NCBI GenBank assembly: GCA_023055425.1
Contig: JALGPY010000009.1
Location: forward strand, 53,878,616 to 53,942,615
Origin: Linanthus parryae
Lineage: Eukaryota > Streptophyta > Magnoliopsida > Ericales > Polemoniaceae
Length of the DNA: 64,000 nucleotides
Direction of reading: 5' to 3'
Below the pieces are notes generated by a model. The model saw only the letters and a program-made list of their open reading frames with translations. It ran no database searches and was not told the DNA's origin. Positions 1-64,000 of the stretch are shown piece after piece (positions within the stretch are counted from its first letter, which is position 1; each line of letters starts with the position of its first letter). The position numbers and the translations under genes are program-made.

Positions 1-1
1 T

Positions 2-622
2 ACCGTTCAGCAGGTGTGTCTTTTCGTGCATGACCCGCGTGAGACGCATTTTCATGCGTTAAAACGCATCCTTCGCTATGTCAGTGGGACCCTTGAGTAT
101 GGACTCCGGATATCTGCCACCCGTACTGACAGCCTTACTGCTTATACTGATGCCGATTGGGCCGGTTGCCCTGACACTCGTCGCTCTACGTCCGGCTATT
201 GTGTATTCTTGGGTGACAATCTGCTCAGCTGGTCCTCCAAGCGACAGGCAACCGTTTCTCGTTCTAGTGCCGAAGCTGAATACCGTGGTGTGGCCAATGC
301 TGTATTTGAACTCTGCTGGCTTCGGAACCTACTCCTCCAGCTTCGTATTACTCCACCTCGAGCTTCGGTGGTGTACTGTGACAATGTCAGCGCCGTCTAC
401 TTATCTGGGAATCCTGTCCAACATCAGCGCACCAAACACGTCGAGATTGATCTTCACTTTGTTCGTGAGAAAGTTCGGTTGGGTCAACTTCGCGTGTTAC
501 ACATTCCGGCAGATTACCAGTATGCGGACATCTTCACCAAAGGGCTTCCTCGAGCTCTTTTCCAGCGTTTTTGTTCCAGTCTCAGTGTTCGAGAACCTCC
601 CGCTGTGACTGCGGGGGAGTAA
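2..622 (+). CDS. Ty1/Copia pol 3' end (RNase H), truncated by the window edge
   Basis: This is the C-terminal end of a Copia polyprotein. The reading frame is already open at the window start and ends at TAA 620-622, so the 5' part lies outside. Seen: a connection segment LKRILRYVSGT, the RNase H stretch AYTDADWAGCPDTRRSTSGY, SRSSAEAEYRGVA with its acidic residue, and the terminal ADIFTKGL that typically closes plant Copia pol. RNase H removes the RNA strand of the RNA:DNA hybrid during reverse transcription in the cytoplasmic particle. The segment of about 205 codons has no stop, so this end looks undamaged, but integrity of the whole element cannot be judged. A purine tract and LTR-like sequence follow directly. 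Overlapping ORFs in other frames are shadows. Confidence 0.93.
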   Translation, partial: TVQQVCLFVHDPRETHFHALKRILRYVSGTLEYGLRISATRTDSLTAYTDADWAGCPDTRRSTSGYCVFLGDNLLSWSSKRQATVSRSSAEAEYRGVANAVFELCWLRNLLLQLRITPPRASVVYCDNVSAVYLSGNPVQHQRTKHVEIDLHFVREKVRLGQLRVLHIPADYQYADIFTKGLPRALFQRFCSSLSVREPPAVTAGE

Positions 623-840
623 TAGTAATAGTACTTTTATGTAAATAAAAGTCCCACATCGGACTTAGTCTTTAAATTAGAACAATGTACTTGTATATAT
701 ATTGAGTGGTAAATAAGAAATCGAGAGAGGACAATTTTCAGTAACCTTCACCATCTCCCACATACTTTTTCCTGGATGATTATCTTATACTCAGCTAGCC
801 TATGCTGTAGAAGAGTTCTATAGGGTCTTTAGACAATCTA
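608..840 (+). repeat. Probable Copia polypurine tract and start of 3' LTR
   Basis: A purine tract GCGGGGGAG (611-619) overlaps the pol stop codon, as is common in Copia elements. The AT-rich sequence after it contains GTCCCACATCGGAC (651-664), a motif often met in plant Copia LTRs, and a TATA-like tgtatatatat near 690. I cannot define the LTR ends, because no canonical TG...CA pair or second copy is present in the window. Confidence 0.5.
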
Positions 841-844
841 TAAA

Positions 845-1120
845 TCAAGAGAAGACGTTCATCATCCTAAGCCCAAACTCCACTCGTTGCACCATCAATT
901 TGTATCCCTCCACCTCCCTTATCCTCAAACAGAACCCCCCCCCCCTACATACCTCATACTTCCAGCCCTTGCCCCAAAAAAGACTTCTTCCAATTCGTCT
1001 CGACCACATCTCCACACCTATGGGTCGCAAGAGAAATGGCTCAACAAGATGTCTGACTTTAGCAAAATTTGTTCTTTCCACCCTACACCTCGTCTACTTC
1101 CAAGCTTCCCCTCTCCGTCT
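845..1120 (+). pseudogene. LINE ORF2 remnant, RT C-terminal part (5' piece)
   Basis: A degraded L1-type ORF2 fragment. In mixed frames it recalls the segment after the RT core: a PKK-containing piece, then LAKFVLSTLHLVYFQASPL, which resembles the LINE pattern 'LIKSVLSSIPxYxMQxxxLP'. There is no long open frame. It is followed by the target duplication of element D at 1121-1125, and the same LINE resumes at 7729, so D split this copy. Homology is judged from remembered family patterns, so the identification is moderate. Confidence 0.5.
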
Positions 1121-1125
1121 GTGGC
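1121..1125. other. Target-site duplication of element D, left copy (GTGGC)
   Basis: GTGGC immediately precedes TGACG..., the left end of element D. The identical GTGGC follows the right end at 7724-7728. A 5-bp duplication is standard for Ty3/Gypsy integration. Confidence 0.9.
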
Positions 1126-2844
1126 TGACGCGATTTCTTAACGCGTATGCGCAAGTGCACGGTCAAGTAATATAGGGGTGGTATTTCAACCCCGAGTTAT
1201 CGATCCCACGAGGACATGCTTGAGATTATTTAATTAGTTATTTAATTTAGAGTACGGTGCAGGAAGAAAGATTTGATTGATTTTTAGAATTGAAATAACA
1301 ACTAAGCTAATATTATTGTATTTTTATTTTATATTTAATAAAAGATATGGAGAAACTAGGCAATCTCTAGATCACCTAGGGTTGTAGACGAATTCCGGTT
1401 CAACTATGTAACACGTAAATTCTATTCTAGTTCAGCCGGGTAATTGCACTGACAATCTCCTATCGGTCTCATGTCATTTTACGTCTCGGTTAACTACAAT
1501 CTCCTCTCAGTCTCATGTTGTCTACCGGTCTGTTCTAGCAGGTCATCTACTGGTACGATAACGGGTCCTGTCGGCCCACCGTTTCACGGAACAGCTAAAT
1601 AATCCTACCGAATCTACCCACACTAGGCCAATCCTAACACTTCTCCTTTTAGGTCTCGGTGATTCGGGATTGTGTTCAAATTCTCTACACAATTAGGTTG
1701 AGTCACTGTCGTGCACTCATCTAATTATCTAGCACGTCCGGGTAGCTACTCCATTCATACTAAAGATTAAGCATAGAACAAGAACGTGTAACTAGAACGA
1801 ATATTAACTTTAAGCAATGAATTGATTCACAAAATAAACCCTAGTTTCGTTGAATATCAAATCATGTCCTAATCGTGTCAATAGACTAAGATCAACAACA
1901 AGTTCAAGAAACTAACATTCAATTGAAGAATCAAATCCAAACGCATGAAACAAAGTATGAAATCCGGAAAATAACCGTCTACATAAACCCTAGGCTCTCG
2001 TAGAGATGCCTAGCAAAGTATTTAGCTAAGAATAATCAACCAAACAAAACTTACAAGTTTCTCCATACAAAGATTGAGAGAGGAAGAAGAAGAAGAAGAA
2101 AAACTTAGATCTTCAATGGAGGAGCCCTCCTCTGGAACCCTAGCCTCCTCTCTCCTTCTCCTTGCGCAAGTCTTTTTCTTTCTCCTTTTTTTTCCCGTGC
2201 GTCCCCTTAATAAAAGAGCCCCGTTCTTTTATTTTATTTTTTAAGTATTGTGATCTTGTGATCACAATTTTTGATCATAGGATCACATTGTGGTTGTAGG
2301 ATCACGTTTGATCCGGTCTTGCACTTGATCTTGTGATCACCTTTTTTGATCCTAGGATCACATTGTGGTCTTGTGGGTGATCTTGTGATTGTAGGATCAC
2401 CTACACTTCCAGTGAGTTGCTCTCACGTATGGCCACCAAATTTTCACTAAGTGTTTGGCCATTTTTCATCTAGGGGGTTAAAGTGCCATTACATAAACTT
2501 CATTAAATTGCATTTGCCTCCCCTCTTCATGTATTTTCACTGTTTCTTCACGATTTCTTCATCGTTTTAGCTCCCGATTAATCTCCCAAGCTTGTTTCTC
2601 CTCGCCGCTTCATCTCCCAAGCTCCGTTTCCTGCCAAAACAACACGAAACACAACCCGTGCGATCAAACGTGACAAAAATACATGAAATAATATGAGAAA
2701 CGCTATGATTTACAAGTTATCGCTCAAAGATACACTTACTAAATTTCCTCAAGTTCATAGTGTAAAGCTAACATATTCTACCCAGAAATCTCACAAAACG
2801 ATAGCAAATTGTGTAAGAAATATAACTCTAATACAGAGTTATCA
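1126..2844 (-). repeat. 3' LTR of element D
   Basis: On the minus strand it runs TGATAACTCTG... to ...TCGCGTCA, a Gypsy-style TG...CA pair. It is a near-identical copy of 6000-7723. Compared with that copy it lacks an 11-bp segment in the GATC-rich palindrome cluster and has a longer GAA run. Small ORFs inside it are chance frames. Confidence 0.92.
2250..2400 (-). promoter_or_regulatory. GATC-type palindrome cluster in U3 of element D 3' LTR
   Basis: The cluster includes TTGTGATCACAA (2256-2267) and TGATCCTAGGATCA (2347-2360), both perfect palindromes, plus several half or imperfect copies (TGATCATAGGATCA, GTGATC, GGATCAC). It lies about 440-595 nt from the LTR start, the same relative place as unrelated palindrome arrays in the other Athila-type LTRs here. 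An enhancer-like binding-site cluster is an inference. Confidence 0.6.
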
Positions 2845-2862
2845 AATCCCCCACACTACCTT
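2845..2862 (-). other. Polypurine tract of element D
   Basis: The minus strand reads AGGTAGTGTGGGGGATT directly before the LTR start TGATAAC. The core TAGTGTGGGGG matches the PPTs of element C and of the Athila element (TAGTGCGGGGG). It primes plus-strand DNA synthesis. Confidence 0.85.
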
Positions 2863-4621
2863 TTTGCGCGTCCCGAGCAAAATCAATCCTTACACTACGC
2901 TTTAACCCACCGAATTGCATAAAACTTTACTAGCCATGTGACACAAAAAAAACACACACACACAATGCAATTTAGATGACTATACAATGCAACTCGATTA
3001 TAGAACAATGCTAAAATTGAAACAACATAATTTTTTTTTCTTTAGTTAAGAGACGGGCAATCTCGCTATCACTAACCAAAATCATCAAGTTCTCACAAGT
3101 CTCTTTTTCAATTCACACAACCGCAATAAGGAATTGAAAATACAATGATCCTACGCACAAGCTCACTAAGGGGTCCCCAAACATCCACCAAAGTCAATCC
3201 AAGATCCGGGCACGTCCTTTAGCTCAGAGGGTCTAGGCACCCTTAGTCCTATAGTAGTCTTTCGTCGCCAAGTCATATGAGGTTTTCAGACCCTCTTAGC
3301 CGCTATTGCATTGAATGCAAGTTGTCCCAGTGACGGGAGACACAACTCCATGTAATACGGCTTGACTTTAATTTTCCCTAGTTGCTCTAATTGGATTGAA
3401 TCCAAATTCCCCGTGTAAACGGAGGCACATTAGGCTGTTCACCGTATCTAATCCAAGAGAAGATTTTGATTTCTTTTTTTCTTTCATTCTCTTCTAATTT
3501 TTTCAACCGTGCATTAGAGAAACTAAGTGTGGGCTTTTTCGGTTAGCTCTTGAAACCGCCGTAAGGGATGGTGGTGTACACTCCCTAACTTCACTTAGGC
3601 TAAGCCAGCGTACCACATGGAACCAACTCTACACGAAGGTCCACCCCAGATTTACAAGAGGCCACAAGTTTCCACTCGAAAACAGACTATTCAACTCCTT
3701 AGGACTAAATCCTCCTAGCACAATAAAGGAACTAAAGGTATGCCCTCGTCTTCTTTCCACATTTCCCTGAATACCCGGGACATCCTTTCGTGAAACAGGT
3801 GCGCAAGATGCTAAGAATTAAAGACATCCCTACTACGGTGCTTCCTATTCTCAGAGACTCTTTCATTGAACTCTCTTCGGTTTCTAGCTTCATCAATAGC
3901 CCTTATTCTCAAAATTTTTAATTTTTATGGATTTTCACTTTTCTATTTTTTTTTCTATTTATTTCAATTTTCTCATATTTTCCTAGACTCTACATGCATT
4001 GGTCAACTCGACTAATCACACGATTGGGTAGGGTGACTCAATAATGTAAAAGTGCAACAATGCAGAAAATTTAAAACTATCACAATACGACACTGTATCA
4101 AACATTCTAGACTAACCACACGTACTACACAATATGACACATCTACATGTAACTGGCGATGCATAACTGACATGGCTAGAAAAATTGTACACAACCCCCC
4201 CCCCCCACACTTAAGCGTTTCGTTGTCCTTAACGAATTTAGAGATAAAATAAGAGGACTCATCGCTTAAATGTCTAGGCGGTGGATTTCCACAATTACCG
4301 CTCAAAATGTAGGCGCTGAGAGAGAAAGTTAAAGGTACCTGGGGTGCCCGGACCTACATGGGCACCGTTTCCGCGAAACTGCAACAAGAGGGGGTCTTGT
4401 GGATCGTTGACAGTTTCCGGAAAAGTCTCACCTCGCGTCCGGATTCCGATGCGCCTACTCACATTCTCTATCTCACGCATCAAGAAGGGGAACCCGGAGC
4501 GTCTTCTGTACCTGTGTCCCTGCATACTGATTGAAAGAATTAACACAACTCTCTCTCACCCCTCAAAATCAAATCTGGAGAATTAAAAGTAAAAACAGAA
4601 ACAAATTGCATCCTATTCTAC
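2863..4621 (-). repeat. Conserved non-coding internal region of element D
   Basis: About 1.75 kb without a credible ORF lies between the cargo ORF and the PPT. It aligns over most of its length with 61956-63721 in element C, at roughly 90% by eye (for example the blocks around 3180-3300 and 62270-62400). Retention of this tract in two elements with different cargo suggests a cis role such as packaging, dimerisation or a spliced leader, but that is inference. It contains the internal PPT-like tract at 4195-4216. Confidence 0.7.
4195..4216 (-). other. Internal PPT-like tract of element D
   Basis: The minus strand reads CGCTTAAGTGTGGGGGG, close to the terminal PPT core (TAGTGTGGGGG) and placed about 1.3 kb inside it. 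Element C has the same block (63281-63297), and the Athila element has TTAGTGTGGGGG at 56007-56018. Use as a second plus-strand primer, like a central PPT, is an inference. Confidence 0.55.
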
Positions 4622-4655
4622 ATTGGGTTGCCTCCCAAGCAGCGCTTGTAATTTA
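4622..4655 (-). other. Conserved post-ORF block (element D copy)
   Basis: The minus strand carries an AAATTACAAGCGCTGC stretch followed by TTGGGAGGCAACCCAATG. The same block follows the last pol codons of the Athila element (52235-52268) and the gag stub of element C (63722-63755). The inner part GGGAGGCAACCC contains a short inverted repeat (GGG...CCC). Confidence 0.75.
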
Positions 4656-4753
4656 AGGTCGACAGCCCGACCCGGTTACCTCAACCGAAAAGGATAGTGC
4701 AGACTGCTTTATCCCTCCACTTCTTCTTCTTCCACCATCTCTTCTCGATAACT

Positions 4754-5830
4754 TCACGTGCACCCCTGTGCTCTGAAGAAGGTGGACAATTGTGGAAGCT
4801 GACTCCTTTCATTTTTGCAATTGATCTTCTTGAGAAACTTCCACCAAGTACCACTGGGCTCAAATGAATCTCTGGCCATAAAATCATCCCAGTAGTACTT
4901 CCTTGATGCTATATGCTCTTCAAATGACCCATGAAAATTATCCACACCCCCACGCTTGCTGACTTCCAACTCCTTAACTATGGCATATGGATGATAAATA
5001 GAATCGCTCATATAACAAGAGATTGGAAGTTGCTCATCACATTCTTCCCCATAAGAATCCCCATACAGTAATTGTTCCAGCTCGTCGCAGACTTGCGTGA
5101 CATAGGATATGGGGAATTCATCATTAATCAGAGTTGGGGCTTTTACCTCAATATCACTGAGCACAAGTGTTTCACCAGCTTCATCGTCGGCACACCATAG
5201 GCTTCCAATGTCGGTGTCTTCCCATTCATGCCAAGGAAGTGAGGGCTCTTGCAGTTTTGGCTGGCAATACGTAAGGTCCTCCCATCTTGGGCGTACAGGT
5301 CCACTCCAGTCTGAATCAGAGTCTGAGTCCTCATAAATGGCGGTGTCCACCAATGGTTCCTGGACACTGCAGTCTTCGTTCGGCTCAGGTATCTCTTCTT
5401 GCACTTGTGGTCGGGATGATGAAGGTTCAATGTGAGGCTCACTGTCATGTGGCAAGGGCTCCTCTTGTGGCTCTTGAATACTAGATTCCCCTCCTGTTGG
5501 CAGTTTTTCTATTTGTTTCTTTATCCTCTCCAACATCTCCCTCACGTATTTCCTACCTGTGGCTGAATCCTCTTGTGGTAATTGTGCATCTATGGACAAA
5601 AATTTGGCGCACACTTCCATGTCATTCATAATACTACGCCGTTCTGCCATATCCGCTGATGAGTCTTCCTGGTGCTGATGAAGCTGGGGTTCATGTACTC
5701 GACATGAGTCTCTACGGTCGTGCCAAATTCCGCATACGTAGCACCAAGTTATGCATGCGTCCTCGTCTTCGTGGTTACCCCTGCAGTGGAAATAGTAGGG
5801 GGGACCCGAATAACAGTCTTCGCTCCACAT
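4754..5830 (-). CDS. Cargo ORF of element D, 358 aa, unknown protein with a zinc-knuckle-like motif
   Basis: I do not recognise this protein. It is the only long ORF in a young element and is free of stops for 358 codons. The N-terminus is Cys/His-rich: CYVCGIWHDRRDSC (about residues 30-43) is C-X2-C-X3-H-X5-C, the same span as a retroviral zinc knuckle (C-X2-C-X4-H-X4-C) but with the His shifted by one. A basic/acidic stretch follows (EMLERIKKQIEKL, about 85-98), then a Pro/Glu/Ser-rich acidic middle with DSDSDSDWSG, and a Trp/Tyr-rich C-terminus. I see no signal peptide or membrane segment. The frame stays open upstream of the chosen Met, so a spliced or longer N-terminus is possible; a TTTCTCAG acceptor-like tract lies about 30 nt upstream. 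A nucleic-acid-binding, gag-like role is a guess from the knuckle alone. Confidence 0.7.
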   Translation of the reverse strand: MWSEDCYSGPPYYFHCRGNHEDEDACITWCYVCGIWHDRRDSCRVHEPQLHQHQEDSSADMAERRSIMNDMEVCAKFLSIDAQLPQEDSATGRKYVREMLERIKKQIEKLPTGGESSIQEPQEEPLPHDSEPHIEPSSSRPQVQEEIPEPNEDCSVQEPLVDTAIYEDSDSDSDWSGPVRPRWEDLTYCQPKLQEPSLPWHEWEDTDIGSLWCADDEAGETLVLSDIEVKAPTLINDEFPISYVTQVCDELEQLLYGDSYGEECDEQLPISCYMSDSIYHPYAIVKELEVSKRGGVDNFHGSFEEHIASRKYYWDDFMARDSFEPSGTWWKFLKKINCKNERSQLPQLSTFFRAQGCT

Positions 5831-5975
5831 GCTTAAATTGTCTCTTGCTTCCTGCGTTCCTGAGAAACAAACTCACAAGACACCCGTGAAGCACAGAGAT
5901 ATAGAATAAAAATATTAAAACTGAACTAAGATAAAAGTACTCTAAACTAACTCCTAACAAAATAATCTACCGCTG

Positions 5976-5993
5976 TCCCCGGCAACGGCGCCA
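5976..5993 (-). other. Primer-binding site of element D (tRNA-Asp type)
   Basis: The minus strand reads TGGCGCCGTTGCCGGGGA, identical to the Athila PBS at 46678-46695 and complementary to the CCA-ending 3' terminus of plant tRNA-Asp. It lies 6 nt inside the 5' LTR, as in Athila. Confidence 0.9.
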
Positions 5994-5999
5994 AAAACT

Positions 6000-7723
6000 T
6001 GACGCAATTTCTTAACGCGTATGCGCAAGTGCACGGTCAAGTAATATAGGGGTGGTATTTCAACCCCGAGTTATCGATCCCACGAGGACATGCTTGAGAT
6101 TATTTAATTAGTTATTTAATTTAGAGTACGGTGCAGGAAGAAAGATTTGATTGATTTTTAGAATTGAAATAACAACTAAGCTAATATTATTGTATTTTTA
6201 TTTTATATTTAATAAAAGATATGGAGAAACTAGGCAATCTCTAGATCACCTAGGGTTGTAGACGAATTCCGATTCAACTATGTAACACATAAATTCTATT
6301 CTAGTTCAGCCGGGTAATTGCACTGACAATCTCCTATCGGTCTCATGTCATTTTACGTCTCGGTTAACTACAATCTCCTCTCAGTCTCATGTTGTCTACC
6401 GGTCTGTTCCTGCAGGTCATCTACTGGTACGATAACGGGTCCTGTCGGCCCACCGTTTCACGGAACAGCTAAATAATCCTACCGAATCTACCCACACTAG
6501 GCCAATCCTAACACTTCTCCTTTTAGGTCTCGGTGATTCGGGATTGTGTTCAAATTCTCTACACAATTAGGTTGAGTCACTGTCGTGCACTCATCTAATT
6601 AGCTAGCACGTCCGGGTAGCTACTCCATTCATACTAAAGATTAAGCATAGAACAAGAACGTGTAACTAGAACGAATATTAACTTTAAGAAATGAATTGAT
6701 TCACAAAATAAACCCTAGTTTCTTTGAATATCAAATCATGTCCTAATCGTGTCAATAGACTAAGATTAACAACAATTTCAAGAAACTAACATTCAATTGA
6801 AGAATCAAATCCAAACGCATGAAACAAAGTATGAAATCCGGAAAATAACCGTCTACATAAACCCTAGGCTCTCGTAGAGATGCCTAGCAAAGTATTTAGC
6901 TAAGAATAATCAACCAAACAAAACTTACAAGTTTCTCCATACAAAGATTGAGAGAGGAAGAAGAAGAAGAAAAACTTAGATCTTCAATGGAGGAGCCCTC
7001 CTCTGGAACCCTAGCCTCCTCTCTCCTTCTCCTTGCGCGAGTCTTTTTCTTTCTCCTTTTTTTTCCCGTGCGTCCCCTTAATAAAAGAGCCCCGTTCTTT
7101 TATTTTTTTTTAAGTATTGTGATCTTGTGATCACAATTTTTGATCATAGGATCACATTGTGGTTGTAGGATCACGTTTGATCCGGTCTTGCACTTGATCT
7201 TGTGATCACCTTTTTTGATCCTAGGATCACATTGTGGTCTTGTGGGTGATCTTGTGATTGTAGGATCACCTTTTGTGATCCTACACTTCCAGTGAGTTTC
7301 TCTCACGTATGGCCAGCAAATTTTCACTAAGTGTTTGGCCATTTTTCATCTAGGGGGTTAAAGTGCCATTACAGAAACTTCATTAAATTGCATTTGCCTC
7401 CCCTCTTCATGTATTTTCACTGTTTCTTCACGATTTCTTCATCGTTTTAGCTCCCGATTAATCTCCCAAGCTTGTTTCTCCTCGCCGCTTCATCTCCCAA
7501 GCTCCGTTCCTGCCAAAACAACACGAAACACAACCCGTACGATCAAACGTGACAAAAATACATGAAATAATATGAGAAACGCTATGATTTACAAGTTATC
7601 GCTCAAAGATACACTTACTAAATTTCCTCAAGTTCATAGTGTAAAGCTAACATATTCTACCCTGAAATCTCACAAAACGATAGCAAATTGTGTAAGAAAT
7701 ATAAATCTAATACAGAGTTATCA
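6000..7723 (-). repeat. 5' LTR of element D
   Basis: This copy is next to the PBS and therefore the 5' LTR of the minus-strand element. It ends (plus strand) in GAGTTATCA at 7723, followed by the duplication GTGGC. It contains the full GATC palindrome cluster at 7119-7284, including the 11-bp segment missing in the other LTR. A candidate AT-rich promoter (rc of 7078-7115) lies on the transcription side of the cluster. Confidence 0.92.
7119..7284 (-). promoter_or_regulatory. GATC-type palindrome cluster in U3 of element D 5' LTR
   Basis: Same cluster as in the 3' LTR, with TTGTGATCACAA and TGATCCTAGGATCA and one additional GGATCACNTTTTGTGATCC inverted repeat near 7263-7281. This is the copy that would drive transcription of the element. 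Confidence 0.6.
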
Positions 7724-7728
7724 GTGGC
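7724..7728. other. Target-site duplication of element D, right copy (GTGGC)
   Basis: Identical to 1121-1125 and directly after the LTR end GTTATCA. Confidence 0.9.
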
Positions 7729-8700
7729 CACATCCCCTCGGGAATCAATTTTTTCTGGTAGAATCCGAACTCAGGAAACTCCATTCATTTTATCGAAAAT
7801 ACACCCTCCTTCTACCAAATCTCTATTGGACTGGGCCTCTCTGACCTTCGCTCCACATTACAGCAGGCGAGAACAGACTTCCTCAACTCCTAGCTACAAA
7901 CCATCCAGCTCCACCTGGAGAAGCATCCTTCATGGGAGAGACTTCATTAAAAAGACGCAAGGTGGGACATCAAAATGGCAACACCGCCAAGATCTATGAA
8001 GACCTTTGGATCTCTCAAACCCTCCCTGGCCAAACATAACCCCCACCACTCCCTCACTGCCTCCCACCTCATCTTACATATGGGTCGTACCCATGTTGGA
8101 ACATGCAAGCCAGTTCTTTCCATCAGACTTATCTCCAACGCAGGCAGGACATACTCTTTTGTCCCTACATGAAGAAATGTCACACTCGACCAAATTCAGG
8201 TACTGACTTCTCACAGATACAATTTCCGCCTACCTCGCCCTCGCCTCCCTCATCAACGCTTTCTCACCAGAGAGGAGCCCCAACCAAGGGAGAACTCTTT
8301 GTAGCTCTTTGCAGCCTCTCACTTCTTGAGAAGATCAAAATTTCTCTAGAAAACTCTTTCAAAAGCCCTACCCACTAACTACTGCATTTTCACCACCTTG
8401 CACAACCACTGGCATCACACACTTCGCTTAGATCACGGAAACCTTTGTGCCTTCGCTGCACTACTCTGGAGCATCTTGCGAAGCAATAAACAGATGCACC
8501 TTCCAAGCCACACCAAAACTCACCATAGAAGCAATGGCCACCGCCTTCCAGTTCTTCGGTGTTTGCCAGGCGATAAAAATATAACTACCATGAAGGACTT
8601 GGAGGCCACCCCGAAATTTCGCAGCGGATCTCACCATCGGTGCTTGATGGCGCGAAACAGGTTCAGGATGCAGAAATTTTGTGGTCTTGCCTAATAAAGA
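7729..8700 (+). pseudogene. LINE ORF2 remnant, RT zinc-binding and RNase H-like part (3' piece)
   Basis: Continuation of the LINE interrupted by element D. Near 7911-7955 the reading WRSILHGRDFIKK matches the plant LINE zf-RVT pattern 'W.SILHGRDLLKKG'. A frame change then gives a YEDLWI-like piece, as in 'IWEDPWI'. Around 8528-8585 EAMATAFQFFG recalls the first helix of a LINE RNase H ('EAxAxxxAL'). Stops and frameshifts are frequent. The ORFs here, including minus-strand 8461-8730, are not credible genes. Confidence 0.5.
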
Positions 8701-9600
8701 ACACCTCCTCTTCAGTGGGAATGACTTCACACTAAATTATCAGCTCTTTTTAATGCTTGTGCATGGTGCCAAGCCATGAACCTTTCCTATGTTCAATTTC
8801 TCACTCTAATCTTAAATTAGAGCTACATGATCATAGCAGAGCTTCTTTTGAGGATGATGCCACCATCCAGGCTGTTTTGGAGCTTTTTCGTCGACTAATT
8901 TCCAGCAAAAGTGATCAGAGTGTTATTAAGCACTCTCTTGCAAAATCAGCCAGGAAGAAGCTAGCTTTTGCCCCTAGCCTTGGCATGAAATCCTTTGTTC
9001 CTGCCTTTTGTCTTTAGTTATTGTATTTATGCTTCAGGTTATCAGGGGTATCAGGGGTATGCCCCTAGGACTATCTTGAATGTTTGTTTCTTCTATGACA
9101 TCCTTTCGTTTCCCATGAAAAAAATTAACTCTTGATTCCTGCCTTTTGTCTTTAGTTATTGTGGAATTCCATGTGTTATAGCAGGTTCACAAGCTTATTG
9201 TATGTGAAAGCTCAGTAGTGAGGGCCTTGTTTATTTGTCAAATGGGATATGACATTATTTCTCTTCTATACTAAATTTAGAAGAGAGGTGGTTGTCTGGT
9301 GCCAGTCTTGTTGTGAATGTAATTTGAATCGGTCAGTCTCATCCTTCCCTCTCGATCTGTAATTTTACCGCTCAGATTTGTGTTTCTCAATCTCAAGGGT
9401 TACCTTAGGGATGGCGGACGGATGAGTTTTCTTTGTGTCTGTTTGTCTCGAAGTTCTAAGGATCTTTGGTTCTTTCAGGACACTGTTCTGTGATTAACAC
9501 TCAGGGCTTGATTCAGGTTGGGCGCGGGGATTTGTTAAGTGGTTCAGGCAAAGCAGGTTCAGGTCACCATTAGGGTTCAATTGGGTAGTTTCAGTTCGTC
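8701..9600. other. Gene-free interval with a third copy of an inverted-repeat segment
   Basis: No gene is supported. Positions about 9165-9290 repeat the sequence at 33390-33520 (blocks such as GTTATAGCAGGTTCA and TGTGAAAGCTCAGTA), which belongs to the inverted repeat described below. A short direct repeat TATCAGGGG occurs twice near 9040-9058. The rest is probably LINE 3' sequence. Confidence 0.5.
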
Positions 9601-9620
9601 TGTCACTAGTGTCGGCAGCT

Positions 9621-9965
9621 GTATCTGTGTTGGTAGCATCATTGGAGAACATCTCCGGAAGTGAATGCTTCTTCTATCAAATGGCAGGACCATGTCTGGA
9701 AGGGAAGGAAAAAAATACAAAGGAGGCTGACGTTAAAGATAAGTTACTAACTAGACCAGGAAAGTTCCGAAATGGAGTTTCTTCTCTTGATTTAGGTTGG
9801 TGTGTCCAGCCGGAAGAATACTGTTGTGGGTAAGCCGAGATCCACTATGAAACTCACACTCCTAATGCCATGAACAGAGAAGGTGTATTCAATATCCCTG
9901 ATGAGGTTGTGAGATCAAACTGTGAAAATGGAGTCCAAGTTGCACACATTTATGATGCTATCGAG
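9621..9965 (+). pseudogene. LINE ORF1 (DUF4283-type) N-terminal remnant
   Basis: Closely similar to 21727-22080: both read SVLVASLE.ISGSECFFYQ and FFYQMAGPCLEG. Relative to that copy, a stretch after LLTRPGK is missing and the frame is lost. The partner copy continues into WRNTVVGKPRSTMKLKYTPN and VVNIPDEVV, which resembles the start of plant LINE ORF1 proteins with a DUF4283 domain. ORF1 of L1 elements is an RNA-binding protein. This copy is dead. Confidence 0.55.
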
Positions 9966-10019
9966 GTAAACTTCAGAACATATTCTGCGACATTAAAGTA
10001 TAACAGATTAATGATTAAA

Positions 10020-10480
10020 TGAAAAAAAAACACCTGTGATTAGGCACTTTACCAAGATGCACCCCTGGGTATGGACAATACCACATAACACCCCTCGGCT
10101 ACCCTTATGTGTGTGACAGTTCCCCCCCCCCCCATGCTGCCCCTTTATTGGAACAATTGGGAAGCATTTCAGTCTGGACCATTTTAGCCCCTGTGAATGA
10201 TAATACTAACTGAACCAGGCAACATATAAATAATAATTCGCTAAGGACTAATTATCCCATCACCCCGTCTAACAATTAACTAATTATGCTAAACCCCCCA
10301 AACAATTAAAACACTTCCTAATACTTTAATAATTAAAATAAACTAATACATTTAAAACTATGCTGCCATGTCATGTGCCGTGTCCGTACGTAATCGTATC
10401 AATTGCCCCCGGTTCACAATCACCTTGCCCTCAAGGTGAGGCCCGGAGTAATGCCTGGATCAAACTGTCGTCGAACAAGC
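10020..10480 (-). repeat. Probable Gypsy 3' end: pol tail, PPT and LTR (minus strand)
   Basis: On the minus strand, CACCTTGAGGGCAAGGTG is followed by GTGAACCGGGGGCAAT and then TGATACG at 10401. This order of a Leu-Glu-Gly-Lys-Val tail, purine tract and TG resembles the 3' end of plant Gypsy pol. The LTR may run down to about 10020 (TGAAAAAAAAACACC on the plus strand), but no second LTR or duplication confirms it. A run of 13 C lies near 10122. Confidence 0.35.
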
Positions 10481-10661
10481 CTTTAAAAATCTGCTTCGGC
10501 ATCACCAAACAGTAGTTTCGTGAACTGTCCACCAACCAAAGTCAAGATAAATGCGCATGTGGGGCCGAATCTGAAAAAAATAGAGGCTGGAAAAGAATTC
10601 AGTGGGTCGAAAAACCCTAGGAACTGGTGCGAGCTGATTCAATTCCGGAGCAAAAACGAGC

Positions 10662-11264
10662 TCAAAACGATCGGTCAAAGCCGCTGAACGGAACGGGACG
10701 GTCTTGTGGCTGGAACGGAGGGAACATCAAATTGTGGCTCACAATATATCTTGGTTTGCCATGTGGGTGGGTCGGATCAGGTTTCAGTGTCTGGTTCTCG
10801 TGGGCGACCAGAGGAAGAAACGGTGGTAACCCTAGCTGAGGCGCCGACGGCGGCTGTAACCCTAGCTGAGCCGGCTGGATCTGGGGCCCAATCTGGTGGC
10901 CGGACGAACCTGGATGCTTCCGCTGCAGCGTGTTCTGTTGGTTATGCGACGTCGGAGGGGATGGGTGCTGCTTCTGGTTGTTCTTTGGTAACTGGAGCAA
11001 CGGATTTGCGGCTGTAATTGCAACAATGGCGGTAACGCCAGGGTCGGCGTTGTCGTCTGGACCTGTGGCGCCAGCTGCTACGGCTCTGGTTGTTGGATTT
11101 GCTGGTTCGTCGGCGGCTGTGAGGCGACCAACTGCTGCGGGTTCTGGGTTGGCGCTGGTTGTTGCTGTTGGAACCCTAGCTGCGGAGGCGTCGTTAGGGT
11201 CTCTTACTCTCGGGTATCTTTCGAGATGATGAGGCCACCGAGGTCTCTTGTTACCAAAATTCAC
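10662..11264 (-). CDS. Uncharacterised 200-aa low-complexity ORF
   Basis: I do not recognise this ORF. It is rich in Ala, Pro, Asn and Gln (for example LQLPKNNQKQHPSPPTSHNQ) with no domain visible. Its first codons (NKRPR.PHHLERYPRVR) come from sequence homologous to exon 1 of the gene-like relic at 21446-21617, so the start is a fusion with a repeat. The C-terminal part lies just upstream, on the same strand, of the probable Gypsy 3' end at 10020-10480. It may be a decayed gag N-terminus of a deleted element, or a chance frame in GC-rich DNA. Confidence 0.25.
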   Translation of the reverse strand: MNFGNKRPRWPHHLERYPRVRDPNDASAARVPTATTSANPEPAAVGRLTAADEPANPTTRAVAAGATGPDDNADPGVTAIVAITAANPLLQLPKNNQKQHPSPPTSHNQQNTLQRKHPGSSGHQIGPQIQPAQLGLQPPSAPQLGLPPFLPLVAHENQTLKPDPTHPHGKPRYIVSHNLMFPPFQPQDRPVPFSGFDRSF

Positions 11265-11640
11265 TCGTACCCCAGCGAATTGCGAATTGGATCACCCGTT
11301 CCGAAACGTGGAACACCAGCGATCCAAATCGCTTAATTTGGCGATCCCTATTTTTTCACTATTTCACCTAAAGCATCTATGTAAAAGGGGGAATTTTGCT
11401 AAGTTACATCCATTTGTCGAGTATTGAATTTCAATATTTCATATATTGAGTACTTTTACACGTTATGATTTGCGATAAATGGTAAAACAGCTATAAAGGT
11501 ATCCAAAGAAGCCCACCCCTGGCGTACCGAATTCCATAGGGTATGGCGTTCCGCGATCCCGTTCCACGAATCGGAACGATCCGCGTTTCGATTCGATTCT
11601 ATTTAACCGAATTCCGTAGGGTAACTTAGATCCGGATACG
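11265..11640. repeat. GATCCG-rich repeat fragment at the left edge of duplication A
   Basis: No gene. The interval has repeated CCGTTCCACGAATCGGAACG and GATCCGN-type words. These resemble the ends of the hAT-like element at 22170-23313 and of its truncated copy that ends at 34765. The A duplication begins at its right side. Confidence 0.4.
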
Positions 11641-12736
11641 ATCCGATTATATTTAACCTTCACTTTTTTATTCACTCTGTCCTTCATTTCAGGAACCCTT
11701 AATTAGTTTAGACAGTGACTTTCTAGATTCTTCAGCGGCCCAGAGTTGCAACGAGGCCATATCTTCATACTGATTTCACGTTTCCTTTAGGTGTACAAAC
11801 TTCTGTTGCGGCCCAATACCCTAGACATCTCTGTCAAGCTATTCTTGTTCCTTAAAGAGATTATGCTTTTACTGTGGAGGTTAACAATAGATAGCCAATT
11901 AGATCTAAGCTCTAAAGCACAGCTGGTCTATGTGGCATGCAGTCATACTTGTAAACCCAAAAGCTTATGTCTAGCATTATGTTGACGTTGAAAATGAGAA
12001 AGCAAGAGGAAGATGATAACATAAAATGCATCCACCAGACTCGTAGTAATCCAATAAATGGAGTCTAAAAGTATACCTGGATTATACTCAACCAAAGAAA
12101 TTGGATTCTTCTTTTCAACAATAAGAAAAGAGCGTACCTGTGAACTTACTACTTGAACATCTCAAACAGAATAATTACCATCAGCAACAAATCCACCCAG
12201 TTGATACTCGAGCTCATGCTTCCTCATAATCCTTCGGGAATGCGATCAAGTCACTAAAACAATAAGTCCTGTAATTTTGGATTTGATGAGACCCAGTTGA
12301 TTCATAGAACATGATCCTAACTACCAAGAATAAACATCTTACTATAAGGGCGCTTTCTCCAATGACTTGAGGAGTCTTAGATCGAAACCATGAGTACTGG
12401 AGCTTGCTGAAGATCGGTCATAGTCCTTATAATATCAAGAAGCCACTCTTTCCCTGTTAAAGTTGCCACAATCTGTTAGTTGAGAAGCCATATCAATGAG
12501 ATTAAATCTTTGGGTTGCTCAAAAATAGAGTGAATTGTGATTTTCAACTAACTCAAAGACTAAGTAAAGTAAGAGGATCGGTTCAACTTAACTTCAGCAT
12601 GCAGGTACTCAATACTGCTTTAGCCAAAGGAAAGCGACAAGAAGAGTCCTTGCTGCACCGACAATAAAGAATAAAGAAAAATAAGTAACAACATTAATGA
12701 TACATAGCATTCTCGAACTGTAGTTTCAAAATTCAC

Positions 12737-13040
12737 CTCTGCAGCATCAGAAATTGAGCTTGCAAATTGGACTCCTTCTGCTGGAGCTGCAAGAGAGTTT
12801 CCACCTGATATCTCTTGTAAGTTTCCTAATTTAAGAAACAAAAGAGAAAAAATGATAAGGATAAGAGTAAAGACACAACTTATGAACCTCATAATTAAAT
12901 ATAAACTTAGCTGGGACAGTTTGCTCCACAAGCCGAGACTCTAGATTCTCTATTCTTTTATCTCTCTGTTCTTGTGCTCTTCCCTGCTGCGACATATTTT
13001 TCAGTGTCTTCATCGTTCTAATTACTTCCTTTATCTTCAT
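12737..13040 (-). pseudogene. Coiled-coil exon-like pieces (copy A)
   Basis: On the minus strand a Met-initiated stretch reads KNMSQQGRAQEQRDKRIENL and then ESRLVEQT (13040 to about 12900). An AT-rich, intron-like gap follows. Next comes an 89-nt segment (12825-12737) bounded by TTAG and GTGAAT that reads YQVETLLQLQQKESNLQAQF. The charge and Leu/Gln pattern suggests a coiled coil. I cannot name the parent gene. The same two pieces are in copy B (35878-36127), where the donor reads GTAAAT. Possibly captured exons. Confidence 0.35.
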
Positions 13041-13966
13041 CTTCCTGCACTCAAGCGATAAATTCTAATGGAGTCCAACTATGTAAATCAAGATTGACAA
13101 GATATTTATTTAATAAGCAGCTGAAATTCCATATCTACAGGACATTCCCTATCAAGAAATGCAATTTTAGTTTCTCAGTTATATACAGTTGTTGGAAAGC
13201 AAAAATAAATTCTGCATAGCCCTTTGGCCTTTCATCTCCGACTATGTAAATCAAGATTGACGAGACATATATTTAATAAGCAACTGAAAAAACCAAGTCT
13301 GCAGGGCATTCCCTGTGAAGAAATGCAATTTTAGTTTATCTTTCAGTTATATACAGTTGTTGGAAAGAAAAAATATATTTATTGGTTATGTAACCAAATA
13401 CTTCAGAGAGAACTTGTATATACCTAGGAACAGTGGGTTACAACACATTATTGGACATGATATTGTGCTCCTTTATAAACAAAATCATGGCTTCGCCACA
13501 GTTCCAATGCATTGATGTACCATAAAATCAAAAACGCGTTCAATGATGCATACCAGGAAGCATTCAATGATGCATACCATAAAGTATTGCTCATTCTGCT
13601 GTGAGACAATCAATGTACTAACACAGAAAAAGTATAAGTGATGACAATGCAAGTGTTTCCTAAAGTAAAAGTAGAACGGTAAAAGTACATATATGAATTT
13701 CAGATCAAATTGGGGTTGACAATGATCGTATAGTACACAGAAAAGTGGACAATCATAGGCTGGAAAACTATGTATTAAGGACTTACAGTACACATATAAT
13801 GCTATCAGGACGGCAACGAGGAGATAAAAACTGACGATGATCCTTATTGGATGAACATGTTTAGAACAAGTGTGAACTGTGAACCTTGGATTACTTTCTT
13901 CAAATACTGAAACAGCTAAATTCAGGCACTTTCCCAATGTATACAAACGGCAAAAATAACGGCGGA
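13041..13966. other. Gene-free interval in copy A
   Basis: AT-rich sequence with an internal duplication: GACTATGTAAATCAAGATTGAC and AGTTATATACAGTTGTTGGA-type blocks occur twice (about 13075-13210 and 13238-13370). The minus-strand ORF 13485-13946 runs out of the protease pseudogene tail and shows no recognisable domain. Confidence 0.5.
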
Positions 13967-15147
13967 TTATAGCATTTCCTTAATAAAATCAAGGTTCAAG
14001 CTGTCAACAACATTAAATGTCAGGCCCCAAAATTCTCGCCCCGGGTAATTCACAGCTTTCACAGCTCTAATCTTCGCATACTAAACATTTAGTGATAGCT
14101 GAACTATCCGTCCCGTACCATCCGAGCTTTCATCTGAGGACTAACTCCAATTCCAATGTCTTGCCCACTTCTCGCAATCTTGAATGACAAATTCCTTCTA
14201 AGACGGCAATGCAATCCCCGTATTCGTCAACTGAATCCCATCAATGGCTAGGATTACATCACCCGAGAGTAACCCGTCTCGTGATTCGGAGTTTCAAAAA
14301 ACGGCAAACGCGGCGCGGAGCGGCCGTGTTGTAACGGAAGCGGCAGAGAGCGCGACCGTTTTTCCCGTTACGCGTTATGTGAATTTTTTATTCACACAAA
14401 AAACGGCCGTTTCGCGTCGGGAAAACGGAAAAAAACGGGGAAAACGGCAATTTTGTGTTGGGAAATCGGGAAAAAACGGGAAAAACGGAGAAAAGGTCCG
14501 TGAATGTTTTCTAAAATTCACATATTCGATGCCCGTTCTCCGTTACAGTCCCTCCGATATAGTCCGATCCCGTTACACGCGACCGCGACCGACACGTCAT
14601 CCGCTTCCTTTTTTAAAACCTTGCTCGTGAAGCAGCAGAAAATGCCCGAATCTCGGGTACAAGAACACCAGGGAAAGCCTCTTGAACAGGCAATCCAACA
14701 AACACTACATGTGCAAAGACAATCACATAAGCAAATATTATATTGGCAATAACACCAGCTGAAACAACAAAAACCCTAACAAAAATTGGCATGTTTTTTT
14801 AGTAGATTCACATCATCTACATGGATATCATTGTCAGGAACGTGATCAGGAAACCCCACAAACCCACCCAGAGGAAATGCTCTATTATTGGACGAATTTA
14901 CTTACATGTATGCCCTGAAGAGAAGCTGCCAGAAAATGACCACTTTCATGAACAACAATGATAATCGCCAAACAAAAAGAGGGTTTTCGCAGGTGAAGTG
15001 AGATGCGATGGGGAGAGTTGGGGATGAGATTGGAGAAGATAGAGATTTGGGGATGTGGGTTTTGGGTCTGAGGCGAAAATCGAAGACGGGGGTTCAAGAT
15101 GTGACTAGAGAGGAAGAAGATGGTAGAGAAGGGAGGCTAGCGATCAT
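13967..15147 (-). pseudogene. ARASP-type chloroplast membrane metalloprotease (S2P family) pseudogene, copy A fragment 1
   Basis: Read on the minus strand, fragments follow the order of plant ARASP/RseP-like site-2 proteases. First comes a Ser-rich transit-like start near 15147. Then AIIIVVHESGHFLAASLQG carries the HExxH zinc motif (HESGH). Next come PLGGFVGFPD and DDVNLLKK, then a membrane-like ANIIFAYVIVF, GLPVQEAFPGVLVPE and AFSAASRE. The PDZ-like piece LLSGDVILAIDGIQL follows, then DESSDGTGRI in a shifted frame, GREFWGLTFNVVDSL, and the C-terminus NLDFIKEML with a stop at 13967-13969. Functional relatives are integral membrane proteases of the chloroplast. Here frameshifts, stops, internal deletions and a hAT-like insertion (14286-14623) break it. 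The copy lacks introns, which fits either an intronless parent or a processed copy. Family assignment is from remembered sequence patterns. Confidence 0.72.
14286..14623. mobile_element. hAT-like MITE inserted in the protease pseudogene (copy A)
   Basis: A 338-bp CGG-rich insert has imperfect inverted ends: left TCGGAGTTTCAAAAAACGG, right (rc) CAAGGTTTTAAAAAAGGAAG. It is flanked by CTCGTGAT (14278-14285) and CTCGTGAA (14624-14631), an 8-bp duplication with one difference. Removing it restores continuity of the PDZ region. The ORF at 14244-14630 is this insert read through and is not a gene. Confidence 0.6.
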
Positions 15148-15326
15148 GGTGTTTCATGAGGGATTGGGTTAAGGAAGCCCGTCATGGGCTTAGACTTGAA
15201 ATTCAAGCCTGATGGAACATATGAATTGGGCTTCGATTATGTAATTTTACTCCAAGCCCGGTCCAAGCTCTCTATTACATTCAAGCACAACGGGGAAAAT
15301 GAAAAATAATATGCATATTTACTTAA

Positions 15327-15824
15327 GGGTAATGGACACTAAACTTACCTGCAAAATGCGTTTTGGGACACAAAACTCCCATGCAGTTTCAATTTCCATT
15401 ACAACCCTCTGCAATATACACCAGTGGGACATACAACCAACTGCAGTTTCAATTTCCCACTACATCCCCTACAATATATATATATATGGGACATTTGACC
15501 CCAAATTGATAACGGGGTCCGAATTCTAACGCAAATCATCACATGTTATTCACGTGCTAGCTCTATAGATGAAGAAAAAACAACTTCAAAGACCACTACG
15601 TGATTTTGCAGATGATGAATTTTCGTTAGAAATTTGACCCCCAATACAATTTGGGATTAAGTGTCCCACAGATGTATATTGTAGGGAGGTTTTGGGAAAT
15701 TGAGGCTACAGGGGGTTATGTGTCTCACAAGTGTACATTGCAGGGGGTTGTAGTAGGAAATTGAAAGTGCATGAAATTTTGTGTCTCAAAATGCATTTTG
15801 CAGGTAGGTTAGTGTCCATTACCC
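15327..15824. mobile_element. MITE with long inverted ends and 9-bp duplication (MULE-like), copy A
   Basis: The left end GGGTAATGGACACTAA and the reverse complement of the right end are the same word. The similarity continues inward through CCTGCAAAATGC and GGGACACAAAA blocks. Flanks are TTTACTTAA (15318-15326) and TATACTTAA (15825-15833), 8 of 9 identical. Duplication length and long terminal repeats suggest a Mutator-like origin. It has no coding capacity; a TA repeat lies near the middle. Confidence 0.65.
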
Positions 15825-15833
15825 TATACTTAA

Positions 15834-16480
15834 TTACATAAGTACACTCTATAAATTACACGTTTAATGTCATGTATCAAATACAAAATGAAGAAGTACA
15901 ATGCATTTTCGTACTCAATGAAGATTTTACAGCGGAAGACGGTATAAAATAACAAATCATTTTACTACGTTTCCCATAACCGACTCTTTCCATATTCGAA
16001 TGATTTTTTAAGGGTGGATGATGAAATACCGTTTTTTATTGAGCGAATTTCGATAATTTATGTCTACAATTGGGCTCGTTTATAATTTTATAACGTTGGG
16101 GAATGTATTAGTATTTGTCTAATCAATCCGGGCCGCTGTGAAACTTTGAAGAACTTGATTTCACATATTAATATATCCTAATTTCCATTTTTTTAATTCG
16201 TAATTCTCCCCTTTATTAACTTTCCTAATCAACTCTTAATTTTACTAAATATTATCTACCAGGGAAAACCCTAACCTCTTACGCCCATGTATGTCATATG
16301 TAAACACACTCCATCCCACCTCCACCGCGTCTCTCTTCCTCATCGTACAAACCCAAAAGAAAACTTGTATTCCTTCCATGCATACATACGTACCTTCCCT
16401 ATCGTTTCTCACCATATGTTTCTCTCTCTAACAGATCTCCCATTTAAGAGTTATCTGTGAGCTTATATTGGACTGTTTTA
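15834..16480. other. Gene-free interval in copy A
   Basis: AT-rich sequence without a supported gene. It reappears in copy B at about 38994-39640. Confidence 0.5.
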
Positions 16481-17660
16481 GAATGAGTTATCATAATTCT
16501 GAGCATGTTTTATCCGACAAAAACCTGCATGTTCTAAAAAAAGAGGAAGTTGTGCTTAATTGCGAAATTTGTTCATGCATAATTTGACGTTATTTTGTAA
16601 ATATAATCGCTTAGTATGGTTATTCGTGTTGTCTTGACAGGAATGTATTAGTATTGAATTCGGAAACAAAGAAACGCTCAAGCGGATAAAAGAGAAGCAA
16701 AGTTGGAGAAGCTAGAATGACCAGCCTTCACTCTTTTGAAGACATCTTGAATTCTACAAGGAATTTTGGAGTGATACTGGTGGCAAATGAAAGTAGACTT
16801 CAAGAGGTTCCCAGTGACAGGTCACGGAACCAAAACAGAGTCTAGATGAAAAAGATATGGCCATGCAAAGTTGAAGCAGTTGCTGCCTGCGTGGCTGGCA
16901 GTAGCCACGCATGCAGAGAGCAGATCTTTGTTTATGGATTCATGATCTCCAGATCCTAATATCAGCAGTTTTATTTGTTATTCTAGCTTTGATTTTACTA
17001 TTTATGCATGATCGGAGTCGCGAACCAGAATTGCTACAGACACATCCCGGCATACGAAAAGTGACTGGTTAGGGTTAGGAAGAGAAGACAGAATTTAGCA
17101 CCTTACCCTGATTGACCAAACATAGAAGGGAAGATAGGACTATCCTGAGCATCTAACCTGTTGTGAACGGTTTCGACCGAGGCTTTTAGGACAGGTTAGA
17201 AACCCTAACAGCCTTAGAACGAGACTGCAGATTTAGATATCTTAACAGGAGCCGAAAATCTGAAGAATTATGGCTACGTGTAGCAACTGAAAAGCTACTA
17301 CACTACTGGTACGTGGCACAAATAATCTGAATGCTTTATAATTTCATAACTAAAAGAAAGAAAAACTGAAGAAACCCTAGGGGATCGTGGAATCTAGTAT
17401 CTCACACCCTAGATTTACAACACTCTAGATTATTATGAAATTCTCACAAAAAAGTTTTAATGTTTAGTTATTTACTTTCATTACTTAGTTCGTAATCATA
17501 AACTCTCAAAATATTCCTCCTTTTTACGCTCTGTTCTTTGAAACTGATTACTTGAGAAACCTAAAAAAAATCTTCGTGGGATTTCGATAATCGGAGTGGA
17601 AAATACTATTTATACTACTTAATTCGTATACTTGCGAACAACACGCTAAATTGCGCATGA
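16480..17660 (+). repeat. Old Athila-type LTR, internally deleted (copy A)
   Basis: The right part follows the 5' LTR of the intact Athila: the words CAGGTTAGAAACCCT, ACTGCAGATTTAG and CACACTACTGGTACGTGGCAC, and the end TTGCGCATGA (intact: TTGCGCATCA). The left end is uncertain. A single hairpin TGCGTGGCT...AGCCACGCA is left at 16888-16911. About 700 bp containing five more hairpins and the TATA region, seen in copy B, is deleted here, so this LTR has no promoter. Confidence 0.65.
16888..16911 (+). promoter_or_regulatory. Single U3 hairpin, remnant of array (copy A)
   Basis: TGCGTGGCT and AGCCACGCA form 9-bp arms around GGCAGT. Copy B has six such units at 40048-40441. Confidence 0.6.
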
Positions 17661-17666
17661 AGTTTT

Positions 17667-17684
17667 TGGGGCCGTTGCCAGAGA
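17667..17684 (+). other. Decayed Athila PBS (copy A)
   Basis: TGGGGCCGTTGCCAGAGA against the functional TGGCGCCGTTGCCGGGGA, three differences, 6-7 nt after the LTR end. Confidence 0.7.
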
Positions 17685-17831
17685 CTTTTAGCGGTTTATT
17701 TAGTATTCAGAATTAATTTGCAGAGTATTTTTATTTTATTTTAATTTTTCTTTTATCTCACTGCTCTTGAGATCTTTGTTTTTCAGAAACAACTTCTCAA
17801 AGACTACAGACGCAGACACCGCGAAAGAAGG

Positions 17832-18340
17832 ATGGCAGATTTACCAGCAGATCCAGAGGCACATACTCCAGCTCAGATGGCTTGGTACATCGAGGAGTTG
17901 ATCGCAACAGGCTTTGCTACCAGAACAACCAGAGGAAATACAACGGATCTGGAAAAGCCTTGGTGGAGAACTTTGAAGTCCCTTCGGGAGGACATGAGCC
18001 AGCAATTGTAGTGCCAGAAATCACTACTGAGCATTGCGATTTAAAACCCTCCACCATCCAGACTGTTCATAATATCTACCATGGCAGAGCCGATGAAGAC
18101 CCGAATGACTTTATCGGGAAGTTCGAAGAATACTGCAACAAGGTCCGGTACAAGGGAGTCGATGTAGTGGCACTCAAGTTGATCATGCTCCCATACTGCC
18201 TGTACGGAACAACCAAGGACTGGCTCGAATTCCGAGATCCCAGATCCATCACTACATGGAAGGGATGTGTTGCAGATTTTCTGGCAAAATTCTACCCCGC
18301 CTTTCGCTAATCCAACTACAGGGCGAGATTTTATCATTCA
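17832..18340 (+). pseudogene. Athila gag N-terminal stub (copy A)
   Basis: It starts at ATG 17832 (MADLPADPEAHTPAQMAWYI) and parallels residues about 50-210 of the intact Athila gag at 46816. Landmarks: the IEELIA stretch, GKALVENFEVPSGGHEPAIV, DPNDFIGKFEEYCNKVRYKG, CLYGTTKDWLEF and LAKFYPAFR. A single-base loss near 17922 relative to copy B shifts the frame, and a stop follows AFR. The homology ends shortly after LQGEILSFKLK. There the sequence switches directly to the second protease fragment, so protease, RT and integrase are absent. Confidence 0.85.
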
Positions 18341-18688
18341 AACTGAAAGTGGAAATAAAACCAGTTGAAACAACAAGAACCCTATCAATAATTAATATAT
18401 TCTTTTTTAGTAAATTCACATTATCAACAGGGATATCACTGTCAGGATCATTATCAGGAAAACCCCACAAACCCACCCCGAAGAAATGCTCTACAATTGG
18501 ACGAATTTACTTACATGTATGCCCTGAAGATAAGATGCCGAAAAATGAACACTTTCATGAACAACAATGAGCCGTCAAAACTGTAATTGCCTCTGTTGTG
18601 GCCAAACAAAAAATGGGTTTTCGCAGGCGAAGTGAGATGCGATGGGGAGAGTGAGCATGATATTGGAGAAGATAGAGTTTTGGGGATG
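18341..18688 (-). pseudogene. ARASP-type protease pseudogene, copy A fragment 2
   Basis: The minus strand reads GFPDNDPDSDIPVDNVNLLK then KNILIIDRVLVVSTG. This matches the segment after the zinc motif in ARASP-like proteases and is closer to the expected family sequence than fragment 1. Upstream pieces CLATTEAITVLTA and a frame-shifted remnant of the HESGH region are present. The fragment abuts the Athila gag stub at about 18340, with no intervening pol or LTR. Confidence 0.65.
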
Positions 18689-21076
18689 TGAGTAACACCC
18701 CCAAAATGACCAAGCCGGAAGCCCGAGTGTGTCACTCCGTACCCGAGAAGAAGTCGGATACAAGGACGTTTAAAATTAGATCCAAGCAAACTCAATTAAA
18801 GGTCTTAAGGTAATACTTCCTTAAAATTCACATCCTTGTGCCTCAAACACAGGCATAAACCAAACTAAAATTCAATGGTAACTAAAAGATATCCTATTTA
18901 TTAAATATGAAAGTTTCTGGAATAAAGTGATGGATCGCGCTCCCGTTAAGTCAAGTTCCCATCTAAACCTGTGTTGAAGAAAACAGAAAGAGAACACCAC
19001 AGTTTCCAACATCAGCAGTAAATACTAGCAAGCAAACACCCACGCATGTAAAATGATGATGAGGCAATTTGTAAAACAGTATGCAATTCGTCATGTAGTT
19101 GTTTGTCTTAAACACATCGGAAGTAAAAGCTTGAAACTAATAAGAAAACAATATAGATTCTAATTTCATTGTATTCTCCTAATGTCATACTCATTGTCTA
19201 AATTAGGGAATTGTAAAATCACATATTCTTCCATTTTCTATTAATAAACATCAAGTACAAAATCACAATGCTAATTTGTTGATACGGCGGGGGGGGGGGG
19301 GGGGGGGGGGAGAACCAACCATCTCGCAAGCATCCAGGGCCTTAAGTGTCAACACCCTTTCAGACTCTTGCAGCCAGAAGGTGAGTACACGGAGCTATTC
19401 GGGGCATTGCAACCGGATTAAATAAAATAAATTGGACGAGGGACCGTAGTCAACACGACCAAGCCAAAAGTAACCATGTTACAACCCCGCACAACTCTTC
19501 CACTTTACGTTATCATCAATTATTAGATTCTTGTGATATTTTCAAGGAATGTTTCAACAAGTGGAGTCAAAGGTTCAAATAGCACATCATGCACACAACA
19601 CACTTCATTTTGAGACAAGTAGAAAGAAATCATTTGTGACGAAGGGCGATAGGAACACTAGGCCTGACATGTTTACTAAACTCAAATACAAGTAGCTACT
19701 GCGACTTAGTCGTGGTATTCGACGTATCCCTCATCCGATAAGTCGTCGCCGTTAACAATATTCTAATCAAACACAATTCCACATAACGATCAATCGTGCT
19801 ACTCTACATGCCATGCAATGATTGTCGGCCACGGTCCTAGCACCCCCATGTTAATTCAACCTAGAACGTCGTTTTAACCCTCACACTACATTCTCAAAAT
19901 CCAATTCATTTTAGCATACTATAACGCTATTTTATTTTACATAAAAAGACTATTTAATTAAAGTAATAATATATTATAACATTATATATTTCTCCGAAAT
20001 TCTCTAACGATAAACTACCGCTTGGCGAATGATCGAACAAGACAATACTCCAAAAGTTTTGCTAAACAACACACCCGGTTAAGTGTTTATTGTGATACAA
20101 TGCCTTAGTGGCAAAGCAGTTTATTTTTGTGAAAAGCTAATACTTTACTGTGAAACATTTAGCCCAGAAAGTGAAAGGGCAGTTAAAATTCGTGAAAAGC
20201 CCTAGAACACCAAATTATATTTCTAACGGTCTCGTTCTCGACTCCAATTCAATTACTCGGCGATTACAACTCGCCTTAGCAACCCAATACACAAAACAAG
20301 TGATAGTTTCTAATTAATTCTATTGGTTCGGCTTGATTTTACCACCTACATAAACTAGGGTTTATGGGTAATCATGAACGAGGATGAATAAGGTGATTCA
20401 AGACGATGATTAACTACGCAAAACAAAGTGAATAACATTCTGAAATTCGAATAGTGATTTGATACTTACATGAGAAGTGAGGGAATTGAGAGATTGAGCG
20501 GAGGAGATGGAGGCGGAGAAAACCCGACTGGATTCTTGGTGGCCGAAGGGCTGCTGGAAATCAAAGAGGTCATAATGACCAATAGAAGAAGTCAACGTAG
20601 GAGAAGAGAATTGGACAAAGAAGAGATGAGAAGAATCTGAAAAAAGAAGAAGAGAGCTGACCTGGAGGTGGCGGTGGTGGCTGGTCACGCAGCTATTGCT
20701 GTTTTGCCGCTGCTCCTATTTCTCTCGAACATAGAACAGGCCACACGAGAGAGAGAGGGATGATGGGGCTGGAGGCTCAGTATTGCAGAGATAACGAAAG
20801 AGAGATCCGATGGTTGAATGCCTTGAGAGAAGAGAGAGAAACGGCGATTTGTTGGGTGTTGGAGAAAAAATCGACGAGAAACCGATTGACAGGAGGAGTG
20901 AATTGGGTTTATATGAAGGAGAAGATCATTCTACCGTGAATGAGTAGAAGATTACAACATTTGGTTGTAAAAGATACTTATACACCTCTAGTTTAGGTTA
21001 AAGACACTTATTACCCACTAGTTTAGGTTAAAGACACTAATCAATTTAGGTAAAAGTCACAAAACCCCCCAAGACT
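18689..21076 (-). repeat. Gypsy (Tekay-like) LTR, truncated by the end of duplication A
   Basis: The plus strand begins TGAGTAACACCCCCAAAAT; read in minus it is an LTR end GGGGGTGTTACTCA, typical for plant chromoviruses. The fuller copy B extends to a PPT and pol tail near 45030. Minus-strand TATA-like TTCATATAAACCC lies near 20925. Short ORFs inside (for example 20410-20688) are leader sequence, not supported genes. Confidence 0.55.
19289..19310 (+). repeat. Poly-G run of 22
   Basis: An uninterrupted run of 22 G. The homologous site in copy B is only GGGG(GG)AAG near 43149. It could form G-quadruplexes or be a sequencing artefact. Confidence 0.9.
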
Positions 21077-21128
21077 CTTTAAGCTGGAGATGCGGAAGAG
21101 TTTTCGCCTGTCGTCTCTTGCTAGTGTA

Positions 21129-21617
21129 CCTAATGTAAGAAACAAAACAAGAAACTCAGTGAGGATAAAGTACGGAATGGGCTTATAGAAATCAGAAAGT
21201 AAACTATGCTACATACCGCAGGCGCCAGTGCCATATGGAGGTCCACATTTGCCGGGACATTTCGCTCAGGTGCTTCCCATGCCTCTTTCTCGAGGTTCAC
21301 CACATCATTATTGCCTGAACGCAAAATAGGTATAAAACCATCAAAAGAATCTTAAATGACATAACATCAGAAGTATCAGTCAAAAAATATCAATCAATCG
21401 TAAAAGAGCATGACAGTAAGAGTACACAATTATAATAATGCTTACTCTCGGGAATCTTTCTAGATGATGATGAGGCCACCGAGGACCTTCGATTGGTAAA
21501 CAAGTCTTCAACAGGGCAAAAGTATTTGTACTTCGTATTTTCAACTCTAGTCCTAGATGAACTTCTTCGTTCCGGTGTGCTGCTCAGGTTCTTTCTCTTC
21601 CTCGAGGCTTCACTCAT
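21129..21617 (-). pseudogene. Small spliced gene-like relic, about 92 codons, unknown
   Basis: I do not recognise the product. On the minus strand exon 1 (21617-21446) begins MSEASRKRKNLSSTPERRSS and ends ...RKIPE, followed by donor GTAAGC. A CAG acceptor opens exon 2 (21314-21217; NNDVVNLEKEAWEAPERNV and on to LAPA), with donor GTATGT. A TTAG acceptor at 21130 opens a third piece with a stop after two codons. Exon phases join in frame (172 + 98 nt = 90 codons), which supports real splicing history. The N-terminus is basic and Ser/Arg-rich, so nuclear-localisation-like. Exon 1 sequence also recurs near 11200-11260, and its end (RRSQ.IPES plus donor) near 27040 and 27540, so it belongs to a repeat family, perhaps a captured host exon or transposase part. 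Confidence 0.4.
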
Positions 21618-21726
21618 TATTACAATTCCCTGATTGAGAGGTAGCAAAGTACCGAGAACAGGAATCTTTTATAGCATAACATCAGAAGAATCATTAGCGG
21701 CTATCAATATTGTATTAATACACGAA

Positions 21727-22165
21727 GTATCTGTGTTGGTAGCATCATTGGAGCACATCTCCGGAAGTGAATGCTTCTTCTATCAAATGGCAGGACCATG
21801 TCTGGAAGGGCAGGAAAAACATACAAATGAGGCTGACGTTGAAGATAAGTTACTAACTAGACCAGGAAAGATCAGTGTTGTTGCAGAGGGTCCAGAAATG
21901 GAGTTCCCTCTCTTGATTCAGGGTGGTGAGTCCAGCTGGAGGAATACTGTCGTGGGTAAGCCGAGATCCACTATGAAACTCAAATACACTCCTAATGCCA
22001 TGGACAGTCAAGGTGTAGTCAATATTCCTGATGAGGTTGTGAGAGCAAACAGTGAAAATGGAGTGCTTGTTCGGTAGGCTGATTATTTGGTAGGACATTC
22101 CCCTGTACTATGGTCAAAAGCAATGCAGAGAAAAAATATGATGCATACGGTTTAGATCAAGTTCA
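21727..22165 (+). pseudogene. LINE ORF1 (DUF4283-type), N-terminal half
   Basis: Open for about 117 codons: SVLVASLEHISGSECFFYQM, then DVEDKLLTRPGK, ISVVAEGPEMEFPLLIQGGE, SSWRNTVVGKPRSTMKLKYT and VVNIPDEVVRANSENG. The 'SW.N.V.G..' start and 'D..G.V.IP.EVV' pattern are those of plant L1 ORF1 proteins ahead of the DUF4283 fold. The frame breaks after ENGV. A hAT-like insert begins near 22170, and ORF1 resumes at about 23314. Confidence 0.55.
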
Positions 22166-22169
22166 GGTG

Positions 22170-23313
22170 AATGATGCTCAAATCCAAATCTGAGCATGAA
22201 TACTTGGATCCATATTCGATCGGACGTTAAGCGGATTCGGATCGGATTCGGATCGGATTCAATTTGTGATATCCACATCCGATCCGACAACCCGCATTTG
22301 GATCCAGATAAGAGAAAATCTAAAAAAATGCCCAAACAAAATATTTAATCGGATCATATCCGGATCCAAATTCGGATCCAGAACAGAGAAGTTCAAAAAA
22401 CACCAAAACATTACAGCAAATAAAAACATTCTGACTACTAACTATTACAATATATATAACTTGGATAGTGGAACTACAAATCCATAAATTCAGAAACATT
22501 ACAACCTCACATCCCATAAATAAAGTCATTCCAAATGTTTTATACATCTAATCATCCACAAATTCAACCCAAAAAAAATAACAAAATTGTCCATAACAGG
22601 AGTTACAATAAACAGAATTTCAAGAATAAAGGAAACTCTCAATTGTTTGATACAGAATCTTATTGTTGCTTCGCTTCTTGAATTAATGCCTATCCTTATC
22701 ATCTTTCCCTACATGATTCTCATATTTCAAATTTGGAAAACCCTAGTTCTCAAACCGTAAACCAACATCAAACCCTAAACTAAGAGCACTAATCAATCGC
22801 CACTATCACATGATCGCACACAAAATCTACAGTAAACGAAGCGATCAATTGAAGAATGACATGAGAAGCGAGATACATAAGATGTGGTAGAGAGAGAGAC
22901 TCTTACCCGCGGAGGACTGCGTTCTTGGCTGGAGTGGTGAGAGAGAGAGAGAGACTCGTCGTCGGATGTCAGCGACTCACTCTCTCGCGAACAGACGGTG
23001 AGTAGTGAGAGAGAGAGGGCTGCGTTCTACTGAAGTCTGAAATCGAACCAACGAGACTACGAAGTGGTGACTGGTGAGTTGCTAGGGTTTTAGATAGATC
23101 ATGTGTTTATATGTGTAGGTTAATTCGTAATTTCTTATAACTTTAAGTGTATTTTGGTTAAAGTATACACGTGTTTATATATGCTAAGGTTAATTAGGAA
23201 TTTGATTTTAAATATCCATATCCAATCTATTTTAAAATGGATCGAACTCGGACTTATCCATTCCGATCGAATCGCCCGGATTTCGGATCGGACCGAACCG
23301 CATTGCAATCCCT
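22170..23313. mobile_element. hAT-like non-autonomous element in LINE ORF1
   Basis: The right end reads GCAATCCCTC (rc GAGGGATTGC). In the inverted copy it is TAGGGATGGCAAT, the typical plant hAT terminus, at 33759. Both ends are rich in GGATCGGATTCGG/GATCCG words. The middle has long GA/CT microsatellites and no ORF of note. The flank next to the end is ACCCTCAT in both arms. The left end is only approximate. Confidence 0.5.
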
Positions 23314-23465
23314 CATGAGGGTACTTGGCTATTTCAATTCCCAGATGAGAGTGACTGCATGAAAATCTTAGAAGAAGCTTCCATAATCTCATATGCTGAA
23401 GTGTGTGTTCCAGTTAAAGCATGGGTAGGAAACATGGCAGGCTCTAGTTTATTTGTTATCCTAAG
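23314..23465 (+). pseudogene. LINE ORF1 (DUF4283) core remnant
   Basis: Reads EGTWLFQFPDESDCMKILEE then ISYAEVCVPVKAWVG. This is the 'FRF....D...ILEE....' and '..YARVCVEI' pattern of DUF4283. It continues the ORF1 half at 21727-22165 across the hAT-like insert. The inverted partner is at 33600-33757. Confidence 0.55.
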
Positions 23466-25248
23466 CAATCAATAAACTTGACACCCTTTGTACAATTCTG
23501 AAACACATCATGATATTTACACCACTTTGAGCCCAAAGACCAGGGCGCGCAATTCTGGTTTCTACATTCTACATTTCGTATAGAAGAGAAACCATATGTC
23601 ATACCCCATTTAACAAATGAACATTGCCCTCACAATTGAGCTTTCACGTACAAAAAGCTTTTGAATCTGCTATACATATGTAAGAAATACCAAGAAAATG
23701 AATCGAACGAGGGGTCATACACAAACTGGTTCAGCCCATGTAATACCATCACTGATTCATATTTGACTTTGTATTGTCTCTCCCTTGAAACATTTAGAAA
23801 ACATTACTTCACAAACTGGATACTTCCCAACCCCATTCAACGTCCTCATTTAGATATAATACACTAACCGTACACAATATTAGTTTTTTTACATACTAAG
23901 CGATTGATCTAGACTAGTGTGCAAAAGTTCAAATCGAACCCTAATGGGAAAAATTATAAACAACAAAAGCAAGTCGAATAGTACATCAAAATTGAGATTC
24001 ATAAACCTAACATACACAAAAATTACTGAATCTTTACATACCCAGAGATGTACAATTTTACAGGCTTGGAGGTAAACTCAAATTGTTCTACTGAAGTATC
24101 AAGACTTCAATATGGGTGACAGAATAGAAAATCTTAATAGAGTGGGGGCTAATTTGTCAGATTTCCGAACTGAGATCTTCAATTGTTTATTGAACTAAGC
24201 GGAGGTAATAATGTTGCTTGAGAATAGGGATATAAATATGGTTGGAGTAGATTTATGGATGATTGTTGTGGCTACAAAATAGAAATGTGGTTAAGAGATT
24301 TGATGAGAAATTTGGAAAGAGAGAGGGAGAGATGAGTCTCTATCTCTTTGGTATGCGATCTTACGGGTCCAACAATGATAAGGAATGGATATTAATATGC
24401 TAATAACTAGTAATGAATTTACTAAGTTACACCTTATATTTAGAAATTTTAGTGCCCTCTTAAACTCTGGTAACCTAAGAACAAAAATGGGCTGCTTAAA
24501 ATGCTTAAGCCGGCCCTGGTAGGAATGTTGATGTTAGTGTGTAACAATGGCATCCACCATCTGCAAAAAGTGTTGCATGTTTGGCCGTAAATGTGTATCA
24601 ATGGCATCCGCAAAACTTAACAGCAGAAAGAATGGAGGGATGCTAGAAGGGGTAAGGCTAAGAGAATGATCTGCTTGCAGAAGTGTCTCACCCTGTGCTA
24701 AATGTGCTAAATGTAAATAACCAAAGAGAGAAAGTAGAGACCTCGAGTAAAATTATTGCTCCTGCAAACCCATTTGCTGCACTAGGTAGATAGAAGAGGA
24801 TGTACAATATATAGATGAGGTAGAATAGACAGAGGCTATAGAGGCTGCAAAAGACATTGAAAGAAGAAAGATCAAGTAGCAGATTATAAAAAAAGTGGAA
24901 GGAAGAATCACTAGCACTTACCTGGAGGGTGGCTCTGTTAGTGACAGTTTGCAAGATCTCTCTACTTTCCCTATAGTTAGCAGGTCAGCCCCTGGTGCAA
25001 TCAGAGACAACTAGTACTAGGAGGCCATCCTCTATGAGTAGCCCAGAAGATACCTCTTCGTTACAAGACACAAACCGCAGGTCTTGTTGAACTTGACAGT
25101 GTCGACACTCAATCCTTTAAAGTTACCAATTGTTCCATCTAGCCAGAAGAAGAAACAGAGCTTCAACAAGTTTTCCCTTCCAACAGGTGGGAAAAGAATA
25201 AGTCTGGGGGAAATAGGGGGTCGCGGCTTTCCTAAATAGAGGTGTGCT
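23466..25248. other. Gene-free part of the left arm
   Basis: No supported gene. 23466-24500 is mirrored at 32480-33600. The minus-strand ORF 24688-24954 is hydrophobic (FYLIYILYILFYLPSAANGF) but isolated, and I treat it as chance. The phrase around 24505 (CTTAAGCCGGCCCTGG) marks the inner edge of the mirrored block. Confidence 0.5.
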
Positions 25249-26110
25249 CCTGTTTTTATTTTTCCATTGTCCTATGGGTATAGGGACATGGAATACCGGG
25301 GGTCTGAATGAGCCCGTGAAAAATAGGGATATGAAATCCTTCATTTTGGAGAATAAGTTAACTCTTCTTGGGCTTCTAGAGACTGAAGTGGGTGAGAAGC
25401 CTTTTGAGAAGCAATTGGGCTGCGATGGATAACTACCAAAATCATCCTCACGGTAGGGACTTGGAAAACATGGGTCCAAATGACCCCATCAGACATAGGA
25501 ATGTGCAAATTTCGGACAATAATTTAGCGCTTCCTGGGCTCGTTGAGACTAAAGTGAAGGAGGAGAAGACTTCAGGGGTCAGAAGCCTTTTAAAAAGAAG
25601 GCTTCACGGGCTACTGTGAATAACAACCGAAATCGTTCTCAGGGTAGAATACGGGTAATGGGGTGTTGAGATGGATTATCATGGGTGATGGGAAGAAAGA
25701 AATTATGGGCTGACCTAAGGAATATAGCTCCCTCTATGAATAACAGCAGATGGATTATCATGGGTGATTACACGAACGACATGGATGATTGTGTGCAATG
25801 TCTTGATGTGGATGAGGCTACGTGTTTACTTGGTCTAATTGGAAAGTGGGAAATCATACATCAACAAAAAAGTATACGACGTTTTGTGAAAATGCTTATG
25901 CCTAATTCACTGGCTGTGTTTGGGGATCCTCTCTGTGCTGACCATTCTCCAATGGTGGTCAAGGTAGGTATCCTAGAGCATACCCAAATAAGCCTCGTAC
26001 GTTTTATGATATGTGGGCAAAGCAACATCAGTTCTTTAAACTAGTTGAAAAGAACTGGAAGTTTGATGACCAAGGTTATTGAATGCAGTGCCTTGGTCCC
26101 AAAAAATCCT
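25249..26110 (+). pseudogene. LINE ORF2 endonuclease domain remnant (left arm)
   Basis: MGIGTWNTGGLNEPVKNRDM then KLTLLGLLETEVGEK is the start of an APE-type endonuclease of plant L1 ('WNVRGLN.P.K', 'LLETKV'). A second, partly duplicated start follows at 25470-25610 (GPNDPIRHRNVQ, LPGLVETKVKEE). Later pieces are GRKKLWADLRNIAPSMNNSR, WIIMGDY and FGDPLCADHSPMVVKV; the SDH-like catalytic motif reads ADHSP. Stops and frameshifts separate the pieces. The endonuclease nicks target DNA for target-primed reverse transcription; this copy cannot. Confidence 0.75.
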
Positions 26111-27110
26111 AATCCTCTTGAGGTGTCTCATTTCAGGCTATCTCCAGTTGCAACACGGTTTAAAAATATATATCCAAGGTGGAGCGTAATTGATGAAAAA
26201 ACTGTTGCCATAAGAGCTTCTGAAAGACTTGCCACATAAATGACAATGGTGTTAGGTGTACTTTCAAAGTGGATTGCAAAAGGCATATGACAATTGATAA
26301 TGTGAGATGGAATTTCCTGTTCATTGTTTTAAATTGCATGTCGTTTCCCTCCAAGATGATCCAATGGATTAGATCTTTTATAAACTCTCCTAGCTACTCG
26401 ATCAAGTATTAATGGTTAGCTTAAAGATCTTATATGAGAGCCCCAGCTACCTGGATTAGCTGATTCAAAGTCCAAGTACGTTGCAAAATCAAATTCGTTG
26501 GATGGAGAGACATAGATGGATACAGAGAGAGAGATTGCAAAATCAAAGATCTGCATAGGAGGATTTGGGAGAGAAAGGGAGAGAGAGAGAGAGAGATACC
26601 TTCCTTCTAAGCATGAGGTTGCCAGAATTTTTCGCCGCCGTTACAGAAAACAGAGAGGGAGGTAATGAGGAAAGCCGTGGAACAAGAAAAGAGGGTTAGG
26701 GTTTAAATATAAAGGTTTAAAACGGATACATTAAAATCGGTTTTTCAGTGTATAACCGCTATTAGGTCTCTCAGTTTCTTTAGGGTTGTTGGGAGGATAA
26801 AGTGAGACTTGAAATCTCGATTTCAAAGCACAAAATGGATTCTCCAACTCTCGGTATTTTAATGAGCGTACTTCAGTATTTTACTTGAGGATAGATTGTA
26901 GCAGTCTCTTTTTGTATAGGAAGTACCCTTCATAGAATATTTGTTCTCCCGCAGTATGCCCTTGTACCTTTGTTTCGACCTGTTGTTTCTTAAAAATGAA
27001 CATTACCCCAAAAAAGTTATAATAGTGCTTACTTTCGGGAATATACTGAGATCTTCTTACCATTCTAGGAACTCAAGCCTTATAAGAGGAATTTCTGTAG
27101 TCTATTAGGA

Positions 27111-27479
27111 ATATAAAATCAAAAATAAACAAATTAATTGGGCAAATGCCCAAAATAAAACTGGAAAAATGATAATAATCGCGTTAACTAAAAAAAATAT
27201 ATATACATAAATAAGGTATTTAATAGTATTAATAAGAGGGCGCACATACATAGAATAGTAAATACAATTACCGGTAGATATGTGGAGATTTTAAATAGAC
27301 AAACGCATTGAGTGTTGACATATGCAACAAGTTCTCATATATTAATTTCCGGTTTCATTTTAGTCATTTGCGCAATTAATATGTTTATTTTTCTAATTTC
27401 ATATTCCTAAAGAACTATAGATCTGCTTCCACCCATTTACATTGCATATCTTTCTCAGAATCCATCTCAAGCTGGTTTC
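27111..27479. other. AT-rich spacer at the centre of the inverted repeat
   Basis: It separates the innermost mirrored blocks. No gene. Its right part (27340-27480) reappears in direct orientation at about 31880-32050. Confidence 0.6.
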
Positions 27480-28871
27480 CGTCTGGACTACAGAGACTCG
27501 TATTATAACACTTGAGTTCCTAAAATGGTAAGAAGATCTCAGCATATTCCCGAAAGTAAGTAGGATTATAATATTTGGGGATACTGTTTATTGAATTAAG
27601 AAACAACAGGTTGAAACATAGTTACAATGAGCATACCCCACAGGTACAAGGGGCATACCCCGGGAGAACAAATACCCTATGGAGGGTACTTCCTAAGTTC
27701 CTATACAAAAAGATACCGCCACAGTGAAGCTTCTACTGCGCAACCTATAAGATTTTCACCCATATCGGTCTGTGTTTTGGCCGGAAGAGAAAGAAAAAAA
27801 AATCCCATCTCAAGTATTGAAATAGGCTCATTAAAATACCCTGATTGGAGAATCGGTTTTGTGCTTTGAAACCGAGACTTATCCTCCCAACAACCCAAAA
27901 GAAACTGAGAGACCTAATAGCGGTTATACACCGAAAAATCAAAATTTCATAGGTTGTAAACCTTTATATTTAAACCCTACCCTTCTTTCTTGTTCAACGA
28001 CTCTCCTCATTACCTCCCTCTTTAAAATCTGTAATGGCGACGAAAATATCGGTGATCTCATACTCAAAACAAAGGTATGTCTCTCTCTCAAACTCTCATA
28101 TGCAGATCTTTGATTTTGCAATCTCTCTCTCTCTCTATGTGTCTGTCTAATTCTCTCCCTCCAACGAATTTGGTTTTGCAATCTCTCTCTCTATCTGTCT
28201 AATTCTCTCCCTCCAACGAATTTGGTTTTGCAATCTCTCTCTCTCTGTATCCGTCTAATTCTCTCCCTCCAACGAATTTGGTTTTGCAACATACTTGGAC
28301 TGTAAATCAGCTAATCCAGGAAGCTGGGGCTATTTTACAAAATCTTTGACCTCCCCATTAATATTGATCGAATAGCTAGGGGAGGTTGTACAAGATCTAA
28401 TCCATTGATCTGGGTGGGAAACCGCATAAAAAAATTTAAAAAATTAACAGGAAACACCATCTCACATTGTCAACTGTCATATGCCTTTTGTAATCAACTT
28501 TGAGAGCACACCTAGCACCCTCATCGTTTACTCCCTCCATCCCAGCCAATTCTGTAAGTTTTCCTTTTTGGGACGTCCCAACCAATTCTTTAAACTTTCC
28601 TAAAATGGAAAGTTTCTACACCCCAAAATAGCATCTTACCCTTACTAAAAATCCAACCTCTTCTTTCAATTGGGCCTAATTAAAATGGATTAAGAAACTA
28701 ACCCACCTAATTAGGCCCTAATGCTTTCATTAACTGTAAACCCTAGTATGTGGATTAATTAGGCAAATCAAAACTCACTCTCTCGTTCATTTCCTATCAA
28801 CCGTCCCACTCTCTCTGTTCTTCCCAAATTCTCGTCGCTCTCTCTCCCTCAGCGGCGTTAGGGTTTGGGCG

Positions 28872-28907
28872 ATGGAAGAACAATCTTCGATTCTCTCTCC
28901 TTTCTGA
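28872..28907 (+). other. Short upstream ORF before the foldback ORF
   Basis: ATGGAAGAACAATC... encodes MEEQSSILSPF followed by TGA, ending 12 nt before the ATG of the 114-aa ORF. If the arm is a captured 5'UTR plus coding exon, this could be a uORF. This rests on reading frame only. Confidence 0.3.
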
Positions 28908-28919
28908 GTTCGATTAGCC

Positions 28920-29264
28920 ATGTCGGAGTACAGAGAAGGGCTCTGGTGTCCCGATTCGTACGACAGCTGGAAAGAGTCCGTCGATTCGGACGCCGTTGAC
29001 TCCTGTGGTGGTTCGTTCGTGCCTGAAACGGAAGATCCGGACGAAACTCAACCGCCTAATAACCTAGGATCTTCGATGGCTGGGTCTGGTAACTTGCATG
29101 GGTCCGATCTGTTAGATTCCGATGAGACACAATCACCGGATGATGAAGACGAACCGGTGGTGGAGTCCGATGATGAACTAGACTTTGATGAGGAGAGGGA
29201 ATACAAGTTCTTGCTGAAGTGGGAAGGAGGTTTAATTTATGAACCCTTGTTCGTCAATTTCTAA
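28920..29264 (+). CDS. 114-aa acidic ORF in the left arm of the foldback element
   Basis: I do not recognise it. It starts MSEYREGLWCPDSYDSWKES, then is rich in Asp/Glu/Ser (LLDSDETQSPDDEDEPVVES, DDELDFDEEREYKF) and ends KWEGGLIYEPLFVNF. It has no membrane segment. A CT-rich 5'UTR-like leader with a short uORF precedes it, which looks like a captured host gene start. The mirrored copy in the other arm has lost the ATG. It could be a real exon of a host gene or a remnant. Confidence 0.45.
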   Translation: MSEYREGLWCPDSYDSWKESVDSDAVDSCGGSFVPETEDPDETQPPNNLGSSMAGSGNLHGSDLLDSDETQSPDDEDEPVVESDDELDFDEEREYKFLLKWEGGLIYEPLFVNF

Positions 29265-30217
29265 ACAGTTCCATTTATGTGATCTGATTTGCTGTGTGAA
29301 CTAAACCCTAGTATGTCGATTTGTGTTCTTCCATCTCTATTGTTGTCTGATCTACTTTGTTCTGTGATCTAAACCCTAGTATGTCGATTTATGTTCTTCC
29401 AACTCCTATTGTTGTCTGATCTGCTTTGTTCTGTGATCTAAACCCTATTCTGTCGATACATGATCTATAAATCTGATATCTTGTGAACTGTGATTCTTCA
29501 TAAGTTCATTCATTTACTATTGTTATGTGATCTACAACCTTTTCAGTGGATTCATGATCCATAAATGTGAATCTTATGAATTGTGATTCTTGTGATGCTT
29601 GTGAACTCTTACCTAATCTGATCTTCATTACTAAAGGGGGTTTACATATTCGATGCATCTACTACTTAAACTGTATTACACATTACACATTTCAAAAGGG
29701 GGTTTAAATATTTGATGCATCTACTACTTAAATTGCATTACACATTACACGTAAGAGTCTCTCTCATCTACACATTTCAAATATGTTAACCCCCTTTTGA
29801 AATGTGTAATGCAGTTTAGTAGTAAATACAACAAATATCTAAACCCCCTTTTAAAATGTGTAATGTGTAATGCAGTTTAAGTAGTAGATGCATCAAATAT
29901 GTAAACCCCCTTTAATAATGAAGATCATATTAGGTAAGAGTACACAGTTCACAAGCATCACAAGAATCACAATTCACAGGATTTACATTTATGGATCATG
30001 AATCCACAGAAAATGTTTTAGATCACATAACAATAGTAAATAAATGCACTTCTCAAGCATCACAGATCACAAGATATCATATTATAGATCATGACTCGAC
30101 AGAATAGGGTTTAGGTAACAGAACAAAGCAGTCAGACAACAATAGAGATGGAAGAACACGAATCGACATACTAGGGTTTAGTTCACACAACAAATCAGAT
30201 CACATAAATGGAAGTGT

Positions 30218-30585
30218 TTAGAAATTGACAAACAAGGGTTCAGATATTAAACCTCCCTCCCAATTCAGGAAGAAATTGCATTCCCTCCCCTCAACAGAGT
30301 CTAGTTTATCATCAGACTCCACCACCGGTTCGTCTTCATCATCTCGTGATTGTGTCTCATCGGAATCTAACAGATTGGACCTATGCAAGTTACCAGACCC
30401 AGCCATCGAAGATCCTAGGTTATCAGGTTGGGTTTTGTCCAAATCTTCCGTTTCAGGCACGAACGAACCACCACCGGAGTCAACGGCGTCCGAATCAACG
30501 GACTCTTTCCATACATCGTACGAATCGGGACACCAGATCCCTTCTCTGTACTCCGAAATAGCTAATAGAACTCAGAAAGGAGAGA
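30218..30585 (-). pseudogene. Inverted partner of the foldback ORF, start codon lost
   Basis: The minus strand repeats the acidic protein (PETEDLDKTQP, LLDSDETQSRDDEDEPVVES, FLNWEGGLISEPLFVNF) with several substitutions. At the position of the initiator Met the sequence reads ATTT instead of ATG. Transcripts across both arms would form a long hairpin. Confidence 0.6.
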
Positions 30586-31089
30586 GAATCGAAGATTGTT
30601 CTTCAATCACCCAAATCCTAGCACCGCAGAGGGAAGGAGAGTGACGAGAATCGGGGAAGAACGGAGAGAGTGGGACGGTTGAGAGGAAATGAACGAGAGA
30701 GTGAGAGAGAGAGAGTTTTGATTTGCCTAATTAATCCACATACTAGGGTTTACAGCTAATGAAAGCATTTGGGCATAATTAGGTGGGTTAGTTTCTTAAT
30801 CCATTTCAATTAGGCCCAATTAAAAAAAGAGGCTGAATTTTTAGTAAGGGTAAGATGGTATTTTAGGGTGTAGAAAGTTTTCATTTTATGAAAGTTTAAA
30901 GAATTGGTTGGGACGTCCCAAAAAGGAAAAATTAAAGAATTGGCTGTGACGGAGGGAGTATCAATTATGCTCCTCCCTTCAATAAAAGCAACTTGTGAAT
31001 TTTGAACAAGGTGGGTGAGTTATGGTTTTAATCAAGTTGTCACGGATCTTGGATATGCATTTTTAAACCGTGTTGCAATAGGATTTAGG

Positions 31090-31780
31090 CCTGTAATGAG
31101 ACACCTCAAGAGGATTACGAATTTTTGGGGCCAAGGCAATGCATTCTATAACCTTGGCAATCAAACTTCCAGTTCTTTTCAACTAGTTTACTGAATTGAG
31201 GGTGCTTTGCCCACATATCATAAAACATACAATGCTTCTTTGGGTATGTATTGTCTAGGATACCGACCTTGACCATCATTGGAGAATGATCAGAAGAGAG
31301 AGGATCCCCAAACACAAACAGTGAATTAGGCAGAGCATTATCCCGCTTGCCTCTTAGACCAAGTAAACATGAGGCAAGAGTATCTGAACTCCTCCACATT
31401 AAGACATTGCACACAATCATCCATGTCATTCATGTAATCAGGTCATTCTTCACTGCGAAAGTTCTTAAGCTATAAAATCACCCATGACAATCCATCTGCT
31501 ATTATTCGTAGAGGGAGCCCTGTTCTTTAGGTCAGCCCATAACTTCCTTCGTCCCATTGAGTTGTTAAGCCCATAAACTATAGTAGCAAAAAGCTTCTCA
31601 TCCCAGCTCTCGTAAGAATACTACAATGCATAAGTTGCAATGTACTGAATTGCTTTATCACATTGTACAATGATTCCAGATAACCCACAGCAGCCTAACC
31701 TCTTCTCAAAAGGTTTCTCACCCCTTATGCCTTCTTTAAGGATAAAAAAATGTCAGTACTAAATGAGCTTGCTTTACTAC
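31090..31780 (-). pseudogene. LINE ORF2 endonuclease domain remnant (right arm)
   Basis: Mirror of 25375-26110. It preserves a part lost on the left: SWDEKLFATIVYGLNN then GRRKLWADLKN, followed by WIVMGDF. Later FVFGDPLSSDHSPMMVKVGI gives the SDHSP motif, then FSKLVEKNWKFD. The frame is interrupted at several places. Confidence 0.75.
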
Positions 31781-31859
31781 TTCAAATTTTGAAAATCTCC
31801 ACCAGTAACGGCATTTCTTATTTCACGCCCTCTAATAGATACTATCTGTTACCTTATTT

Positions 31860-32140
31860 GTGTCCAGATTTTTTGCCATTAACGTGATCATTATCATCAC
31901 TATTCCAATTTCATTTCAGCAATTAACGCAATCACTAGGTTTAATTTTCGGATTTCATATTCCTATAGACTATGCATATGCTTCCATCTGTTTACATTGC
32001 ATCTCTTTCTCAAAATCTATCTCAAGCTGGTTTCCACCTGTCTAGAAAAGTCGTCTTATAAGAGGCTTGAATTCCTAGAATGCTGAGAAGATCTCAGCAG
32101 AATCCCGAAAGTAAGTAGTATTATAAGTTTGGGCCATGTT
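31860..32140 (+). repeat. Extra copy of the inverted-repeat centre segment
   Basis: Direct repeat of 27340-27580 (shared words CATCTCTTTCTCA, TCTCAAGCTGGTTTCC, GAGAAGATCTCAGCA, CCCGAAAGTAAGTA), lying outside its mirrored position. No gene; ORF 31860-32045 is chance. Confidence 0.55.
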
Positions 32141-33599
32141 TGATTTCACTGTTTTGGTGGGATAGGACAGAAATACTAGGTCAAGGCTCTTGTTGGTTGT
32201 TGAAAAAGTAAACCGATGGCTTTTAATTGGGTCCATTTTTAGCACTCACAATCCCGTGAACATAGAATAAAAACTTGTTTGTTTGCTTATTTTCCTAACA
32301 TTCCACACCTTCGTTATGTTTTGAAAAAAGACATTATGCTTCTCAATGTGACTGTCTTTTCCCGTTCGACCATAGTCAAATTCGAGACCGATTCTCTTTT
32401 TTTACTTTGATTGCTTATTTTTAGGGTTACATGGATTAACACTTTGGGAGCTTCTTGGACGTGCATGTTGATGAACTATGCCCAGGGTCGGCTTAAGCAG
32501 CTCATTCCTTTGTGTGGTGCACCAGAGTTTAAGAGGGCACCAAAATTTCTAAATATAACGGGTAAATTATTAAATTCATTTATAGTTATTAGTATGTTCA
32601 TATCAATTCCTTACCTATGTTGGACCTGTAAGATCGCATACCAAAGAGATCGGGACTCATCTCTCTCTATATAAAATTTATCATCAGATCTCGCAACGAC
32701 GTCCCTATTTTGTAGCCACATCAATCATCCAAAAATCCAATACAACCATATTATCCCCATTCTCAACGAAAATCCATATTCTCAAGCAACATTATTACCT
32801 CCGCTCATAGATCAGTGTAGTTCAAATGTTCAATCGACAAAAGAAAATCTAAGTTCGGGAATTCGACGAATTAGCTTCCACTCCATCAAGATTTCTATTT
32901 TTTCACCGATAGTGAAGTCTAGATACTTCAGTAGAACAATTCGGGTTTACCGCCAAGTCTATAAAACTGTAAATGTCTAGGTATGCAAAAGAATCAGTAA
33001 TTTTTGTGTACATTAGGTTTCTTATATCTCAATATTAACGTACTATTCAACTTGCTCTTGTTGTTTACAATTTTTTAGCCATTGAGGTCGGATTTGAACT
33101 TCTACACATAGTCTAGACCCATCTATTGGTATGTAAAAATAAATAAAATTGTGTACACTTAGTGTATTATATCTCAATTTTGATGTTGAATGGAGTTGGG
33201 AAGTTTCCATTTTGTGAAGCAATGTTTTCTAAATGTTTCAAGGAAGAGACAGTACAAAGTCAAAGACAAATCAATGTTGGTATTACACGAGCTGAACCAG
33301 TTTGTTAGGTCATAATACTCGTGGGTTTTGTTTATGGGTAGACCCACAGTTTGTGTAAGTTCAACCCCTCGTGGGATTCATTTTGTATTCTGGAACTTCA
33401 TGTGTTATAGCAGGTTCAAAAGCTTATTGTATGTGAAAGCTCAGTAATGAGGTCCATGTTTATTTGTCAAATGGGCTATGACATGATTTCTCTTCTATAC
33501 TAAATGTAGAAACCAGAACAGTGTGCCCTGGCCTTAGGGTTCAACGTGGTGTTAAATATCATGATGTGTTTCAGAATTGTATAAAAGGCCTCAAATTTA

Positions 33600-33757
33600 A
33601 TGATTGCTTAGGGTAACAAATAGACTAGAGTCCGCACTGTTTCCTACCCATACTTTTAATTGGAACACACACTCTAGCATATGAGATTCTAGAAGTTTCT
33701 TCTAAGATCGTCATACAGTCACTCTCATCTGGGAATCGAAATAGCCAAGTACCCTCA
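33600..33757 (-). pseudogene. LINE ORF1 (DUF4283) core remnant (right arm)
   Basis: The minus strand reads PNEGTWLFRFPDESDCMTIL then RISYARVCVPIK, the mirror of 23314-23465 and slightly better preserved. A hAT-like end (TAGGGATGGCAAT) begins at 33759. Confidence 0.55.
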
Positions 33758-33758
33758 T

Positions 33759-34765
33759 TAGGGATGGCAATATGATTCGATCCGACCCGAAATTCGAGCG
33801 ATTCAATCTGAATGGATAAAGTCCTAATTCGATCTTCCATTCTAAAATGGATCGAATATTGATCCATTTTAATCCGGATCCGGCAGGATATTCAATGGAT
33901 ATCCGGCCCGGTTGAATCCGAACATGTATACTTTCACCAAAATACCCTTTAAGTTATAAAAATACAAATTAACACACATATAAACACATATCTATCTAAA
34001 ACCCTATCACTCTCACCAGTCACCACTCACGTAGTCACATCGGTTCGATTTCAGACTTTAGTAGAACGCAGCCCTCTCTCTCTCTCTTACCACTCACTGT
34101 CTGTTCGTGAGAGAGTGAGTCGTCGGCGTCCGACGACGAGTCTCTCTCTCACCACTCCAGCCGAAGAACGCAGCCCTCTCAAGACGCACATAAGAGTCTC
34201 TCTTCCCACTTCTTATGTATCTTGCTTCTCTGTTCATTCTCTGATCGATCGCTTCGTTTTCGGTAGATTTTGTGTGCAATCACGTGATAGTGGCGATTGA
34301 TTAGTGCTGTTAATTTAGGGTTTGATGTTGGTTTAGGGTTTGATGAAAAACTAGGGTTTTCCAAATTTAAACTATGAGAATCATATAGGGAAAGATGATA
34401 AGGAGAGGAATTTATTCAAGAAGCAAAGCAACATAAAATTCTGTATCGAACAATTGAGAGGTTCATATGTTCTTGAAAATCTGTTCATTGTCAAACTCCT
34501 GATCTCATGGACAATTTTGTTATGTTTTCTTGGGTTAAATTTGTGGGTGATTCGATGTATTAAACATTTTGAATGACTTTATTTATGGGTAGATCTGAGG
34601 TTGTAATGTTTCTGAATTTATGGATCTGTTGTTTCCCTTATCCAAGTTTGTATACTGTAATAGTCAGCAGTCAGAATGTTTTTATTTGCTGTAACATTTT
34701 GGTGTTTTTTTGGATTCTCTATTCTGGATCCAGAATTTGGATCCGCATACGATCCGATTATATTT
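33759..34765. mobile_element. hAT-like element, right arm copy, cut by duplication B
   Basis: Mirror of most of 22170-23313. It begins TAGGGATGGCAAT and stops within GATCCGCATACGATCCG, where copy B starts. CT/GA microsatellites occur near 34075-34160. No coding sequence. Confidence 0.5.
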
Positions 34766-35877
34766 AACCTTCACTTTTTTATTCACTCTGTCCTCCATTT
34801 CAGGAGCCCTTAATTAGTTTAGACAGTGACTTACTAGATTCTTCAGCGGCCCAGAGTTGCAACGAGGCCATATCTTCATACTGATTTCACGTTTCCTTTA
34901 GGTGTACAAACTTCTGTTGCGACCCAATACCCTAGACATCTCTGTCAAGCTATTCTTGTTCCTTAAAGAGATTTTGCTTTTACTGTGGAGGTTAACAAAG
35001 ATAGCCAATTAGATCTAAGCTCTAAAGCTCAGCTGGTCTATGTGGCATGCAGTCATACTTGTAAACCCAAAAGCTTATGTCTAGCATTATGTTGACGTTG
35101 AAAATAAAAGAGAAAGGAAGAGGAAGATGATAACATAAAATGCATCCACCAAGACTCCTAGGAATCCAATAAATGGAGTCTAAATAGTATACCTGGAGTA
35201 TACTCAACCAAAGAAATTGGGTTCTTCTTTTCAACAATAAGAAAAGAGCGTACCTGTGAACTTACTACTTGAACACCTCAAACAGAATAATTACCATCAG
35301 CAACAAATCCACCCAGTTGATACTCGAGCTCATGCTTCCTCATAATCCTTCGGGAATGCGATCAAGTCACGAAAACAATAAGTCCTGTAATTTTGGATTT
35401 GATGAGACCCAGTTGATTCATAGAACATGATCCTAACTACCAAGAAGAAACATCTTACTATAAGGGCGCTTTCTCCAATGACTTGCGGAGTCTTAGATCG
35501 AAACCATGAGTACTGGAGCTTGCTGAAGATCGGTCATAGTCCTTATAATGTCAAGAAGCCACTCTTGCCCCTGTTAAATTTGCCAATAGTTAGTTGAGAA
35601 GCCACATCAATAAGAAATCTTTGGGTTTCTCAAAGATAGAGTGAATTGTGATTTTCAACTAACTCAAAGATAGAGAATTGGTTCGACTTAACTTCAGCAT
35701 GCAGGTACTCAATACTGTTTAGCCCAAGGAAAGTGAGAGAAGATGCAGGAGCTCAATGACAAGAAGAGTCCTTGCTCCTCTGATAATAAAGAATAAAGAA
35801 AAACAAGTAACATATTGGACTGTAATTTCTCGCAAATAGTATTCTCGCACTGTAATTTCAAAATTTACCTCTGCAGC

Positions 35878-36127
35878 ATCAGAAATTGAGCTTGCAAATT
35901 GGACTCCTTTTGCTGGAGCTGCAACAGAGTTTCCACCTGATATATCTTGTAAGTCTCCTAATATAAGAAACAAAAGGGAAAAAATAATAAGGATACGAGT
36001 AAAGACACAACTTATGAACCTCATAATTAAATATAAACTTAGCTGGGTCAGTTTGCTCCACAAGCCGAGACTCTAGATTCTCTATTCTTTCATCTATCTT
36101 TTCTTGTGCTCTTCCCTGCTGCGTCAT
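35878..36127 (-). pseudogene. Coiled-coil exon-like pieces (copy B)
   Basis: Counterpart of 12737-13040: MTQQGRAQEKIDERIENLES and RLVEQTDPAKF, then, after an intron-like gap, an 80-90 nt piece ending AG/GTAAAT. Substitutions are about evenly spread between pieces. Parent unknown. Confidence 0.35.
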
Positions 36128-37120
36128 ATTTTTCTGTTTTTCATCGTTCTCATTACTTCCTTAAACTCCATCTTCCTGCAGTGCAGCAATAAATTCTTTA
36201 CCATAAGCAAAAGGAACCCAACTATGTAAATCAAGATTGACACGATATATGCTTAACAAGCAACTGAAAATTCCATGTCTACAGGACAGTCCCTGTCAAG
36301 AAATGCAGTTTTAGTTTATCTTTCAGTTATATACAGTTGTTGTAAAGCAAAAATAAATTCTGCATATCCCTTTGGCCTTTCATCTCCGACTATGTAAATC
36401 AAGATTGCCGAGACATATATTTAATAACCAACTGAAAAAACCAAGTCTGCAGGGCATTCCCTATGAAGAAATGCAATTTTAGTTTATCTTTCAGTTATAT
36501 ACAGTTGTTGGAAAGAAAAAATATATTTATGTTACTAGTTATGTAACCAAATACTTCAGAGAGAACTTGTATTACCTAGGAACAGTGGGTGACAACGTGA
36601 CATTATTGGACATGATATTGTGCTCCTTTATAAACAAAATCATGGCTTCACCACAGTTCCAATGCATTGATATACCATAAAATCAAAAACGCATTCAATG
36701 ATGCATACCAGGAAGCATTCATTGATGCATACCATAAAGTATTGCTCATTCTGCTGTGAGACAACCAATGTACTAAGACAAAAAAAGTAAAGTGATGACA
36801 ATGCAAGTGTTTCCTAAAGTAAAAGTAGAACGGTAAAAGTACATATATGAATTTCAGATCAAATTGGGGTTGACAATGATTGTATAGTACACAGAAAAGT
36901 GGACAATCATAGGCTGGAAAACTATGTATTAAGGACTTACAGTACACATATAATGCTATCAGGACGGCAACGAGGAGATAAAAACTGACGATGATCCTTA
37001 TTGGATGAACATGTTTAGAACAAGTGTGAACTGTGAACCTTGGATTACTTTCTTCAAATACTGAAACAGCTAAATTCAGGCACTTTCCCAATGTATACAA
37101 ACGGCAAAAATAACGGCGGA

Positions 37121-38298
37121 TTATAGCATTTCCTTAATAAAATCAAGGTTCAAGCTGTCAACAACATTAAATGTCAGGCCCCAAAATTCTCGCCCCGGGT
37201 AATTCACAGCTTTCACAGCTCTAATCTTCGCATACTAAACATTTAGTGATAGCTGAACTATCCGTCCCATACCATCCGAGCTTTCATCTGAGGACTAACT
37301 CCAATTCCAATGTCTTGCCCACTTCTCGCAATCTTGAATGACAAATTCCTTCTAAGACGGCAATGCAATCCCCGTATTCGTCAACTGAATCCCATCAATG
37401 GCTAGGATTACATCACCCGAGAGTAACCCGTCTCGTGATTCAGAGTTTCAAAAAACGGCAAACGCGGCGCGGAGCGGCCGTGTTGTAACGGAAGCGGCAG
37501 AGAGCGCGACCGTTTTTCCCGTTACGCGTCATGTGAATTTTATGCACACAAAAAACGGCCGTTTCGCGTCGGGAAAACGGAAAAAACGGGGAAAACGGCA
37601 ATTTTGTGTTGGGAAATCGGGAAAAAACGGGAAAAACGGAGAAAAGGTCCGTGAATGTTTTCTAAAATTCACATATTCGATGCCCGTTCTCCGTTACAGT
37701 CCCTCCGATATAGTCCGATCCCGTTACACGCGACCGCGACCGACACGTCATCCGCTTCCTTTTTTAAAACCTTGCTCGTGAAGCAGCAGAAAATGCCCGA
37801 ATCTCGGGTACAAGAACACCAGGGAAAGCCTCTTGAACAGGCAATCCAACAAACACTACATGTGCAAAGACTATCACATAAGCAAATATTATATTGGCAA
37901 TAACACCAGCTGAAACAACAAAAACCCTAACAAAAATTGGCATGTTTTTTTAGTAGATTCACATCATCTACATGGATATCATTGTCAGGAACGTGATCAG
38001 GAAACCCCACAAACCCACCCAGAGGAAATGCTCTATTATTGGACGAATTTACTTACATGTATGCCCTGAAGAGAAGCTGCCAGAAAATGACCACTTTCAT
38101 GAACAACAATGATAATCGCCAAACAAAAAGAGGGTTTTCGCAGGTGAAGTGAGATGCGATGGGGAGAGTTGGGGATGAGATTGGAGAAGATAGAGATTTG
38201 GGGATGTGGGTTTTGGGTCTGAGGCGAAAATCGAAGACGGGGGTTCAAGATGTGACTAGAGAGGAAGAAGATGGTAGAGAAGGGAGGCTAGCGATCAT
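37121..38298 (-). pseudogene. ARASP-type protease pseudogene, copy B fragment 1
   Basis: Nearly identical to 13967-15147, with the same HESGH zinc motif, PDZ piece (SGDVILAIDG), C-terminus NLDFIKEML and the same defects. The shared lesions show that decay preceded duplication. Confidence 0.72.
37440..37774. mobile_element. hAT-like MITE (copy B)
   Basis: 335-bp counterpart of 14286-14623, with flanks CTCGTGAT (37432-37439) and CTCGTGAA (37775-37782). Confidence 0.6.
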
Positions 38299-38477
38299 GG
38301 TGTTTCATGAGGGATTGGGTTAAGGAAGCCCGTCATGGGCTTAGACTTGAAATTCAAGCCTGATGGAACATATGAATTGGGCTTCGATTATGTAATTTTA
38401 CTCCAAGCCCGGTCCAAGCTCTCTATTACATTCAAGCACAACGGGGAAAATGAAAAATAATATGCATATTTACTTAA

Positions 38478-38984
38478 GGGTAATGGACACTAAACTTACC
38501 TGCAAAATGCGTTTTGGGACACAAAACTCCCATGCAGTTCCAATTTCCATTACAACCCTCTGCAATATACACACACCAGTGGGACATACAACCAACTGCA
38601 GTTTCAATTTTCCACTACATCCCCTACAATATATATATATATATATATGGGACATTTGACCCCAAATTGATAACGGGGTCCGAATTCTAACGCAAATCAT
38701 CACATGTTATTCACGTGCTAGCTCTATAGATGAAGAAAAAACAACTTCAAAGACCACTACGTGATTTTGCAGATGATGAATTTTCGTTAGAAATTTGACC
38801 CCAATACAATTTGGGATTAAGTGTCCCACAGATGTATATTGTAGGGAGGTTTTGGGAAATTGAGGCTACAGGGGGTTATGTGTCTCACAAGTGTACATTG
38901 CAGGGGGTTGTAGTAGGAAATTGAAAGTGCATGAAATTTTGTGTCTCAAAACGCATTTTGCAGGTAGGTTAGTGTCCATTACCC
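38478..38984. mobile_element. MULE-like MITE (copy B)
   Basis: Counterpart of 15327-15824 with the same 9-bp flanks (38469-38477 and 38985-38993) and the same TIR GGGTAATGGACACTAA. The internal TA repeat is longer here (about 38629-38648). Confidence 0.65.
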
Positions 38985-39639
38985 TATACTTAATTACATA
39001 AGTACACTCTATAAATTACACGTTTAATGTCATGTATCAAATACAAAATGAAGAAGTACAATGCATTTTCGTACTCAATGAAGATTTTACAGCGGAAGAC
39101 GGTATATAATAACAAATCATTTTACTACGTTTCCCATAACCGACTCTTTCCATATTCGAATGATTTTTTAAGGGTGGATGATGAAATACCGTTTTTTATT
39201 GAGCGAATTTCGATAATTTATGTCTACAATTGGGCTCGTTTATAATTTTATAACGTTGGGGAATGTATTAGTATTTGTCTAATCATTCCGGGCCGCTGTG
39301 AAACTTTGAAGAACTTGATTTCACATATTAATATATCCTAATTTCCATTTTTTTAATTCGTAATTCTCCCCTTTATTAATTTTCCTAATCAACTCTTAAT
39401 TTTACTAAATATTATCTACCAGGGAAAACCCTAACCTCTTACGCCCATGTATGTCATATGTAAACACACTCCATCCCACCTCCACCGCGTCTCTCTTCCT
39501 CATCGTACAAACCCAAAAGAAAACTTGTATTCCTTCCATGCATACATACGTACCTTTCCTATCGTTTCTCACCATATGTTTCTCTCTCTAACAGATCTCC
39601 CATTTAAGAGTTATCTGTGAGCTTATATTGGGCTGTTTT

Positions 39640-41518
39640 AGAATGAGTTATCATAATTCTGAGCATGTTTTATCCGACAAAAACTTGCATGTTCTAAAAA
39701 AAGAGGAAGTTGTGCTTAATTGCGAAATTTGTTCATGCATAATTTGACGTTATTTTGTAAATGTAATCGCTTAGTATGGTTATTCGTGTTGTCTTGACAG
39801 GAATGTATTAGTATTGAATTCGGAAACAAAGAAACGCTCAAGCGGATAAAAGAGAAGCAAAGTTGGAGAAGCTAGAATGACCAGCCTTCACTCTTTTGCA
39901 GACATCTTGAATTCTACAAGTAATTTTGGAGTGATACTGGTGGCAAATGAAAGTAGACTTCAAGAGGTTCCCAGTGACAGGTCACGGAACCAAAACAGAG
40001 TCTAGATGAAAAAGATATGGTCATGCAAAGTTGAAGCAGTTGCTGCCTGCGTGGCTGGCTGTAGCCACGCATGCAAAGAGCAGAAATGTCATTTTTCGGC
40101 CACTGTCTGTGTGGCTGGCGGTAGCCACACAGACCGAGAGTCACGAGCTGATTTTTGACATTGGTTGTTGTTTGTGTGATTGCCTGCGTGGCTGGAAGTA
40201 GCCACGCAGGCAGAGAGTTCGAGACAACTTTTTTGGCTAAGTATGGACAAGGTTGGCTGCTGTCTGCGTGGTTGGCTGTAGCCACGCAGCCCGAGAGGAA
40301 GAAGAGAGAAAAACAAGGCTAGAAGACCCCTGTATGCGTGGCTGGCTGCAACCACGCAGCAGCCATGCAGGCAGGGGAGAGAGAGAGACTTTTTGGAAGC
40401 TGACAGGGCCACTGTCTGCGTGGCTGGCAGTAGCCACGCAGGTAGCCGCGCATGAAGTGGGAAATTCTGAGGCGGTTTGGCTAGTGGCAGTTTCGTGAAT
40501 TCAGACAGTTTTTCAGGAAACTTCTCAGCACTATATTTTTTGTAAGGGACTTCTCAGCACTACATAAAGGAACGTCCAGAGCTCGTTTTTGACACAGAAT
40601 ACACCCAAGGAGAAGTCTACGCATACTCATAGAGCACGGAAGTGTGAATCCAGAAAGACACTCGTTTGATTTCAATTCTCTCTTTATTTCAAAACATCAT
40701 TATTTGATTGTTTAAGCTAGTAGCTAAACTTTTAACCTAGGTTTTCGGTCAACCTAGGGTTGCTATCAAGTATTTAGTTCTACTTTGTTTATGGATTCAT
40801 GATCTCCGGATCCTAATATCAGCAGTTGTATTTGATATTTTAGCTTTGATTTTACTATTTATGCATGATCAAAGTCGCGAACCAGAATTGCTACAGACAC
40901 ATCCCGGCATACGAAAAGTGACTGTTTAGGGTTAGGAAGAGAAGACATAATTTAGCACCTTGCCCTGATTGACCAAACATAGAAGGGAAAATAGGACTAG
41001 CCTGAGCATCTAACCAATTGTGAACGGTTTTGACCGAGGCCTTTAGGACAGGTTAGAAACCCTATCAGCCTTAGAACGAGACTGCAGATTTAGGTAGCTT
41101 AACAGGAGCCGAAAATCTGAAGAATTATGACTACGTGTAGCAACTGAAAAGCTACTACACTACTGGTACGTGGCACAAATAATCTGAATGCTTTGTAACT
41201 TCATAACCAAAAGAAAGAAAAACTGAAGAAATCCTAGGGGATCGTGGAATCTAGTATCTTAAACCCTAGAATTACAACACTCTAGATTATTATGAAATTC
41301 TCACAAAAAAGTTTTACTTTTTAGTTATTTACTTTCGTTACTTAGTTCGTAATCATAAACTCTCAAAATATTCCTCTTTTTTATGCTCTGTTCTTTGAAA
41401 CTGATTACTTGAGAAACCTAAAAAAAAATCCTCGTGGGATTTCGATAATCGGAGTGGAAAATACTATTTATACTACTTGATTTGTATACTTGCGAACAAC
41501 ACGCTAAATTGCGCATGA
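39640..41518 (+). repeat. Old Athila-type LTR (copy B, full promoter region)
   Basis: It ends TTGCGCATGA next to a decayed PBS. It contains six hairpins (40048-40441), a TATA-like CTATATTTTT about 90 nt after them (40531), and then an R/U5 part colinear with the intact Athila LTR (CTAGGGTT, TATGGATTCATGAT, TAGGGTTAGGAAGA). The left end is not sharp. It is a different Athila subfamily from 45077-58513. Confidence 0.65.
40048..40441 (+). promoter_or_regulatory. Array of six U3 hairpins (TGCGTGGCT...AGCCACGCA)
   Basis: Six inverted repeats lie at 40048-40071, 40105-40134, 40181-40212, 40264-40289, 40335-40358 and 40417-40441. All share the core GTGGCTGGC.GTAGCCAC with variation. The arm changes are compensatory: unit 2 has CTGTGTGGCT paired with AGCCACACAG, so both arms changed together, and unit 3 extends to 13-bp arms. 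This suggests the pairing itself is or was maintained. Confidence 0.8.
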
Positions 41519-41524
41519 AGTTTT

Positions 41525-41542
41525 TGGGGCCGTTGCCAGGGA
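41525..41542 (+). other. Decayed Athila PBS (copy B)
   Basis: TGGGGCCGTTGCCAGGGA, two differences from the tRNA-Asp PBS used by the intact element. Confidence 0.7.
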
Positions 41543-41687
41543 CTTTTAGCAGTTTATTTAGTATTCAGAATTAATTTGAAGAGTATTTTTCTTTTATTTT
41601 AATTTTTCTTATCTCACTGCTCTTGAGATCTTTGTTTTTCAGGAACAACTTCTCAAAGACCACAGACGCAGACACCGCGAAAGAAGG

Positions 41688-42204
41688 ATGGCAGATTTAC
41701 CAGCAGATCCAGAGGCACATACTCCAGCTCATATGGCTTGGTACATCGAGGAGTTGATCGCAGCAGGCTTTGCTACCCGGAACAACCAGAGGAAATACAA
41801 CGGATCTGGAAAAGCCTTGGTGGAGAACTTTGAAGTCCCTTCGGGAGGACATGAGCCAGCAATTGTAGTGCCAGAAATCACTACTGAGCACTGCGATTTA
41901 AAACCCTCCACCATCCAGACTGTTCAGAATCTCTGTTTGTTCCATGCCAGAGCCAATGAAGACCCGAATGACTTTATTGGGAAGTTCGAAGATTACTGCA
42001 AAAAGGTCCGGTACAAGGGAGTCGATGTAGTGGCACTCAAGTTGATCATGCTCCCATACTGCCTGTACGGAACAACCAAGGACTGGCTCGAATTCTGAGA
42101 TCCCAGATCCATCACTACATGGCAGGGATGTGTTGCAGATTTTATGGAAAAATTCTACCCCGCCTTTCGCTAATCCAACTGCAGGGCGAGATTTTATCAT
42201 TCAA
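41688..42204 (+). pseudogene. Athila gag N-terminal stub (copy B)
   Basis: Open from ATG 41688 to TGA 42096-42098 (136 codons). Landmarks: MADLPADPEAHTPAHMAWYI, KALVENFEVPSGGHEPAIVV, NDFIGKFEDYCKKVRYKG and CLYGTTKDWLEF. The TGA is a point change where copy A has CGA. The homology continues past it to LQGEILSF and then joins protease fragment 2 at about 42204. As in A, no protease, RT or integrase remains. Confidence 0.85.
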
Positions 42205-42551
42205 ACTGAAAGTGGAAATAACACCAGTTGAAACAACAAGAACCCTATCAACAATTAATATATTCTTTTTTAGTAAATTCACATTGTCAACAGGGATATC
42301 ACTGTCAGGATCATTATCAGGAAACCCCCACAAACCCACCCCAAAGAAATGCTCTACAATTGGACGAATTTACTTACATGTATGCCCTGAAGATAAGATG
42401 CGGAAAAATGAACACTTTCATGAACAACAATGAGCCGTCAAAACTGTAATTGCCTCTGTTGTGGCCAAACAAAAAATGGGTTTTCGCAGGTGAAGTGAGA
42501 TGCGATGGGGAGAGTGAGCATGATATTGGAGAAGATAGAGATTTGGGGATG
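42205..42551 (-). pseudogene. ARASP-type protease pseudogene, copy B fragment 2
   Basis: Counterpart of 18341-18688: GFPDNDPDSDIPVDNVNLLK and KNILIVDRVLVVSTG. It abuts the gag stub at one end and the Gypsy LTR end at the other. Confidence 0.65.
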
Positions 42552-44995
42552 TGAGTAACACCCCCAAAATAACCAAGCCGGAAGCCCGAGTGTGTCACTC
42601 CGTACCCGAGAAGAAGTCGGATACAAGGACGTTCAAAATTAGATCCAAGCAAACTCAATTAAAGGTCTTAAAGTAATACTTCCTTAAAATTCACATCGTT
42701 GTGCTTCAAACACAGGCATAAACCAAACTAAAATTCAATGGTAACTAAAATATATCCTATTTATTAAATATGAAAGTTTCTGGAATAAAGTGATGGATCG
42801 CGCTCCCGTTAAGTCAAGTTCCCATCCAAACCTGTGTTGAAGAAAACAGAAAGAGAACACCACAGTTTCCAACATCAGCAATAAATACTAGCAAGCAAAC
42901 ACCCACGCATGTAAAATGATGATGAGGCAATTTGTAAAACAGTATGCAATTCGTCATGTAGTGGTTTGTCTTAAACACATCGGAAGTAAAAGCTTGAAAC
43001 TAATAAGAAAGCAATATAGATTCAAATTTCATTGTATTCTCCTAATTTCATACTCATTGTCTAAATTAGGGAATTGTAAAATCACATATTCTTCCATTTT
43101 CTATTAATAAACATCAAGTACAAAATCACAATGCTAATTTGTTGATACGGGGGGAAGAACCAACCATCTCGCAAGCATCCAGAACCTTAAGTGTCAACAC
43201 CCCTTTCAAACTCTTGCGGCCAGAAGAGTGAGTACAAGGAGCTATTCGGGGCATTGCAACCGGATTAAATAAAATAAATTGGACGAGTGACCGTAGTCAA
43301 CACGACCAAGCCAAAAGTAACCATGTTACAACCCCGCACCACTCTTCCACTTTACGTTATCATCAATTATTAGATTCTTGCGATATTTTCAAGAATGTTT
43401 CAACAAGTGGAGTCAAAGGTTCAAATAGCACATCATGCATACAACACACTTCATTTTGAGACAAGTAGAAAGAAATCATTTGACACGAAGGGCGATAGGA
43501 ACACTAGGCCTGACATGTTTACTAAACTCAAATACAAGTAGCTACTGCGACTTAGTCGTGGTATTCGACGTATCCCTCGTCTGATATCTCGTCGCCGTTA
43601 ACAATATTCTAATCAAACACAATTCCACATAACGATCAATCGTGCTACTCTACATGCCATGCAATGATTGTCGGCCACGGTCTTAGCGCCCCATGTTAAT
43701 TCCACCTAGAACGTCGTTTTAACCCTCACACTACATTCTCAAAAGCTAATTCATTTTAGCATACTAGAACACTATTTTATTTTACATAAAAAGACTATTT
43801 AATTAAAGTAATAATATATTATAACATTACATATTTCTCCAAAATTGTCTAACGATAAACTACCGCTTGGCGAAATGATCGAACGAGACACAATACTCCA
43901 AAAGTTTTGCTAAACAACAAACCCGGTTAAGTGTTTATTGAGATACAATGCCTTAGTGGCAAAGCAGTTTATTTTTGTGAAAAGCTAATACTTTACTGTG
44001 AAAGATTTAGTCAAGAAAGTGAAAGGGCAGTTAAAATTCGTGAAAAGTCCTAGAACACCAAATTATGCTTCTAACGGTCTCGTTCTCGACTCCAATTCAA
44101 TTAATCGGCGATTACAACTCGCCTTAGCAACCCAATACACAAAACAAGTGATAGTTTCTAATTAATCCTATTGTTTCGGCTTGATTTTACCACCTACATA
44201 AACTAGGGTTTATGGGTAATCATGAACGAGGATGAATCAGGTGATTCAAGACGATGATTAACTACGCAAAACAAAGTGAATAACATTCCGAAATTCGAAT
44301 AATGATTTGATACTTACGTGAGAAGTGGGGAAATTGAGAGATTAAGCGGAGGAGATGGAGGCGGAGAAAACCCGACTGGGTTCTTGGTGGCCGAAGGGCT
44401 GCTGGAAATCAAAGAGGTCATAACGACCAATAGAAGAAGTCAACGTAGGAGAAGAGATTTGGAAAAAGAAGAGATGAGAAGAATCTGAAAAAAGAAGAAG
44501 AGTGCTGACCTGGAGGTGGCGGTGGTGACTGGTCACGCAACTTTTGCTGCTGTGCCGCTGCTCCTATCTCTCTCGGACATAGAACAGGCCACACGAGAGA
44601 GAGAGGGATGATGGGGCTGGAGGCTCAGCATTTCAGAGATAAAGAAATAGGGATGCGATGGTTAAATGCCGTGAGAGAGAGAGAGAAACGGCGATTTTTT
44701 GGGTGTTGGAGAAAAAATCGACGAGAAACCAATTGACAGGAGGAGTGAATTGGGTTTATATGAAGGAGAAGATCATTCTACCGTGAATGAGTAGAAGTTT
44801 ACAAAATTCAGTTGTAAAAGATACTTATACACCTCTAGTTTAGGTTAAAGACACTTATTACCCCCTAGTTTAGGTTAAAGACACTAATCAATTTAGGTAA
44901 AAGTCACAAAACCCCCAAGACTATAATAACAATGAAAATAAAAACCCAAAAAGTTATACTGAAGTCATAAAAACACATGTATCCGCAAAACGGGG
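42552..44995 (-). repeat. Gypsy (Tekay-like) LTR, copy B
   Basis: The minus-strand LTR ends GGGGGTGTTACTCA at 42552. A minus-strand TATA-like TTCATATAAACCC lies at 44752-44764. Two near-perfect GTTTAGGTTAAAGACACT repeats lie at about 44838-44885. Upstream in minus sense are a PPT-like GGGGGAAAGACG and a pol tail (45001-45071). No second LTR of this element is seen. Confidence 0.55.
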
Positions 44996-45071
44996 TATAT
45001 CGTCTTTCCCCCATTAAAGAGACCTTCGTCCTCGAAGCTTAAATCAAATTCTCAACAACACTAAGGTATGA
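44996..45071 (-). pseudogene. Gypsy pol extreme C-terminus and PPT
   Basis: The minus strand reads CTTCGAGGACGAAGGTCTC followed by TTAATGGGGGAAAG. This is the Phe-Glu-Asp-Glu tail and purine tract that end many plant chromovirus pol genes. The reading continues across the Athila insertion only as non-coding sequence. Confidence 0.45.
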
Positions 45072-45076
45072 GTCTC
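45072..45076. other. Target-site duplication of Athila, left copy (GTCTC)
   Basis: GTCTC precedes TGATAAC. The identical pentamer follows the 3' LTR at 58514-58518. Confidence 0.92.
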
Positions 45077-45480
45077 TGATAACGCCCAATTAGGGGTTAT
45101 CTTTTAGCCTGATTTCACGAGTATTTGTGTCGGAATTAGCGGTTTTTGCCGAAAAATGCCTTAGAATGCCTCGGGAATCTAGAACGAGACGTTTATTGTA
45201 CTTGCTGGATTTCTGCTTATTTCTTGCTATATTTGGATATGATCGCGGGTTTTCGTTTGTGTTGCCTTTTCAGGAACAGGTTCGGGAGGTGCATCGGGAA
45301 GCGTGCCGGGACCAAGCCGGGACCGTCTCGGGAAACGTGCATAAGACCGGGACACGACGGAAACACGGAAAAGCAGAAGTACACCAAAGAGGCAAACCGG
45401 GAGCATCAGGCAGAAGAGTGGGACCCAGGGGACCAGACCTGGCCCACCAGAGGACCAAGTGGGCCCCACCTACCCCCACG

Positions 45481-45608
45481 GCCTGCGTATATACGCAGGC
45501 CCTGCGTATATACGCAGCACCTGTGTATATACGCAGGCAGTGAGGGTGGTGGGGGATGTTGGTTGGGCCCTGGTTGCGTATATACGCAACCCCTGCGTAT
45601 ATACGCAG
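45481..45608 (+). promoter_or_regulatory. U3 array of five TGCGTATATACGCA palindromes
   Basis: Perfect 20-bp palindromes GCCTGCGTATATACGCAGGC (45481-45500) and GGTTGCGTATATACGCAACC (45572-45591), perfect 16-mers at 45502-45517 and 45593-45608, and a 16-mer with one mismatch at 45521-45536. The core is constant, and the flanking bases of each arm change together (CC/GG against GG/CC). The array ends 83 nt upstream of the TATA-like box, as expected for transcription-factor sites or a cruciform element. Confidence 0.85.
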
Positions 45609-45690
45609 CCAGTTTTGACTTTTGGTCAAAGACGGTGGACCGATGGCAGATTCCGTAATTTCAAGCACAAGCGTTTTCAGGAAACAGCAC

Positions 45691-45700
45691 TATTTAAAGA
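45691..45700 (+). promoter_or_regulatory. TATA-like box of the Athila LTR
   Basis: TATTTAAAGA in a GC-richer context, preceded by CAGGAAACAGCAC. The same CAGGAAAC...AGCACTA arrangement precedes the TATA-like box of the old LTR in copy B (near 40515-40540), which supports a promoter role. Confidence 0.55.
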
Positions 45701-46677
45701 CTCATCCAGACTCGTTTTGAGGGATCACGGAGACACAGCACAATTCTCAGCACAACCGAAGGACAAGTCAGAGCATTCACGGAGAGCACGAAAGCGCGAT
45801 TCGAGATTCGAAGACTTAGTTTGATTTCGTTCTCTCTCTTTATATTCAGAAACTGCGTTTTGTACTATGTCTAGTCATAGCTAAACTTTTCACCTAGGTT
45901 CTCGGTGAACCTAGGGTTTCGTACTCAGATTTTATGATTACTATGATTATGGATTCATGATGATTGTCTTAATTCAGCAAGTTGTATCTGTTATTCTGGT
46001 TTGATTATTATCGTATATGCATGATAGGATTGATCACCCAGGATTGCTATAGACCCGAGCTTGTAGGTGAAAACGTCAAGTTAGGGTTAGGAAGAAAAAC
46101 CAGGATTTAGTACCTTACCCTGATAGACCGACCAGAGAAAGGGAGATAGGGCTAGCATCTAAAAACGTGAGACCAACTGTTAGAGAATTTGACCCGGGCC
46201 ATTCGGACAGGTTAGAAACCCTAACAGGATTAGACCGAGACTGCAGACTTAGGCAGCTTAACAAGAATCCGAAAGTCTGCAGGATCGGGATTACGTGTGG
46301 AATCTGAAAAGTCGCTGCACAACTGGTACGTTGCACAGATATCGAAACTGCTGAGTGTTTTCATAATCGAACGTAAAATTGAATTCTGTAGAAACCCTAG
46401 GGGATCCTGGAGCCTAGTCTTCATCTATTATCGTTACAACAAAATCAGCTTATTTCAGAAAACGTCACAAAAATATTTACGTTTCTAAATTCTGTTTTTA
46501 GTTTAGTCACTACAATCACAACCTACTCCTCCTGGTTACTATTCTTGGAAAACCGAAACTGACAACGGAAATAAACCCGAAACAGTCCTCGTGGGAACGA
46601 TAATCCGAGTCCAATTGCACCCGGTACTACAAGATTCGTACACTTGCGATAGCACGTTAGTTTGCGCATCAAGTTTT

Positions 46678-46695
46678 TGGCGCCGTTGCCGGGGA
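46678..46695 (+). other. Athila primer-binding site (tRNA-Asp)
   Basis: TGGCGCCGTTGCCGGGGA, 6 nt after the LTR, complementary to the 3' end of plant tRNA-Asp. Intact. Confidence 0.92.
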
Positions 46696-46815
46696 ACTTT
46701 TTAGGGTGTGTTTAGTAGTCAGAATTAGTTTTCTGAGTTTTTATTTATTTTCAGTTTTGTTATTTTTCTTTTTATCTCACTGCGTTTTCGAATCTGCGTT
46801 TTCAGGACTGTTTAG

Positions 46816-49173
46816 TTGATGCCCAGATTGCCTCGCGATTTGGTGACACCACTCGACAACCCGGAAAAGCTGTATACCGAACAGAACCGCAGAAACCGAG
46901 AAAGCAGGATGGCAACCAACCAGAGAGATCCACCCGAGAACACCGAAGCCGGTGGACAGGAACGAGAGACACGTACCCCAGCCCAGATGGATCGGTACAT
47001 TGAGGAGCTTGTCACAGCGGGACTTGCTGCCCGAAGCAACCAGAGAACATATAACCGATCTGGGAAGGCGTTGGTGGAAAATTTCGAAGTCCCCACCGGG
47101 GGGCATGAGCGAGCCATTGTGGTGCCCGAGATCACCGCAGAGCACTTTGACATCAAACCTTCCACCATCCAGACGGTACAAACTCTCTGCCCGTTTCATG
47201 GCAGCGCCGACGAAGACCCGAACGATTTTATCGGGAAATTCGAAGATTACTGCAACAAGGTCAGATACAAGGGGGTAGAAGCAGAGGCACTCATGTTGAT
47301 CTTATTCCCATACTGTCTTTATGGAGTAGCCAAGGACTGGCTCGAATCCCGACCACCCCGATCCATCACCACATGGGAGGAGTGTGTCACGGATTTTTTG
47401 GCAAAGTTCTATCCCGTCTCCCGAGTCATACAGTTACAGAGCGAGATCCTGTCATTCAGACAGAAGATGGGGGAGACGGTGGTGGACGCATGGGACAGGC
47501 TCATGAGATTGGTCAAACGATGCCCGAACCACGGTTTTGGAGATGCGAAAATCCTGCAGGTTTTCTACCATGCCCTGGACAGGGAGAACGCCGACAGGAT
47601 TGACAGAGAGGCCGGAGGAAACTTCTTGTATCACGTGGACAAAGAAGGTGCGTATGACCTGATGAAGCAGTTGGCCAAGCAGGACACCCGACTGTTTGAC
47701 GATCGCAGGATGGCGGCTAGAGCCGAACCTGCAGAGGATGACCGGATAGACAACCTGGCCAAGATCGTTCACGACTTGGTCAAGAAAGTCTACTCGGATA
47801 AGAAGACTGTTGCAGCAGTCGAGGAACCGGATCTGGACACAGCCATTGAGGAGCTAAGGACTGAAGATACCAACTACGTACAGCAGCAGTGGGACCCGAG
47901 CCGGTACCGACCGGGTACGAGAGACCATCCCGGGTTTCGATACGGAAACGCGAACGCAGCAGTTTATGCACCGGGATTCCAGCACAGGCCACCAGCCCAG
48001 CAGGCTCAATCAGTCCCGTCAGCACAGCAGTACGACGCTCAGATGAAAGAAATCAAGTCCATGTTCCAGACTATGGAATCCCGGTTCAAGCACATGGACA
48101 CCTTGACGGCAGATATGCAGACAACCAAAACGTCACTGCGCGCTTTGGAAGTACAGGTGGGGCAGTTAGCACAGAAGCTAACAGAGAGACAGCCAGGAAA
48201 CCTACCCTCGAACACAGTAAATAATCCACGGGCTCAGATCAATGCTATCTCCACTCGGAGTGGATTGGCACTGCAGGATCCACCGTATCCCAGCCACGCA
48301 CGTGCAGAAAATTCGAAAGAAGTAGAACGCAACTTGTCGGGGCAGGATAACAGCACAGTCGATCGCCCCCAGCCGAAGGTCTCGGTTGAGCAGGATGCAG
48401 TGCAGAACGAGACAGGTGCAGAAACTGTACCCGTCTCCAAGGAGGTCCCGTACCCCTTGCGAACACGAAAGAGGGATGACAGCAAGGACTACGCCAGGTT
48501 TCTCGAGATGTTCAAGCAGCTGCAGATTAACATACCTTTTGCTGAGGCTTTGGCTAAGATGCCCACTTACGCCAAATTCCTCAAGGACATCTTGTATGGG
48601 AGGAGGCGAATGAGCGATTTCGAGACCATAAACCTGACGGCAGAAGTGAGTAATTGTGTGAAGAATGGGATACCGAGGAAGAGAAATGATCCTGGCAGTT
48701 TCGTCATACCGGTCACCCTAGGTAACGCTTACACAGGAAAGGCTCTGTGTGACCTAGGGGCCAGCATCAACCTGATGCCATTAACGATTTTCAAGAGTTT
48801 GAAAGTCGGTGAACCCCGACCCACCAGAATCATGCTGCAGATGGCAGACAGGTTCGTAAAACAGGCCTACGGGGTTATCGAGGATATTCTGGTCAAGGTC
48901 GGCGAGCTTATTTTTCCGGCAGATTTCTTCATCCTGGACATGGAGGCAGGGGAGGTACCGCTCATACTTGGCAGGCCGTTTCTGGCCACAGGCGAAGCTA
49001 TGATAAACTGTAAGAGCGGGGAGCTGACCATGCAGATTAACGAGGAAAAAGTAAAATTCAACGTTTTCAAAAATCTGCAACTGCCGAACTACTACGACCA
49101 CGAGGACATCTTTGCTATCGATGTGGTGGACGAAGGCTGGGAAAACGAGGAGATGGACCAATTGTGGGAATAG
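46816..49173 (+). CDS. gag-pro: Athila gag-protease, 785 aa
   Basis: Gag forms the particle and the aspartic protease matures the polyprotein. Residues about 55-200 match the conserved Athila gag: the IEELVTAGLA stretch, NDFIGKFEDYCNKVRYKG, AKDWLESRPPRSITTWEECV (about 171-190) and FLAKFYP. A capsid-like helical region follows to about 300, then a Gln-rich linker with PGTRDHPGFRYGN. There is no CCHC zinc knuckle; the region where Athila relatives often have one contains no Cys. Protease: CDLGAS near residue 645 and the flap/C-terminal ILGRPFLATG near 717. Met 46816 is the first in-frame ATG after the leader; Met 46909 (MATNQRDPPE) is an alternative start that aligns with the MADLPAD start of the old stubs. 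It ends in UAG 49171-49173, and the same frame continues after it. Confidence 0.9.
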   Translation: MMPRLPRDLVTPLDNPEKLYTEQNRRNRESRMATNQRDPPENTEAGGQERETRTPAQMDRYIEELVTAGLAARSNQRTYNRSGKALVENFEVPTGGHERAIVVPEITAEHFDIKPSTIQTVQTLCPFHGSADEDPNDFIGKFEDYCNKVRYKGVEAEALMLILFPYCLYGVAKDWLESRPPRSITTWEECVTDFLAKFYPVSRVIQLQSEILSFRQKMGETVVDAWDRLMRLVKRCPNHGFGDAKILQVFYHALDRENADRIDREAGGNFLYHVDKEGAYDLMKQLAKQDTRLFDDRRMAARAEPAEDDRIDNLAKIVHDLVKKVYSDKKTVAAVEEPDLDTAIEELRTEDTNYVQQQWDPSRYRPGTRDHPGFRYGNANAAVYAPGFQHRPPAQQAQSVPSAQQYDAQMKEIKSMFQTMESRFKHMDTLTADMQTTKTSLRALEVQVGQLAQKLTERQPGNLPSNTVNNPRAQINAISTRSGLALQDPPYPSHARAENSKEVERNLSGQDNSTVDRPQPKVSVEQDAVQNETGAETVPVSKEVPYPLRTRKRDDSKDYARFLEMFKQLQINIPFAEALAKMPTYAKFLKDILYGRRRMSDFETINLTAEVSNCVKNGIPRKRNDPGSFVIPVTLGNAYTGKALCDLGASINLMPLTIFKSLKVGEPRPTRIMLQMADRFVKQAYGVIEDILVKVGELIFPADFFILDMEAGEVPLILGRPFLATGEAMINCKSGELTMQINEEKVKFNVFKNLQLPNYYDHEDIFAIDVVDEGWENEEMDQLWE

Positions 49174-49542
49174 ATTGACAGCATGTACGGGGAAGAAAAA
49201 GAGAAGACTCGGTGCGAGCACGCCATGAGAGCCGAAGACTGGACCACTTTGCACCGGGACGAAGACGGCGGGCAAAAGATGATTCTGGTCCCGTCACTCA
49301 AGGAACCACCCGCACTGGAGCTGAAACCGCTCCCGAGCCATCTCAGGTATGCGTATATTGGTGAAAATAGTACTCTGCCCGTAATTGTTTCGTCTCGTTT
49401 ATCTCAGGAACAGGAGCAGAAACTGCTGGAAGTATTGCGAGAGCATAAGGAAGCAATAGCCTGGACGATTGCAGATATCAAGGGGATCAGCCCCTCCTAC
49501 TGCATGCACAAGATCCGAATTGAAGAAGGCAAAAACCGGTGA
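49174..49542 (+). pseudogene. pol: Athila pol, segment 1 (before RT palm)
   Basis: In frame with gag-protease after the UAG. It reads SMYGEEKEKTRCEHAMRAED, then LKPLPSHLRYAYIGENSTLP, VIVSSRLSQEQEQKLLEVLR and AIAWTIADIKGISPSYCMHK, the usual Athila connection to RT. It ends at a TGA caused by a one-base frame change around 49533-49537. The UAG may be a point mutation or, less likely, a readthrough signal; no known readthrough context is evident. Confidence 0.85.
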
Positions 49543-50700
49543 TTCAGCCCCAGCGGAGACTGAACCCGAACATGAAGGACGTTGTGCGAAAAGAGGTCAT
49601 GAAGTGGCTGGAAGCGGGAATCATCTACCCCATATCGGACAGCACGTGGATCAGCCCGGTCCAGTGCGTGCCCAAGAAGGGGGGTATTACGGTGGTGCAG
49701 AATAAAGATCAGGAGCAGATTGCGCAGCGCACCGTTACGGGCTGGCGGATCTGCATGGACTACCGGAGGCTAAACGATGCAACACTGAAGGACCACTTCC
49801 CGCTGCCATTCATGGACCAGATGCTGGACCGGCTCGCCCATCATGCCTACTACTGTTTTCTGGACGGGTATTCCGGGTACAACCAGATTTGCATAGCCCC
49901 GGAAGATCAGGAAAAGACGACGTTTACCTGCCCGTACGGTACGTTCGCGTTTCGACGCATGCCGTTCGGGTTGTGTAATGCTCCTGCCACGTTCCAGAGA
50001 TGTATGATGGCAATTTTTTCCGACATGATCGAGACAAATCTGGAGGTCTTCATGGACGACTTTTCACTCTTCGGGGACAGTTTCGATGACTGCCTGTTCC
50101 ACTTGGGCCAGGTTCTGATCCGATGCAAGAAGGCGAATTTGGTGCTCAATTGGGAAAAGTGTCACTTTATGGTCACCGAGGGGATCGTGCTGGGTCACAG
50201 AATTTCCAGCAAGGGACTCGAGGTGGACAGGGCTAAGATCGAGGTGATAAAGCAGCTTCCATACCCGACGAACGTAAGGGCGATCAAAAGTTTTCTGGGA
50301 CATGCAGGATTTTACCGAAGATTCATCAAGGACTTTTCCAAGATCACAAAGCCGCTTTGCGCGTTACTCGGAAAAGACGTACCCTTTGATTTCGACGCAG
50401 CATGTCGGCAAGCTTTTGACCACTTGAAAGAGAAGCTGACCACAGCCCCGGTTATAACCACGCCAGATTGGTCACTCCCATTTGAGCTAATGTGTGACGC
50501 CAGCGACTACGCAGTCGGGGCAGTTTTGGGCCAGCGAAAGGATAAGGTATGCCACGTCATTTATTATGCGAGCCGGGTACTCAACGATGCCCAGCTCAAC
50601 TATGGCACGACAGAGAAGGAACTGCTGGCTGTGGTGTATGCACTGGACAAATTCAGGCCCTATTTGGTCGGGTCAAAAGTTATCTTTTTACCGACCATAG
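49537..50700 (+). pseudogene. pol: Athila pol, segment 2 (reverse transcriptase and RNase H start)
   Basis: RT domains in order: PISDSTWISPVQCVPKKGG (fingers), RICMDYRRLNDATLKDHFPL, the catalytic FMDDFS (YXDD equivalent) near 50049-50066, LSWEK-type thumb LVLNWEKCHF, and FLGHAGFYRRFIKDFSKI. RNase H begins LMCDASDYAVGAVLGQ with the first catalytic Asp and [16 protein letters not shown] with the Glu. The frame is lost at about 50685-50692 by one base, just before the next RNase H motif. All catalytic residues seen are intact; only the frame is broken. Confidence 0.92.
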
Positions 50701-52207
50701 TGCTCTGAAATACCTGCTGGACAAGAAGGACGCAAAACCGAGACTGTTGAGATGGGTACTACTGATGCAGGAATTCGATGTGGAAATCCGTGACAACAAG
50801 GGAGTTGAGAACGTGGTAGCGGATCACCTATCCAGACTTGAGAACGTGAAGGTGGACCCGGTGCCGATCAAGGAAAACTTCCCGGACGAGCACATCATGG
50901 CAGTCAAGATCGGGAGACCATGGTACTATGCCATAGCCAACTATTTGGTAACTGGTACGCTTCCCGAGGATCTCACCCCGTCGCAACGGAAAAAGTTCAT
51001 TGCCGAAAGTGGACAGTATTTCTGGGACGACCCGTACTTGTTCAAACAGGGGGCCGACAACATCCTGAGAAGGTGTATCCCGACCCACGAGGCCTGGAAC
51101 GTGATCCGACACTGCCACTCATCACAGTGTGGGGGTCATTTTGAGGGAACGCGAACAGCGCATAAAATACTGCAGTCCGGGTTTTTCTGGCCAACAATCT
51201 TCAAAGACTGTCACGACTATGTGCAGGGATGCGATAGGTGCCAGAGGACAGGAAACACGTCACACCGGGACGAGATGCCAATGACAGTGTGGCAGGAGGT
51301 AGAGCCATTTGATGTATGGGGGATTGACTTCATGGGTCCGTTCCCGTCTTCGATGGGGAATCTTTTCATTCTGCTGGCAGTAGATTATGTGACAAAGTGG
51401 ATCGAGGCGATCGCGTGTCAGAAAAACGATGCAGCTACCGTTGAGCGTTTTCTGAAACGCAACGTTTTCACTCGTTTCGGGACTCCCAGGGCAATGATCA
51501 GCGACGAGGGCTCTCACTTCATCAATCGGGTTTTTGCGAAAGTTCTGAAGCAGTACGGCGTGTCAGTTCATAAAGTCTCGTTACCCTACCATCCGCAGAC
51601 AAACGGGCAAGCCGAGGTGTCGAATCGAGAGATTAAGAGCATACTCGAGAAAACAGTGAATCTCGGCCGAAAGGATTGGTCCGTCAGACTAGACGATGCG
51701 CTTTGGGCATACAGGACAGCTTTCAAAACACCGCTGGGAATGTCACCATACCAGCTCGTTTTTGGGAAAGCGTGCCACTTACCGGTGGAACTGGAGCACA
51801 TGGCGTATTGGGCCATCAAACTGCTGAACTTGGACCAGAATCTAGCAGGGGATAAGAGGAAGATGGCACTGCTGGAGTTGGAGGAATTCCGCAGAACGGC
51901 TTTCGAGAGCGCCAAAATTTACAAAGAGAAGACAAAGAAGTGGCATGATAACCATATCACGCCAAAGCAGTTTAACGAAGGCGACAAAGTGCTTCTCTAC
52001 AATACCCAGATGCGGTTCTTTCCGGGGAAGTTGAGGTCTCGTTGGTCGGGACCGTTTAACATTAAGCAGATTTTTGCCTGGGGGGCATTCGAGCTGGAAA
52101 ATCCAAAAGACAACTCCAGTTTCAGGGTGAACGGGAACCGGATCAAGCCGTATCTCGAGACCGCCGAAGTCGTCAAAATAGACCCGGTCTATTTTGATAA
52201 TCCGTAA
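50690..52207 (+). pseudogene. pol: Athila pol, segment 3 (RNase H end and integrase)
   Basis: The frame resumes at [20 protein letters not shown] and [10 protein letters not shown] (RNase H end). Integrase: an HHCC zinc-binding domain with [11 protein letters not shown] and GCDRCQR; core Asp in [10 protein letters not shown] (near 51321) and in ISDEGSHF (near 51502); core Glu in the [12 protein letters not shown] region (near 51615). A GPY/F-like C-terminal segment reads [16 protein letters not shown]. There is no chromodomain, as expected for Athila. It ends at TAA 52205-52207. Integrase would insert the cDNA in the nucleus. The open frame extends back to 50549, but that upstream part is out of register with RT. 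Confidence 0.92.
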
Positions 52208-52234
52208 GAGGTAACAAGGTCGGGCCGTCGACTG

Positions 52235-52268
52235 TAAATTACAAGGCGCTGTTTGGGAGGCAACCCAA
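52235..52268 (+). other. Conserved post-ORF block (Athila copy)
   Basis: TAAATTACAAGGCGCTGTTT then GGGAGGCAACCCAAAATT, 28 nt after the pol stop. Same block as 4622-4655 and 63722-63755 (both minus strand). Confidence 0.75.
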
Positions 52269-52403
52269 AATTTATCGTTTATTTATTTAGTTTTATTAGT
52301 TATTATGTTATTATGTCAGTTCTGAATTTTCGAGAGAGGCGAGATGAGCGGGTTTTTGACTTTGAATTTGAGAATGTGCAGTTACAGAAACATGTTTTCT
52401 GGT

Positions 52404-52434
52404 TGGGTATATACGCAGTACTGCGTATATACGT
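52404..52434 (+). promoter_or_regulatory. Internal palindrome pair upstream of ORF3
   Basis: GGGTATATACGCAG TA CTGCGTATATACG: two degenerate copies of the U3 palindrome TGCGTATATACGCA, arranged head to head, outside the LTR. A near-identical pair follows ORF3 at 55193-55226. Confidence 0.7.
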
Positions 52435-53161
52435 AAACAGGAAAGAAAAAAAAATTCGAATTTTTTTCAAAACCCCGGGGGTATTTTGGTCATTTCGACC
52501 AAATTAGGTTATAGCACAAGGGGGGGGGGGACGGGTAGCCATTGTTGGCACCTCCCTTTCTCTCTCTACCTCCATTTCCTCTCACTTGAAGAACAAGATT
52601 TTGCCTCGGACCTCCAAATCAAAATCCGGGCACATTTCTGGAATCCCCTCGTCGCAAGGAGCAAGATTCGTCCATCAAAATCCAGAAACAAGCGAAAATC
52701 GAGCGGGCAATTTCCATCAAAAAGTGAGGTGTTCTTGAGGAAAAGTGCAGATTCAAAGGTGTTAGAGCAAGAACTAGCAAAAACCGAAGAAGGGAACGTG
52801 AACAAGGAGATCGAGGGCTTCGATTTGGTGGGCTCGGAATTCAATTCCGGGCAGTTGACTTTTCCGGCGACTTTTCCGGCAACCACCGGCGGTTTTCCGG
52901 CGACTTTCCGGGCAGAATCTCCGGTCTTCACCCCTGTTTAGGGAAGGTCGAAAATCTCATCCCTCGCTTTATTTTCCGTTTTGGCACGGCCCGTAGCCGG
53001 GCCCGTTATTTTCGGTAATTTTGCATTTGGAGCGGCACTTGCCGTGTGGACCTCTGGTAGATCTTAGGAGGACTATCTATTGAGACACACTATTTTTGTG
53101 CACGTTTCACGTTTTTGCCCTATTTCGCGAGTCGGCACGTTTTTCGAGATTTTGGTCTGTT
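52435..53161 (+). other. Leader between pol and ORF3
   Basis: No convincing gene. An ORF of 151 codons (52486-52941) is Lys/Ser-rich, with a repeated TTTTCCGGCGACTTT-type motif at its end. It could be a spliced leader or short basic peptide but is unsupported. A run of 10 G lies near 52521. Confidence 0.4.
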
Positions 53162-54976
53162 ATGGAGTTTCATGTGCCCGTCGTAGACCCTAACCGAGAT
53201 GACATCCCTACGGACTATGAGGCGACTGAGCTTACCCCTTTGATGTTTGACAGCTTTAGGTTCGTCAATCATTATGCCCAACATTACTTTATGACCGGGA
53301 CCAAAATGGAGCATAGCATCCCCATAGACTACCAGTTTGAGGTCGACCATACTTACATGCCGCCAGAGATGGCCGCTTATGCGAGTCGACCGGACATTTT
53401 CGGGACGTCCTTAGCGGGGTTCCCGGACTTGTCCGATACTGACTTGGTGCGTGAGTTCTACGCGAACCTCGTGCACAAGGGGGAGGGGGAAGCCAATGGG
53501 GATGTCCGTTGGGTCTATATGCGGCGTACGTTTATGTTGCTCACGGCGGATACAATCCGCCAAGCGTATCAGATTCCGATGCGCCATATCTCGTGCGCAT
53601 ATGCTGAGTGCGCTGATTACCCGCCTAACGATGCTGAGCTTTTGCGGGTTGTGACTGGGGGGCACCCGGGTGCCCATTTCACGAGAGAGGGGCCAGGCGA
53701 GATCGGCAAGAAATTGCATTCTCGTTTTATTGCTGGCCCGCCACGGTGGTGGGCCGAGTGGGTAGTTAACAGGGTCGTAGGTATTAAACACTTTACCTAC
53801 CTTGACTTCGAGTACGTACTCTTAGTCTATTGCCTTGTTCTGGGACGAGAGGTTGACATTCCTCGTCGGATTTGGGTGTATATGATGGAGCGGAACTGTT
53901 CCGGTAGCCATAAGGGATTGGGGTACGCCAACCTCATTGCCAAACTGGCGCGGAATTATGAGGTTCCGATGGATGATCTAGAGGGTGACCTACAGCCTCC
54001 TGTGCCACGGCCTTATAGGAAGCTTATTTCTCGTCACCCGGGCCCGCCTCCGCCAGTCGTTGACCTCGATGAGGATGACGATTTTATGGAGGAGGACCGG
54101 GCACCTGCACCTGCCCCTGCCCCTAGGAGGAGGTCGACTCAGGAGCGACCAGTCAGTCGCCAGGCATCGGCCGGACTTCGGCGATGCCGTACTACTAGAG
54201 AGAGTGAGCGGCCCGAGTCGAGTAGGCAGGGGACTGAGAGGAATGCCCAGCCTCAGCCTGCCCATCAGAGAGAGCAGCCGGCCCCACGGACCAACCCGAC
54301 CCCACGAGCTAGACCGACCCCGCCCCGTAGACTGCCCCGAGTGGATGAGAGATTTGAGGGCTGTCAGGGCGGACGCAAGTCCATAGGAGAGAAGGTGTTT
54401 GCGGGAGCGGGCAAGATTTGGAGAGCGTTGACGCATATCCGCCGGACTCAGCGGAAGGTCACCAAGGACACCCAGGCTGCCCTAGCTAGTATTCGAGAGG
54501 AGCAGCGGGATGCGGCTCGGCACGTAGGCCGAGACCCGCCACTTCCGCTATATTTCCCACCCACCTACTCCAGCAGCTTTACCGAGGGATGGTCGGATGA
54601 CGGGGACTCTAGCGAGTGCACGTCTGCTCCGCCACCCCCGACCCAGCCACCACCACCGACTCAGCCATCACCGCCACCTGCCAGACAGGAGAGACGGCAG
54701 CCTGGGACACGATCCCGGCAGCCTACAGGTCGTCAGGCTGGGACCCGTACCCAGCAGACAGGGGCCCGTACTCAGCAGCATTCGAGTGGTAGGACGACTT
54801 TACGGTCCCAGCCTCCTAGCAGTTGGACTGGGTCCGAGTCGCAGTCCTCGGATTACCGGCCCCGTACACGGGCACGTCAGCCGGTGTTTAGGACTGATTC
54901 AGAGAGCAGCTCGCCGGGTAGCATATCCGGTACGTCCGAGACCGGGTCAGACACGACATTTTTTCCGGACGAGTGA
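53162..54976 (+). CDS. Athila ORF3, 604 aa, plant transposon-associated protein at the env-like position
   Basis: The preferred start is Met 53162 (MEFHVPVVDPNRD); the frame is open to a further Met at 53096. The N-terminal half resembles the domain known as 'putative plant transposon protein': DTDLVREFYANLVHKGEGEA, RWVYMRRTFMLLTADTIRQA, then HFTYLDFEYVLLVYCLVLGR and LGYANLIAKLARNYEVPM. From about residue 310 the protein is low-complexity, Pro/Arg/Ser/Gln-rich with APAPAPAPRRRS and PPPPTQPPPPTQPSPPP, and ends SETGSDTTFFPDE. It has no signal peptide, no clear transmembrane anchor and no furin-like site, so the traditional 'env-like' label describes position, not visible function. It is uninterrupted, in contrast to pol. 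Confidence 0.8.
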   Translation: MEFHVPVVDPNRDDIPTDYEATELTPLMFDSFRFVNHYAQHYFMTGTKMEHSIPIDYQFEVDHTYMPPEMAAYASRPDIFGTSLAGFPDLSDTDLVREFYANLVHKGEGEANGDVRWVYMRRTFMLLTADTIRQAYQIPMRHISCAYAECADYPPNDAELLRVVTGGHPGAHFTREGPGEIGKKLHSRFIAGPPRWWAEWVVNRVVGIKHFTYLDFEYVLLVYCLVLGREVDIPRRIWVYMMERNCSGSHKGLGYANLIAKLARNYEVPMDDLEGDLQPPVPRPYRKLISRHPGPPPPVVDLDEDDDFMEEDRAPAPAPAPRRRSTQERPVSRQASAGLRRCRTTRESERPESSRQGTERNAQPQPAHQREQPAPRTNPTPRARPTPPRRLPRVDERFEGCQGGRKSIGEKVFAGAGKIWRALTHIRRTQRKVTKDTQAALASIREEQRDAARHVGRDPPLPLYFPPTYSSSFTEGWSDDGDSSECTSAPPPPTQPPPPTQPSPPPARQERRQPGTRSRQPTGRQAGTRTQQTGARTQQHSSGRTTLRSQPPSSWTGSESQSSDYRPRTRARQPVFRTDSESSSPGSISGTSETGSDTTFFPDE

Positions 54977-55192
54977 GTGCCATGAGGGCATGCCACCTCT
55001 TCGTGGGGGGGTGGTAGTCGTGTCTGCATTAACCCGGTCTGCACGTTTTTTTCGTATTTATTTTTATTTTTATTTTTATTTTTGAGTCTGCATATTTTCT
55101 TTATTTGAGTCAACCCACCATAATCATTCTGGCCATGCATTGTATATAATTAAAAAAAAATGAAAAATTTAAAAAAAATTTATGCTGCTGGT

Positions 55193-55226
55193 TGGGTATA
55201 TACGCAGGACCTGCGTATATACGCAA
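55193..55226 (+). promoter_or_regulatory. Internal palindrome pair downstream of ORF3
   Basis: GGGTATATACGCAG GAC CTGCGTATATACGCA followed by AACAG. It repeats the pair at 52404-52434, including the preceding GGTT and the following AAACAG. The pairs bracket ORF3. Confidence 0.7.
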
Positions 55227-56006
55227 ACAGCAAGTATAAATTATTTTTCAAAAAAAAAAAAAAAAAAAAAAGTTTAAAATCCGAAAATTTTGAGAAAGGG
55301 CAATCGAGATAACGAAAACAGTGAAGAAATTGAGTTTGAATCCTTTGAAAGAGAAGAAAACTTGCACCGAGGTATAGTAGATAGGTGAGAGCCAGTGACC
55401 TTTGGAATCAGCAAGTAGTTAACAACTGAGCGAAAAATCAGACTAGTTGCTACACCACCGTCACATAGGTAGTCGACAACCCGCCCACGGGCGCCGTCAC
55501 GGTCATCGCATTTTTCGGTGGAGTGACTGGCTATCAAGGGACCTCACGTCCTGTTTCTTACCCCTAGGTCCAACTAGTCAACCAGTTTGAAGCCATTTAC
55601 CCTCTTTCTTCGTAGCCACTTTAGCCTAGGCAGCCTTCTTTGAGACCTCATCAGTTGATAGTTGGCTATTCTACGTGTTATGACGGAGGGAGTAAGTAGG
55701 GGCAGGCTTTAGATAGGGGAGCTTCATGAGTTATCAGTTTTGGACAGTTTCGATTTTGACACGTTTTTCGAGGGAAGGACAGGGTGAGTGAGAGGCGACA
55801 ATGCATTAATTTGCGGAGGTGGATCACTTCATTACATAGTGACCACAGGAGGAGTTAGTTGCGTGTGAGTATCTTTCGCATAAAACGGGGTTCCGGGGGG
55901 TTGTAGGGTCAATTGGTGGTTGTGCCGTTTTTCTACATCTTTGGTGATGAGGAGGTTCGGTGAGACTGCACAGTATTATCTCGACTACAGGATCAGCGCT
56001 TCAGGA

Positions 56007-56020
56007 TTAGTGTGGGGGTA
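56007..56020 (+). other. Internal PPT-like tract of Athila
   Basis: TTAGTGTGGGGGTA against the terminal PPT TTAGTGCGGGGGTA; about 0.9 kb upstream of it. Confidence 0.6.
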
Positions 56021-56903
56021 CTTCACATGAGAACATTTTACGTACCCCACGACAGAGATTTATTTTCACTCACTCAGCTCTAGTCAGTTTTGTATTGTTG
56101 ATATTCGTATACGTGTGTATATAGTTGTGTTATAAAAAAAGATATATATATATATATATAGAAGAAAAAGAAAAAAAAAAAGAAAAAAAAAAGAAAAATA
56201 AAAAGAAAAGAAAAAAATATATGATCTAGTTTTTAGTGTTTTTTGTGTTTTTGTTATTTAAATAAAAAGCTGAGTGAGTGGCACAATTTTCGAGACGTTT
56301 TGCACCGCTTCACATTCGTGGCCGCGAGCACGGCGAAACACACCGGGGGACAGGAGAATTGGGAAAGCAGGAACTTAGGTGTTTCGGGCAGTTTTTCGGG
56401 ATCTCGGTGAGGGGTGTGAGTTTGGTAAATTGTGAGAATGTCATAACATGTAGGATTATGCCGTACCTTGATACATATATCTATCCTACCTGATTAGACA
56501 TAGATCCTTTCGGAAACAGCTCGGATGGTAAGTTAGCTAGGGATTTGCTCAGTTTGATAACCAAAGTAATAGTACTTCGGTCCAGTGCTTAAATCCACCA
56601 TATAAATCTGTTCAGACTTACCGATCGCTTGCAGGGAAGTAAATTCTGAAAAGGATGAGATCACGAGGACACACTGTTTCTGTTTTTGAGGTTGCCCGAT
56701 CTCGCCAAAAATATTTTTGTCACTAGTCTGTTTTGAGTCGTTTGAGTCTGTGTATATTCTATCTGAGTCAGTTTTCTATCGAGTCGTCCGGTTGAAAGGT
56801 TCGGGTCGAAAGCGTATGCAACGGTAGGGTATGTACAGAGTCAGTCACGAGGACAGAAATGCAGGCTCGAGTTGGCAGGATTGCTCGGGACGAGCAATGT
56901 TTA

Positions 56904-56916
56904 GTGCGGGGGTATT
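56904..56916 (+). other. Polypurine tract of Athila
   Basis: GTGCGGGGGTATT immediately before the 3' LTR (TGATAAC). Confidence 0.88.
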
Positions 56917-58513
56917 TGATAACGCCCAATTAGGGGTTATCTTTTAGCCTGATTTCACGAGTATTTGTGTCGGAATTAGCGGTTTTTGCCGGAAAATGCC
57001 TTAGAAGGCCTCGGGAATCTAGAACGAGACGTTTATTTGTACTTGCTGGATTTCTGCTTATTTCTTGCTATATTTGGATATGATCGCGGGTTTTCGTTTG
57101 TGTTGCCTTTTCAGGAACAGGTTCGGGAGGTGCATCGGGAAGCGTGCTGGGACCAAGCCGGGACCGTCTCGGGAAACGTGCACAAGACCGGGACACGACG
57201 GAAACACGGAAAAGCAGAAGTACACCGAAGAGGCAAACCGGGAGCATCAGGCAGAAGAGTGGGACCCAGGGGACCAGACCTGGCCCACCAGAGGACCAAG
57301 TGGGCCCCACCTACCCCCACGGCCTGCGTATATACGCAGGCCCTGCGTATATACGCAGCACCTGCGTATATACGCAGGCAGTGAGGGTGGTGGGGGATGT
57401 TGGTTGGGCCCTGGTTGCGTATATACGCAACCCCCTGCGTATATACGCAGCTAGTTTTGACTTTTGGTCAAAGACGGTGGACCGATGGCAGATTCCGTAA
57501 TTTCGAGCACAAGCGTTTTCAGGAAACATCACTATTTAAAGACTCGTCCAGACTCGTTTTGAGGGATCACGGAGACACAGCACAATTCTCAGCACAACCG
57601 AAGGACAAGTCAGAGCATTCACGGAGAGCACGAAAGCGCGATTCGAGATTCGAAGACTTAGTTTGATTTCGTTCTCTCTCTTTATATTCAGAAACTGCGT
57701 TTTGTACTATGTCTAGTCATAGCTAAACTTTTCACCTAGGTTCTCGGTGAACCTAGGGTTTCGTACTCAGATTTTATGATTACTATGATTATGGATTCAT
57801 GATGATTGTCTTAATTCAGCAAGTTGTATCTGTTATTCTGGTTTGATTATTATCGTATATGCATGATAGGATTGATCACCCAGGATTGCTATAGACCCGA
57901 GCTTGTAGGTGAAAACGGCAAGTTAGGGTTAGGAAGAAAAACCAGGATTTAGTACCTTACCCTGATAGACCGACCAGAGAAAGGGAGATAGGGCTAGCAT
58001 CGAAAAACGTGAGACCAACTGTTAGAGAATTTGACCCGGGCCATTCGGACAGGTTAGAAACCCTAACAGGATTAGACCGAGACTGCAGACTTAGGCAGCT
58101 TAACAAGAATCCGAAAGTCTGCAGGATCGGGATTACGTGTGGAATCTGAAAAGTCACTGCACAACTGGTACGTTGCACAGATATCGAAACTGCTGAGTGT
58201 TTTCATAATCGAACGTAAAATTGAATTCTGTAGAAACCCTAGGGGATCCTGGAGCCTAGTCTTCATCTATTATCGTTACAACAAAATCAGCTTATTTCAG
58301 AAAACGTCACAAAAATATTTACGTTTCTAAATTCTGTTTTTAGTTTAGTCACTGCAATCACAACCTACTCCTTCTGGTTACTATTCTTGGAAAACCGAAA
58401 CTGACAACGGAAATAAACCCGAAAAAGTCCTCGTGGGAACGATAATCCGAGTCTAATTGCACCCGGTACTACAAGATTCGTACACTTGCGATAGCACGTT
58501 AGTTTGCGCATCA
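56917..58513 (+). repeat. 3' LTR of Athila
   Basis: 1597 bp, nearly identical to the 5' LTR. The five palindromes are at 57322-57450, and here the third unit is perfect (CTGCGTATATACGCAG). It ends TTTGCGCATCA at 58513. Confidence 0.95.
57322..57450 (+). promoter_or_regulatory. U3 palindrome array in the 3' LTR of Athila
   Basis: Five TGCGTATATACGCA palindromes, all perfect, with the same spacing as 45481-45608 apart from one extra C before the fifth. Confidence 0.85.
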
Positions 58514-58518
58514 GTCTC
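58514..58518. other. Target-site duplication of Athila, right copy (GTCTC)
   Basis: Matches 45072-45076. Confidence 0.92.
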
Positions 58519-58900
58519 CCCTCAAGGCATACCTACTAAATGCAAACTTAAAGTCATGTAGGATATGCAATATACTATAAGGAGTACTTACAATGACGTA
58601 TTAAAAATCAAAGGATTACATCCTCTCCCCCTTAGAGGAGTGACGTCCTTGGAACTCAAAATACCTCGTCAAAAAGGTGCGGATACTTCTTCCTCATCTC
58701 CTCCTCCGCTTCCCATGCTGCCTCTTCTATGAAGTGGTTAGTTCACCAGACCTTTACAAGCGTAACACCCTTGTTACGTGTGTCTCTGGTCTTCGTATCT
58801 AGAACCTTAACATGAAGCTCCTCATAACTCAACGAAGGGTTCAATTCTATTGTTTCGGGATCCAAAACATGAGATGGGTATAGGACACTCTTCTTGAGTT
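58519..58900 (-). pseudogene. Tekay-like Gypsy pol C-terminus (integrase tail and chromodomain)
   Basis: The minus strand reads HVLDPETIELNPSLSYEELH, then VKVLDTKTR, GVTLVKVW, and after a stop TNHFIEEAAWEAEEEMRKKY then PHLF. The 'WE.EEEMRKKYPHLF' ending is diagnostic of plant chromovirus (Tekay/Del) pol, whose chromodomain guides integration. At least two in-frame stops are present. A PPT-like AAGGGGGAGAGGATG follows near 58620, with the start of an LTR that the Athila element interrupted. Confidence 0.8.
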
Positions 58901-60193
58901 TTATGTGTTAACTTCTCTCCTCGGGATAAATTCGCACGTGATCACATTATTAGGTGGTGTATCTATGGGTAAGGGATCGTAGATGATTGTTCCAACACAA
59001 CTTCTTCAACAATTGACGATTTTGTGAGTGAATATGGTGATCATGGTTATTTAAAATACATCCTAGTCCAACAAGTCTGCCGTTCTCGCTTGTCGATTTT
59101 TCTTGGTACAACAGTTGTGGTGTGACTAACTAGTCACGATTCCGTCATTATCGTCGTTGATCATTTTCTATGCTATCATGGAGCACTACGAAGATGCAAC
59201 AATGTCACATATATCACACATTTCAGATTAGCAACTTGGATCATTATTGACCATTGACAACAAACTTTCAAAGGAGAGTTTTGCTCGGAGGCATTTATTC
59301 CCATAGCAGGTCTCAAATAAATCTTAGTGTTCTCCACATTGGAGTAACCTCTTAGACCAAAACGGCAACCACAATAATCAGCTTCAGAGTCAAGAATAGT
59401 TTACATATTTATTTGTTCAAGTTTTCCAAGTATAAGACAACAACGTCAAAACAAGAAGAAATTCACATGCAAATGAGTCTCTTAGTTTTTTGTGCTAGCC
59501 ACCGATTCACGGTCATGAGCATATATAAAGCATGTATTCCCTTCCCACTTCTTAACAATTGAAAGCAGTCTCTTACACATGAAATATGGATCTACTAACC
59601 ACTTATCACGATACATGTACTTCAGATATGGCCCCCTCGAAGTTCATTCAATGGAATACAATACTCCCACTTGATATCTCTAAAAAAAGTGCATATCACA
59701 AGAGAATTGAGCACTCACTTGGTCCTAGGGATTATGTAGTATGTTCACTATTCTTGGTCTGTCAGAGTCTCTCACTCATTTACCATGCAATCGCAAAAAT
59801 CAGTCAAACCCTCAAATTCGAATCATGAGTTCACGACCCACACATGGTGATCCCTGGTAGCCTAGTTGGATGAGGGTTTATCCATCTAATATAAGAAATG
59901 ATTATCATTATTTGTTCACTCCAAAAGTCTATTCCACGGTCCACAAGTTTTGATGGCGTCAGGTAAGATGTCGTAGGAAGAATTGGCGTAAACCTCAATT
60001 CAATTTGATTTAGAACTCCAAGCAATCCAAAATAGAACTCGACAAGTACCACAGAGGTGAATAACCATCTCATTAGCCAATCAGTGGTTTAGTGACAAGG
60101 CTCCAATCATGCACATTAAACGCCAATATATGCTAACTACCCCAAACGTGAGACTATAACATAATAAGTTAGACTACACAAAAAAAAATGTAT
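58901..60193. other. Gene-free interval
   Basis: AT-rich, probably the degraded remainder of the Tekay-like element. I see no reading frame with family motifs; ORFs 59586-59828 and 59831-60073 are chance. Confidence 0.4.
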
Positions 60194-60198
60194 GATTG
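60194..60198. other. Putative target duplication of element C, left copy (GATTG)
   Basis: The five bases before the LTR end TGACACG. The partner lies outside the window, so it is unconfirmed. Confidence 0.4.
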
Positions 60199-61937
60199 TG
60201 ACACGATTTCTTACGTGTATACGCAAGTGCACGGTCGAAGTAATAAAGATGAGTATTAAGCTCAGGTTGTCGAACCCACAGGGACAGTCTTGAGATTATT
60301 TAGGTTGACGATTAATTTAAAGTCAAAGTAACCGATAAGAAGTGTTTGATTTGAAGGTTCGTCACCCACAAACAAGTGACTTAAAGTAAATGACAAACTA
60401 CGCTACTCTTTTTATATGATTTTCAAGGTAAAAGGAAGAAAGTTTTGATTGATACGATTATGGAGAGAACTAGGCAATTGAGGATTCCTAGGGCACTTAG
60501 CAGTTTCCGGATTACGGTTAAAACACTCTAGTGATGTTTAGTTATACCGGGCTACACTCATCATGTTCTTCTGTCGATCTCACATGAATTTGCGTAATCG
60601 ATTGACTTCGGGTCCTCTCGGTCCACCCTCGTCTACCTTTACGTTCTAGTTGGTTCGTTAGGCTCGCTCACCGGGTCCTGTCGGTCCACCGTTTTCACTA
60701 AGTCCTACCGATACAAACCGAAACAACCCACACACGGTTATTAAAGCTCTGTTCTCCTCTCGGTCTCAGAGAACTGCAAGAATACTTCCTATGTTCTGCA
60801 ACGCGTCTCTAATAGGTCACTATCGTGCAACTATATCAACAACTAGCATACTACGGGTGATCAAGCCAAGAATACTAAAGATTAAAGCACAAGAACAAAA
60901 AAGCTAACAAGAACATCAACTAGAATTAAGTTTTCAAAACATGAATCAAGTCTTCAATCCGGAAAAAGCTAATCAAACCCTAGTTCTTCATCAATTGCCT
61001 ATATTAAAGTGTTTAGCTAGACATATAATTGTTTAGCAATACATAAGTCTCCATAATCAATCAATAAGGGGGGAAAGAAGAAAAATCAAACGAGTAATCT
61101 TCAAGAATTGATGATCTCCTCCTTCAATCTTTGTCTCTCCTTCTCTCCTGCTCCAAGATGCTCCAAATATGCGTGAATTCCCTCAATTGCACGGCCTCCT
61201 AGTTTAGAACAAGTCCCTCATGCTCAATCATTCAAAAATTCGCAAAACAGCCCAAAAAAATCTCGTTCAGCCCCTTTGTTCGCACGAACACTCGTGTGTT
61301 CGCACGAACAACTTTTTGCTCTCTGTTCGTGCGAACAAATTTTTTTTCCCACAATTTTGCAGTCCCTTTTTCATCCTTTTTGGCCAGCTGAAAAATTCTA
61401 AGTGTTTTTGTTCGCACGAACACAAAAGTGTTCGCACGAACACCCCTGGACATGAACTCAGATTTTCATCCTCTTCGACGGACAATAACTTTCTCGTCCG
61501 ATCTCCGTTTTATCTCTGTGGCCTATCGTTAGAAAGCTCTTTGAGTCTACTTTCATTTGCCACTGGTCCCACTCCAAAATGTATTGTAGAACTCAAGATA
61601 CTATCAAAATAGTGGAGATTGGTCACTTTTGCTATTCTGACTTTGCTTCTCTTGCTTCCTCTAGAATTTGTTTTGTTTCCGAAGTTCGTTTCATGCCTCC
61701 TAGCCATCGTTTAGCATCCGTTCCTGTCAAGACAACATGAACAACCATACCAAGCGATTATATTTGACAAATAACATCGAAATATGCATGGAAACGCCCG
61801 AATTAACAATAAAGTGCTAAAAACTCAACTTTCTACGTTTTCTCAACATTCATAATGTAAAAATCATATTTCACCCCAGAATCACGCAAAACGATATAAG
61901 AAAATGCAAGAAATATAACTCTAATAAAGAGTTATCA
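60199..61937 (-). repeat. 3' LTR of element C
   Basis: 1739 bp. On the minus strand it runs from TGATAACTC at 61937 to TGTCA at 60199. It is similar to the element D LTR at the ends (GTATACGCAAGTGCACGGTC, TTGAGATTATTTA) and strongly diverged in the middle, where the palindrome sequence has been replaced. Confidence 0.85.
61277..61442 (-). promoter_or_regulatory. U3 array of five TGTTCG(CA/TG)CGAACA inverted repeats
   Basis: Units at 61277-61290, 61297-61310, 61324-61337, 61409-61422 and 61429-61442, all with perfect 6-bp arms and a 2-nt centre that is CA in four and TG in one. The array lies 495-660 nt from the LTR start, in the same zone as the other families' arrays. Confidence 0.85.
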
Positions 61938-61955
61938 AATTCCCCCACACTACCT
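61938..61955 (-). other. Polypurine tract of element C
   Basis: The minus strand reads GGTAGTGTGGGGGAATT directly before TGATAAC. Confidence 0.85.
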
Positions 61956-63394
61956 TTTTGCGCGTCCCGAGCAAAATCTCATTCTCACACTACGTTTTAA
62001 TCCACCGAATTTCATACAACTACACTAGCCATGTGACACACACAACACACACACCCAATGCAATCTACATGACTAGAAACAATGCAACTCGATTATCAAA
62101 CAATGCAAAAATTGAAACAACACAAATATTTTTTATCTCTCGTTAGAGATCGGGCAATCTAGCTATCACTAACCAAAATCATCAATTTCTCACAAGTCTC
62201 TTCCGAAATTTCACAACCAATAGCAAGAAATTGAAGTAACATGATCATATGCACAAGCTCAAGGGGTCCCCAAACATCCACCAAAAACAATCCAAGACTC
62301 GGGCACGTCCTTTAGCTCAGAGGGTCTAGGCATCTTAAGTACTAAGATAGTCTTTCGTCGCCAAGTCATTTGAGGTTTTCAGACCCTCTTAACCGTTATT
62401 GTACTTGAATGCAAATTGTCCCAGTGACGGGAGACACAACTGAGTGTAATACGGCTTGACTTTAATTTTCCCTAGTTTCTCTAATTGGATTGAATCCAAA
62501 TTCTACACGTAAATTGAGGCACATTAGGTTGTTCACCGTAACTAATCCGAGAGAATATTTTTATTCATTTTTTTTTCATTCTCTTCTAATTTTTTTTTCA
62601 ACCGTACATTTAGAGTAACTAAGTGTGCACTTTTTCGGTTAGCTCTTGAAACCGCCTTAAGGGATGGTGGTGTACACTCCCTAACTGCACTTAGGCTAGA
62701 GCAGCGTACCACATGGAACCGACTCTACACGAAGGTCCACCCCAGATTTGCTAGAGGCCACAAGTTTCCACTCGAAAACAGACTATTCAGCCCCTTAGGA
62801 TTAAATCCTCCTAGCACAATAAAGGAACTAGAGGTATGCCCTTGTCTACTTTCCACATACCCTGAATACTCGGGACATCCTTTCGTGAAACAGGTGCGCA
62901 AGATACTAAGAATTAAGGTATTCCTACTACGGCGCTTCCTATTCTTGGAGACTCTTTCACTGAACTCTCTTCAGTTTCAAGCTTCATCAATTTCCCTTAT
63001 TCTCAAAAAATTTATTTTTTTATGGATTTTCTCTTTTGTATTTCTTTCAATTTTTTTTTTCATATTTTCCTAGACTCTATATGCTTTTTGCCAACTCGAT
63101 TAACCACACGTTTTGGGTAGCAGGCTCAATAATTAAACATGCAACAATGCAAAAATATTAAACTAGCACAGTACGACACTAAAACACCACTCTACACTAA
63201 CCACATTAACACAGTACTACACCAACTACATGTAACAAGGCTATGCAAGACAAAACATGGCTGGTGAAATTATACAAAAACTCCCCCACACTTAAGCGTT
63301 TCGTTGTCCTCAACGAATTTAGAGATCAAGTACGAGGTGTCCTCGCTTAAATGTGCAGGCGGTGGATCTACACAATTATGGCTCATAACGTAAA

Positions 63395-63432
<38 letters not shown>

Positions 63433-63721
63433 AGATGTACGTGGGTGCCCAGACCTACATGGGCACCGTTGCCGCTAAACTGTAACAAGAAGGGGTCTTA
63501 TGGACCGTTGACAGTTTTCGGAAAAGTCTCACCTCGCGTCCGGATTCCGATGCGCCTACTCAACATTCTCTATCGCGCACATCAAGAAGGGAAATCCGGA
63601 GGGTCTTTTGTACATGTGTCCCTGCACACTGATTGAAATTATTAAAGCAACTCTCTCTCACCCCTCAAAATCATATGGAGAACTAAAAGAAAGAACATAA
63701 ATAAATAGCATCCTACTCTAC
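61956..63721 (-). repeat. Conserved non-coding internal region of element C
   Basis: Counterpart of 2863-4621 in element D. It contains the internal PPT-like tract (63281-63297) and a 32-nt GA repeat (about 63400-63431). The small ORFs in it are not conserved in D and are not supported. Confidence 0.7.
63281..63297 (-). other. Internal PPT-like tract of element C
   Basis: The minus strand reads CGCTTAAGTGTGGGGGAG, about 1.33 kb from the terminal PPT, the same spacing as in element D. Confidence 0.55.
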
Positions 63722-63755
63722 ATTGGGTTGCCTCCCATGAAGCGCTTGTAATTTA
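63722..63755 (-). other. Conserved post-ORF block (element C copy)
   Basis: The minus strand has AAATTACAAGCGCTTCATGG then GAGGCAACCCAATG, 16 nt after the gag stop. Confidence 0.75.
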
Positions 63756-63771
63756 ACCTGTTCATTTCAGT

Positions 63772-64000
63772 TCACTCTCTGAAATTCATCCACCGCTTTC
63801 TTACAAGGACTGCATCTTTAATAAACCTTGCATATTTTGGCATCTTTTGAAGTGCCTCAATCAACGGAATATTAATGTGCAGTTTTGAAAACACATTTAG
63901 AACGCGCCTGTATTCCTCAGAATCGTCCTTCTACTTCCTAGTACGTAATGGAATTGGTAGTTCTGGAGAAGAAGAAGGAGATGAAAGTGGTACCTCGGTA
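63772..64000 (-). pseudogene. Athila gag C-terminal segment in element C (truncated by window)
   Basis: The minus strand reads LPIPLRTRK, a stop, then KDDSEEYRRVLNVFSKLHIN and IPLIEALQKMPKYARFIKDA, ending RWMNFRE with a stop at 63772-63774. It aligns with the intact Athila gag segment PLRTRKRDDSKDYARFLEMF, QINIPFAEALAKMPTYAKFL just before the protease. Protease is absent: the frame stops and the conserved post-ORF block follows. So this element carried gag only. The in-frame TAG makes this copy defective unless a further upstream frame is used. Confidence 0.8.

Follow-up and report, generated by a model that had tools for sequence, protein, structure and literature searches.

Promoter-proximal palindrome arrays in Athila-type retrotransposons: putative family-specific sites for a dimeric DNA-binding protein

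Several plant transposons carry short repeated or symmetric motifs in their non-coding parts. ONSEN has repeated activator boxes in U3; ONSEN and Tnt1 are Ty1/copia elements, and VANDALs are DNA transposons. The closest described system is that of the Sireviruses, for which the excerpted parts of Bousios et al. 2010 (PMC2829016) describe element-specific palindromic units clustered 5' of the TATA box in the LTR, most of them starting 200-400 bp into it, with further copies 5' of the env-like gene. The same excerpts report that the four Sireviruses without an env-like gene have no linker copies, that the repeated motifs are absent from classic elements, that they bear a CGG-CCG signature, with the array bounding a CpG island, and that the LTR element Tnt1 has a symmetric box I (PMC2829016). 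In VANDAL elements of Arabidopsis, VANC proteins encoded by the element itself bind motif arrays, according to the excerpted portions of PMC5735166 and PMC10398659.

The window, the whole 64-kb stretch of DNA analysed here, contains arrays that a sequence-only reading had placed in four LTR families, at the same place in each and with changed sequence; direct inspection of the sequence confirmed the coordinates of all of them (Table 1). An annotation-blind scan, in which a cluster meant three or more inverted repeats sharing a 5-nt arm inside 500 bp and LTR annotation was ignored, returned six clusters in 64 kb, every one already described in that reading and all six within LTRs, and none in 20 dinucleotide shuffles of the window. 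With 6-nt arms, four clusters were found in the window, both D arrays being missed, and none in 40 shuffled windows. The D array consists of half-sites in mixed arrangement and is detectable only with 5-nt arms; the 3' LTR of D has lost a piece between short direct repeats. The LTRs begin with TG and end with CA, and 5-bp target duplications, GTCTC for A and GTGGC for D, lie on both sides. LTR B is present in both copies of a segmental duplication of about 10 kb (11623-21076 versus 34734-44922, 95-96% identical), and in the duplicated copy a deletion of about 700 nt has removed the array, sparing one unit at 16888. A 70% match between B and C extends for about 300 nt and stops 25-38 nt before the arrays. 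Between the 5' and 3' LTR arrays there are 0 substitutions in D (1.7 expected) and 1 in A (1.3 expected), a comparison without power.

Table 1. Positions of LTRs, arrays and related features in the window, and the unit types of the arrays here and elsewhere in the genome
Feature	Position	Strand	Details
Scan clusters (5-nt arm)	2251-2360, 7120-7280, 40051-40437, 45483-45608, 57324-57450, 61277-61442		
Element D 3' LTR	1126-2844	-	direct repeat, flanked by GTGGC
Element D 3' LTR U3 array	2247-2405	-	TGATC half-sites and palindromes
Element D 5' LTR	6000-7723	-	direct repeat, flanked by GTGGC
Element D 5' LTR U3 array	7116-7285	-	TGATC half-sites and palindromes
Duplicated B copy, lone remaining unit	16888-16911	+	rest of array deleted
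Old LTR B (ends approximate)	about 39590-41520	+	similarity
LTR B U3 array	40048-40440	+	six 24-nt hairpin-like units TGCGTGGCT..AGCCACGCA
Athila A 5' LTR	45077-46671	+	direct repeat of 56917-58513, TSD GTCTC
Athila A 5' LTR U3 array	45484-45607	+	five TGCGTATATACGCA units, one change in third
TATA-like box CTATTTAAAG of A 5' LTR	45690-45699	+	83 nt past array
Unit doublet, integrase-ORF3 linker of A	52404-52435	+	one change each; units at 52404, 52422
A ORF3 (env-like position)	53096-54976	+	Transposase_32 domain (Pfam)
Unit doublet 3' of ORF3 in A	55193-55225	+	one exact, one with one change; units at 55193, 55212
Athila A 3' LTR	56917-58513	+	direct repeat, TSD GTCTC
Athila A 3' LTR U3 array	57325-57449	+	five exact units
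Element C LTR (3' LTR, end approximate)	about 60199-61937	-	similarity
Element C U3 array	61277-61442	-	five TGTTCG-YR-CGAACA units
Unit A			TGCGTATATACGCA
Unit L048			15-nt variant of A
Unit L062			TGCGTTCAAACGCA
Unit E			12-nt tandem repeats with TACGCAG
Unit C			TGTTCG-YR-CGAACA
Unit F			AGGTCG-YR-CGACCT
Unit G			TGGTCGTACGACCA
Unit J			TCTTCG-YR-CGAAGA
Unit K			TAATCGTACGATTA
Unit D			TGATCC-TA-GGATCA and relatives

Element A encodes gag, RT-RNase H and integrase in that order (Pfam matches, ORFs of 46816-52204), with RT before integrase, unlike the Ty1/copia Sireviruses. An extra ORF, ORF3, lies between integrase and the 3' LTR, the typical position of such an ORF in Athila, and we take the lineage name Athila and the PBS type assigned to element A to be correct. 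Protein homology searches with ORF3 returned no relative suggesting DNA binding; its conservation is poor, and none of 18 regions searched gave a match. C and D have LTR ends and a PBS region like those of A. Element C gave gag matches only (aa 43-293 in L025, aa 548-602 in the window), with no RT, INT or ORF3 match, and the internal region of D matched none of gag, RT, INT and ORF3. The short element D does hold one intact ORF of 358 aa (4754-5830, minus strand) with no Pfam match, a relative of which, 62% identical, lies just 3' of the primer-binding site of a G-type element (L040). Viral contigs yielded no relatives either by protein or by the 22-mer PBS, and four matches to an 18-mer PBS were rejected, their GC-rich surroundings being unlike an LTR end. 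One 3.9-kb contig, titled Streptomyces clavifer (BMWJ01000030.1, L001), contains a plant-like LTR that shares this primer-binding site and has a U3 array of CACTAATGG repeats ahead of the TATA box, most likely through contamination of the bacterial assembly.

The arrays are real and far beyond chance. In the host genome (1.51 Gb, with 7415 primer-binding sites counted), the A unit TGCGTATATACGCA has 15302 sites versus 1 for a reversed-letter control, the J unit TCTTCGTACGAAGA 7158 versus 9, and the K unit TAATCGTACGATTA 3146 versus 1. Further LTRs of this genome were sampled through every fifth of 100 listed primer-binding sites on contig 1 (20 of 7415), with 900 bases of upstream LTR each. 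Arrays were present in 15 of these 20 LTRs, picked blind to the arrays (13 strict, and two imperfect in L057 and L060), and the pattern of same place and changed sequence held among them. The remaining five (L046, L058, L063, L047 and L052) had no array, and the first three look like one other family. Of 290 shuffled segments, 0 had at least three recurrent units. Among LTR starts found by similarity to known families, 11 of 18 had strict arrays; those lacking one were the deleted B copy, L026 (minus strand), L033, L040, L042 and both L038 LTRs, the last two having no array.

A 200-kb flank to the right of the window gave 12 clusters with two scan settings combined, and none in five shuffles at each setting. 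Ten of the 12 lie within Athila-type LTRs and add the unit types E and F; another new type, G, belongs to L040, where two of four units are perfect, and is too imperfect for the scan. The other two clusters are an unassigned one in L034 and one a few hundred bases past an integrase match (L043). The latter (L043:2057-3207) is a long tandem array with CTATC..GATAG palindromes, 3' of an integrase match about 33% identical to that of Athila, and may represent the linker array of a less closely related Ty3 element. The flank and the primer-binding-site sample together hold seven unit types beyond those of the window.

The array cores had been called unrelated. Their letters do differ among families, but A and B share the repeated 6-mers CCTGCG and ACGCAG, both being built on CTGCGT..ACGCAG. 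The half-sites can be sorted into three classes, and some of the cores are therefore related: TGCGT/ACGCA (A, B, E, L048 and L062, with the half-site ACGCAG in A, B and E), a TCG-YR-CGA core whose symmetric outer bases are particular to each family (C, F, G, J, K), and TGATC (D). One LTR, L057, mixes J and C halves and includes a unit with one half of each type. A motif near CTTAGCCAAATTT adjoins the arrays in L041, L053, L054, L056, L057, L059, L060 and L062, in one orientation in J-like LTRs and in the opposite one in F and L062 LTRs.

Despite these differences in letters, the units share a geometry. It was described from 29 LTR segments (20 from the sample, 6 neighbouring and 3 in the window), of which 20 had at least three 14-nt units, giving 109 units collected with the letters fixed per type and the centre left free; two or more of these, L045 at -1540 and L040 at -1182 among them, are probably stray. 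Since units within one family are not independent, the following counts are descriptions and not significance tests. The typical unit is a 14-bp palindrome, and the two central bases form a pyrimidine-purine step (TA, CA or TG) in 106 of 109. The six half-site positions form symmetric pairs in 87-105 of 109 units, and the next four pairs outside the 14 bp in 65, 51, 42 and 30. Neighbouring units are spaced 19-22 bp apart in 44 of 89 distances, and CpG is dense within them (12.9 versus 3.7 per 100 nt). A and C have 14-nt units, D units of about 14 nt, and B units of 24 nt that lie 60-82 nt apart; elsewhere there are 3-12 units, or 25 tandem 12-mers in E, so the proposed constancy of copy number and unit size does not hold strictly. 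Column conservation in units versus flanks, over 10 usable of 11 pairs, was 0.87 versus 0.57 for L054/L056 and 0.94 versus 0.70 for F, slightly better or equal in five others and lower in three, where units were gained or lost; given this mixed result, greater conservation of units than flanks was dropped as proof.

The position of the arrays is better described from the promoter than from the LTR start. In the window, the first unit lies 407 nt (A), about 439 nt (D), about 458 nt (B, whose start is approximate) and about 495 nt (C) from the LTR start. If four positions were drawn independently and uniformly from 1200 nt, they would fall within 88 nt with p = 0.0015; given that the LTRs are related, however, common descent accounts for much of this closeness. 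The proposed distance of 400-500 nt from the LTR start thus fits the window (407-495 nt) and fails in an A subfamily with a longer U3: in L018, which has about 550 extra nt, the array starts about 935 nt into the LTR and ends about 84 nt before the TATA box, versus 83 nt in the A element of the window. This longer U3 also occurs in L010 and L016. Distance from the LTR start was therefore ruled out as the conserved variable, and the promoter side is the better anchor. From array end to primer-binding site, the mean distance is 1043 nt (SD 74, n = 22). With loose patterns, a TATA-like match lies 3' of the array in 15 of 22 LTRs, in 13 of these at 73-87 nt, and none was found in the other seven. 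Two further features of these LTRs were observed. Most families' LTR starts (for example 45077-45101) have a short inverted repeat TGATAAC..GTTAT, kept although U3 differs. A hairpin CCTAGGTTCTCGGTGAACCTAGG 3' of the TATA box (about 45895-45917) is kept in A, L018 and L032 and nearly so in B, and D has a similar stem in other letters.

Arrays also occur at a second site. Both doublets of A outside its LTRs, a decayed one in the integrase-ORF3 linker and one 3' of ORF3, were absent from the sequence-only reading. The window sequence around the 52404 site aligns on both sides with L014, L020 and L023, and on the upstream side only with L017; the first three, and probably L017, have two to five units at the equivalent place. 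By listed coordinates, the J unit recurs in six J elements at 7.46 and/or 7.57 kb from its 5' LTR counterpart, and the K unit recurs at 7-9 kb in four K elements, in each case inside the element; these coordinates suggest the same linker place as in A. Scans of C and D showed no linker cluster, and neither has a match to ORF3, itself poorly conserved. Sequence resembling GGGGTATTTTGGT occurs both in the linker past the doublet (52475-52502) and in the long U3 of L018, so the linker may derive from a U3 promoter.

A natural swap experiment is provided by A and its near-twin E (L031-L032). In their best matches, the two are 96.5% (gag), 98.7% (RT) and 95.7% (INT) identical in amino acids, and the 1028 nt of LTR between the TATA box and the primer-binding site are 86.5% identical. 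On the 5' side of the TATA box, only a 51-nt stretch can be aligned, and this foreign sequence prevents the LTR start of E from being fixed. The U3 of E holds 25 TACGCAG copies in 12-nt steps, 25 of 25 in one direction, as a direct 12-nt tandem repeat that is weakly palindromic and is present in both E LTRs. After the integrase stop, the linker of E has eight ACGCAG copies, which like those of its U3 share a single orientation (shuffles average 0.24, and none of 2000 has as many as 8), and no A-type palindrome, whereas the linker of A has palindromic units. With direct-repeat ACGCAG in both U3 and linker, the two places in E differ from A alike, and the half-site is kept.

Set beside the observed geometry, place and abundance, the different U3 of the near-twin and the linker match in A and E, the explanation that we consider probable is that the arrays are promoter-proximal clusters of putative binding sites for a dimeric, sequence-specific DNA-binding protein, located at two promoters. 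Dyad size, pyrimidine-purine centre, spacing, TATA-proximal place and second-site copies together have the look of cooperative dimer sites. The earlier proposal of binding sites for host or element proteins gains from the geometry of the 109 units, which points to a dimeric DNA-binding protein; binding itself we infer. One site would be a 14-bp dyad made up of a 6-bp half-site, a central TA or CA/TG step and a second 6-bp half-site. Sites would often come as doublets separated by about two helical turns, which would place bound dimers on one face of the helix. The U3 array, in many families just 5' of a TATA-like box, would drive the genomic RNA, and the smaller arrays of the same unit flanking Athila ORF3 may drive or tune a second transcript. 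The half-site would be family-specific and change as a set, in that most units within an LTR have it in common and the linker copies agree with them; repeat expansion, and exchange of the U3 segment 5' of the TATA box, may spread new versions. An arms race, as had been suggested, is a possible cause of core turnover.

None of the known factors considered fits all units. NAC factors were rejected as a common reader: published palindromic NAC sites, as excerpted from PMC4081100 and PMC4106437, are CGT-N7-8-ACG or TTGCGTG-N6-CACGCAA; NAC-like TGCGT does occur in A and B, but spaced by N4 (A) and N14 (B), and C and D have no match. P1BS, with the consensus GNATATNC in the source as excerpted, was also rejected, fitting A only, through a P1BS-like core GTATATAC.

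Among candidate readers, a host transcription factor is more likely than a protein of the element. An element-encoded anti-silencing or regulatory protein that targets the units, as VANC does in VANDAL, with protein and motif changing together, is in our estimate unlikely. It would agree with the family-specific motif arrays, whose U3 and linker copies change jointly, it has the precedent of VANC, and Athila has the extra ORF3 as a candidate. However, C and D have arrays with no RT, INT or ORF3 match and would need a helper, and the array layouts of A and E differ despite 96-99% identity in gag-pol, the part that was compared. The searches made also gave ORF3 no relative suggesting DNA binding.

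A role of structure in place of protein, with RNA or DNA hairpins in the U3 transcript serving RNA handling or as a source of small RNA, appears quite improbable. The arrays fold as RNA far better than shuffles (z -10.7 in A, -9.7 in B, -7.6 in C and -7.3 in D), but repeated palindromes of any function would fold strongly, and the L001 array folds modestly (z -2.2). Matching between flank pairs exceeds permuted values in A for two pairs (p 0.027), not for three or four, and in an F set that includes stray non-F units (p 0.047, 0.005 and 0.012), whereas B and C show no flank covariation. Palindrome clusters of maize Sireviruses attract small RNAs, as the excerpted parts of PMC10760457 and PMC5311732 describe. 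Against hairpins, the centre is a fixed two-base step and not a loop, and E keeps its half-sites even though they are arranged as direct repeats. The structure-forming enhancers suggested in the sequence-only reading are likewise less likely, since symmetry fades beyond the 14-bp unit even though the strands fold strongly. Least probable of all is that the arrays have no function, slippage and template switching making repeats and palindromes at a place inherited from a common ancestral LTR: unit number does vary between copies, the D 3' LTR has lost a piece between short direct repeats, and a single ancestral array at this place would explain the position, yet random turnover predicts neither the shared 14-bp geometry and pyrimidine-purine centre across families nor the doublet spacing of about 20 bp and the matching linker copies.

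Beyond binding by a dimeric protein, a broader proposal can be made tentatively, though we judge it less likely than not. Each Athila-type family may mark its LTR promoter and its ORF3 region with the same private 14-bp palindrome, an operator code read by a dimeric protein that co-changes in specificity, so that families would be regulated apart; Sireviruses (Ty1/copia) and Athila (Ty3/gypsy), unrelated env-like lineages, would have reached this two-site layout independently. An impression from one window becomes a testable rule for how a large class of plant retrotransposons may become active, namely shared geometry, exchangeable letters and two places per element. If a protein reads the array, the array tells which elements answer to which factor.

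The sequence-only reading knew of no description of such arrays as a family trait. For Athila this stands, as we found no description of U3 palindrome or repeat arrays in the open-licence literature searched, including the excerpted parts of PMC6911290, PMC12477314 and PMC4977677; the same layout is, however, described for the Ty1/copia Sireviruses in the excerpts of PMC2829016. Short symmetric or repeated cis-elements in U3 also recall the boxes of ONSEN and Tnt1, a likeness of description and not of sequence. As in VANDAL and VANC, judged by the excerpted sources, family-specific short motifs are repeated in non-coding parts of the transposon and change together, but the VANDAL motifs quoted there are not palindromes, and the element-encoded binder is demonstrated for VANDAL, whereas the arrays here are known from sequence. 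The palindrome clusters of maize Sireviruses are similarly fast-changing and situated in LTR regulatory regions, according to the same excerpts (PMC10760457, PMC5311732), and belong to another superfamily.

The closest likeness is to the Sirevirus repeated motifs. In both, palindromic units are clustered 5' of the TATA box in the LTR (with a TATA-like match in 15 of 22 here), and extra copies lie 5' of the env-like gene, as in A, L014, L020, L023 and probably L017; the copies after the integrase stop in E, and by coordinates only those of J and K, resemble the Sirevirus linker copies. Unlike the Ty1/copia Sireviruses, the elements here are Ty3/gypsy of Athila type. Their signatures are TCG-YR-CGA, ACGCAG or TGATC, with unit types TGCGTA, TGTTCG, AGGTCG, TGGTCG, TCTTCG, TAATCG and TGATCC, in contrast to CGG-CCG, and they often have fewer than 8 copies, doublets of about 20 bp, and linker copies also 3' of ORF3. 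These comparisons suggest that a layout reported as Sirevirus-specific within Ty1/copia apparently recurs in an unrelated superfamily.
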